Shown here piece by piece: positions 1 through 39,725 of a DNA stretch of 39,725 bases. The notes beneath the pieces are model-generated. The model was not told where the DNA came from and did no database searches. It saw only the letters and a list, made by a program, of their open reading frames with translations. This DNA is from Cnuella takakiae. Lineage in GTDB: Bacteria > Bacteroidota > Bacteroidia > Chitinophagales > Chitinophagaceae. Position numbers and translations under genes: made by a program. Position 1 is the first letter of the stretch. Each line of letters begins with the position of its first letter. The stretch covers positions 1,592,961-1,632,685 of the forward strand of contig NZ_MTFE01000010.1 of assembly GCF_001953305.1 (NCBI RefSeq). The letters run 5' to 3'.

Positions 1-409
1 CCACCAGGGTTCCGGCCAGTTTATCGTGTAGGGTTTGCTTTTTGTTATCCCACAACATCATCAGGTAACCGATCAGGAGGATAATGGCGGAAAGAATTTT
101 GCCAAAATAACGGCCGGTGGCCTGTCCGAATGTAATAGGACCTCCGTTCATATTGGTTACTTTCAATCCCAGGGCTTTTTTGCCCAGGGTAGCCTGGTTG
201 GGGCCCGATTCCATCACAGCATAATACAACCAACCTACAAGAAAGTTAAGTACGGTGTTTACGTTCTCTTCAACAAAGAACCTCATGATAAACTGAAGGA
301 TGCCCAGCATCAGTCCATCAAGAAAAGCGGCACCAAAGCGTTCCCAGAAACTGGCATAGCGTGCCTGGGTAAAAATCGGGTGGTCGGTGGAGTAGTTTGG
401 TTCCATCAT
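1..409 (-). CDS. RDD family membrane protein, 5' part (cut by window edge)
   Basis: The gene starts at the ATG whose first base is 409 (MMEPNY) and runs leftward off the window: 136 codons are visible with no stop. The residues ERFGAAFLDGLMLG near position 23 match the first RDD segment (Arg, then Asp in a hydrophobic helix). GKKALGLKV and the later LWDNKKQTLHDKLAGT match the conserved Gly/Lys-rich loop and the second Asp-bearing segment of the family. Two or three hydrophobic stretches suggest an inner-membrane protein. RDD proteins are poorly characterised; some act as Na+/H+ antiporters or transport accessories, and nothing here narrows the substrate. It shares its strand with the algH gene upstream, separated by a hairpin. 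Confidence 0.8.
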   Translation of the reverse strand, partial: MMEPNYSTDHPIFTQARYASFWERFGAAFLDGLMLGILQFIMRFFVEENVNTVLNFLVGWLYYAVMESGPNQATLGKKALGLKVTNMNGGPITFGQATGRYFGKILSAIILLIGYLMMLWDNKKQTLHDKLAGTLV

Positions 410-455
410 GCAATTAGTTTGGTTGAATATATAAAGCAATAGGCAATTATTTGCC

Positions 456-488
456 AGATCTCCCATCTCTTCAAGAGATAGGAGATCT
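456..488 (-). terminator. Hairpin after algH, possible terminator
   Basis: A 33-bp near-perfect palindrome (outer arms AGATCTCC and GGAGATCT, inner arms ATCTCTT and AAGAGAT, one mismatched pair) begins 6 bases past the algH stop codon on the minus strand. No clear T-tract follows, so intrinsic termination is uncertain; it may instead stabilise the 3' end. Confidence 0.4.
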
Positions 489-493
489 AAGCC

Positions 494-1045
494 TTAATTT
501 AACTGTGGGTCTATTGGGAAATTGATCATCATCTCGTACTCACCGCCCAGGTGCTTGAGCGATTCTTTCCAGATTTCTTCTGCGTTGGGATGAAAAATAA
601 GTTCGTGGGTAGCAGCTACTGTCAGCCAGGTTTTTTCTTCCATTTCCCCATCCAATTGACCGGCGCTCCAGCCCGAGTAGCCAATAAAAAAACGGATATC
701 ATTGGCATCGAGGCTACCGTCTTTCAGGTGCTGCATCACACTGTCGAAATCACCGCCCCAATAAATTCCGGGCATGATCTCTACACCACCCGGTACCAGC
801 TGGGGCTGGCAGTGTAGAAAGTGAATGGTATTCATCTGAACAGGGCCGCCATAGTACACCGGTACCGAAAAGCCGTCCATATCGGGTAAGAGTTCATCCA
901 GGGTATTTTCATATTGGCGGTTGAGTACAAAGCCTACGGTTCCTTCTTCCTGGTGCTCGGTGAGCAGCACCACGGTACGCATGAAGTTGGGGTCTTTCAA
1001 AAAGGGATCTGCAATCAATAAAACGCCTGCTGCCGGTTGGGTCAT
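494..1045 (-). CDS. YqgE/AlgH family protein
   Basis: A 183-residue protein of the UPF0301/AlgH family, full length for the family. The N-terminus (GVLLIADPFLKDPNF followed by TVVLLTEHQEEGTVGFVLNR) is the hallmark of this fold, and the later YYGGPVQ, FIGYSGWSAGQL and W-rich segments are also typical. It is predicted cytoplasmic, without signal peptide or membrane helix. The molecular role of the family is not firmly established; AlgH was named from alginate regulation in Pseudomonas, but Bacteroidota members are simply conserved housekeeping proteins. It is divergent from the histidine kinase gene to its right and followed by the RDD gene on the same strand. Confidence 0.92.
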   Translation of the reverse strand: MTQPAAGVLLIADPFLKDPNFMRTVVLLTEHQEEGTVGFVLNRQYENTLDELLPDMDGFSVPVYYGGPVQMNTIHFLHCQPQLVPGGVEIMPGIYWGGDFDSVMQHLKDGSLDANDIRFFIGYSGWSAGQLDGEMEEKTWLTVAATHELIFHPNAEEIWKESLKHLGGEYEMMINFPIDPQLN

Positions 1046-1109
1046 ACGTTAAATTATAGGTAAACGAAACAGGAAGTTACCAGTTGAATACCAATGCTAC
1101 AATAATCTT

Positions 1110-1144
1110 GTGCCAGCAACCGGGCGGCTGGCACCCATTTTTTT
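1110..1144 (+). terminator. Terminator-like hairpin in the leader of the histidine kinase gene
   Basis: A perfect 8-bp stem (GTGCCAGC at 1110-1117, GCTGGCAC at 1127-1134) with a 9-nt loop is followed by CCA and seven T residues. It sits 30 bp before the GTG start of the kinase gene. As a rightward signal it would act as a leader attenuator or as a block to transcripts leaving the divergent promoter region. Confidence 0.5.
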
Positions 1145-1173
1145 AACCCGTATTTTTTCCGCAACTTGTCCCA

Positions 1174-2544
1174 GTGAAACGAATTTTTCCCATCATTATC
1201 CTGTTGATCACACTTTCCGTACTGGGTATCATTTGGATACAGGTATCGTGGCTACGCAATATGTTGCTGCTGAAAGAAGACCAGGTAGAGCAGAAGGTGT
1301 ACGATGTTACCAAGGGTGTGGGCGAAGACCTGGGTCAGTACAAAAGCAGTCCTGCCCCTTCCAAGGTGAAGATATTCCCAGAGGTGCGCGACGAGTTTTC
1401 GCTGGAGTTTTCCAAACCTTACAGCGTAGGCCAGCGGTTTACCACCCTTGAAATTTTCAACAAGCTGAAAGTGGCTTTTGCCAACCAGGGGCTCAAAGAT
1501 CTCAACTTCGAGTTTGGGCTGGCTTCGCTGCGGCCCGGATCGCCGCCCTATATGGAGCGGATGTCGGCCAACTTTACCAATTGGTACCAGGATTCCGCAC
1601 ACTATTACGCCACCAATTATATCCTGTTGGCGCCCGGCGGCTCGCTGCTGGAAAGCCTTGCCTACGACGAGGTGCTGATTGTGGTGGTGCCCAATATCAA
1701 GAATATTGTGGCCAAGGACCTCATCCCGCTGATGATCTTTTCCATCCTGCTGATGGTGGTGGTGCTTACCGCTTTTTACCTGACGGTACATACCATGCTG
1801 AAGCAGAAAAAGCTCAGCGAAATCAAGAACGATTTTATCAACAACATGACCCACGAGTTTAAAACGCCCATTGCCACCATATCGCTGGCGGTGGATGCGT
1901 TGAAGAACGAAAAGGTGATGGCCGACCCCCAAAAGCTGCTTTACTTCAGTGGCATCATCAAGGAAGAAAACCAGCGCATGAACCGGCAGGTGGAAACCAT
2001 TCTGAAGTCGGCGCTGATGGACCGCCAGGAGGTACAGCTCAACCTCAAAACCCTGCACCTGCATGAGATCATTGGGGATGTGGCCGACAACTTTGTGCTG
2101 CGCCTCAATGAAAAGAACGGCGAGCTGGAAACCAACCTGGGTGCTACCCACGACCAGATTGAAGGCGACGAAGTGCATATTTCCAACCTGGTGAACAACC
2201 TGATGGACAATGCCGTGAAGTACAGCAAGGAAAATGTGCCGCCCCGCATTTGTCTGACCACGGAGTCTACTGCCGACAAGTTTATCCTCCGCATTGAGGA
2301 CAACGGCATTGGCATGACCCGCGAAACGGTGAAGCGGATTTTTGAGAAATTTTACCGGGCCCACACCGGCAATGTGCACAATGTAAAAGGCTTCGGTCTT
2401 GGCTTAAGTTATGTGAAGACGGTAGTGGAAGCCCACAATGGTGATATCAAAGCGGATAGTACCCTGGGTAAGGGCAGTTGCTTTACCATTGAGTTTCCGT
2501 TGAAACCCCCTGTCCCCCTGAAGGGGGAACCTAGGTCGAAATAA
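1174..2544 (+). CDS. Two-TM sensor histidine kinase
   Basis: A 456-residue membrane-bound sensor kinase starting with GTG. Transmembrane helix 1 is at about 4-27 and helix 2 at about 183-208, enclosing a periplasmic sensor domain of about 155 residues with no recognisable fold. The cytoplasmic part has the H-box NNMTHEFKTP with phospho-acceptor His227, the N-box VNNLMDNAVKYS near 340, the G1 box DNGIGM near 376 and the G2 box GFGLGLSY near 406. Catalysis is ATP-dependent autophosphorylation followed by transfer to a response regulator, but no partner gene lies next to it. The last dozen residues (PPVPLKGEPRSK) are not part of the kinase fold; they are read from a palindromic repeat that also provides the end of the convergent queA. 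Confidence 0.9.
   Translation: MKRIFPIIILLITLSVLGIIWIQVSWLRNMLLLKEDQVEQKVYDVTKGVGEDLGQYKSSPAPSKVKIFPEVRDEFSLEFSKPYSVGQRFTTLEIFNKLKVAFANQGLKDLNFEFGLASLRPGSPPYMERMSANFTNWYQDSAHYYATNYILLAPGGSLLESLAYDEVLIVVVPNIKNIVAKDLIPLMIFSILLMVVVLTAFYLTVHTMLKQKKLSEIKNDFINNMTHEFKTPIATISLAVDALKNEKVMADPQKLLYFSGIIKEENQRMNRQVETILKSALMDRQEVQLNLKTLHLHEIIGDVADNFVLRLNEKNGELETNLGATHDQIEGDEVHISNLVNNLMDNAVKYSKENVPPRICLTTESTADKFILRIEDNGIGMTRETVKRIFEKFYRAHTGNVHNVKGFGLGLSYVKTVVEAHNGDIKADSTLGKGSCFTIEFPLKPPVPLKGEPRSK
2505..2538 (+). repeat. C/G-tract palindromic repeat at the 3' end of the histidine kinase gene
   Basis: The element has the layout ACCCCC-TGT-CCCCCT-GA-AGGGGG-AAC-CTAGGT, with a short palindrome in the centre. 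It encodes the final residues of the kinase. A second copy in inverted orientation lies at 2641-2675; the two match at nearly every position. Confidence 0.8.
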
Positions 2545-2550
2545 CCTTAT

Positions 2551-2591
2551 AAACAACAACGCCCCTCCAAAGCAGAGGGGCGTTGTTGTTT
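2551..2591. terminator. Bidirectional intrinsic terminator between converging genes
   Basis: A perfect 17-bp stem (AAACAACAACGCCCCTC at 2551-2567, its complement at 2575-2591) surrounds a 7-nt loop. The A-rich outer arm on one side and T-rich arm on the other give a GC stem followed by a T-tract in both directions. It starts 7 bp after the kinase stop and lies 66 bp past the queA stop. Confidence 0.9.
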
Positions 2592-2640
2592 ATGAACTGA
2601 AGTACAGCCTAAAGTAGGGAGCAGAAAAGGGGGCAACTCC

Positions 2641-2675
2641 AACCTAAGTTCCCCCTCTAGGGGGACAAGGGGGGT
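2641..2675 (-). repeat. C/G-tract palindromic repeat overlapping the end of queA
   Basis: This is the inverted copy of the element at 2505-2538. Read on the minus strand it has the same layout (ACCCCCC, TTGT, CCCCCT, AG, AGGGGG, AAC, TTAGGT). The queA stop codon TAG lies in its palindromic centre. Confidence 0.8.
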
Positions 2676-3889
2676 GTGCGGCTGAGCAAACTACTATCCC
2701 CATAACTCAAAAACCGGTACTCGTTGTCCAGCGCATGCCGGTACACTTTTTTCCACTCAGGGCCAACAAAGGCAGCAACCAGCAACAGCAAGGTGCTTTG
2801 TGGCTGGTGAAAATTGGTGACAATTGCAGATGCTGATTTAAATGTATAACCCGGTACAATGATCAGGCTGGTGCGGCAAAACAGCAGTTCCTGGTTTTTT
2901 TGTTCCAGATGTTGCAATAACGCCTGCAGGCTTTCTTTATAGGTAATGGTTTGCGCAGCCAGCTCATAACATTCCCACTGCACCAGTTCCAGTTCTTCTT
3001 CGTTGGAAAGGAATGCGCCATTGAGCAGTTTGATCCCAATCCAGTGCAGGCTTTCGAGCGTGCGCAACGAAGTGGTGCCCACAGCTACGATATTTTCTGA
3101 ATCAATAAGCTTGCGCAATGTATGCTGCGACACCTGGAAGTGCTCGGCATGCATAGGGTGCTCGCCGATGGTTTCCGACTTTACCGGTTTAAACGTACCC
3201 GCACCCACGTGCAGGGTAACAGGTGCCGTATGTATGTTTTTTGCGGCCAAAGCACTGAACACTTCATCGGTAAAGTGGAGTGCGGCCGTAGGCGCCGCCA
3301 CCGATCCTTCTTTATCTGCAAAAACAGTCTGGTAGCGGGTACTGTCTTCTGTTTGCGCATCGCGCTTGATATATGGGGGTAACGGAATAGCGCCGGTTTG
3401 GTGCAGCACATCGGCAAAAGGCAGGTGCGCCGGCTGCCACGCAAAGCGGATCACAAAGTGATCCACTTCCTTCGACACATAAAAAGCCTGCAGGGTACCG
3501 CCGCCCGGTACCTCTTTTTCCAGTACCTGCCCGGGCTTCCACTTGGAGGCGCCACCCACCAGGCAGTTCCACGAGCACACACCACCACCCTGGAGCGCCA
3601 TTTCCATGCTGGTATTGTGCGGTTCGAGGCAAAAAATCTCGATTACACCGCCGGAAGGTTTGCGGAAAAGCACCCTTGCCTCGATCACTTTGGTGTTGTT
3701 GACCACCAAAGTGGTATTTGGTGGGAGTTGGCTGGGCAGCTGGTAAAAACGTTCATCGGAAATCCTCCCACTTTTATACACCAAAAGCTTCGAATCATCC
3801 CTTTTAGGCAGCGGAAAGGCTGCAATTCGTTCGTTGGGAAGTTCGTAAGTGTAGTCGGCAATCTTTATTTCCTGTGGTTTTTGTTTCAT
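2657..3889 (-). CDS. queA: S-adenosylmethionine:tRNA ribosyltransferase-isomerase
   Basis: A QueA-family enzyme of 410 residues from the preferred ATG at 3889 (MKQKPQEIKIADYTYELP). It transfers the ribosyl part of S-adenosylmethionine to 7-aminomethyl-7-deazaguanine at position 34 of tRNAs, giving epoxyqueuosine. Family features seen: the N-terminal YELPNERIA segment, LPPNTTLVVNNTKVI, GAIPLPPYIKR, the DSTRYQTVFA segment, HVGAGTFKPV, HAEHFQVS, GTTSLRTLES, and the C-terminal NFHQPQSTLLLLVAAF. An upstream in-frame start at 3922 would add 11 residues but is not needed by the family alignment. The last residues (RTPPLSP) and the stop are supplied by a repeat. It is divergent from the dcw cluster, across a DnaA-box-rich spacer. 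Confidence 0.95.
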   Translation of the reverse strand: MKQKPQEIKIADYTYELPNERIAAFPLPKRDDSKLLVYKSGRISDERFYQLPSQLPPNTTLVVNNTKVIEARVLFRKPSGGVIEIFCLEPHNTSMEMALQGGGVCSWNCLVGGASKWKPGQVLEKEVPGGGTLQAFYVSKEVDHFVIRFAWQPAHLPFADVLHQTGAIPLPPYIKRDAQTEDSTRYQTVFADKEGSVAAPTAALHFTDEVFSALAAKNIHTAPVTLHVGAGTFKPVKSETIGEHPMHAEHFQVSQHTLRKLIDSENIVAVGTTSLRTLESLHWIGIKLLNGAFLSNEEELELVQWECYELAAQTITYKESLQALLQHLEQKNQELLFCRTSLIIVPGYTFKSASAIVTNFHQPQSTLLLLVAAFVGPEWKKVYRHALDNEYRFLSYGDSSLLSRTPPLSP

Positions 3890-3918
3890 CAAAAGGTACT
3901 CTAATGCTTTATTGGATC

Positions 3919-3927
3919 GCAAACTTA
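3919..3927 (-). promoter_or_regulatory. Candidate -7 promoter element of queA
   Basis: On the minus strand TAAGTTTGC matches the Bacteroidota -7 consensus TAnnTTTG exactly and lies 29 bp before the queA ATG. No good TTTG -33 element stands at the usual distance. DnaA-box-like motifs lie immediately upstream. Confidence 0.4.
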
Positions 3928-3931
3928 TGAC

Positions 3932-4063
3932 TTGTCCACAACTTGTTCACGCAGATTGCGGTTTATCCACATCCTATTCACAATGTTTAATGAGTGTTAA
4001 TCATTATAAGTTCCTAAAACCCTTACCCAGCAAGGGATAGGGGCAATTGCCTGTTGTGGATAA
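3932..4063. promoter_or_regulatory. Cluster of five DnaA-box-like 9-mers (candidate oriC or DnaA operator)
   Basis: Two 9-mers match the TTATCCACA consensus exactly: 3963-3971 on + and 4055-4063 on -. TTGTCCACA (3932-3940) and CTATTCACA (3974-3982) differ by one base, and TTGTTCACG (3943-3951) by two. The four plus-strand boxes form two pairs, each with an 11-bp start-to-start step, the pairs being 31 bp apart. An AT-rich stretch (3983-4020) lies between them and the inverted box. The arrangement resembles a small replication origin; a DnaA-responsive promoter for queA or mraZ is the alternative. Confidence 0.55.
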
Positions 4064-4088
4064 AAACAGAAATTTTGATCCCGCAGTG

Positions 4089-4115
4089 AGAGTGGGAAAT
4101 TGTGTTATTTTGTGT
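4089..4115 (+). promoter_or_regulatory. Candidate MraZ operator (three 10-bp-spaced boxes)
   Basis: Three 7-mers AGAGTGG, ATTGTGT and TTTGTGT, each separated by 3 nt, put GTG at 4092, 4102 and 4112. MraZ is known to bind direct repeats of this kind with a 10-bp period upstream of its own gene (TGGGN repeats in Escherichia coli, AAAGTGK-n3 in Mollicutes). The boxes end 34 bp before the mraZ ATG, suggesting autoregulation of the cluster. Confidence 0.5.
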
Positions 4116-4149
4116 CACTCTTGAGCGATTTCCTCCCGAGTTTTATGGA

Positions 4150-4605
4150 ATGACAGGTTTTTTAGGAGAATTTGAAGCAACACTGGACTCCAAAGGTCGC
4201 TTTCTGTTCCCGGCAGGCTTTAAAAAGCAACTGACGGAAACCGAAAACGTACGCTTTGTAGTAAACCGTGGCTTCGAAAAATGCCTGAGCCTGTATACCA
4301 TGGAAAGCTGGGAGCCGCTGTTTGCCCGCATCAAAACACTCAACGACTTTGATCCCAAAGTTCGGGAGTTCCGCCGCTTCTTCCTCAACGGGGCCACAAT
4401 TGTGGAGCCCGATGCTGCCGGCCGCATTTTGCTGCCTGCCAACCTGAAGGAATACGCTGGTCTGGAAAAAGATATTGTGCTGGCATCGGCGGTGGACAAG
4501 ATCGAGATCTGGGCTAAAGACAAGTACCAGCAGTTCTTTGATAACTACGCTGCCGACGACTTCAGCGCACTGGCTTCTTCGGTGATGACCAATAATGAAG
4601 GATAA
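4150..4605 (+). CDS. mraZ: Transcriptional regulator MraZ
   Basis: A 151-residue MraZ from the ATG at 4150 (MTGFLGEFEATLDSKGRFLFP). An upstream in-frame TTG at 4102 would add 16 residues lacking family resemblance. The protein has the two tandem SpoVT/AbrB-like half-domains of the family: the first with EATLDSKGRFLFPA, the second with VEPDAAGRILLPANL, the two DxxGR-type signatures that form the DNA-binding and ring interface. MraZ rings bind direct repeats upstream of their own operon and adjust dcw expression; such repeats are seen at 4089-4115. It is the first gene of the cluster, and its TAA stop shares one base with the rsmH ATG, indicating translational coupling. Confidence 0.96.
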   Translation: MTGFLGEFEATLDSKGRFLFPAGFKKQLTETENVRFVVNRGFEKCLSLYTMESWEPLFARIKTLNDFDPKVREFRRFFLNGATIVEPDAAGRILLPANLKEYAGLEKDIVLASAVDKIEIWAKDKYQQFFDNYAADDFSALASSVMTNNEG

Positions 4606-5561
4606 TGGGAAAGAAGGATAAGCCTGAAGGTAAAGTTGGGGTTGAAGCGCAGGAAGAGGCGGGATACCATGTGCCGGTGCTCCTCCACGAAACCATCGGA
4701 GGTTTGGCCATCAAACCCGGTGGGGTGTATGTGGACTGTACGTTTGGCGGTGGTGGCCATAGCCGGGAGATTTTGAAGCAACTGGGTCCAGAGGGCACGC
4801 TGATCGCTTTCGACCAGGATGAAGATGCGCAGCGCAACCTGCCCGATGACAGCCGGGTGTTGTTTGTGCCGCACAACTTCAGGCACCTGAAGCGCTTCCT
4901 GAAGCTGCACGGCTTTCCGGAAGTAGATGGCGTGATGGCTGACCTGGGTGTTAGCTCGCACCAGTTTGACGAAGCAAGGCGTGGTTTTTCCACCCGCTTC
5001 GATGCAGACCTGGATATGCGGATGGACAGGAGGCAGGAGCGTACTGCTTTTCATATCCTGAACACTTATGGAGAGGCCGAGTTGCACAAGCTTTTTGAAC
5101 AGTATGGCGAAGTGACCAATTCCAAAACCCTGGCACGTAAGATCGTTGAAGTGCGGGGATTGGGACCGATCAAAACCATTGCGGGTTTCAAAACATCCAT
5201 GCACCCCATTGTAAAAGGGAACCCGAACAAATATTTCGCACAGGTCTTCCAGGCCCTGCGCATTGAGGTGAACGATGAGTTGGGTGCGCTGAAGGATATG
5301 CTGGTACAAATACCGCAGGTGCTGAAAAGCGGAGGGAGAGCAGCCATCATCACCTTCCATTCTTTGGAAGACCGGTTGGTGAAAGTATTCTTCCGCGATG
5401 GTGATTTTGAGTTGGAGGAAGATGAAGTTTTTGGCGGTAAGAAAAGTGTAAGCGAGCTGGTGCTGGTAAATAGAAAGCCCATCACGGCAAGCGAAGAAGA
5501 GTTGCGCCGCAACAGCCGGTCGCGCAGTGCGAAGCTAAGGGTGGCGGAAAAGAAGGGATGA
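4605..5561 (+). CDS. rsmH: 16S rRNA (cytosine(1402)-N(4))-methyltransferase
   Basis: RsmH (MraW), 318 residues. It uses S-adenosylmethionine to methylate N4 of C1402 in the ribosomal P site. The protein starts with a short charged extension, then YHVPVLLHETIGGL. The SAM-binding loop VDCTFGGGGHS is at 43-53, followed by FDQDEDA. MADLGVSSHQFDEARRGFS and DMRMD are family signatures, and the C-terminus has QALRIEVNDEL and ITFHSLEDRLVKVFF. It overlaps the mraZ stop by one base. After it comes a 159-bp repeat-filled spacer before the ftsL-like gene. A second-position rsmH is the standard dcw arrangement. Confidence 0.97.
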   Translation: MGKKDKPEGKVGVEAQEEAGYHVPVLLHETIGGLAIKPGGVYVDCTFGGGGHSREILKQLGPEGTLIAFDQDEDAQRNLPDDSRVLFVPHNFRHLKRFLKLHGFPEVDGVMADLGVSSHQFDEARRGFSTRFDADLDMRMDRRQERTAFHILNTYGEAELHKLFEQYGEVTNSKTLARKIVEVRGLGPIKTIAGFKTSMHPIVKGNPNKYFAQVFQALRIEVNDELGALKDMLVQIPQVLKSGGRAAIITFHSLEDRLVKVFFRDGDFELEEDEVFGGKKSVSELVLVNRKPITASEEELRRNSRSRSAKLRVAEKKG

Positions 5562-5568
5562 GAGAGGG

Positions 5569-5714
5569 GTGATTGGTGATTAGTGATTGGGTATTAGGAA
5601 TTGGGTATTAGGTATTGACCATCTACCATTCGCCATTCACGTTTGCCGTTTCACGTCTCACGAACAAACAACATTTAAAACGTACCCATGGGCCATGGTC
5701 CATGGTCCATAGTC
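5569..5714. repeat. Phrase-like dyad repeats between rsmH and ftsL
   Basis: Words such as GTGATTGG, TATTAGG, AATTGGGTATT, ACCATTCGCCATTCACG and TTTCACG are strung together (5569-5664). A second block (5688-5714) repeats CCATGGTCCATGG. The same words recur at 6053, 16811, 34263, 34471 and 39541. The second block is in frame with the ftsL-like gene and offers a false upstream start. Confidence 0.75.
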
Positions 5715-5720
5715 AATAAA

Positions 5721-6059
5721 ATGCAAGCACCAAAGCCTGAAAAAAAGGCGGCCTTTTACTGGAAACGGATGCTGAACTACCAGGGTGTGGTGCAGCAGAT
5801 TCCGTTTTTTTTATTTCTGGCCCTGCTGGCAGTGATCTATATCTATAATGGTCACCGCGCCGATAAAACGGAGCGGGCCATCAGTAAAACAACGAGGGAG
5901 TTGAAAGAGCTGCAGTTTGAATACAAAACCGTAAAAGGCGATGTGCTCTTCCGCAGCAAGCAAAGCGAACTGGTAAAGGCCGTTGAGCCCCTGGGTTTGA
6001 AAGAATTGACAGTGGCGCCTTCGGTGTTGGTGGATAGTGTAGGAGGAGGAGGTGATTAG
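5721..6059 (+). CDS. ftsL: FtsL-like cell division protein
   Basis: A 112-residue bitopic protein from the ATG at 5721 (MQAPKPEKKAAFYWKRML). The in-frame ATG at 5688 lies in a repeat and is rejected as start. There is a basic cytoplasmic N-terminus, one membrane helix at 27-43 (IPFFLFLALLAVIYIYN) and a periplasmic heptad-like helix at about 48-85. This is the FtsL topology and its place between rsmH and ftsI is the FtsL position; sequence conservation in this family is weak, so the call rests on size, topology and synteny. In the divisome, FtsL with FtsB and FtsQ recruits and activates FtsW-FtsI. The last codon and TAG stop come from the start of another repeat block. Confidence 0.85.
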   Translation: MQAPKPEKKAAFYWKRMLNYQGVVQQIPFFLFLALLAVIYIYNGHRADKTERAISKTTRELKELQFEYKTVKGDVLFRSKQSELVKAVEPLGLKELTVAPSVLVDSVGGGGD

Positions 6060-6125
6060 TGATTGGGTATTGAGTATTCACCATTCACCATTGACCATTC
6101 ACGTTTCACGATTGACGTTTCACGA
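6053..6125. repeat. Phrase-like repeat between ftsL and ftsI
   Basis: The block GTGATTAGTGATTGGGTATT is followed by tandem CACCATT/GACCATT and TTTCACG/ATTGACG words. It contains the ftsL stop codon and, in frame with ftsI, an open TTG-initiated extension from 6063 that is considered artefactual. Confidence 0.75.
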
Positions 6126-6140
6126 CAGAAAAGACAAAAA

Positions 6141-8249
6141 TTGGAAATCAAACGCGACATATTGTGGAGAGTGTACCTAAGCTTTATCGGCATTGGGGTA
6201 CTGAGCCTGATGGTGTTGGGTCGTGCGTTTTATATCCAGCAGGTACAGGGCGATTACTGGCGGGGCATGTCGGACAGCCTTCACCAGAAATTTGTGACCC
6301 TGGAAGCGGAGCGCGGAACCATTTATTCGGAAGACGGTCAGATGCTGTCTACCTCTATTCCTTATTTCGACATCTACATGGATTTCGGCGCCGAAGGGCT
6401 GCGTGATAAAAACGGCAAGCGTTTCCGCGAAAACGTGGACTCGCTTTCTTATCATCTTGCTGCGCTTTTTGCCGAAAAATCAGCAGCAGTGATCAAGAAA
6501 GAACTGCAACTGGCCTACAACCAAAAGAACCGCTACTACCTCATTCATAAAGGGCTCTCGTTTGACCAGTACAAAATGTTCCGCGAGTTTCCGCTGGTAC
6601 GTATGGGCCGCAACAGGAGCGGCATCATCGCCGAGGTAAAAACCAAAAGGCTTAATCCTTTTGGGTTGCTCGCCAAGCGAACCATTGGACTGGCAAGGGA
6701 AAATGCGCAGAACGTAGGCCTGGAAAGGACCTACGATACTTTGTTAAAAGGCACATCGGGTCACCGCCTGGTGCGCTTTATTGCCGGAGGCGCCGCCGTG
6801 CCGGTGGATGGCTACCAGATCGATCCTACCAATGGCAAGGATATCATCACCACCATTGATGTGAACATTCAGGACATTGCCGAGAACGCGTTGATGAAGA
6901 TGATGGTGGAAAGCGAGGCGCAGCACGGTACCTGCATTGTGATGGAAACCAAAACCGGTAAGATTAAGGCCATTGCCAACCTGGGCCGCACCGGCGAAGG
7001 GGTGTACGATGAAAACCTGAACTACGCACTGCAAACAACCGAGCCCGGTTCTACCATCAAGCTGGCCACGCTGCTGGCGGTATTGGATGGTGGTTATAGC
7101 AAGATCAATGATGCGGTGTCGGTCGGTTCGGCGGGCCGCGAGTTTGTAGGCGTGCGCAACATCACCGATGCCGAACGTTCGCCCAAACCCGTACTTACCG
7201 TTCGCGAAACATTTGCACACAGCTCCAATGTAGGTATGGCCAAACTGGCCCTCAAGGCATTTGGCGACAAACCCGACGAGTTCAAGCAATACCTCCAGAA
7301 ATTTCACCTCGATCGTAAAACCGGTGTAGGACTGGTGGGTGAAGAAGCGCCGCTTTTGCCCCGTTGGAAAAGAAACCGCGAAGGCCTGCATGCCATGCTC
7401 ACCATGGCCTTTGGTTATGCTATTGAAGTAAGCCCTTTGCAAACCCTGATGCTGTACAATGCAGTAGCCAACAATGGCCGCATGATGCGTCCTTACCTGG
7501 TGAACACCATCAAGAGTGATGGCGTGGCCGTGCAGCACTACGAACCCGAAGTGATTGACGAAGCCATTTGCAAGCCCGCCACCATTGCCGCCGCCCGCAG
7601 CAGCATGGAAGCGGTAGTTACCGAAGGTACCGGCAAGCCTGCATTTAAGGATATGCCTTTTGCGGTTGCAGGTAAAACAGGTACCGCCCACGTTGCCGGT
7701 GGCAATGTCAAATATTATGATGGTGTGTACCAGGCATCTTTCGTGGGTTATTTCCCTGCCGAGGCACCTGAGTACAGCTGTATCGTTTTGGTAAAAACAC
7801 GTCCGCATGCGGCCCTCCACTATGGTGGCCAGCTGGCGGCTCCGGTGTTCCGCGAGGTGGCCACCAAGCTCTATGCATTGTATGTGCAAAAGAAAAAGGC
7901 AGTACCCGTACAGGTGCCCATCGATAGTTCGGTGCATGCCTTTGCCGGTTATGCGCCTGATGTGGCTACCGTGCTGCAGGGTACCGGGATGCGCTACCAC
8001 GATTCGGCTGGTAAGGCAGAATGGTACCGTGTGGTAAGTGCTGACAACAGGCCGGTATCGAAAGCAGTACCTGTAGAAAAAAGAAAAGTTCCCGATACGC
8101 GGAATATGACCTTGCGCGATGCGCTTTACCTCCTGGAAAACGAAGGGATGAAAGTAAAGGTAAAAGGCCGCGGTAAGGTAATGGCGCAGGATATTCCCGC
8201 AGGTTCGCCCGTGGTAAAGAACCAGGTAATCACACTTGTATTGAATTGA
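6141..8249 (+). CDS. ftsI: Penicillin-binding transpeptidase with PASTA domain (PBP3/FtsI)
   Basis: Septal class B PBP. The preferred start is the TTG at 6141, giving MEIKRDILWRVYL and 702 residues; the frame stays open to 6063, but those 26 residues are translated repeat. A single membrane helix lies at about 11-27, followed by the non-catalytic PBP dimer domain (GTIYSEDGQMLSTS near 60) and the transpeptidase domain. Catalytic motifs are S304-T-I-K307, S361-S-N363 and K512-T-G514. A PASTA domain fills about 650-702, as in Bacteroidota and SpoVD-type enzymes. The enzyme crosslinks septal peptidoglycan together with FtsW and is a beta-lactam target. murE begins one base after its stop, so they are co-translated. 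Confidence 0.95.
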   Translation: MEIKRDILWRVYLSFIGIGVLSLMVLGRAFYIQQVQGDYWRGMSDSLHQKFVTLEAERGTIYSEDGQMLSTSIPYFDIYMDFGAEGLRDKNGKRFRENVDSLSYHLAALFAEKSAAVIKKELQLAYNQKNRYYLIHKGLSFDQYKMFREFPLVRMGRNRSGIIAEVKTKRLNPFGLLAKRTIGLARENAQNVGLERTYDTLLKGTSGHRLVRFIAGGAAVPVDGYQIDPTNGKDIITTIDVNIQDIAENALMKMMVESEAQHGTCIVMETKTGKIKAIANLGRTGEGVYDENLNYALQTTEPGSTIKLATLLAVLDGGYSKINDAVSVGSAGREFVGVRNITDAERSPKPVLTVRETFAHSSNVGMAKLALKAFGDKPDEFKQYLQKFHLDRKTGVGLVGEEAPLLPRWKRNREGLHAMLTMAFGYAIEVSPLQTLMLYNAVANNGRMMRPYLVNTIKSDGVAVQHYEPEVIDEAICKPATIAAARSSMEAVVTEGTGKPAFKDMPFAVAGKTGTAHVAGGNVKYYDGVYQASFVGYFPAEAPEYSCIVLVKTRPHAALHYGGQLAAPVFREVATKLYALYVQKKKAVPVQVPIDSSVHAFAGYAPDVATVLQGTGMRYHDSAGKAEWYRVVSADNRPVSKAVPVEKRKVPDTRNMTLRDALYLLENEGMKVKVKGRGKVMAQDIPAGSPVVKNQVITLVLN

Positions 8250-8250
8250 T

Positions 8251-9717
8251 TTGAAACAGCTGCAAGAAATATTATATAAGGTAAGCCTCACTGCAGTTGC
8301 AGGGGATACTGCTATCGATGTATCCGGTGTGCAGATCGATTCGCGTGCTGTGCAGCAAGGCTCGCTTTTTATTGCGATTAAAGGTGTGGGTGTAGATGGC
8401 CACCAGTTCATAGGTAAGGCTATTGAAAAGGGTGCAGTTGCAGTTTTGTGTGAAGATATGCCTGCCGAAAAGCAGGAGGGTATCACCTATGTGCAGGTGC
8501 GCAGCACTTCCGAGGCTGCGGGCCAGGTTGCCCATAATTTTTATGATGCGCCTTCTGCACGTTTCAGCCTGGTAGGTGTTACCGGCACCAATGGTAAAAC
8601 AACCATTGCCACTCTTTTATACAAACTGTTTACTGGCCTGGGTTATACCTGCGGCCTGGTGAGCACCGTTGAAAATATCATTGCCGGTAATGTGGTGCCT
8701 TCCACACACACCACGCCTGATGCGGTTCGCCTCAATGCCCTGCTGAAGCAAATGGCGGATGCAGGTTGCAGCCATGTGTTTATGGAAGTAAGCTCGCATG
8801 CCGTGCACCAGCGCCGCATCGCAGGTTTGCATTTTGCTGGTGCGCTGTTCAGCAATATCACCCACGACCACCTCGACTATCACAAAACATTCGACGAATA
8901 CATCAGGGCCAAGAAAGGCTTCTTTGATGGGTTAACAAATAATGCCTTTGCCATCACCAATGCCGATGATAAACGCGGAATGGTGATGCTGCAAAATACG
9001 GTTGCCAAAACCTATACCTACAGCCTGCGTACCATGGCCGATTTCAAAGGAAAGATCCTTGAGAACAGCCTGAGCGGACTGATGATGACGGTAAACGACC
9101 AAGAAGTGCATTTCCGCCTGATTGGTGAGTTCAATGCGTACAATATCCTGGCGGTATATGGTGCAGCCATCTCCCTGGGTGAGGACAAGCAGGAAGTACT
9201 GCAGGTGCTGAGTGCACTCACCAGTGCCGAAGGCCGGTTCGATTACCTCGTTTCGCACAATGAAGGTGTAATTGGTATTGTGGATTATGCGCACACACCT
9301 GATGCCTTGTTGAACGTATTGGCAACCATCAACAAACTGCGTACCGGCGAAGAGCAGGTGATTACCGTAGTGGGTTGTGGTGGCGACCGCGACAAAGCCA
9401 AACGTCCCATCATGGGCGAGGTGGCCTGCGAGCATAGCCATAAAGTCATTTTCACTTCCGATAACCCACGCAGTGAAGACCCTGCACAGATACTGGCCGA
9501 AATGGAAACGGGACTGAAAACGGCACAACGCCGCAAGTTCCTCTCCATTGCCGATCGCAAACAAGCTATCAAAACTGCGGTGAGCATGGCCGGCCCCAAG
9601 GATATTATCCTCATTGCCGGAAAAGGCCACGAGAAGTACCAGGAGATCAAAGGCGTGAAGCACCACTTTGATGATAAAGAGGTGTTGATGGAGGTGTTTA
9701 AAGAATTAGAGAAATAG
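8251..9717 (+). CDS. murE: UDP-MurNAc-tripeptide synthetase (meso-DAP adding)
   Basis: MurE ligase, 488 residues, starting with TTG one base after ftsI. It adds the third amino acid to UDP-MurNAc-L-Ala-D-Glu using ATP. Domains: N-terminal UDP-binding domain (VDSRAV-like QIDSRAVQQGSLFIA near 27-42), central ATPase with the P-loop TGTNGKTT (111-118) and the SSHA motif (EVSSHAV), and the C-terminal domain with D404-N-P-R407. DNPR is the known signature of meso-diaminopimelate specificity, so this organism should have a DAP-type peptidoglycan. The last part, IAGKGHEKYQ, is also typical. An 88-bp repeat spacer separates it from mraY. Confidence 0.96.
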   Translation: MKQLQEILYKVSLTAVAGDTAIDVSGVQIDSRAVQQGSLFIAIKGVGVDGHQFIGKAIEKGAVAVLCEDMPAEKQEGITYVQVRSTSEAAGQVAHNFYDAPSARFSLVGVTGTNGKTTIATLLYKLFTGLGYTCGLVSTVENIIAGNVVPSTHTTPDAVRLNALLKQMADAGCSHVFMEVSSHAVHQRRIAGLHFAGALFSNITHDHLDYHKTFDEYIRAKKGFFDGLTNNAFAITNADDKRGMVMLQNTVAKTYTYSLRTMADFKGKILENSLSGLMMTVNDQEVHFRLIGEFNAYNILAVYGAAISLGEDKQEVLQVLSALTSAEGRFDYLVSHNEGVIGIVDYAHTPDALLNVLATINKLRTGEEQVITVVGCGGDRDKAKRPIMGEVACEHSHKVIFTSDNPRSEDPAQILAEMETGLKTAQRRKFLSIADRKQAIKTAVSMAGPKDIILIAGKGHEKYQEIKGVKHHFDDKEVLMEVFKELEK

Positions 9718-9718
9718 C

Positions 9719-9788
9719 TTTTGGCTTTTAGCCTTTATCTGTTAGCTAGCCAACCGCCAACAGCTAAGGGCCAATAGCCATTACCCAA
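9719..9788. repeat. Inverted word repeat between murE and mraY
   Basis: TTGGCTTTTAGCC and CTGTTAGCT are mirrored by AACAGCTAA and GGCCAATAGCC, giving an imperfect hairpin. This is another family of spacer repeat, unlike those at the other junctions. Confidence 0.5.
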
Positions 9789-9805
9789 TAAAGACAAAGA
9801 GCTGA

Positions 9806-11083
9806 ATGTTATATCACTTATTTGAATGGTTACGCAACAATGGCACAAACTTCCCGGGTGTTGAGCTCTTTCGCTTCATCACCTTCCGGGTACTGATTGC
9901 GGTATTGTTGTCGCTGATCATTACTACCGTTTATGGCAAGCGCCTCATCAACTACCTGCGCAACAAGCAGGTGGGCGAGGGTGTGCGCGACCTGGGCCTT
10001 GCGGGCGAGCAGATGAAGAAGGGCACGCCAACCATGGGCGGTATCATCATCATCCTGGCGATCCTGATACCAACGCTGTTGCTGGCCAACCTCGAGAAGG
10101 TATACATACGCCTGATGATTGTAAGCACCATCTGGTTGGGTGTGATTGGTTTTATCGACGATTACCTGAAGCTGAAGGCAAAGCGGCTGGCACAACAGGC
10201 AGGGCAGGCATACAAAAAAACAGATGCCGATGGTTTGGCCGGTTGGTTCAAGATCCTAGGCCAGGTAGGCCTTGGTGTGATCATTGGTGCTACGCTTTAC
10301 TTCAACGATAATGTGACCATCTGGCGTGAGTTCCAGGGTGTGCCCAAGGCAGACAATGCGGACGTTTTCTCCCGCGAGGTAAATGGCCGCACCAAGTATT
10401 TTGTAGAAGCGAAAGACCCGGTAACTACCATTCCTTTTGTAAAGAACCACGAGTTCAACTACAGCAAGTTGCTGCCCGAAGCAGTGCGCCCTTATAGCTG
10501 GGTGCTGTTTATCGGTATTGTCATTTTTATCATCACGGCGGTTTCCAATGGCTCCAATATCACCGATGGTTTGGACGGGTTGGCAACCGGTACTTCGGCG
10601 CTGATTGGTGTTTGCCTGGGCATATTCGCCTATGCAAGTGGTAACCTGCTGCTGGCCGATTACCTCAATATCATGTACATACCCAACCTGGGTGAGCTGT
10701 CCATTTTTATTGGTGCCATGATCGGTGCTTGTGTGGGCTTCCTGTGGTACAACTCATTCCCGGCACAGGTATTCATGGGCGATACCGGTTCGCTCACGCT
10801 GGGTGGTATCATCGCGGCCCTGGCCATCATTGTACACAAGGAACTGCTCATTCCCATTTTCTGCGGGGTGTTCCTCGTAGAAAACCTGAGCGTGATGATG
10901 CAGGTGAGTTATTTCAAGTACACCAAGAAGAAATACGGTGAAGGCAGAAGGATTTTCTTAATGAGCCCGCTGCACCACCACTATCAAAAGAAAGGCTATC
11001 ACGAAGCGAAGATTGTAACGCGTTTCTGGATCGTAACCCTGCTCTGCGTAGTGTTTTCGATTGTAACGCTGAAGCTGAGATAA
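9806..11083 (+). CDS. mraY: Phospho-N-acetylmuramoyl-pentapeptide-transferase
   Basis: MraY, 425 residues, an integral membrane enzyme that joins phospho-MurNAc-pentapeptide to undecaprenyl phosphate, forming lipid I. Seen: [13 protein letters not shown] near 72-84, the paired aspartates in [42 protein letters not shown] and the His-rich [13 protein letters not shown] near the C-terminus. About ten hydrophobic helices are apparent. It is longer than proteobacterial MraY (about 360) because of an extra hydrophilic loop at roughly 165-226, which as far as I know is usual in Bacteroidota. It precedes murD with a repeat-containing gap of 103 bp. Confidence 0.96.
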
Positions 11084-11087
11084 GAGC

Positions 11088-11120
11088 GGCCCCTCCCCGG
11101 CCCTCCCCGGTGGGGAGGGA
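11088..11120. repeat. GC-rich palindromic repeat between mraY and murD
   Basis: CCCTCCCCGG is followed by TGGGGAGGGA, forming a compact hairpin just after the mraY stop. It belongs to the same family as copies at 11221, 14164 and 15299. Confidence 0.75.
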
Positions 11121-11186
11121 GCAAAGAAAGAGGCTGACTGTAAATAGATAGAAAAGGCAAACTGTACCAAGGAAAACTAAACGTCA

Positions 11187-12605
11187 ATGATAAACCTGTC
11201 GCAACATAATTCGGGACTTGCCCCTACCTCCCCCTCCACCGGAGGGGGCCGGGGGGAGGCCGGTGGGGGGAGGACCTCTCTTGTTGTTCTAGGCGGAGGC
11301 GAGAGCGGCGTGGGTGCCGCCATCTTAGCCAAAAAGGAAGGCTATGATGTGGTGCTGATGGATGAAGGTTCTTTGAAAGCTGGTTATCGTAGCGAACTGG
11401 AAGCGGCAGGCATCGCGTTCCTTGAAGGTAGCATTGATGGTGAAAAACTGCTGGCAGCTGCTGAAGTGGTGAAAAGCCCGGGCATTCCGGAAAAGAATGA
11501 ATGGGTGAAAAAGATCAGGGCTAAAGGTATCCCGGTGATATCGGAGATCGAGCTGGCATACCGCCATAAAGGCGACAGCAGGATCATCGCCATTACAGGT
11601 TCCAATGGCAAGACCACCACCACTTCGCTGATCTATCATATCTGCAAAGTGGGCGAACTGGATTGTGCGCTGGTAGGCAATATCGGTTACTCTTTTGCCC
11701 GCCAGGTGGCCGAAGATCCCAAGCCCCTGTATGTGTGTGAGATCAGTTCTTTTCAGCTCGATGATATTTTAACGTTCCGCCCCGATGTGGCGGTGCTGCT
11801 CAATATCACCGAAGACCACCTGGATCGCTACAACTACCAGTTTGAAAACTATGCGGCAGCCAAGTTTCGCATCATGATGAACCAACTGCCAACGGATCAT
11901 TTTATTTATAACGAGGACGACGAAGTGATCGTGAATCACTTAAAACATAATTCAATTACAGCTAATCAACTACCGATTACCATGAAGAAGGAAGTAGCCA
12001 AGGGCGCACAGATCAAGGACAACGAGCTGCAGGTGAAAACCGGTAACGAGCCGCTTGAAATGAGCGTGTACGATTTTGCATTGAAAGGAAAACACAACCA
12101 GTACAACACAATGGCAGCATGTGTGGCGGGTTCTACCATGGACATCCGCAAAAACAAGATCCGCGAAGCGGTGCAAACATTCTCCAGCCTGGAGCATCGC
12201 ATGGAGCCCGTGCTCACCGTGCGGGGTGTTGATTTTATCAACGACTCCAAAGCTACCAATGTAAACAGCACCTGGTATGCACTGGAAAGCATGACCAAGC
12301 CTACCGTGCTCATCATGGGTGGTGTGGATAAAGGCAACGACTATTCGCTGATCATGGAGCTGATCCAGGAGAAGGTGAAAACCATCGTTTGCATGGGTAC
12401 CGATAACAGCAAGATTGAAGCGGCCTTCAAAGATGTGGTGCCCGTGGTAAGCACCGGCAACGCCGAAGATGCCGTGAAAGCTGCTTTTGCTGCCGCTGTT
12501 CCCGGTGATGCTGTGTTGATGAGCCCTGCCTGCGCTTCTTTCGACCTGTTTCGCAACTATGAAGACCGCGGAACCCAGTTCAAGAACGCTGTGAAAAATC
12601 TGTAA
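11187..12605 (+). CDS. murD: UDP-N-acetylmuramoylalanine--D-glutamate ligase
   Basis: MurD, 472 residues, adds D-glutamate to UDP-MurNAc-L-Ala with ATP. The conserved protein begins at SLVVLGGGESGVGAAI (about residue 31). Further motifs are KSPGIPEKN, the P-loop GSNGKTTTT (138-146), EISSFQLDD, NITEDHLDRY, HRMEPV and NDSKATN, then MGGVDKGNDY and the C-terminal SPACASFDLFRNYEDRG. There is no start codon between the ATG at 11187 and residue 31, so the first 30 residues must be translated. About 18 of them (roughly 12-29, Gly/Pro/Arg-rich) come from a GC-rich palindromic repeat. This N-terminal insertion in an essential enzyme is the gene's main oddity. Confidence 0.95.
   Translation: MINLSQHNSGLAPTSPSTGGGRGEAGGGRTSLVVLGGGESGVGAAILAKKEGYDVVLMDEGSLKAGYRSELEAAGIAFLEGSIDGEKLLAAAEVVKSPGIPEKNEWVKKIRAKGIPVISEIELAYRHKGDSRIIAITGSNGKTTTTSLIYHICKVGELDCALVGNIGYSFARQVAEDPKPLYVCEISSFQLDDILTFRPDVAVLLNITEDHLDRYNYQFENYAAAKFRIMMNQLPTDHFIYNEDDEVIVNHLKHNSITANQLPITMKKEVAKGAQIKDNELQVKTGNEPLEMSVYDFALKGKHNQYNTMAACVAGSTMDIRKNKIREAVQTFSSLEHRMEPVLTVRGVDFINDSKATNVNSTWYALESMTKPTVLIMGGVDKGNDYSLIMELIQEKVKTIVCMGTDNSKIEAAFKDVVPVVSTGNAEDAVKAAFAAAVPGDAVLMSPACASFDLFRNYEDRGTQFKNAVKNL
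11221..11273. repeat. GC-rich palindromic repeat inside murD
   Basis: The unit CCTCCCCCTCCACCGGAGGG is followed by GCCGGGGGGAGGCCGG and GTGGGGGGAGG, an extended version of the family. It lies within the reading frame and encodes the peptide SPSTGGGRGEAGGGR. Confidence 0.8.
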
Positions 12606-12612
12606 TTGAGTT

Positions 12613-12693
12613 AGGAACCACGGAGCCACATGCGACACATTGGAACACAGATTAACTGTGTAACTCCGTGTTCCTCTGTGACTCCGTGGTTCA
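12613..12693. repeat. Nested inverted repeat between murD and ftsW
   Basis: GAACCACGGAG (12615-12625) pairs with CTCCGTGGTTC (12682-12692). Inside it GGAACAC pairs with GTGTTCC, and CACAG-ATTAA-CTGTG forms the tip. The result is a long cruciform-like hairpin ending 18 bp before the ftsW start. Confidence 0.7.
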
Positions 12694-12710
12694 AAAGATA
12701 AGCCACCGCT

Positions 12711-14117
12711 ATGGACGAATTGTTGAACATACCCACATCGCTGAAGGGATTGAAGCATAGGCCACATGGTGACAAGACCATCTGGGGCTTGGTGCTGTTG
12801 CTGGGATTGGTATCGTTGCTGGTAGTGTACAGTGCTACGGGTTCGCTTGCGTACAAGATGTACAAGGGCAATACCGAAGTGTACCTGTTCAAGCAGTTTG
12901 CCTTCATCATTATTGGTTTCCTGGTGATCTATTTCGCCCACCGGGTAAACTATACCATCTATTCCAAGATCGCCAAGGTGATCTTCCTGTTGTCTATTCC
13001 CTTGTTATTGTATACCCTTTTCTTCGGGGTGACACTCAACGAGGGTAGCCGCTGGATCAAGCTGCCGATCATCAACTTGACCATGCAGACTTCTGACCTG
13101 GCCAAGCTGGGACTGTTTATGTACCTGGCCCGTTTGCTCAGTAAGAAGCAGAAAAACATCAAGGATTTTAAAAAAGGTTTTATACCGGTGATGCTGCCTG
13201 TGGCGGCTACCTGTTTGTTGATTGCGCCCGCCAACCTGTCAACCGCATTGTTGCTTGGTTCCAGTTGCATGGTGTTGCTCTTCATTGGCCGTGTGGCAAC
13301 AAAGCACCTGCTGATGGTAATGGGCGCAGCGCTGGTTCCCATTATTGCCCTGGTAATGGCTGCGGTTATCAGCCACAAGACTGCCAGCGATGTAGAAGAG
13401 GAAGTGGTTGCTAAAAAAGAAGAGCGTAGTGCGCTTACCCGCCGGGTAAGTACCTGGGTGAGCCGCGTAGAGAACTTTATGTACGGCGACAAGGAAGCTG
13501 CCGATGATAACCTGTACCAGGTAAACCAGGCCAAAATCGCTATTGCCAAAGGCGGCTTCCTCGGCAAGGGGCCCGGCAACAGCGAGCAGCGCAATTTTTT
13601 GCCGCAGGCCTACAACGACTTTATCTATGCCATCATCATCGAGGAGTATGGTCTCCTGGGTGGTGCCTTCATCATATTCGTGTACATGGTATTTCTGTAC
13701 CGCAGCATACGCCTGTTCAAGCGATGCCCTTATGCATTTGGAGCCTTCCTGGCACTGGGACTTTCGTTTACGCTGGTGCTGCAGGCTATGGCCAACATGG
13801 CGGTGAACGTAAACCTCTTCCCGGTAACGGGTGTAACCCTGCCGCTGGTAAGTATGGGGGGTAGTTCATTCCTGTTTACCTGTTTGTCCATCGGCATTAT
13901 CCTGAGTGTTGCCCGCAACGTGGAGCAACTGGAAGGTAAGGCCGCACTGGCCGAAGAGCGGGCCGCTTTAAAAGCAGCAAAAGCAGTGGAAGCGGGTGAA
14001 GATGCAGTAGATGCAGAACAGGAGGCAGTAGCAGTAGAAGCACTTAATGGTTTGAAGGGTAAAACCAACTCCGGTAAAAAGCTGGAACCCTTATCTGAAG
14101 ATTCACTGCCTTTCTAA
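12711..14117 (+). CDS. ftsW: Lipid II polymerase FtsW (SEDS family)
   Basis: FtsW, 468 residues, polytopic membrane glycosyltransferase that polymerises lipid II at the septum with FtsI. Family marks: VYSATGSLAYK after the first helix, NEGSRWIKLP, QTSDLAKLGLFMYLAR, FLGKGPGNSEQRNFLPQAYNDFIYAIIIEEYGLLGG, and NLFPVTGVTLPLVSMGGSS. A hydrophilic insertion rich in Lys/Glu (about 225-265) precedes the GKGPG loop. The C-terminal tail (about 400-468) is Ala/Glu-rich, cytoplasmic and low-complexity. The start is the ATG at 12711, behind a strong inverted repeat. murG follows after 11 bp. Confidence 0.96.
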   Translation: MDELLNIPTSLKGLKHRPHGDKTIWGLVLLLGLVSLLVVYSATGSLAYKMYKGNTEVYLFKQFAFIIIGFLVIYFAHRVNYTIYSKIAKVIFLLSIPLLLYTLFFGVTLNEGSRWIKLPIINLTMQTSDLAKLGLFMYLARLLSKKQKNIKDFKKGFIPVMLPVAATCLLIAPANLSTALLLGSSCMVLLFIGRVATKHLLMVMGAALVPIIALVMAAVISHKTASDVEEEVVAKKEERSALTRRVSTWVSRVENFMYGDKEAADDNLYQVNQAKIAIAKGGFLGKGPGNSEQRNFLPQAYNDFIYAIIIEEYGLLGGAFIIFVYMVFLYRSIRLFKRCPYAFGAFLALGLSFTLVLQAMANMAVNVNLFPVTGVTLPLVSMGGSSFLFTCLSIGIILSVARNVEQLEGKAALAEERAALKAAKAVEAGEDAVDAEQEAVAVEALNGLKGKTNSGKKLEPLSEDSLPF

Positions 14118-14128
14118 ATAAATAATTG

Positions 14129-15295
14129 ATGACGCAAGTAAATACCAATACAAGGAGTGCTACTTCCTCCCTCCCCACCGGGGAGGGCCGGGGGGAGGCT
14201 TTGCGCGTCATCATTGCCGGTGGTGGCACAGGTGGTCATATTTTTCCTGCCATTGCCATTGCCAATGCCCTCCAAAAACAATATCCCAACACGGAGATTT
14301 TGTTTGTTGGTGCGAAGGGAAAGATGGAGATGGAGAAGGTGCCGCAGGCCGGTTACCGCATCGAAGGATTGGATATTGCAGGCTTCAACAGGAGCGCTTT
14401 GTGGAAGAATATTTTGCTGCCGGTAAAATTGCTAAAAAGCTTTTGGCAGGTACGCGTAATTATACGCAAATTTGCGCCCCACTTGGTAGTAGGCGTGGGT
14501 GGTTATTCTACCTTTCCGGTACTGCGTTTTGCGCAGGCCAAAGGCATTCCCACCTTCATTCATGAGGCCAATTCTTTTGCCGGCAAATCCAATATGTTGC
14601 TGGCAAAAGGTGCAACCAAAGTGTACACCGGTACCGGTGGCATGGAACAATTTTTCCCTGCCGAAAAGATCATGGTCACCGGCAACCCGGTACGTACCAG
14701 CATCGCCAATGCAAGTATTGCAAAAGCCGATGCGCTGAAGTTCTTTGGATTCGATGCAAATAAAAAGACCATCCTGGTTGTTGGTGGAAGCCTTGGCGCC
14801 AAAGCCATCAACGAGGCGGTAGATAAGCACCTCGATACTTTGCTTGCCGAAGGGCTGCAACTGATCTGGCAAACGGGCAAGCCTTATGGTGCCCGCGGTA
14901 AAGAAAGAGCCGAAGGCAAAGCGAGTGTTTGGGTCAACGAATTCATCACGCAAATGGAGCAGGCTTATGCCGCCGCCGATGTGGTGATTTCAAGAGCCGG
15001 TGCCATGTCGGTAGCAGAGCTGTCGATGCTGGGTAAGCCAACGGTATTTGTGCCTTATCCTTTCGCCGCCGAAGATCACCAAACCGCCAATGCGCAGTAC
15101 CTGGTGCAAAAGGGCGCTGCACTGATGGTGAAGGATGGCGAGGCAATTGATAAAGTGGTGCCGCTGGCAATAAGCCTGGCAAAGGACGAGCAGCAGCAGG
15201 TGCAGCTGTCGCAAAACATAAAGAAAGAAGGCGTGCAGAACGCCGATGAGATAATTGCTGCTTCTATTTTGAAAGAAGTAGGAGTAGCTAAATAA
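14129..15295 (+). CDS. murG: UDP-GlcNAc:lipid I N-acetylglucosaminyltransferase
   Basis: MurG converts lipid I to lipid II on the inner membrane face. From the ATG at 14129 it has 388 residues. The conserved fold starts with LRVIIAGGGTGGHIFPAIAIANAL; the glycine loop GGGTGGH is at 31-37. Later motifs are GVGGYSTFPVLRFAQ, HEANSFAGKSN, GNPVRTSI, GGSLGAKAIN, SRAGAMSVAEL and PFAAEDHQTANA. Residues 12-23 (SSLPTGEGRGEA) are read from a GC-rich palindromic repeat. An in-frame TTG at 14201, placed 2 bases after GGGGGAGG in that repeat, could start the protein right at the conserved fold, so the start is not settled. A TTG just before the ATG (14126) is ignored. Confidence 0.95.
   Translation: MTQVNTNTRSATSSLPTGEGRGEALRVIIAGGGTGGHIFPAIAIANALQKQYPNTEILFVGAKGKMEMEKVPQAGYRIEGLDIAGFNRSALWKNILLPVKLLKSFWQVRVIIRKFAPHLVVGVGGYSTFPVLRFAQAKGIPTFIHEANSFAGKSNMLLAKGATKVYTGTGGMEQFFPAEKIMVTGNPVRTSIANASIAKADALKFFGFDANKKTILVVGGSLGAKAINEAVDKHLDTLLAEGLQLIWQTGKPYGARGKERAEGKASVWVNEFITQMEQAYAAADVVISRAGAMSVAELSMLGKPTVFVPYPFAAEDHQTANAQYLVQKGAALMVKDGEAIDKVVPLAISLAKDEQQQVQLSQNIKKEGVQNADEIIAASILKEVGVAK
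14164..14200. repeat. GC-rich palindromic repeat inside the 5' end of murG
   Basis: CCTCCCTCCCCACCGGGGAG is followed by GGCCGGGGGGAGGCT. It closely matches the repeat within murD and the one after murG, and is read in the frame giving SLPTGEGRGEA. Confidence 0.8.
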
Positions 15296-15298
15296 ACA

Positions 15299-15336
15299 GG
15301 GGCCTTCCAACCCCCTCCCCACCGGGGAGGGGCTCC
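15299..15336. repeat. GC-rich palindromic repeat between murG and murC
   Basis: CCCCCTCCCCACCGGGGAGG followed by GGCTCC, a member of the family at 11088, 11221 and 14164. Here it is intergenic and could also act as a hairpin after murG. Confidence 0.75.
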
Positions 15337-15371
15337 TAATCCAAACCTAAAAGGAAGACTAAAGGGTTAGC

Positions 15372-16808
15372 ATGGCGATACAGGAACATATCCAACTAGC
15401 GGTTGACAAGGCCAAGGCGGGCGGTGAAGTCTACTTCATCGGCATCGGCGGCATCGGCATGAGTGCCCTTGCCCGCTATTTCCATGCACGTGGGGCCAAG
15501 GTGAGCGGCTACGACAAGACGCCCACCGTGCTTACCCGCGAGCTGGAAGCCAGTGGTATTGCCATCCACTATACCGATGATCTGTCGCTGGCGCCACAGC
15601 ACCCCGACCTGGTGGTGTTTACACCCGCCATCCCCAAGGATCACACTGAACTCAATCATTTTTTGAACAATGGTTTTGTGGTAACCAAGCGCAGCGATGT
15701 GCTGGGTGCCCTCACCAATGGTTCCTTCAATATCTGCGTGGCCGGCACGCATGGCAAGACTACCATTTCTACGATGGTGGGTCATGTGCTCCGCCATACG
15801 GGCTTTGGCTGCAATGCATTTTTGGGTGGTATCTCCACCAACTACGGCACCAATTTCTGGAGCAGTGAAAACGATGTATGCGTAGTGGAGGCCGACGAGT
15901 ACGACCGCAGCTTCCTCAAGCTTTCACCCAATATTGCTGTTGTGTCGGCAATGGATGCCGATCACCTCGACATCTATGGCGATGAGAAAAGCCTGCAGGA
16001 CACTTTTGTGCTCTTTGCACAACAGGTGAAAGAAGATGGATTGCTGCTCCACAAATACGGCCTTGGCCGCATGAGCGAGGTAAAAGGCGTTGCTAAAATC
16101 AGCTACAGCCATTCCTACGACTATGCGCAGGCTTATGCCGCCAATGTGCAGATGCACCTCGGAGGTTACCAATTCGACGCGGTGCTGCCCGGCGGTACCA
16201 TTCCTGATGTGGAACTCCGTGTTGGCGGTATGCACAACGTGGAGAATGCCATGGCTGCCATTGCCATTGCAGCACACCTGGGCATTGAAGCCGATAAGAT
16301 CAGGGCAGCCATCAGGGATTTCAAAGGGGTGAAACGCCGCTTCGAATACCAACTGGCTCCCGAAGTGCAGGAAGCTGGCGCCTTTGTGCAGCCCGTGTTC
16401 ATCGATGATTATGCCCATCACCCCGAAGAGTTAAGGGCCTTGTTGAAAAGTGCTCGAGCTTTGTTTAAAGGACGCAAGATCACGGTGCTGTTTCAGCCCC
16501 ACCTGTTCACCCGCACCCGCGACTTTGCCGAGGGTTTTGGCGAAAGCCTTTCCCTTGCCGATGAAGTGGTGCTGCTGCCCATCTACCCGGCACGCGAGCT
16601 GCCGATCGATGGCGTGAACAGCGAAATGCTCCTGCAATACATCAGCCGCGACAACAAGCGCATTGTGGAGAAAAGTGAAGTAGTGAACTGGATGGCGCAA
16701 TACGCGCGAACCATCAACAAAGAATTTGGCGAAGTAATCATAACGGCAGGTGCCGGCGACATCGACACGCTGGTACAGCCGATTAAACAAGTATTGGAAA
16801 AAGCTTAA
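15372..16808 (+). CDS. murC: UDP-N-acetylmuramate--L-alanine ligase
   Basis: MurC, 478 residues, adds L-alanine to UDP-MurNAc, the first peptide step. The N-terminal Rossmann domain has VYFIGIGGIGMSALAR near 20-36, typical of MurC. The ATPase P-loop GTHGKTT is at 125-131; EADEYDRSFLKLSP and DADHLDIYG form the catalytic centre. C-terminal signatures are GVKRRFEY, FIDDYAHHPEE and FQPHLFTRTRDF, with PIYPARELPIDGV later. The ATG at 15372 follows the repeat spacer. Overall length is normal, and nothing is truncated. The murG-murC-ftsQ order is that of most dcw clusters, with murB and ddl absent. Confidence 0.97.
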   Translation: MAIQEHIQLAVDKAKAGGEVYFIGIGGIGMSALARYFHARGAKVSGYDKTPTVLTRELEASGIAIHYTDDLSLAPQHPDLVVFTPAIPKDHTELNHFLNNGFVVTKRSDVLGALTNGSFNICVAGTHGKTTISTMVGHVLRHTGFGCNAFLGGISTNYGTNFWSSENDVCVVEADEYDRSFLKLSPNIAVVSAMDADHLDIYGDEKSLQDTFVLFAQQVKEDGLLLHKYGLGRMSEVKGVAKISYSHSYDYAQAYAANVQMHLGGYQFDAVLPGGTIPDVELRVGGMHNVENAMAAIAIAAHLGIEADKIRAAIRDFKGVKRRFEYQLAPEVQEAGAFVQPVFIDDYAHHPEELRALLKSARALFKGRKITVLFQPHLFTRTRDFAEGFGESLSLADEVVLLPIYPARELPIDGVNSEMLLQYISRDNKRIVEKSEVVNWMAQYARTINKEFGEVIITAGAGDIDTLVQPIKQVLEKA

Positions 16809-16810
16809 CC

Positions 16811-16875
16811 GTGAATGGGCAATCGTGAATGGTGAATAAAACAACCATTGACGATTCACCATTCACCATTCATAA
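16811..16875. repeat. Inverted phrase repeat just upstream of ftsQ
   Basis: GTGAATGGTGAAT (16825-16837) pairs perfectly with ATTCACCATTCAC (16854-16866). The right arm ends 10 bp before the ftsQ ATG and would hide the ribosome binding region if the hairpin formed in mRNA. It also gives a false in-frame GTG start at 16829. Confidence 0.75.
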
Positions 16876-16876
16876 T

Positions 16877-18028
16877 ATGGCTTCAAACCGCACCATAAAA
16901 CGCATCATCCTGGGCACCATCTGGAGCATCGTTGCCGGAGGTGTGGTGACCCTGCTGGTAGCTGCCAATGGCAAGCAACAGGTGCAGCACTGTGCCGATG
17001 TGCAGATTATGGTAAAGGGCACCGGCGAGCAGTATTATATCAGCAAAAGCGATATCGCCTTTTTGCTGAGTGCCAACGGCGAGCCTACCCTCAAGGGTAT
17101 GAGCCTGGATGATATTGACCTCGCCCGGCTGGAGCGCAGGCTGGAAGGCCAGAGCTGGATACAGGATGCCGAGTTGTATTTCGACCGCACCAATGTGCTG
17201 CACGTAACGGTAACGGAACGCCAGCCCATTGCAAGGGTGTTTGCGGCCAACGGAACTTCTTTCTACATCGACAGTTCCGGTGCCAAGCTGCCCCTGCTGC
17301 GGCACATCACGGCCCGCCTGCCGGTGGTCACCAATTACCCTTCGGCTACAAGGCCGCTGGCTAAGGACAGTGCCGCCATGGCGCAAACACGGCAACTGGT
17401 GCAGTTCATAAACGGCCACCCGTTCTGGAGCGCACAGCTGGCACAGGTGGACATCACACCGGTTGGTGGTTTTGAATTGCTGCCCACCGTGGGCAACCAC
17501 GTCATCCGCATCGGCAATACCGACAGCTTGGAAAGCAAGCTGGACCGCCTGATGCTTTTTTACAAGCAGGTGCTGAGCAAGGTAGGCTTTGATAAATACA
17601 GCGCCATCGACGTGCAGTTTGCCGGGCAGGTGGTAGCGGAGCACAAAGGCGCCAAATCGGGTGTGGACTCGGCTGCTTTGAAACGCAATATTGCCGAACT
17701 GCTGCGTGCCGACCAGATCATGAAGGCACACGAGGCAGCGGAGCAGGTAGCGGATAAAAACGCACCGGCAACCGACAAAGTGCAAAAGGTGCCTTCGACG
17801 GCAGCCGACCTGGTAGCACCCACATCGGGCAAAGCGCCAGAAGAGCCGAAGCCTGCAGCAGAAAAAGTTGAGGTTAAGGCTACGACGAAGGAGGAAGCTC
17901 CAAAAACTGTAAAGAAGGAGCCGGTAAAGCAAGCGCCGGCCCGCAAAGAGGAACCTAAGAAGAGCACTGCAAAGAAAGAACCGGCAAAAGAACAGAAGCC
18001 TAAGGCGGTAATGAAACCCAAAACCTGA
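16877..18028 (+). CDS. ftsQ: Cell division protein FtsQ
   Basis: A 383-residue bitopic protein from the ATG at 16877 (MASNRTIKRIIL); the frame is open upstream only through a repeat. A membrane helix spans about 8-30, followed by a POTRA-like domain (ISKSDIAFLL, DIDLARLERRLEGQSWIQDAELYFDRTNVLHVTVTERQPIARVF) and the beta domain (FYIDSSGAKLP, then LPVVTNYP). This is the FtsQ/DivIB layout; FtsQ bridges FtsA/FtsK to FtsL-FtsB and FtsW-FtsI. After the beta domain comes an unusual tail of about 130 residues (255-383) that becomes very Lys/Pro/Ala/Glu-rich near the end. It would lie in the periplasm. E. coli FtsQ (276 residues) has nothing similar. Confidence 0.93.
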   Translation: MASNRTIKRIILGTIWSIVAGGVVTLLVAANGKQQVQHCADVQIMVKGTGEQYYISKSDIAFLLSANGEPTLKGMSLDDIDLARLERRLEGQSWIQDAELYFDRTNVLHVTVTERQPIARVFAANGTSFYIDSSGAKLPLLRHITARLPVVTNYPSATRPLAKDSAAMAQTRQLVQFINGHPFWSAQLAQVDITPVGGFELLPTVGNHVIRIGNTDSLESKLDRLMLFYKQVLSKVGFDKYSAIDVQFAGQVVAEHKGAKSGVDSAALKRNIAELLRADQIMKAHEAAEQVADKNAPATDKVQKVPSTAADLVAPTSGKAPEEPKPAAEKVEVKATTKEEAPKTVKKEPVKQAPARKEEPKKSTAKKEPAKEQKPKAVMKPKT

Positions 18029-18228
18029 GAAAAAAAGTTCCCTAAGCCCGGGTTGCAAGTTTGGGCAATGCATCCAACCCTTTGAAAAAGTAGAAAACAG
18101 CAGAACAATAGATCCGATGGAAATAGCGGTAAGACCTGAACAAGCTTACCTGCAGCCTGCGGATCAATCCAGACCCTTGAAAAACCGGAATCAAAACTGG
18201 TAACAAAAACAACTAAAAACAACGAACA

Positions 18229-19599
18229 ATGAACAACGAGCAACCCATCATTGTCGGACTCGACATCGGTACTACCAAGATCGCTGTGATTGCCGGTAGG
18301 AAGAACGAGTTTGGCAAACTGGAGATTCTTGGCTTTGGACGGGCCAACTCCAATGGTGTGAAACACGGGCAGGTGCTCAACATCGACGAAACCATCAAGG
18401 CTATTCGTACGGCGCTGGACAACTGCTATGCCTCCAACCCTAACCTCGAAGTAAACGAAGTGTACGTAGGTATTGCCGGCCACCACATCAAGAGCCTGCA
18501 AACCCGTGGCGACATCGTGCGGCACGACACGGAAAACGAAATTTCGCAGCGCGAAATCACCCAGCTGATCGACGATCAGTACAAAACCTATATCCCCGCC
18601 GGCGACCAGATCATCGATGTGATCCCGCAGGAATTTACGGTGGATAATTTCCAGAACATCCCCAACCCCATTGGTTACAGCGGGGTTAAGGTGGGCGCCA
18701 ATTTTCACATCATCACCGGCGACAAAAACGCCATCCGCAACATCAACCGTGCGGTGGAGCGTTCCAAACTCATTACCAAGGACCTGGTGCTGCAGCCCCT
18801 GGCATCTTCGGCTGCCGTTATGGCCAACGAAGACCTGGAAGCAGGCGTGGCCATCGTGGACATTGGTGGCGGTACCACCGATCTGGCCGTGTTCTACGAG
18901 GGCATCCTCAAGCACACCGCCGTTATTCCTTTTGCCGGCGAAAATATTACCAACGACATTAAAACCGGGCTGGGCGTACTGAAAGCCCAGGCCGAGCAGA
19001 TGAAAGTGCAGTTTGGTTCGGCCCTCGCCAACGAGGCCAAAGCCAACGCCTATATCACCATCCCTGGCCTCCGCGGCATGCCTGCCAAAGAGATCAGCGT
19101 GAAGAACCTGGCCAATATTATCCAGGCACGTATGAGCGAGATCCTCGATTTCGTTACCTACCACCTGAAGCAGATCGGGCTGGACAACAAGATGCTCAAC
19201 GGCGGTATCATCCTTACGGGTGGTGGCTCGCAGCTGAAGCACCTGGTACAGCTTACCGAATATGTAACCGGTTTGAACTGCCGCATTGGTCTCCCCACCG
19301 AGCACCTGGCAGCCGGTCACATCGAAGAGCTGGCCAAGCCCACTTATGCTACCTGTCTGGGCCTGATCCTGAAAGGCTACGACGACTACGAGCACAACCG
19401 CAAGCAGTTTGCAAAAGATTACAAGCGGGTTGAAGTTCCGGTGGAACTCCGCCAACCCATGGAAGTAGGCCCTGATGTAGAAGAAGAGGAAGAAGAAGTA
19501 CGGGAAACCAGGCGCGAACGGGTTGTATCCAGTTTGTGGAGCAAGTTCAAAACCAACCTCATCGAAATTTTTAAAGAAGAGGAAGACCGGGCTTTGTAA
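18229..19599 (+). CDS. ftsA: Cell division protein FtsA
   Basis: FtsA, 456 residues, an actin-like ATPase that tethers FtsZ filaments to the membrane. The ATP phosphate-1 motif is GLDIGTTKIAVIAGRK (9-24), followed by a 1C domain with SHS2 fold (EVYVGIAGHHIKSLQTRG). The second phosphate loop is VDIGGGTTDLAVFYEG (about 210), and the adenosine motif is ILTGGGSQLKHL. At the C-terminus, after an acidic run, SSLWSKFKTNLIEIFKEEED forms the amphipathic membrane-targeting helix. A 200-bp leader without repeats precedes it, ending in an A-rich stretch (AACAACTAAAAACAACGAAC) instead of a Shine-Dalgarno, as expected in Bacteroidota. Confidence 0.97.
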   Translation: MNNEQPIIVGLDIGTTKIAVIAGRKNEFGKLEILGFGRANSNGVKHGQVLNIDETIKAIRTALDNCYASNPNLEVNEVYVGIAGHHIKSLQTRGDIVRHDTENEISQREITQLIDDQYKTYIPAGDQIIDVIPQEFTVDNFQNIPNPIGYSGVKVGANFHIITGDKNAIRNINRAVERSKLITKDLVLQPLASSAAVMANEDLEAGVAIVDIGGGTTDLAVFYEGILKHTAVIPFAGENITNDIKTGLGVLKAQAEQMKVQFGSALANEAKANAYITIPGLRGMPAKEISVKNLANIIQARMSEILDFVTYHLKQIGLDNKMLNGGIILTGGGSQLKHLVQLTEYVTGLNCRIGLPTEHLAAGHIEELAKPTYATCLGLILKGYDDYEHNRKQFAKDYKRVEVPVELRQPMEVGPDVEEEEEEVRETRRERVVSSLWSKFKTNLIEIFKEEEDRAL

Positions 19600-19610
19600 G
19601 TCAGCAGCCG

Positions 19611-19799
19611 GTAGTTAAAAGTTCAGGGTAAGCACCGAACCGCTGTACGTTGAACCAATACCGGCAGAGAGAGGCCTTAGCAGTGTAGTGATAACTTCCA
19701 AGTTAAAAGTTCAAAGTTTTCAAACAGAAGCTTCTACCTTTTAACGAACAACTAAGTTCGCGTCAACCACCTTCGCAAACTGGTTTTGAACTTTTAACT
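19611..19799. repeat. Inverted repeat between ftsA and ftsZ
   Basis: AGTTAAAAGTTCAAA (19701-19715) pairs perfectly with TTTGAACTTTTAACT (19785-19799), enclosing 69 bp. A further partial copy AGTTAAAAGTTCA stands at 19613-19625. The spacer of 282 bp holds no supported gene and may carry an ftsZ promoter. Confidence 0.7.
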
Positions 19800-19881
19800 G
19801 CCAACTGTGAACTGAAAAGCCGCCATCGGAAACGAATTTTTGCAAACAACAGCACCCTGGTGCTGACAACTTATCCCAATC

Positions 19882-21903
19882 ATGATCCATTTTGATCTGC
19901 CAAAAGAAAAATCATCGATCATCAAAGTGATCGGTATTGGTGGGGGCGGAAGCAATGCCGTTAACCACATGTATAGCCAGAACATCGAGGGCGTGAACTT
20001 TATCATCGCCAATACCGATGCGCAGGCTATTGCCCAGAGCAATGTACCCAACAAGGTACAGCTGGGGCCACACCTCACCCAGGGCCTTGGCGCCGGCGCC
20101 AATCCCGAAATCGGCCGCCAGGCTACCGAAGAGAGCCTGGAAGAGCTCCGTGCCATGCTGGAAGTAAACACCAAGATGGCCTTTGTTACCGCCGGTATGG
20201 GTGGTGGCACCGGTACAGGTGGTGCGCCCATCGTAGCCAAAGTGTGTAAAGACCTCGGTATCCTTACCGTGGGTATCGTTACCACGCCTTTTGCCTACGA
20301 AGGCCGCAAGCGCCAGCTGCAGGCCGATGAGGGCATCAACAACCTGAAGCAGTATGTAGACACCCTGCTGGTGATCTCCAACGACAAGCTGCGCCACCAG
20401 TACGGCAACCTCAAAATGCGCGAGGCATTTGCTAAGGCCGACAATGTGCTGGCTACCGCTGCCAAATGTATCACCGATGTGATCAACAGTACCGGACAGA
20501 TCAACGTCGATTTCGCAGATGTGTGCACCGTTATGCGCAATGGTGGTGTGGCCATCCTGGGTAATGCTGCCTGCAGCGGTGAAAACCGTGCACAGCGTGC
20601 CATCGAGGAAGCCCTCAACTCGCCCCTGCTCAACGATAACGATATCCGCGGTGCCAAGTGGATCCTCATCAACATCAACTCTGCCGAGGGTGATGATGAA
20701 TTTACCATGGACGAAGTGGACATCATACAGAACTACCTGCTCAGCCAGGCTGGTGAAAACAGTGATGTGATCCTGGGACTGGGTTACGACAATACTTTGG
20801 GCGATAAGCTGGGTATCACCCTTATTGCTACAGGTTTTGAGTTTCACGATCCCTTTGTACCGGCCAATGCCGCCGCACAGCCTGCAGCAGCAGCTGATCC
20901 TGCCAAACCCGAAAAGATCGTAATGACGCTGGGGGGTGAAGACGTGGAAGCCAAGAAGCCTGCTCCCGAGCCTGCAGCACCCATTGATCCTTATGCGCCT
21001 ACCCTGGTAGAAATGCCCATGGCACAAGCGCCCAAGCCGCAGCCCCAGCAGCCATCTGCACCTGCGCCGCGCCTGTTGTTTGAAGACACGTCGGCAGTTG
21101 AGCCCGAGCAGTCCATGTACATGCAGCTAAAGATCAAGGAGGAGCCTGTGCAGCCTGTACAACAGCAGCCTGTGCAACAGCCAGTACAGCAGCCGGTACA
21201 GCCACAGTTCCAACAGCCCGCACAGCCACAATATCAACAGCCGGTACAGCCGCAATTCCAGCAGCCCCAGCAGCCCGCTACCGATCCGGAGCAGGCCGAA
21301 TGGGAAGCCCGCAAGCGTGCCCTGGACGAAAAGTTTGCCGCCCTGCACCGCACCATCGTGGCGCAGCAGCAAAACCCGCAAACACCGCCACCGCCGCCCA
21401 GCAGCCAGCCCATTAATCCCAACAGCCCTACATCGGGTGGCTACCTTGCCAGGCCTTCAAACATCTACGCCGACCAGCAGAAGCGCGATATGAACGCTTC
21501 CTTCCGCCCGGCCGATGAGCAGCCCCAGGCGTTTAACCAAAGCGACGAGGACTTCCACATGCAGCTGGTGATCCGTACCGATGGCCCGGCCACAGCACCC
21601 CAGGCACCGCCTGCCCAGCCCCCCGTTCAAGGCAATGCCGTAATGGACGATGCCGAAGAGCAACGCCGCCGTGCCGCCGAGCGCCTGCAAAAGCTGCGCA
21701 ACCTGTCGTTCAACGTTAACGCAGCCGATCCCAACAACGAGTTCGAAAACGTACCGGCTTATATCCGCCGTAATATGGACCTGTCGTCCAACACGTCCAC
21801 CGTTGAGAACTTTTACAGCAATTATTCCGTAAAGGCTGATGGAACGGGCAATACCCACATCAGCACCATCAATAGTTTTCTGGATGGAAAGAAACCAGAC
21901 TAG
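19882..21903 (+). CDS. ftsZ: Cell division protein FtsZ
   Basis: FtsZ, 673 residues, the tubulin-like GTPase that builds the Z ring. The GTPase core covers about 10-320: IGIGGGGSNAVNHM, NTDAQAI, the tubulin signature GGGTGTG at 107-113, and the T7 loop NVDFADVCTVM. The rest is a long disordered linker (about 325-615), with a Gln/Pro/Val-rich stretch (about 420-470) built of repeats like QQPVQPQF. The FtsA-binding C-terminal peptide is recognisable as VPAYIRRN at 624-631, but it is not terminal: about 40 residues follow, ending NSFLDGKKPD. As I recall, other Bacteroidota FtsZ share this second terminal motif. Last gene of the cluster; a terminator lies 150 bp downstream. Confidence 0.97.
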   Translation: MIHFDLPKEKSSIIKVIGIGGGGSNAVNHMYSQNIEGVNFIIANTDAQAIAQSNVPNKVQLGPHLTQGLGAGANPEIGRQATEESLEELRAMLEVNTKMAFVTAGMGGGTGTGGAPIVAKVCKDLGILTVGIVTTPFAYEGRKRQLQADEGINNLKQYVDTLLVISNDKLRHQYGNLKMREAFAKADNVLATAAKCITDVINSTGQINVDFADVCTVMRNGGVAILGNAACSGENRAQRAIEEALNSPLLNDNDIRGAKWILININSAEGDDEFTMDEVDIIQNYLLSQAGENSDVILGLGYDNTLGDKLGITLIATGFEFHDPFVPANAAAQPAAAADPAKPEKIVMTLGGEDVEAKKPAPEPAAPIDPYAPTLVEMPMAQAPKPQPQQPSAPAPRLLFEDTSAVEPEQSMYMQLKIKEEPVQPVQQQPVQQPVQQPVQPQFQQPAQPQYQQPVQPQFQQPQQPATDPEQAEWEARKRALDEKFAALHRTIVAQQQNPQTPPPPPSSQPINPNSPTSGGYLARPSNIYADQQKRDMNASFRPADEQPQAFNQSDEDFHMQLVIRTDGPATAPQAPPAQPPVQGNAVMDDAEEQRRRAAERLQKLRNLSFNVNAADPNNEFENVPAYIRRNMDLSSNTSTVENFYSNYSVKADGTGNTHISTINSFLDGKKPD

Positions 21904-21904
21904 G

Positions 21905-21990
21905 AGATTTGGGAGGTAAGATTTCGGATTTCGGAAAAGTTGGTAGGTGGTAAATGAACTGCGGGCCACCAATTCCGAAATCCCAAATCT
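21905..21990. repeat. Inverted repeat after ftsZ
   Basis: AGATTTGGG and ATTTCGGA on the left pair with TCCGAAATCCCAAATCT on the right (21974-21990). The ATTTCGG/CCGAAAT words recur at 32526-32589. Confidence 0.65.
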
Positions 21991-22053
21991 GGAACCCGTA
22001 ATCACCTGACCTCTGTTCTGAAAAGCCCTAAGGGCTTCTGTTTTTAGTTGTTC

Positions 22054-22085
22054 CCCCCACTGTTTTCAGTGGGGGTTTCTTTTTC
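22054..22085 (+). terminator. Intrinsic terminator of the dcw operon
   Basis: A 9-bp stem (CCCCCACTG, TTTT loop, CAGTGGGGG) is followed by TTTCTTTTT. A smaller palindrome AAGCCCTAAGGGCTT (22023-22037) precedes it. This is the first strong rightward terminator after mraZ. Confidence 0.85.
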
Positions 22086-22161
22086 CTGCTTATCTCAAAT
22101 AAGCATGCTTTTGCTGGCTCTTACCCATGCAGAAATGGCTGTACCGGTGCAGGACGGGCAT

Positions 22162-22187
22162 AAAAATGCCCTTCAATGGGGAAGGGC
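22162..22187 (-). terminator. Intrinsic terminator of the small gene 22224-22403
   Basis: On the minus strand GCCCTT pairs with AAGGGC across an 8-nt loop and is followed by ATTTTTAT. It lies 36 bp past the stop of the small gene. Confidence 0.6.
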
Positions 22188-22223
22188 AATACACAAAGCC
22201 GGTAAAAGCAACCTTTTAGCTGT

Positions 22224-22403
22224 TTAGTTTTTGTGCTCAATTACTTCGGCACCCAGCTGGTTGCAGGCGGCATCAATGCTATTGGGCGCAAAGCAGCCTT
22301 TTACCGTAAGCATACGGGTATTGGTATAATAGCCCCCTTCCTGCTGCTGGATAAAGCGGCCCAGGTTTTCAAGCGAAGGGAAGCGCAGGGTAACGGTTTT
22401 CAT
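22224..22403 (-). CDS. Small protein of unknown function
   Basis: A 59-residue protein from the ATG at 22403 (MKTVTLRFPSLENLGRF); the frame remains open to 22448 but the extra residues look like untranslated leader. The sequence has a beta-alpha-beta feel, with VTLRFPSLENLGRFIQ, a YYTNTRMLTVKG strand, and a C-terminal helix (NSIDAACNQLGAEVIEH). This looks like a compact soluble domain of under 60 residues. I do not recognise a family. It has its own downstream terminator, and it lies downstream of the response regulator gene on the same strand with a 148-bp gap, so it may belong to the signalling island. Confidence 0.6.
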   Translation of the reverse strand: MKTVTLRFPSLENLGRFIQQQEGGYYTNTRMLTVKGCFAPNSIDAACNQLGAEVIEHKN

Positions 22404-22551
22404 GGATGGATATTGGATATTTATAGGGTCACTGATCATAGTGTTCATAAACTGGTATATGCAAATTGCTTTCCAGCCCTGGCAGCCCCGCTGCCCGCAC
22501 CGGAATGTACATTGTTTTTAAACTAAATTTTATCAAAAATAAAATTCCGGG

Positions 22552-22992
22552 TCAGGCAGCTTGTTTTGCCTGCACCTGTGGTCCACATAAATCTATAATC
22601 CTGCCAATAGTATTTTTCATCTGGTCGTAAGCTATTGGTTTTGTAATCATTTCAGTTTCCAGGCTATCGCAGAATTTTTTGTCCAAAGCACTGCTGGAAG
22701 TGGTAAACATCACCACCGGTATATTGCGGAACTGCGCGTTGGCTTTTAGGAAGGACAATGTGTCCTTGCCACCAAAAACAGGCATATTCATGTCCAATAC
22801 AATGAGGCAGGGCTGGTCATGATCGCCCGCCTGCTGGAGTGCATCGATGAGTTCTTTGCCTTGGGTGAATTCTACCACTTCGTGGTGGGGCGCATGGGCT
22901 TCCACTACTTCCCGGAATAAAAGCAGGTCATCCTGGTCGTCGTCGGCCCAAAAAATGGTGTGTTTGCTCGTAAGATTATCCATGGTTTGCAT
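22552..22992 (-). CDS. Single-domain response regulator (CheY-like)
   Basis: A 146-residue stand-alone receiver domain with no output domain. The acidic pocket is A16-D-D-D19 (IFWADDDQDD), the phospho-acceptor is Asp67 in LIVLDMNMP, the switch Thr is in VVMFTTSSS (97-98) and the conserved Lys118 is in ITKP. This subtype, with DDD-x-DD and a long loop before the aspartate, is typical of Rcp1-like regulators that pair with phytochrome or multi-PAS kinases. The start can be 22992 or 22983 (MDNLTSKH). A 48-codon ORF upstream overlaps its start region. The likely partner is the large multi-PAS kinase of the same island. Confidence 0.92.
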   Translation of the reverse strand: MQTMDNLTSKHTIFWADDDQDDLLLFREVVEAHAPHHEVVEFTQGKELIDALQQAGDHDQPCLIVLDMNMPVFGGKDTLSFLKANAQFRNIPVVMFTTSSSALDKKFCDSLETEMITKPIAYDQMKNTIGRIIDLCGPQVQAKQAA

Positions 22993-23122
22993 GCTTGTTA
23001 ATTGAAACTCTGGTATCGGCGATGGCCATCAGCTCCGGGTGCTGCCGGTAGTAAACGCTGGCCGCATTGCCCCGGGTGGTTTCAATGTTTGCACAAAAAT
23101 CAACCAGAACCCTTACTGTCAT
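22976..23122 (-). CDS. Short ORF overlapping the response regulator start (48 codons)
   Basis: ATG at 23122 opens 48 codons (MTVRVLVDFCANIETTRGNA, then SVYYRQHPELMAIADTRVS) and stops at 22976, beyond both possible starts of the response regulator on the same strand but in another frame. This layout suggests translational coupling of the two. The composition is protein-like, without low complexity. I recognise no family; it may be a real small protein or only a leader ORF. Confidence 0.4.
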   Translation of the reverse strand: MTVRVLVDFCANIETTRGNAASVYYRQHPELMAIADTRVSINKHANHG

Positions 23123-23269
23123 TTGTTAGAATAGGCGCAAGGGCTTATTGCATCGGTAAATTCCAGTTTTGATGCGGTGGGGTACTCCAAGGTGATCGTG
23201 CCTTGCTCTTAAACCTGCACCAGCAAGGTTGTTCCTGCGAAGGGGCATACCTATTGCTTCCAATGGGGC

Positions 23270-24337
23270 ATGGAAGTTCAACAAAGTGAAGGGCCCAAAT
23301 ACGTCATTGTAATTGGTGCTTCGGCAGGCGGCCTTCAATCGATATTGGAGTTGATGGCCCAGGTAACCGAAGAAATGGATGCCGCTATCTTGGTGGTCAT
23401 GCACACACCCAGCACCTCCCATGGTGATGTGGTGATACAGCGGTTGCAGCACAATTCGGTTTTTACCTGTAAGCTGGCCGAAAACGGCGAGCCCATCCGG
23501 TCCCGGCATTTTTACCTGGCAGTGCCCGACAGGCACCTGCTCATCAGGCAGGGGAAAATCATGCTGGGACAGGGGCCGGTAGAAAACCGGTGGCGGCCCG
23601 CCATCGATGTGCTGTTTCGCTCCGCTGCGGTAGCCTACAACAGCCGCACCATCGGCATCATCCTTACCGGTATGCTGGAAGACGGTACAGCAGGCATGCA
23701 GTTTATCAAAGAATGCGGCGGCACCTGTATTGTGCAGGACCCCGCCGAAGCCGAATACCCCGACATGCCCCTTTCGGTACTGCGCAATGTGCCGGTAGAT
23801 TATTGTACAACCCTCCAGCGCATTGCTTTTATCATACAGGAAAAAGCCCGCAACGGGGTAAACGAACCCGCCAAGGTGCCGGTAAGGCTGGCCAAAGAGG
23901 CGCAGATTGCTGAAAGAGTAGCCCTTGGCATTGAACTGGCGTTCGACCTGGGCGGAAAGCCTGCACCTTACTCCTGCCCCGAATGTGGGGGCGCCACCTG
24001 GGAGATCCAGGAAGGTGAGGTAACCCGCTACCGCTGCCATACAGGACATATGTTTTCGGAATTCTCCATGCTGGAAGGAAAGCGCGAGGAACTGGAATCT
24101 ACCTTCTGGGTGATCTTGCGGATACTGGAAGAACGCCGCAGCCTGCTGCTGAAAATGGCTGCAGAAGAAGAGCGGAAAGGGTGGGCAAGGAGTGCCAACT
24201 TCAAGAGGGAAAGGGCCGGGGAGCTGGAAGTGCATATCAGCAGGGTGCGCGAGCTCCTGTTTGCCGCCACGGCCGCCCCCGAAAACCTGTACGATGACCC
24301 GGAGATGGATCCGGGTGAAACAGGAGGGGCCGGATAG
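23270..24337 (+). CDS. Stand-alone CheB-type methylesterase with C-terminal Cys/His cluster
   Basis: A 355-residue protein whose first 190 residues form a CheB catalytic domain: IGASAGG with Ser18, VVMHTPS with His45, and LTGMLEDGTAGM with Asp138, so the Ser-His-Asp triad is intact. CheB removes methyl groups from, or deamidates, receptor glutamyl residues. There is no N-terminal receiver domain, so its activity is not controlled by phosphorylation in cis. The C-terminal part has CPECGG (C236, C239) followed by CHTGH (C256, H260), which looks like a small zinc-binding knuckle, then a Glu/Arg-rich helix. No MCP gene is in the window. It is divergent from the response regulator unit. A hairpin overlaps its stop codon. 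Confidence 0.9.
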   Translation: MEVQQSEGPKYVIVIGASAGGLQSILELMAQVTEEMDAAILVVMHTPSTSHGDVVIQRLQHNSVFTCKLAENGEPIRSRHFYLAVPDRHLLIRQGKIMLGQGPVENRWRPAIDVLFRSAAVAYNSRTIGIILTGMLEDGTAGMQFIKECGGTCIVQDPAEAEYPDMPLSVLRNVPVDYCTTLQRIAFIIQEKARNGVNEPAKVPVRLAKEAQIAERVALGIELAFDLGGKPAPYSCPECGGATWEIQEGEVTRYRCHTGHMFSEFSMLEGKREELESTFWVILRILEERRSLLLKMAAEEERKGWARSANFKRERAGELEVHISRVRELLFAATAAPENLYDDPEMDPGETGGAG

Positions 24338-24349
24338 ACATCCGGCCCC
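24326..24349 (+). terminator. Hairpin at the end of the cheB-like gene
   Basis: GGGGCCGGA pairs with TCCGGCCCC around a 6-nt loop that starts with the TAG stop codon. Only ATTTG follows, so termination strength is doubtful. Confidence 0.5.
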
Positions 24350-24528
24350 ATTTGAATCCAATATCCTATGAAAAACAGTACAAGGATAATTCCTTCGTGT
24401 TTAGGAACGCTGCCTACTTACCCACAACGGTTTGAAGCCTTCGGGAAAACGGGGTAGCGTTGGTGTTGTGTATATTATAATTATGTCTAATTGGTTGTGC
24501 TGGTTAAATTGCTTTTAAATGGAACGTG

Positions 24529-24792
24529 ATGGCAAGATTATTCAGCATAGATATCCCATTTGAAAACAAGCATTACACAGCCCTGGTAAGCGTAAAAGAG
24601 CATGGCCCTGACTTATATTGCACGGTTCGCTATATCGAAAAAGACCTGAGGCATATTCTTTCCGGCGACCAGCTGGTTATTAGTCTTAAGGACGGGTTAA
24701 AGCAACCCTGCCACCTGCCCAGCGAGCTGGCGCACAATCTTTTTCAATGCACTGCCCAGGTGTTGAACCAGCACCTGGAACACCGCGCCTGA
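24529..24792 (+). CDS. Small MAR-x-FSID protein of unknown function (copy A)
   Basis: An 87-residue protein from the ATG at 24529 (MARLFSIDIPFENKHYTALV); a GTG one codon upstream is rejected. The N-terminus is shared with the protein at 33142-33408, positions M-A-R-x-F-S-I-D and Y-T-A-L-V being identical and the rest weakly similar. The predicted layout is two or three beta strands, a turn, and a C-terminal helix (SELAHNLFQCTAQVLNQHL). I do not recognise the family; no catalytic motif, signal peptide or membrane segment is visible. Placement between cheB-like and cheB-cheR genes suggests a role in this signalling system. A strong terminator follows. Confidence 0.75.
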   Translation: MARLFSIDIPFENKHYTALVSVKEHGPDLYCTVRYIEKDLRHILSGDQLVISLKDGLKQPCHLPSELAHNLFQCTAQVLNQHLEHRA

Positions 24793-24825
24793 TACTGTTC
24801 CTTTTTCTCATGTATAAGCAATCGT

Positions 24826-24851
24826 CCCCTGCTTTTTAGCAGGGGTTTTTG
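24826..24851 (+). terminator. Intrinsic terminator after MAR-x-FSID copy A
   Basis: CCCCTGCT and AGCAGGGG form an 8-bp stem with a TTTT loop, followed by TTTTTG. It separates the small gene from the convergent cheB-cheR fusion gene. Confidence 0.85.
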
Positions 24852-24887
24852 TCGTTGAGCAGCAGCCCTGCACCAGGGGCATATATG

Positions 24888-27809
24888 TTATGCTGCATTG
24901 ATCTCCTGTATCACCACGCAACTGCCAATATAACCCAGGAACTGGCCTTCGGGGCTGAAGTTGGGTTTGGCCTTGTTATGCAGCAATTTGTATTCGGTAT
25001 CGTGGTACAGCACCCGGTACTTCAGTTCGAAAGGCAGCTTTTCCTGGAAACAATCATCAAAAAGCTTTTTAAGCCGGGGCCGGTCTTCGGGGTGTACATC
25101 GTCCATCCATCCTTTTACCAGGGCCTCTTCCATGGTATCGCTTCTAAACTCGAGCCATGCCTTGTTGAAGAAGGTGGCCTTTTTATCCTTATCCGTCACC
25201 CAGATCATCACGGGTGCATTATCAGCCAGGTTGCGGAACCACAACTCCCGGTCGGCAATGATTTGCTGTGCCCTGCGGTGCTCCGTAATATCTTCCAGTG
25301 CCAGCAGGGTCAGCTGGTCGCTATGAATACGCTGCACAATGCGGCGGGCATTGATGACCAGGGTTTTTTCGCCGATGCCGGCAAAATTGTGGGTGATCTC
25401 CAACCCGTGTATATAGGCATTACCCGGCAGTTTTTCTTCCAGCAGTTGGCGCAATTCGGGTATATCCCACTGCCGGCTGTTGAGCTCGTACAGCATGCGC
25501 CCTTCGGTATGTTCTTCGCGCAGCTGGAACATTCTATAAAACTGGAAGTTGGCCAGCTTTACCCGCAAGTTGCGGTCGAGGATGAGCAGGGCTTCACGGA
25601 TGGTGGAAAAAACCGCCTGTGCATAATCCTGCGATTCGGTCAGCTGCTCGTTGCGCAACTGCAGCTCCTGGTTGATGGTGATCAGCTCCTCGTTGCTCGA
25701 CTCAACTTCCTCCTTCGATGTTTCCAGCTCTTCGTTGATGCTTTGCAGCTCTTCGTTTGCCGAAACAATTTCCTCGTTTGCCGACTGGAGCTCTTCCACC
25801 GAAGCTTCCTGCTCTTCCACGATGCTGCGCATGTCTTCGCGCAGTGCCGACAACTCGGTTTCCAGTTGCTTTACCCGGTGGTCTTTGAGCGCCGACAGTT
25901 CTACTTCGGGCGGCAGGCCGGACTCTGAAAAAGCCACCAGGAAGTAGGATTCCTCCAGCTCCGACTTAATGGGTACCACCTCCACGTTGATGCGCATTAC
26001 CTTGTCGTTGTAGGTAAGTTCCAGGTCGCTTTTTTTAACGGCTTCCCCGCTCTTGATGGCCTTGTGCACCGTATTGCGCAGCTCAAATGCCAGCCCCGGC
26101 CGGGCCATCTTCAGCAGGTTGAGGCTGGCTTTGCCGGGTGTAGGCTCCAGGAAGATACCTGTAGAGCCCCTGAACTGCACGATGTCCATATCGTGGTTGA
26201 TAACAACCGAAGCCGGGGTAAACTTTTTCAGCAGCAGGGTGTCCACCGCTTTTTCCAGGTCCTGGTCGTCGTTGCGGCTGGCGGCTACCGTTTTTTGCTT
26301 TGTAATGGCTTGCACCCGGTGGCCAACGGGCAGGAGGTAGCTCATTGGGAACAGGGCCTTTGCCGGTGTATCTTTTTTCTTGGCAAACACTTTTACCTTC
26401 TTATCTACCTGCGAGAACAGGTAGGCCGAGCTACCCACCGTTTCCGACTTGCCCAATACCAGGTACCCGTTGTTGTTGAGGGCATAGTGGAAAGTGGACA
26501 TGATTTTTTGCTGCAGGTTGTTGTCGATATAAATCAAAAAATTGCAGCAGCTCACCAGGTCGAGGCGCGAGAAGGGCGGGTCGAGGGTGATATTCTGGGT
26601 GGCAAATACGCAGAGGTCGCGGATGGATTTGTTAATCCGGAACTGGCCATCCACCTTGGTAAAAAAGCGTTGCAGCCTTTTGGGGCTGATGCCCGTGATT
26701 TCGTCGGTGCTGTACATGCCCAAGCGTGCCTTATGGATGGCCGTTTCGCTGAGGTCGGAGGCAAATATCTGGATGGGATGGGTGCCATGGTGTTCGCCCA
26801 GCACCTCTATCAGTATGATGGCAATGGAATACACTTCCTGTCCGCTGGAGCAGGCAGGCACCCAAATGCGGATGGGCTCATTGTGTTGCTTGGCGGCAAT
26901 GATTTCGGGGAACAGTTTGTTTTTGAGGTATTCTGTTGTTTCCTTATCGCGGAAAAAATGCGTGACATTGATTAGCAGGTCGTTGAACAGCTGCTGCGTT
27001 TCGGCCGGGTGTGCGCGCATGTACTGCACGTAATCCTGCAGGGTATTCAGTTTGTGCAGCAGTATCCTGCGGATGATGCGCCGCTTGATGGTACTCATCT
27101 TGTACTGCCCAAAGTCCACGCTGGTAGCTTTCTGCACCATTTGCAGGATAATGATCAGGTCCTTATCCTTGTTGCTCAGCAGCTCGCCGCTGGGGTCCTG
27201 CAGGGCACTGAAATAAAAGTCCTTTTGCCTGCCGAGGCTGTTGAGTTCTTCGGCAATTTCTTTTGGCGACAATACCAGGTCCACCGCATCGATGGCAATA
27301 GCCGTTTGGGGCATGCTTTGGAATTGCGCCGACGCATCCTGGGCAAACGAAAGGCCGCCAGCAGCTTTAATGGCTTTCAGACCCTGGGCGCCATCGCCGT
27401 CGGCACCCGAAAGCACCACGCCGATGGCCAGCTCCTTGTAGGCGTCGGCCACGGAGCTGAACAGCCTGTTGATGGGCATATGGTCGTACCCTTCCGATGC
27501 CCGCTTGGCAAGCCGGAAAAGTCCTTCTTTCAGGGTCAGTTCTTTTCCCGGCGGCACTATGTAAAAGACATCTGGCTGTACCTCCATTCCTTCTTCGGCA
27601 ACCAGCACCGGCACTTTGGTTTTTTTTGCCAGCAGGGGCACCATCTGGCTGTCAAAATCGGCTGGCTGGTGCTGCAGGTACACATAAGCGATACCGTTTT
27701 GGGAGGTAAGATGGCTCACCAGTTCCCGCACGGCTTCAAAAGCACCGGCCGAGCCGCCAATGCCGGCAACCAGCAGCGGTTTATCTTGTTGAATATTGTT
27801 GTTTGTCAT
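24888..27809 (-). CDS. CheB-CheR-coiled-coil-PAS fusion protein
   Basis: A 973-residue soluble protein. Residues 1-190 form a CheB methylesterase domain with Ser20 (GIGGSAGAF), His47 (YLQHQP) and Asp139 (SGADGDGAQG). Residues about 215-480 form a CheR methyltransferase with the SAM loop WVPACSSGQEVYSIA near 315-330 and the later LDLVSCCNFLIYID. Then a PAS-like segment, a long coiled coil (about 650-723, rich in EELQSANEEI-type heptads), and two further PAS domains (LLILDRNLRVKLANFQ and NAPVMIWVTDKDKKATFFN). There is no histidine kinase domain, unlike some longer relatives. It probably methylates and demethylates a signalling partner in response to PAS-sensed cues. Its target is not evident from the window. 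Confidence 0.93.
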   Translation of the reverse strand: MTNNNIQQDKPLLVAGIGGSAGAFEAVRELVSHLTSQNGIAYVYLQHQPADFDSQMVPLLAKKTKVPVLVAEEGMEVQPDVFYIVPPGKELTLKEGLFRLAKRASEGYDHMPINRLFSSVADAYKELAIGVVLSGADGDGAQGLKAIKAAGGLSFAQDASAQFQSMPQTAIAIDAVDLVLSPKEIAEELNSLGRQKDFYFSALQDPSGELLSNKDKDLIIILQMVQKATSVDFGQYKMSTIKRRIIRRILLHKLNTLQDYVQYMRAHPAETQQLFNDLLINVTHFFRDKETTEYLKNKLFPEIIAAKQHNEPIRIWVPACSSGQEVYSIAIILIEVLGEHHGTHPIQIFASDLSETAIHKARLGMYSTDEITGISPKRLQRFFTKVDGQFRINKSIRDLCVFATQNITLDPPFSRLDLVSCCNFLIYIDNNLQQKIMSTFHYALNNNGYLVLGKSETVGSSAYLFSQVDKKVKVFAKKKDTPAKALFPMSYLLPVGHRVQAITKQKTVAASRNDDQDLEKAVDTLLLKKFTPASVVINHDMDIVQFRGSTGIFLEPTPGKASLNLLKMARPGLAFELRNTVHKAIKSGEAVKKSDLELTYNDKVMRINVEVVPIKSELEESYFLVAFSESGLPPEVELSALKDHRVKQLETELSALREDMRSIVEEQEASVEELQSANEEIVSANEELQSINEELETSKEEVESSNEELITINQELQLRNEQLTESQDYAQAVFSTIREALLILDRNLRVKLANFQFYRMFQLREEHTEGRMLYELNSRQWDIPELRQLLEEKLPGNAYIHGLEITHNFAGIGEKTLVINARRIVQRIHSDQLTLLALEDITEHRRAQQIIADRELWFRNLADNAPVMIWVTDKDKKATFFNKAWLEFRSDTMEEALVKGWMDDVHPEDRPRLKKLFDDCFQEKLPFELKYRVLYHDTEYKLLHNKAKPNFSPEGQFLGYIGSCVVIQEINAA

Positions 27810-28238
27810 TCTGATTCAATAGTATAGGCAAAGAATCGTCCAAAAAAGTCTGGAACTTCAAAGGTAGGCATGTGCCTGCATGACCCCGGCAACAAAAAAA
27901 AGAAGCAGTTGGGGTTAACTGTTATGCCAAGCTGCTATTTCCCGGCATTGTATTGGTTAGGAGTTTGGCAAAAGCTTGTTGTAGATTGGCTGCCGTACCC
28001 GTTAGTACCAATACTATTACCTGCGATGGATATCCTATTTATTTATCCACCGCTTTTTTAATGGGTTTGCCGGATCAGGTTAAAAGGGCTGTGGAAAAGT
28101 TCAATTCTTCCTGTTTGATCGATACCGGTAATTTGGGCTTGTATTTAATTACTTATTCGTTGCGCTTTGCCTTTCAGCCCTTTAACCCATACTGACCCTA
28201 TGTATCGCCTGTATTGAAACCAACCATGGAGGACCGTC
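27810..28238. other. Intergenic spacer, divergent promoter region
   Basis: These 429 bp separate the divergent cheB-cheR fusion and the multi-PAS kinase. I see no supported gene: the open frames here are short and lack protein-like composition. A run of A residues (27894-27901) is present. GGAGG at 28228-28232, six bases before the TTG at 28239, is an unusually good Shine-Dalgarno for this genome and fixes the kinase start. Confidence 0.5.
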
Positions 28239-30314
28239 TTGAAAGAGCAATTGAAAGAAGCAACAGCCATTAACCCTGAGCATGCACCCAGGCAGGTGCT
28301 GCTGTCCATCAACGCTAAGCTGGCCTTATTACAGGGTGCCTGGAGCTGGGACCTCCATAGTGCTGCGGTTTATTGCTCCGATGTGATGGCTTTTTCCCAA
28401 AATTTTGAAGGTACCAAGGGCATCATACATCCCGAGGACCTGGAGAAACTGAAGGCCGCTCTTTCGCTGCTCCCCGAAATGACCATCGGCAGGCTCAGCT
28501 TCCGGATGATCACCACTTTTGGCGAGATAAAGGAGCTAGTGGGCAGCCAGGTACAGCTGTCCGAAATCGAACCCTGGATGGCCGAACAGTATGAAACTGC
28601 AGAAAACTGGGAAGCCCGCCTGCGCAACCAGGCGCAACAGAAAGAAACCACTTTCCTGCGGTTGCGCAATTCCCTCGCCGATACAAGTGAACGACATGCT
28701 GACGCCGGTTCCTGGTACATCAATAAGGTAAGCGGCGAAACCTGGTACTCGGACAATATGTACCGCTTGCATGGGGTGCCGCCGCAAAGCCTGAATGCAC
28801 ACCCCCACACCTTTAATATTTTTATTCACCCCGAGGATAAGGTTGTTGTGCAGGAAGCTTTCGAACAGGCCTTTTCCGGCGAGCTGCCCCTGCACCTCGA
28901 CTACCGCATCATCCGTCCCGGTGGCGAGTGGGTATGGGTGCGGCAAATAACCTATTGGGGCTTCAACAACCAGGGCCAGCCCGTACTGGGCGGTTTGCTG
29001 CGCAGCCTCCAGGAAGCGCAGCAGCTGCAGGCCCAGCTGGAGGCATCCGATTTGCAACTCAGGATACAGCAGCAGGTATTGCAGCAGGCAGAAAAACAAA
29101 GCCAGTTTGGGTACTGGATCATGAACCTGGTAACCCGCAAAACCAATTTTTCGGCCGCCTACCTCCGCATCCATGGCCTTAAAACAGGCACCGTGGCAAC
29201 ACAGTCCTTCTTTCTGAACCTGGTGCACCCCGACGACAAGGCACTGGTAGCTGAAAGGATGAAAAACCTGAACAAAACCCATGAGCTACCCGAAACCGAG
29301 TACCGGATCATCCGCCCAGACGGCAAGGTTCGGTACCTGCAGCTAAGCGGCAAGCTATCCGTTTTTGCAAACAATGAACTGGTAATGGTAGCCGTTGCCA
29401 ACGATATTACCGCCCGGAAGGCCCAGGAACAAACCCTCCAGGAACTGAACGATACCGTTATACTTCAAAACAATACCCTGCTGCAAATGGAAGAGGTGGG
29501 CGAGCTGGCTTCCCTGGTGCTTTTCCCCGATGGCAGCATGCGCTGGAGCGATGGCTTATACCGCCTGCTGGGCTACCGGCCCAAGTCGGTAGAACCCCTG
29601 CTGGTTATATGGCGTAAAAGTGTACACCCTGCCGACCTGAAGGTGTTCAACGACAATTTCAACCTGCTGTTAAACGAACAGCTGGTAGCACCGTTTTCTT
29701 TCCGCGTCATCACCCGCACCGGGGTGCGGCTGGTGGTGCTTTCCTTTAGTTCTGTTACCGAGCAGGGCAGGGTGGCCATGGTAGGCATCCTGCAGGACCT
29801 CACCCACCGGCAGGACCAGGAGCGGCAATCGGGCATGCAGGAGCGGTACAACCGTTTGCTGGAAGACGTTTCCAAGGATATACTCATTTATACCAACACA
29901 GAAAATACCATCCTCGGCTGGAATGCTGCCGCCGTTGCCAAAACCGGTATTGAAAAAGAAAAGGCCATTGGCGCCAACCTGTTCGACTGCCTGCCGGCAT
30001 TGCGCAGCGAAACCTTCCTGGCGCAGCTGAATGCCGCCCTCGAAGGCCGGGAGGTACAGGTGCAAAAGGGCCGGTTCCAGTACCTGCCTGGACCGCAAAG
30101 CTTCCAGCTGAGCCCGCACCTCGATGAGTCCGGTACCGTGCACGGCGTGCTGCACCTGGTGCAGGATATTGCACGGGAGCTGGACCTGCAGCAGCAATTG
30201 AGCGAACGCCTCAGCTTTATAGAAAGCCTGGTAGATGCAAGTGTTGACCGTATTGTGGTGCTGGACAAGCACATGAACTACCTGTACTGGAATCCCAGGG
30301 CGGAAGCTTATTAA
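28239..30314 (+). CDS. Multi-PAS sensor kinase, N-terminal part (ends at an in-frame TAA)
   Basis: A 691-residue soluble chain starting at TTG 28239 behind GGAGG. It holds four PAS domains with PAC tails (near 145-270, 290-400, 415-525 and 545-660; for example YRIIRPGGEWVWVRQ and EYRIIRPDGKVRYL). A fifth begins at VDASVDRIVVLDKHMNYLYW and stops in mid-domain at the TAA of codon 692. The frame continues without shift into the kinase part at 30333-32510, where the same PAS domain resumes (ALTKERVLGKNILEVFPAF). I infer a single ancestral gene of about 1,420 codons interrupted by a nonsense mutation, a sequencing error, or recoding. No transmembrane helix is visible. Confidence 0.85.
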   Translation: MKEQLKEATAINPEHAPRQVLLSINAKLALLQGAWSWDLHSAAVYCSDVMAFSQNFEGTKGIIHPEDLEKLKAALSLLPEMTIGRLSFRMITTFGEIKELVGSQVQLSEIEPWMAEQYETAENWEARLRNQAQQKETTFLRLRNSLADTSERHADAGSWYINKVSGETWYSDNMYRLHGVPPQSLNAHPHTFNIFIHPEDKVVVQEAFEQAFSGELPLHLDYRIIRPGGEWVWVRQITYWGFNNQGQPVLGGLLRSLQEAQQLQAQLEASDLQLRIQQQVLQQAEKQSQFGYWIMNLVTRKTNFSAAYLRIHGLKTGTVATQSFFLNLVHPDDKALVAERMKNLNKTHELPETEYRIIRPDGKVRYLQLSGKLSVFANNELVMVAVANDITARKAQEQTLQELNDTVILQNNTLLQMEEVGELASLVLFPDGSMRWSDGLYRLLGYRPKSVEPLLVIWRKSVHPADLKVFNDNFNLLLNEQLVAPFSFRVITRTGVRLVVLSFSSVTEQGRVAMVGILQDLTHRQDQERQSGMQERYNRLLEDVSKDILIYTNTENTILGWNAAAVAKTGIEKEKAIGANLFDCLPALRSETFLAQLNAALEGREVQVQKGRFQYLPGPQSFQLSPHLDESGTVHGVLHLVQDIARELDLQQQLSERLSFIESLVDASVDRIVVLDKHMNYLYWNPRAEAY
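30312..30314 (+). other. In-frame TAA splitting the multi-PAS kinase
   Basis: The TAA lies between PRAEAY and ALTKERVLGKNILEVFP, inside a PAS domain that reads continuously on both sides in one frame. A single base change from a sense codon such as CAA, GAA, AAA, TCA or TAT would explain it. Confidence 0.85.
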
Positions 30315-30332
30315 GCCCTGACCAAGGAACGG

Positions 30333-32510
30333 GTGCTGGGTAAAAATATCCTGGAGGTTTTCCCTGCTTTCCGCAACGACCCCAGCTACCAGGAGTTCAG
30401 GCGGGCGCTGAAAGGCGAAACGGTACATATACCTGCCAGTTTTACACCGGGGCAGCAGCATTATTTTGAAACCTACCTCATACCCGTACGGGATGAGGAT
30501 GGAACGGTGAATGCAGTGTTGTGGATGGTGCACGACCTAACCCGGGAAGGCCGGCTGCAGCTGGAGCGCCAGTACGCACTGGAAATGCTGCAGGAAGAGC
30601 ACCGCCGGTTGAGTGAAGCCCAGGCTATTGGTCATATCGGTAGCTTTGAATGGAACCGGGGCATGGATGAAGTGAGCTGGTCGGACGAGCTCTACTGCAT
30701 CATGGGCATGGAGCCCCAGTCAAGAACGATACTGGCCTCCGAAACCGACAACTGGCTCCATCCCGAAGACCAGCAAGCTGTACTGGCCCTTAAAATGCAG
30801 TCTTTTGAACAGCCCGGTTTTTACCACATCGACCACCGCATTACCCGGCCTGGAGATGGTAAGGTCATCTATGTGGCGCACCGTTTTGAAAGCATGGCCG
30901 ATGAAAGCGGGCAGGTGGTGCGGGTGCACGGTACCCTGCAGGATATTACCCCGCAGGTAGAAGTACGCCAAAAAATAGAAGCCAGTGAAAACCTGTTGCG
31001 ATCGGCCGAAAGGGTAGCCCAATCCGGCAGTTATGAAGTAGAGCTGGCAACCATGACCTTCCAGTTTTCTGAAGGCATGTACCGGCTTTTCGGCGAAGTG
31101 CCTTATTCCTTCGAGCCTTCCCTTGATTTTATTGATTTCCGCTCGCACCCCGACGATATTGCCCCGATTAAGGCCATACTTGAAAAGGCCGCCAGCGACC
31201 GGCAGCCGTATTATTATACCCGCCGCATTTACCGGAAAGATGGTGAGCTGCGCACCCTGGAAGCGCATGGACAGGTAGAAACGGACAGCCAGGGCAATGC
31301 CGTCCGGTTTATAGGCCTGGTGCAGGACATTACCGAAAAGCAGTTGGCCGCACAAAACCTGAAACAGCAGGCGGAGTTTCTGAAAAGCATCACCGATGCG
31401 GTGCCCGATATGATTGGGGTGGTGGACCTGCCTGCGCAAAAAGTGCAATTTTTAAACCGGGATCTATTTGCCGCCAACGGGCTTAACCCCGATGCGCTGG
31501 AACAGAGGGCATGGGAAGAACTGGAACAATATGTTCACCCCGACGACCGGGAGCGGCTGGGACAGTATAAAAGGCAGCTGATAAGTTTGGAAAAAAATGC
31601 GGTAGCAATGATTGATTTCCGCTGCTTGTCGGGCAACCAGACCTTATGGTTGCGCAACCGCACCAAGGTGTTCCGGTACAGCCAGGAAGGCCAGCCTACC
31701 CACCTGCTCACCATTTTCCAGGATGTAAGCAGTACCTATGCGGCACAGGAAACCCTCAGCCAGCTGAATGCTTCTCTGCAACAGAAGAACCGCGAGCTGG
31801 AAACTAAAAATGAAGAGATCACTTCTTATGCCTTTATTACCAGCCACGATTTGAAGGAACCCATACGCAAGATTCACACCTTTACCGATATGTTGCGGTT
31901 AAGGGATGGCGACAGGCTTTCGGAAACAGGGCTGGATTTGCTGAACCGGATGTCCGCTTCGGTACAAAGGCTTGATTACCTGATCGGCGACCTGTTATCG
32001 CTTTCGCGGATTCATGCCGAGGATGCCCACTTTGAAGAGGTGTGCCTGTCAGAGGTGTTGGACAATGTCAAAGGCGAACTGGAAGCAGAGATCCAGGCAA
32101 GCGGGGCAAAAATCCTGGCCGGTGACCTGCCGGTGATCCGGGCCATAAAAATCCAGGTATTTTACCTGTTTAAAAATTTGCTGAGCAATGCCATGAAGTT
32201 CCAGGAGCCCGGAAACCAGCCTGCTGTGCATATAAGTGCGCAATTTGTAGGTAGTAATGTGCCTAAGGAAAAAGGCGGTTCGGGCGACTTTGTGAAAGTT
32301 TCTATTTCGGATAACGGCATTGGTTTCGACCCCAAGTACAGCGACCTGGTGTTCCGCATCTTCCAGCGGCTCCACAACAAGGAGGCTTTTGGCGGCACCG
32401 GCATGGGCCTGGCCATTTGCCGTAAGGTGATGGAAAACCACCGCGGCTTTATAGAAGTGAAAAGCCAACCCGGAAAGGGTACCAGCTTTTGTTGTTATTT
32501 CCCCGTTTAA
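30333..32510 (+). CDS. Multi-PAS sensor kinase, C-terminal part with histidine kinase core
   Basis: 725 residues from the first start-like codon (GTG 30333) after the TAA. AAGGA four bases before this GTG could allow reinitiation. It holds the rest of a broken PAS domain, three more PAS domains (about 90-215, 220-340, 350-470), and the kinase core. The H-box SHDLKEPIRKI has His505, the N-box is FKNLLSNAMKFQ, the G1 box is ISDNGIGFDPKY, and the G2 box is GGTGMGLAICRKVMENH. SHDLKEP is typical of phytochrome-like and Rcp1-partner kinases, matching the stand-alone receiver at 22552-22992. Alone, this half would be a kinase missing most of its sensors. No receiver domain is attached. Confidence 0.85.
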   Translation: MLGKNILEVFPAFRNDPSYQEFRRALKGETVHIPASFTPGQQHYFETYLIPVRDEDGTVNAVLWMVHDLTREGRLQLERQYALEMLQEEHRRLSEAQAIGHIGSFEWNRGMDEVSWSDELYCIMGMEPQSRTILASETDNWLHPEDQQAVLALKMQSFEQPGFYHIDHRITRPGDGKVIYVAHRFESMADESGQVVRVHGTLQDITPQVEVRQKIEASENLLRSAERVAQSGSYEVELATMTFQFSEGMYRLFGEVPYSFEPSLDFIDFRSHPDDIAPIKAILEKAASDRQPYYYTRRIYRKDGELRTLEAHGQVETDSQGNAVRFIGLVQDITEKQLAAQNLKQQAEFLKSITDAVPDMIGVVDLPAQKVQFLNRDLFAANGLNPDALEQRAWEELEQYVHPDDRERLGQYKRQLISLEKNAVAMIDFRCLSGNQTLWLRNRTKVFRYSQEGQPTHLLTIFQDVSSTYAAQETLSQLNASLQQKNRELETKNEEITSYAFITSHDLKEPIRKIHTFTDMLRLRDGDRLSETGLDLLNRMSASVQRLDYLIGDLLSLSRIHAEDAHFEEVCLSEVLDNVKGELEAEIQASGAKILAGDLPVIRAIKIQVFYLFKNLLSNAMKFQEPGNQPAVHISAQFVGSNVPKEKGGSGDFVKVSISDNGIGFDPKYSDLVFRIFQRLHNKEAFGGTGMGLAICRKVMENHRGFIEVKSQPGKGTSFCCYFPV

Positions 32511-32525
32511 TTGCAGGTTTGCGTT

Positions 32526-32589
32526 GGGGGATTTCGGGTGTTGTGCAGCTGGGTAAGCCTGCTTCCTTTTCCAACTGCCGAAATCCCGG
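32526..32589. repeat. Inverted repeat after the multi-PAS kinase
   Basis: GGGATTTCGG (32528-32537) pairs with CCGAAATCCC (32578-32587). The words are shared with the repeat after ftsZ. Confidence 0.65.
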
Positions 32590-32610
32590 GTTCCTTATCC
32601 AAAAGATTTC

Positions 32611-33021
32611 CTACTCCTTGTTGCCCAGCTTAAAAAAGATCCGTTGCGGCAGGTCGCCAAACACCAGCAGGCTGGTGTCGCATACCCAAATGCGGTGTTC
32701 GCTGGGGCTGCGTTGTGCCGATACCCGGTAAAAGGCGCCTCCTTCGGGACCGGTACACATTTCCACCAACTCGAGCATCCGGGCTCCCTCAAAAGGTTGG
32801 GTGTGCAGGAAAACGGTAAAGCGTTTCCGGCGGCGGGCAATCCATTGCATCAGCCCGTCTGTAATACTGGCTACTTCAGTAAAAGCCTGATGGCTTTTAC
32901 TTTTCAGGTATTTAGCTATACCGATATACCAGCGGCCTTCTTCTTGAAAAATGGTGAGTTCTTGTATGTCGCCGGGTGTTATGGAAATACCAGCAACAGA
33001 TGGTTGAACAAGGGTATGCAT
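32611..33021 (-). CDS. Hypothetical protein, 136 residues
   Basis: Starts at the ATG at 33021 (MHTLVQPSVAGISITPGDIQ). The chain looks like an alpha/beta soluble domain: ELTIFQEEGRWYIGIAKYL, a helix with ITDGLMQWIARRRKRFTVFL, then RMLELVEMCTGPEGGAFYRV and a C-terminal strand pair ending LPQRIFFKLGNKE. I recognise no family. It converges with the multi-PAS kinase and shares its strand with the MAR-x-FSID copy B gene, 120 bp upstream, so it is probably part of the same signalling island. A competing frame on the other strand has a less protein-like composition. Confidence 0.65.
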   Translation of the reverse strand: MHTLVQPSVAGISITPGDIQELTIFQEEGRWYIGIAKYLKSKSHQAFTEVASITDGLMQWIARRRKRFTVFLHTQPFEGARMLELVEMCTGPEGGAFYRVSAQRSPSEHRIWVCDTSLLVFGDLPQRIFFKLGNKE

Positions 33022-33141
33022 GATTGTTTTTTTGGCTTACAACCGAAAAATTACCAGGGCAAAAGCCCCGGAAGGAGCAAGCTTCAGGCGTGTTGAAAAT
33101 CTGAAAAAGTTAATTGCCTACAGGAACGGTCAGGATCCTTG

Positions 33142-33408
33142 CTAGCCGGAAATAAGCTCCAGCTTCTGGTGAAGTGCCGAGGCTATGGACAAAATCAGTT
33201 CGTGGAGGCGGGACTCCTTTTCTGCAATAGGACATAGGTCGGCAATGCTGTTAAATATGATCCTGCCTTCCGGGAGCAATTGCTTCAGATGCTCATCACC
33301 TGGTACAACGGTATAACGGGGATATTTTCCCTGGTTGCTGTATGCGGTAACCAAGGCCGTGTACTGGTGGTGTTGAAAATCAAAATCAATTGAAAAAATA
33401 CGCGCCAT
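33142..33408 (-). CDS. Small MAR-x-FSID protein of unknown function (copy B)
   Basis: An 88-residue protein from the ATG at 33408 (MARIFSIDFDFQHHQYTALV); a TTG two codons upstream (33414) is rejected, because copy A starts at the same residue. It shares M-A-R-x-F-S-I-D, the Phe at residue 11 and Y-T-A-L-V with the protein at 24529-24792; the C-terminal halves differ but both end in a helix (HELILSIASALHQKLELI here). Unknown family, no catalytic motif. The two copies lie at opposite sides of the large PAS genes, about 8.4 kb apart, on opposite strands. Divergence is deep, so this is an old duplication or separate recruitment rather than a recent copy. Confidence 0.75.
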   Translation of the reverse strand: MARIFSIDFDFQHHQYTALVTAYSNQGKYPRYTVVPGDEHLKQLLPEGRIIFNSIADLCPIAEKESRLHELILSIASALHQKLELISG

Positions 33409-33552
33409 ATTCAAGCTTCCTCTGGTAGTGCAAATTAGAAGGGTTAAAACAGGTTATAAAAATAAGATATACATGTCTGGTGTTGATGCTTGCGGAAAAC
33501 AGCTTGACCTATACTGTGGAAAACCTTTCCGGGCACAGGCTGGCACGACAGT

Positions 33553-33580
33553 AAAAAATAACGGCAGGAAATTCCTGCCG
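33553..33580 (-). terminator. Intrinsic terminator after the membrane protein gene
   Basis: CGGCAGGAA and TTCCTGCCG form a perfect palindrome around one base (33562-33580). On the minus strand it is followed by TTATTTTTT. It lies about 115 bp beyond the stop of the gene at 33694-34215 and ahead of MAR-x-FSID copy B. Confidence 0.75.
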
Positions 33581-33693
33581 CACTGGGTGTTGTTTTCAGG
33601 GAAAATCATTTGAAGGGGACTGGTTGGCTTTGCTAGCTTAATAGGAGCACTCAGTATGTTTCAAAAACTACCTTAATCTGAAGACCAGGTCCT

Positions 33694-34215
33694 TTATTGG
33701 GGATAGGTAACGCCTGCTTCCATTCCCAGTTGGTCGTGATAGGGATGGTTTTGGTAAGCATTTTTACGTTCCAGCGATTTCTTGTGCAGCCAGTTCATGG
33801 CTGCCGCTGCTACCAGCCCGCCAATTACATAAAGGCCAAGGGTCATGCTTTGCGAAGCTTTGCTGCGGTACGAAGGCGCCGAAAGCAGGCCCACACGTTG
33901 GGGAACCAGCAAGGCGCCCAGTCCGGCTGCAATGCCCAGGGCAGCGCCGCGGGTCCATACATCCTTGCTGCTGCCGATGCCGGCAACACTATAATACAAG
34001 GCATTGCTCACCAGGTCGCCAACCAATGCCGCAGTGTACAACTTTTTGGGTGGCGGGGGCAGGGTGCCGGAACGCATCATGATGCGCGACATGGCTTCCA
34101 TGCCCACCAGGTCCATACGGGGTGCCTTGGGAACAATATTTTTTACCGATTCGTGGATAAGCGTAATGGCAGCTGCACCAATCAGGCCGCCGCCTAAAGC
34201 TATAGTTGGTTTCAT
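33694..34215 (-). CDS. Small membrane protein of unknown function
   Basis: A 173-residue protein beginning MKPTIALGGGLIGAAAITLI. Four hydrophobic segments are visible (about 4-25, 62-81, 90-105 and 124-143). An amphipathic linker with MDLVGMEAMSRIM and GTLPPPPKKLY lies between the first two. The C-terminus is hydrophilic (HKKSLERKNAYQNHPYHDQL). It resembles uncharacterised membrane proteins found in Chitinophagaceae-type genomes, though I can assign no function. It has its own downstream terminator, and its promoter region faces the repeat-flanked element before the epimerase gene. Confidence 0.7.
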   Translation of the reverse strand: MKPTIALGGGLIGAAAITLIHESVKNIVPKAPRMDLVGMEAMSRIMMRSGTLPPPPKKLYTAALVGDLVSNALYYSVAGIGSSKDVWTRGAALGIAAGLGALLVPQRVGLLSAPSYRSKASQSMTLGLYVIGGLVAAAAMNWLHKKSLERKNAYQNHPYHDQLGMEAGVTYPQ

Positions 34216-34262
34216 ATGCTGGTGTATTTAGGGCAACTATGAAAAATCAATGCCAAGATCTT

Positions 34263-34313
34263 TGGGTATTGGTGATTGGGAACTAGGTATTGGGTATTGG
34301 TGATTGGGAATTG
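34263..34313. repeat. Left arm of a repeat-flanked element
   Basis: Tandem words TGGGTATTGGTGATTGGGAA, CTAGG and TATTGGG. The same words occur in inverted orientation at 34471-34536, leaving a 157-bp AT-rich core between the arms with no supported gene. Confidence 0.7.
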
Positions 34314-34470
34314 TTTAGTTGAAATTTACTTCAGTGATAGAAGAACTGTTTTCAGTAAGGATTTGGGTCGGGCTTACTACCTGGTATTAGATCAATTTCA
34401 AGGTGTTCGCTGCTTTACCCGGGAGGTACTTGCTTAACAAAAATTTATTAAGGAGGAAATTTCATTATTG

Positions 34471-34536
34471 ATACCCAATACCCAATACCTAATTCCTAAT
34501 ACCTAATCCCCAATCACTATTCACCACTCACCATTC
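34471..34536. repeat. Right arm of a repeat-flanked element
   Basis: Words ATACCCAATACCCAATACC, TAATTCC, CCCAATCACTATTCACC and ACTCACCATTC, the inverse of the left arm at 34263-34313. It ends 42 bp before the epimerase ATG. CATCTTTG (34553-34560), one base from TAnnTTTG, stands 18 bp before the ATG and may be the -7 promoter element. Confidence 0.7.
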
Positions 34537-34578
34537 CTCCCCAACAATCCGCATCTTTGTTTGTCTCTACACCACACT

Positions 34579-35514
34579 ATGGCTACAGTAATCATTACCG
34601 GCGGTACAGGACTTATTGGCAGGGCTTTATGTACGGCACTGGCAGGCAAAGGACATGAAGTAATCATTCTAACCCGGAAGGTGCCCAATAAAACAAAGCC
34701 CCGGGCAGGCATATCTTATGCGCTGTGGAATGTGGAGGCGCAAACCATTGATGAAAAAGCCATTGGCCGTGCCGACTTTATCGTGCACCTGGCCGGCGCC
34801 AATGTAGCCGATGGCCGCTGGACGGAAGCCCGCAAACAGGAAATTGTAGACAGCCGCGTACATAGTGGGCGGCTGCTGGTGAAAGCCCTGAAGGAAACAC
34901 CCAACAAGGTGCAGGCGGTCATCAGCTCCTCCGCCATTGGCTGGTATGGCCCCGACCCACAAATACCCAATCCTCGTCCCTTTGTAGAAACGGACCCGGT
35001 AGACAGGTCATTCCTGGGTACTACCTGCAAGGCATGGGAAGACGCCATTGCACCGGTCGCTGCCATGGGCAAAAGGCTGGTATACCTGCGCACCGGTATC
35101 GTACTGAGCCAGGAAGGCGGTGCTTATAAAGAGTTTCGCAAACCCCTCGGCTTTGGCGTGGCCAGCATATTGGGCAATGGCAGGCAGGTGGTGAGCTGGA
35201 TTCATATCGACGATATTGTTGGCCTCTACATCAAAGCCATGGAAGACGGCAGCTGGAGCGGCCCTTACAACGGTGTTGCGCCTCAACCTGTAAGCAGCAA
35301 AACCCTGATCCAAACCATGGCCAAAGTAAAAGGCGGCCTGGCCATCCCGGCGCCGGTTCCTGCTTTTGTACTCAAAACCATGCTGGGTGAAATGAGCATT
35401 GAAGTACTGAAGAGTGCCACCGTGAGCAGCCGCAAGGCAGAAGCGGGTGGATATCATTTCCAGTACCCCGATGTGCTGAGCGCAGTAAAAGCTTTGGAAG
35501 GAAAACAGCAATAA
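34579..35514 (+). CDS. TIGR01777 family NAD(P)-dependent epimerase/oxidoreductase
   Basis: A 311-residue extended short-chain dehydrogenase-like protein from the ATG at 34579 (MATVIITGGTGLIGRALCTAL); a TTG six codons earlier is rejected. The dinucleotide-binding loop GGTGLIG is at 8-14. Then come VHLAGANVADGRWTEARKQEI and SRVHSGRLLVKAL, and the active-site region SSSAIGWYG has the Tyr in YG. WIHIDDIVGLYIKAM and YNGVAPQPV are also family signatures (YfcH/SulA-like). The C-terminal DUF1731-like part includes PAPVPAFVLKTMLGEM. The substrate is not known for this family. It converges with the M16 operon across a hairpin repeat. Confidence 0.92.
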   Translation: MATVIITGGTGLIGRALCTALAGKGHEVIILTRKVPNKTKPRAGISYALWNVEAQTIDEKAIGRADFIVHLAGANVADGRWTEARKQEIVDSRVHSGRLLVKALKETPNKVQAVISSSAIGWYGPDPQIPNPRPFVETDPVDRSFLGTTCKAWEDAIAPVAAMGKRLVYLRTGIVLSQEGGAYKEFRKPLGFGVASILGNGRQVVSWIHIDDIVGLYIKAMEDGSWSGPYNGVAPQPVSSKTLIQTMAKVKGGLAIPAPVPAFVLKTMLGEMSIEVLKSATVSSRKAEAGGYHFQYPDVLSAVKALEGKQQ

Positions 35515-35516
35515 AA

Positions 35517-35581
35517 AACTTTGCGCCTTAGCGCCTTTGCGAGACATATTGCTCGCAAAGGCGCAGAGGCGCAAAGAAGTT
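35517..35581. repeat. Large hairpin repeat between converging genes
   Basis: The left arm (35517-35543, containing TTGCGCC, GCGCCTTTGCGAG) mirrors the right arm (CTCGCAAAGGCGC, GGCGCAAAG) with few mismatches around an 8-nt loop. Its location between two converging stop codons suggests it also works as a bidirectional terminator. Confidence 0.75.
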
Positions 35582-35587
35582 TGATCG

Positions 35588-36928
35588 TTAGAAGGTCTTT
35601 ACATCTTTAGGGAGCGGCGGTGCGTCCTTCTGGATGTATAAAGCCTGGTTTACTTTTTTCGGATCTCCCTGGTAGGCCCAGGTGATGTTGGTGATATACT
35701 TGGAAAACACCCGGTTGATGTCGGCAAGCGACACTTTCTGCATATCATCCTTTACCGTCATGGCCCGCTTCCAGTTGCCGTGTATCACCTCGTTGCTGGC
35801 CAGGGCACCGGCCATGGCACTGTTGGTTTCCTGGCGGTAATAGGTTTCCGAGATATACCCCGTTTTGCGGTCCTTCAATTCTTTTTCAGTAAAACCTTCG
35901 CGCTTTATTTTCTCTATCAGGTTGCGGGCTACTGCCACGTACTTATCCGGTTCGGTGGTGGTTACATAGATATTGGCATAAGGCGTCAGCCCTCCGCTGA
36001 ACCAAACCTGGGGTGCATAAGACAAGCCCTGGTTGCTGCGTACTTCCACAAAATGCCGGGTATAGAAAATCCGCATGGCCAGCACAAAGGCATTGTAATC
36101 GGGGGTGCCGGGTTGGGGTGCTCCAGTAATGCCTTTAATATAGTTGGTTGCGATATCCTTCTGCTCGGGTTTGATGGTGTTGGCAGGCGGGGTATAGCTG
36201 TCTTTTTTTACTACAAATGGCTGCCCTGCCGGGATACGATCCAGCATGGCGCTGATCTTTTGCTCCAGCTCGGCGCGGGGCACTTCGCCTACCACCACCA
36301 TGGTGAGCCTGCCGCGGTTCAGCAATTTCTTATAAAAGGCCTTTGTCTCTTCGGCAGTAAGCTTGCCAACAGTAGCAACCGTGCCCTGTGGCCTTTTGGC
36401 ATAGGCCTTCCCGGCAAAGGCAAGGTTCATCGATAGCTGGTCGATGGCTGCATCGGGGTTTGATTCCTCAGCCTTCAAACCGGTGATGGCGTCCTGCTTC
36501 ATGCGGGCAAATTCTTTAGCATCAAAGCGGGGCTGGGTTAGGGCATCAACATACAGGGGCCATACCTGCTCCAGGTCGGCGCGGATGCAGTTCATCCGGA
36601 ACGAAGAAAAATCACGTCCGGCACCACCACCCACCTGTGCGCTTACTTTATCCAGCTTGTTCTTGAAACTGTTCTTGTCGTCTTTAACCGTGCCGCATTC
36701 GGTAAGCGCCGTGATGGCGAGGTTCTCGATACCAGCTTTATCGGCGGTGTAGTTGTACACGCCACCCTTGATGATGGTAAGCACTTCCACGATGTCGTTG
36801 CCGCTGGGTTGTACAATCACTTTTACCCCGCTGATGTTCATTTCGTAGGGGTCTTTCAGCTGTGCCCCGGCTGCCATGGGTAGCAGGCAACAGCAGGCGA
36901 TAATTATTTTATGGATATAGCTGCGCAT
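35588..36928 (-). CDS. M16 family peptidase-like protein, zinc motif missing
   Basis: A 446-residue exported protein. A signal peptide is visible (RSYIHKIIIACCCLLPMAAGAQ). Two M16-like halves follow: the first with LTIIKGGVYNYTADKAGIENL and the second with YTRHFVEVRSNQGLSYAPQVW and the late TEKELKDRKTGYISET. At the place where active M16 enzymes have HxxEH, this protein has GIENLAITALTECG, so the zinc ligands are lost. In many bacteria such a subunit pairs with an active M16 protein, here the gene just upstream (36931-38301), separated by only 2 bp. The pair is probably periplasmic, acting on peptides or misfolded proteins. Confidence 0.9.
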   Translation of the reverse strand: MRSYIHKIIIACCCLLPMAAGAQLKDPYEMNISGVKVIVQPSGNDIVEVLTIIKGGVYNYTADKAGIENLAITALTECGTVKDDKNSFKNKLDKVSAQVGGGAGRDFSSFRMNCIRADLEQVWPLYVDALTQPRFDAKEFARMKQDAITGLKAEESNPDAAIDQLSMNLAFAGKAYAKRPQGTVATVGKLTAEETKAFYKKLLNRGRLTMVVVGEVPRAELEQKISAMLDRIPAGQPFVVKKDSYTPPANTIKPEQKDIATNYIKGITGAPQPGTPDYNAFVLAMRIFYTRHFVEVRSNQGLSYAPQVWFSGGLTPYANIYVTTTEPDKYVAVARNLIEKIKREGFTEKELKDRKTGYISETYYRQETNSAMAGALASNEVIHGNWKRAMTVKDDMQKVSLADINRVFSKYITNITWAYQGDPKKVNQALYIQKDAPPLPKDVKTF

Positions 36929-36930
36929 GG

Positions 36931-38301
36931 TTAGAGGTCTTTAGTGGTGAAGAATTCTGCAGGCTTGATCTGCTTGTTCATTTCGGGATTGATGATGAGC
37001 CCGGCAACATAGGGTTTGCCTTTTATGTACTTGTTCACATAGTTGGTGATATCCTGACGGCTTACCTGCTGCAGGTTCTGTACATAGTTGGTGTAATAAT
37101 CCAGTGAGGCGCTGCACCACCAATAAGTCATACCCATACTCAGGGTGGAAGGCTTTTCCTTGCTGCGGATATCGTTGCGGATCATGTTTTCCTTGGCAGT
37201 TGCTATCTGTTCATCGGTCAGGTAACCGGGTTCCGAAAACTGGGCGATTTGCTTCATCATCTCTGCATAGCACTCCTTCATCTTGCCTGGGTTGGGCAGC
37301 ACATAAATAAAGATGGGGCCAACATACTTGGCGGTTTGGTAGCCCATATCTACCGCGGAAGCAAGGCCCTTATCCACCAGGGCCTGCTGCCATTTGGAGG
37401 AGTTGAGTTTGAGTGCTGCCGAAAACAGGTCGGCTGCCAGCGTACCTGCCGAATCGTTGCGGGTATCGGGGCCATGCCAGCCCAGCATGATATAAGGGGT
37501 TTGGGCAATGTTGGACTCTTTTACAAAATACTGGGTTTGGGTAAGCGGCTTAAACTCCGGTAGCGGGTATTTTTCATTGGGCTCAAAACCGCTATGGGCC
37601 CAGTCGCCATAAATGTTTTCAGCAAGGGCAAAAGCCTTGTCGTGCTGTACATCGCCGGTAATTACCAGTATGCTGTTGTTGGGATGGTAGTATTTGTCCT
37701 TGATGGTCATCATTTTTTGCGGCGTGGCCGTGTTGATAACATCGTGGTCGCCAATAGCGTTTTTACGGGTAAACAGGTCGCCCCACAAACGCTTATTTAC
37801 ATCGATCCACAGCTGGAACCCGGGGTCGCTTTCGGCACGCTGGAATTCGCCATCCACCACGGGTCTTTCCTTTTGCATGTCCTCGGGCCGGTAAATGGGA
37901 AAACGCATGGCCGCGTTCATAAACTTGAGTCCTGCTTCGAGGCTGTCCCTGTCAAACGTGAAATAATAGTTTACCCTTTCATCGCCGGTAGTACCGTTCC
38001 AGATCATCCCCAGTTCTTCGGTGCGGGCAATAAACTGCTCCTGGTTGGGATAGTCTTTGTTGGCTTTGAAGAACATGTGCTCAAAGAGGTGCGACAAGCC
38101 ACTGAATTCAGGGCCTTCGGTGTAAGCGCCGTTTTTGACGGCCATCTCGATGGTGGCCAACGGCACGCGGTTGTTTTCAATAACCACCACTTCAAGTCCG
38201 TTGGGCAGCTTGCGCCAGAAATAATTGGGGGGCAGTTTGGGCTGGGCATGCAGTAAAGTGCCCATGCAGCCGAGTAAGGTTAACAGTAAAATCTTTCGCA
38301 T
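36931..38301 (-). CDS. M16 family zinc metallopeptidase, active subunit
   Basis: A 456-residue exported protease from the ATG at 38301 (MRKILLLTLLGCMGTLLHAQ, a clear signal peptide). The frame is open 39 codons further upstream, but that part does not resemble the protein. The inverted zinc motif H71-L-F-E74-H75 is present (GLSHLFEHMFFKA). Other M16 features are LPNGLEVVVIENNRVPLATIEMAVKNGA, HPNNSILVITGDVQ and the C-terminal GLASAVDMGYQ. Family members use one zinc ion and a Glu downstream. It leads an operon with the motif-less partner 35588-36928, an arrangement like that of mitochondrial processing peptidase alpha and beta. Confidence 0.94.
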   Translation of the reverse strand: MRKILLLTLLGCMGTLLHAQPKLPPNYFWRKLPNGLEVVVIENNRVPLATIEMAVKNGAYTEGPEFSGLSHLFEHMFFKANKDYPNQEQFIARTEELGMIWNGTTGDERVNYYFTFDRDSLEAGLKFMNAAMRFPIYRPEDMQKERPVVDGEFQRAESDPGFQLWIDVNKRLWGDLFTRKNAIGDHDVINTATPQKMMTIKDKYYHPNNSILVITGDVQHDKAFALAENIYGDWAHSGFEPNEKYPLPEFKPLTQTQYFVKESNIAQTPYIMLGWHGPDTRNDSAGTLAADLFSAALKLNSSKWQQALVDKGLASAVDMGYQTAKYVGPIFIYVLPNPGKMKECYAEMMKQIAQFSEPGYLTDEQIATAKENMIRNDIRSKEKPSTLSMGMTYWWCSASLDYYTNYVQNLQQVSRQDITNYVNKYIKGKPYVAGLIINPEMNKQIKPAEFFTTKDL

Positions 38302-38359
38302 AGTGTATGTGTTTGGTGAAAGAACCGCACATAAAATACTGCGAATTGGATATTGGGTG

Positions 38360-39022
38360 TTAACCCATGTGATAGCTGGTGTGGTTATCGTGATAAACGT
38401 TGGTAAAATCGCCAACAACGGCGCTGTTGCCCTGCCAGCGCAGGCGGTGCAGGCGCAGGGCTCTGATATCAGCAGGCAGCACGCGGCGGTGCATGGGGTG
38501 GAGGGTGCCGCCTTTTTGTCCGGCAGGAACCAAAGGGTCGTATTGGTACTGCGGATCCACCAGGGTGCCCCTTGGGTACATGATACCCGGTGTGCCCTTG
38601 CCCCTGATATCCAGTTCTTCGGGGTGGTCGAGGCCTAAAGTGTGGCCGTATTCGTGGGCTGCTGTTGTAGAACCTGCGTATAAATTTTCAAGCAAAAAAT
38701 ACCCGCTGTTGCAACCCAGCCCGTCCACAAAGGAAATATTGGTGGCGGCAAAGTTTTCGATGCGGAAATAGTTGTTCCGCGGGTCGGTGTTTTGGTAAAT
38801 GTCGATGTCAAGCATCTGGTCGGCAACACTTGCCGTAATGCGGAATTGGGGTGTAAACAGTAGCCGACCGATTTCCACCTGCGCCTTTGGTTCGTTCCAC
38901 AATGTTTCCACTTCATCTCGCAGTTGTTCGGCCAATTGAGGGGTGGCTGCACTACCGTAAAAAATAAAGTGCGAGTGAATGGTGATCGTCCTGTTGTGTG
39001 CATCGAGTTCTGCTGCGCCCAT
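38360..39022 (-). CDS. Metzincin-type zinc metalloprotease
   Basis: A 220-residue protein. The extended zinc motif H123-E-Y-G-H127-T-L-G-L-D-H133 fits HExxHxxGxxH. The Met-turn candidate is GIMYPRG with Met148, fifteen residues later, as in matrixin- or M43-like metzincins. The N-terminus (MGAAELDAHNRTITIHSHFIFYG) shows no signal peptide or lipobox, so it is either cytoplasmic, translocated by another route, or its start is further upstream. The segment GLGCNSGYFLLENLYAGSTTAAHEYGH leads into the catalytic helix. The C-terminus (RALRLHRLRWQGNSAVVGDF) is not recognised. It is divergent from the lipoprotein gene, with 80 bp between. Confidence 0.8.
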   Translation of the reverse strand: MGAAELDAHNRTITIHSHFIFYGSAATPQLAEQLRDEVETLWNEPKAQVEIGRLLFTPQFRITASVADQMLDIDIYQNTDPRNNYFRIENFAATNISFVDGLGCNSGYFLLENLYAGSTTAAHEYGHTLGLDHPEELDIRGKGTPGIMYPRGTLVDPQYQYDPLVPAGQKGGTLHPMHRRVLPADIRALRLHRLRWQGNSAVVGDFTNVYHDNHTSYHMG

Positions 39023-39102
39023 AATCTGTTATTGCCGGTTATCGAATTTGGGCCCTGTTTTGCAAAGCGCCCTTTTTCTTTGCTGCAAATTTTATACTGC
39101 TT

Positions 39103-39540
39103 ATGCTGCGTACGGTTGTTTCATGCGCAATGCTTTTTTTGCTGCTTGCTTCCTGCACCAAAGATCCCGAGCCGGAGGTGGTGTTGGAAAAGCCTGTTGA
39201 GAAAAAAGTGATCTACCAGGTTTTTGCCGCAAAAGATTATAGTCCTGCCCTATTTGATAAAGTGCAAACAACGGTAACGCTGACCGTTGGTGCCGTTGCC
39301 AATAAAACCGGTACGTTCACCAAGATATGGGACACTACGCTTAATGGGCATATCCGCACCTTCCCGCAATTTGATCAGAAGATCCAGATCGAAAAGACCT
39401 TCACCCTGGTTGAAAGTGCTGAAAAGTTGCAGGTAGCCAAAAGCGTGCGCTACGATGACAATGGACAAATCCAACAATCGGCTAGCTTTGAACCGGTACC
39501 TACCGGGACGAATATCTTTTTGATGGGGGTGGGGTTGTGA
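39103..39540 (+). CDS. Small lipoprotein of unknown function
   Basis: A 145-residue protein with a lipoprotein signal: hydrophobic stretch CAMLFLLLASC with the lipobox L15-A-S-C18. After the Cys comes TKDPEPEVVLEKP, an acidic segment seen in many Bacteroidota outer-membrane or surface lipoproteins. The mature part is predicted all-beta (VIYQVFAAKDYSPALF, QTTVTLTVGAVANKTG, FTLVESAEKLQVAKSVRY), possibly a single small sandwich domain. I recognise no family. The divergent protease gene 80 bp upstream may share a promoter region with it. Confidence 0.75.
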   Translation: MLRTVVSCAMLFLLLASCTKDPEPEVVLEKPVEKKVIYQVFAAKDYSPALFDKVQTTVTLTVGAVANKTGTFTKIWDTTLNGHIRTFPQFDQKIQIEKTFTLVESAEKLQVAKSVRYDDNGQIQQSASFEPVPTGTNIFLMGVGL

Positions 39541-39590
39541 ATGGGCAATGGTGAATGGTGAGTAGTGAATTGTGATTGGGAATTAGGTAT
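39541..39590. repeat. Phrase-like repeat after the lipoprotein gene
   Basis: Words GGGCAATGGTGAATGG, GTGAATTGTGATTGGG and AATTAGGTATTGGG, the same family as at 5569, 6053, 16811 and 34263. The rest of the window (39601-39725) begins with CGTCATTGCGAGG and GAAGCAA words that resemble a further dispersed repeat; no gene is visible there. Confidence 0.65.
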
Positions 39591-39725
39591 TGGGAAGCCG
39601 CCCGTCATTGCGAGGCGCAGCAACAGCCATTCAAATTTGAAAGCTTGCGCGCCGAAGCAAGCCCCTGCCGCTGTAAAACACTAAAGCTGACCAGTATAGA
39701 TACCCTTATTGCTGGGGATTGCTTT

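Follow-up and report, generated by a model that had tools for sequence, protein, structure and literature searches.

What does the dense set of DnaA-type boxes between queA and mraZ in Cnuella takakiae do? The original prediction proposed a chromosomal origin with forks leaving both ways or, failing that, a switch through which DnaA acts on the division genes. The window, by which we mean the whole analysed stretch of 39,725 nucleotides, corresponds to C1:1,592,961-1,632,685 of a 5.59-Mb contig. The divergent neighbour, queA, occupies 2657..3889 on the minus strand with its ATG at 3889, while mraZ (4147..4605, plus strand) is the first gene of the dcw cluster, the rest of which (rsmH, ftsL, ftsI, murE, mraY, murD, ftsW, murG, murC, ftsQ, ftsA and ftsZ) spans 4605..21903 on the same strand. 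The Mur ligase identities and ftsQ are presumed here from gene order; the ftsQ reading frame has no Pfam match and was placed by order. Rfam and tRNA scans of the window gave no hits. The window also encodes, at 24888-27809 on the minus strand, a 973-aa fused CheB-CheR-PAS protein near PAS/kinase-like reading frames.

In the spacer, four DnaA-type boxes form two pairs with 2 bp between the members of each, and an inverted TTATCCACA is also present. The first double box (TTGTCCACA-AC-TTGTTCACG, 3932..3951, plus strand) is composed of TTGTCCACA at 3932-3940 and TTGTTCACG at 3943-3951, and the second (TTATCCACA-TC-CTATTCACA, 3963..3982, plus strand) of an exact TTATCCACA at 3963-3971 and CTATTCACA at 3974-3982. 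The inverted box, also an exact TTATCCACA, is found at 4055..4063 on the minus strand, near the conserved position -94 from codon 2 of mraZ. All of the boxes originally described, two exact copies in opposite orientations and three near-matches (TTGTCCACA, TTGTTCACG and CTATTCACA, on the plus strand), were located, as were the 11-bp step inside both pairs and the 31-bp shift between them. Between the pairs lies a degenerate slot (3952..3962, plus strand) that keeps the register, and in Paracnuella aquatica this slot is a full TTATGCACA.

Single exact boxes are not rare, with 42 copies of TTATCCACA genome-wide compared to 38 for the reversed control pattern. Their distribution on contig C1 is uneven, with 29 on the arm from 0.605 to ~3.4 Mb (19 on the minus strand; the ~3.4-Mb limit is assumed) versus 12 on the other arm. 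The composite 20-mer TTRTCCACANNYTRTTCACR, in turn, is matched exactly at only two places in the 5.70-Mb genome, which are both in the spacer array, one of them being the first double box. There are no matches with one mismatch and six with two, and the total with up to three mismatches (46) is close to that of the reversed control (38). Within the window, 19 sites lie at most one mismatch from TTATCCACA, against a mean of 8.1 in shuffles, none of which (0/100) reached 19. The claim that such phasing exceeds chance is borne out by the uniqueness of the composite to the array, by the shortfall of the shuffles and by the recurrence of the phasing across the family.

This recurrence was examined in 51 loci recovered by a search for MraZ relatives, most of them labelled Chitinophagaceae, Chitinophagales, Niabella or unclassified Bacteroidota. 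After exclusion of L059, L060, L061 and L063 (other groups or no upstream sequence) and of L032 (98 bp upstream), 46 were usable; with the window they form a 47-locus set, used for the counts of neighbour genes, inverted repeats, core positions and MraZ repeats, and with L111 as well a 48-locus set. A common upstream plan is observed: ATNCAC cores pointing in one direction come first, next a zone with an inverted repeat and then an inverted box, after which GTGGGAAAAAGTGTTATTTTGTG-like DNA precedes the start codon. Across the 48 loci, the core pairs up to 45 bp apart are separated by 10 (23 pairs), 11 (37), 20-23 (36), 31-33 (14) or 43 bp (3) and by no other distance, and the opposite strand has no core pairs up to 45 bp. 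Chains of at least three cores occur in 23/48 loci and in none of 200 rounds of dinucleotide-preserving shuffling, a comparison that, like the simple base shuffles used for the inverted-box, inverted-repeat, second-sample, outside-family and MraZ-repeat counts, ignores kinship among the loci. The remaining 25 loci have fewer than three chained cores. In the window itself, the first pair reads GTNCAC, which limits the strict chain to two.

The position of the cores relative to mraZ is also conserved. Of 129 cores in the 47 loci, 117 fall between -210 and -160 from mraZ codon 2, with pile-ups at -204/-205, -193/-194, -183/-184 and -172/-173, that is, in steps of 11-10-11. On this scale, the boxes of the window are at about -216, -205, -185 and -174, with the degenerate slot at -195, and the second double box occupies the conserved slots of the family. 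The window boxes sit in the family register, and the 31-bp shift is therefore approximately three helical turns of one array. The core nearest to -183 is at -182 to -185 in 38/47 loci, a spread that is narrowed by choosing the nearest core, and at exactly -183 in 26/47, a pile-up that this choice does not affect. These are conserved DnaA-type boxes at a fixed distance from mraZ, in keeping with control of its promoter.

A second sample of 31 genomes drawn evenly from the family yielded another 28 loci, each from a different genus and including one from the window's own genus, although some may repeat species of the first set. Here, in-register cores occur in 15/28 loci (0.04 in shuffles) and at least three cores in 10/28 (0.0 in shuffles), with pair distances of 10, 11, 20-22, 30-32 and 41-43 bp. 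In the other 13 genera, no two strict cores are in register, so that the full array, though common in Chitinophagaceae, is not universal.

Closer to mraZ, an inverted box at most one mismatch from TTATCCACA is found in 41/48 loci (12 exact), compared with 0.11 expected from base shuffles, mostly at -93 to -96 from codon 2 with extremes of -83 and -106. The second sample gives 24/28 (9 exact; 0.37 in shuffles). The inverted box adjoins MraZ-type repeats, which in the window read GTGGG/GTGTT/GTGTC with a 10-bp step (4092..4116, plus strand) and are of a type comparable to that in PMC8475190. Such GTG-type direct repeats with a 10-bp step upstream of mraZ reach a score of at least 11 in 44/47 family loci (0.1 in shuffles). 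Overlapping them is a -7-like TTATTTTG (4105..4112, plus strand), a tentative promoter element of mraZ for which we see no clear -33 partner. On the other side of the spacer, a -7-like TAAGTTTG (3920..3927, minus strand), a tentative queA promoter element, lies next to the array, as had been pointed out, and 4 bp from its first box. Both calls presume the -7 consensus.

Between the array and the inverted box, the window has an imperfect inverted-repeat zone (4013..4040), weak here and better in some relatives, where it appears at roughly -135 to -108 from codon 2 in a form resembling GAAANCCTTT..AAAGGNTTTC. A terminator or hairpin at this place was considered and rejected, since a score of at least 8 is reached in 8/47 loci versus 2.1% of base shuffles, the window being weak, and by eye the 47 loci have no constant T-run at the zone.

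Outside the family, the two parts of this arrangement separate. From 57 order- and class-level loci, five without a start found were set aside and L111 was moved to the family set, leaving 51, of which 50 are outside the family. GTGG-type triplets with a 10-bp step score at least 12 in 39/51 of these (0.0 in shuffles), and the 45 bp upstream of the triplet contain a box at most one mismatch from TTATCCACA in 23/51 (7 exact; 0.95 in shuffles). In-register cores occur in only 1/51; beyond the family, then, the array is almost absent. Because the proximal DnaA-like box is found in 23 loci and the array in one, the box looks older than the array, or at least more widely spread. In L142, L144-L146, L151, L155 and L164, the site before the MraZ triplet is often TTTTCAACA, TTATCAACA or TTATTAACA, which are DnaA-box-like with 1-2 mismatches.

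Could the spacer be the origin itself? In favour of this idea, it holds a cluster of DnaA boxes, on both strands, together with an AT-rich stretch at 3983-4020. The reported count of 29 A or T in 38 bases is correct, but the richness is not conserved: the matching stretch averages 23.9 in 46 relatives, only one of which reaches 29, and by this count the spacer has no conserved AT-rich unwinding element. The argument from gene direction is weak, as all 13 genes pointing right belong to the dcw operon, from mraZ to ftsZ, and reading frames beyond it point in mixed directions. The GC skew, sampled in 40 stretches plus the window and noisy, gives a cumulative curve that is lowest at about 0.06-0.56 Mb rather than at the array, which lies inside the rising arm without a turn. 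Between ~0.6 and 2.9 Mb the majority of samples have positive skew, and past 3.0 Mb the majority are negative, though each arm contains exceptions; in the 0.96-1.66 Mb interval, most samples give +0.02 to +0.06, with values of about zero in the sample at 1.48 Mb and in the 4 kb directly left of the array.

Other markers of an origin region are also found elsewhere. A genome search for parS with at most one mismatch gave two sites at 621.2-621.3 kb, beside mnmG. The best DnaA-box cluster of the sampled DNA, with nine hits to the matrix described below, is at C1:604,920-605,224 (L071:6920-7224) in the gap between a SurA-like gene and the next reading frame, about 16 kb from the two parS sites and mnmG. 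This cluster, which is likely the true oriC of the genome, lies ~0.99 Mb from the spacer array, 1.09 Mb from dnaA (at 1.695 Mb) and 2.18 Mb from the single ParB_N gene found (at 2.787 Mb). Three Niabella genomes have similar clusters ~7-8 kb from parS. For Niabella defluvii, whose chromosome is complete, the coordinates are 1.996 Mb for parS, 1.989 Mb for the top box cluster and 1.80-1.98 Mb for the skew-curve minimum (20 sampled stretches), whereas mraZ is at 0.824 Mb, 1.16 Mb from the place equivalent to the predicted origin. With skew, parS, mnmG, box clusters and relatives all pointing away from the queA-mraZ spacer, we consider it very unlikely to be oriC. Of the two outcomes named beforehand as telling against the original prediction, a skew minimum elsewhere was found, and absence of the boxes from close relatives was not, the boxes being strongly conserved.

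A constant distance between oriC and mraZ was also considered and dropped: it is 0.99-1.20 Mb in Cnuella takakiae and the three Niabella, but parS and mraZ are 0.39, 0.59 and ~1.49 Mb apart in three other family genomes, the last value resting on one 1-mismatch parS site with an equal control count. No parS was found in 1/5 and 2/6 of the genomes searched in two rounds. Just upstream of dnaA (C1 ~1,694,450; L196), we observe an inverted pair, TTATACACC/TTATACACA, which suggests autoregulation.

Which protein, then, reads the array at mraZ? The array consensus is T/C-T/A-A-T-N-C-A-C-A. Among 34 arrays, pairwise identity is 0.83 in the cores, against values of 0.38 for box position 5 and 0.36 for the spacers, and this combination of conserved cores and a variable fifth position fits TTATNCACA, which we take to be the DnaA-box consensus with a free fifth base. 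Cnuella takakiae DnaA carries GGRDHTTV. A matrix of 110 sites from the mraZ arrays of relatives, with the window left out, was run over ~457 kb of Cnuella takakiae, ~262 kb of Niabella defluvii and, in three other genomes, 40 kb around parS plus the mraZ locus. Both this matrix and a model, R1, derive from 34 arrays and lean to the 11-10-11 register because those arrays were chosen for fitting it. In Cnuella takakiae, Niabella defluvii, N. pedocola and N. hibiscisoli, the top cluster is near parS and mraZ is second, while in Paraflavisolibacter, which has no strong box cluster within 20 kb of parS, mraZ is first. The predicted origin is consequently ranked first in 4/5 genomes, the same motif being present at the array and at the predicted origin; the rank of mraZ is not independent, as four of the five genomes contributed arrays to the matrix, but that of the origin cluster is. 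In a genome search with model R1, also built without the window and with 150 of 1784 first-look candidates scored, the window is the best site (E 0.003) and the next (E 0.19) lies ~1.9 kb upstream of dnaA. This second-best match is a TTTTCCACA-AG-TTATTCACC pair at C1:1,692,656-1,692,677 on the minus strand, upstream of two genes lying before dnaA and oriented like it, and at this E value it may be chance.

As the matrix from relatives' arrays finds the predicted origin first in four of five genomes, the reader of the array is very probably DnaA. The same result weighs against a target that is merely DnaA-like and is read by another protein, such as MraZ or an unknown regulator. For such a protein, one can cite that MraZ also binds short phased GTG repeats, according to PMC8475190, and that the cores in reverse complement are GTGRAT-like; however, the consensus matches TTATNCACA down to the free fifth base, and MraZ would not be expected at the predicted origin, which makes this explanation improbable. 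A random cluster of DnaA-like words, to which the abundance of single exact boxes might point, is contradicted by the family-wide conservation of cores, phasing and position, and we give it practically no weight. That the array mainly regulates the divergent queA would suit the closeness of the first box to the queA -7-like element and the identity of the neighbour, which by motif is queA in 28 of the 47 loci. But a DUF3052-like gene takes this place in 12 (seven are unassigned), and the neighbour's start codon varies from -195 to -790 from mraZ codon 2. Since the distance to mraZ is fixed while the neighbour changes, we rejected an element of queA only, and main control of queA retains a very small probability, although the outer boxes in the window's genus may act also on queA.

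A further alternative is a site like datA or DARS, at which the array would titrate DnaA or alter its nucleotide state and control initiation remotely, its place at mraZ being secondary. The array is indeed dense in DnaA-type boxes, lies a long way from the predicted origin and ranks second only to it in the sampled DNA, and E. coli datA/DARS are likewise box clusters off the origin (PMC12371093). Unlike those sites, the array, known here from sequence, is fixed to a division promoter. The fixed spacing to the mraZ start in 38/47 loci and the MraZ-type repeats fit promoter control better, and the parS-mraZ distance is not constant in the family, ranging between 0.39 and 1.49 Mb across genomes. 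A datA/DARS-like role is hence unlikely. We favour, with reasonable though not full confidence, the reading that 3932-4063 is a region through which DnaA controls the mraZ/dcw promoter, and not an origin. The original suggestion of a DnaA switch at the division genes stands as far as an array fixed to mraZ across the family and a motif shared with the predicted origin can carry it; the binding and regulation that it implies we infer.

In such a control region, DnaA would bind the same-direction, helically phased boxes as a cooperative, oriC-like oligomer, on two 2-bp-gap double boxes in the window and on slots at steps 11-10-11 typically in the family, and would also occupy the inverted box, which neighbours the MraZ repeats. 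This oligomer would then touch or loop to the promoter and change transcription of mraZ-rsmH-ftsL-ftsI and the genes behind, in a response set by how much DnaA there is or by its ATP state; MraZ, for its part, would repress its own promoter through GTGKN repeats overlapping it. Because the boxes are upstream of the promoter and the MraZ repeats overlap it, we lean slightly towards activation as the effect of DnaA.

When compared to known systems, the array has close counterparts in E. coli. There, DnaA favours pairs of boxes separated by 2 or 3 bp, one more bp greatly lowering binding (PMC11317965), and oriC has two arrays of four low-affinity DnaA sites 2 bp apart (PMC6727663). Both window pairs, with their 2-bp gaps, are within this 2-3 bp rule (PMC11317965). 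Our array resembles the oriC arrays (PMC6727663) and the double DnaA box (PMC11317965) in its same-direction boxes, 2-bp gaps and at most four or five boxes per array, but it is located at a promoter away from the predicted origin, and in most family loci a 1-bp gap gives a middle step of 10 bp, outside the 2-3 bp gaps described for the double box (PMC11317965).

At division genes, what the sources report is mixed. In Bacillus subtilis, DnaA is bound in vivo at the ftsL promoter region, and RsmH and PbpB, products of the ftsL operon, were unchanged on replication arrest in a 2024 study, while E. coli boxes upstream of ftsZ have no part in ftsZ transcription (PMC8203912, PMC11019786); the last two findings count against our reading. 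The likeness to ftsL lies in DnaA at the promoter region of a division operon, one that includes RsmH and PbpB; the differences are that DnaA was bound in vivo there and is predicted to bind here, and that the multi-box phased array here is linked to mraZ across a family belonging to a different phylum (PMC8203912, PMC11019786). As in the dcw promoter with MraZ boxes, short G-rich direct repeats with a 10-bp step lie upstream of mraZ, but our loci carry, further upstream, an additional set of DnaA-type sites (PMC8475190). Among the matches listed in the open literature (titles and starts of abstracts), none concerns regulation of mraZ by DnaA in Bacteroidota. That DnaA can control promoters is known in general, but the conserved array architecture at mraZ is not found in the literature searched.

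The presence of a phased array common to many relatives suggests that the start of replication is wired to the expression of division genes in these bacteria. More tentatively, and with somewhat less than even confidence, we propose that in Chitinophagaceae, and in simpler form across Bacteroidia, a DnaA oligomer at the mraZ promoter times dcw transcription to initiation, against autorepression by MraZ. How replication and division are coupled in bacteria is an old open question. If the proposal is true, it would provide a direct transcriptional link between replication and cytokinesis that is conserved over a large clade, and the conserved phased array before the division cluster would offer a defined, mutable target for that link in Bacteroidota.
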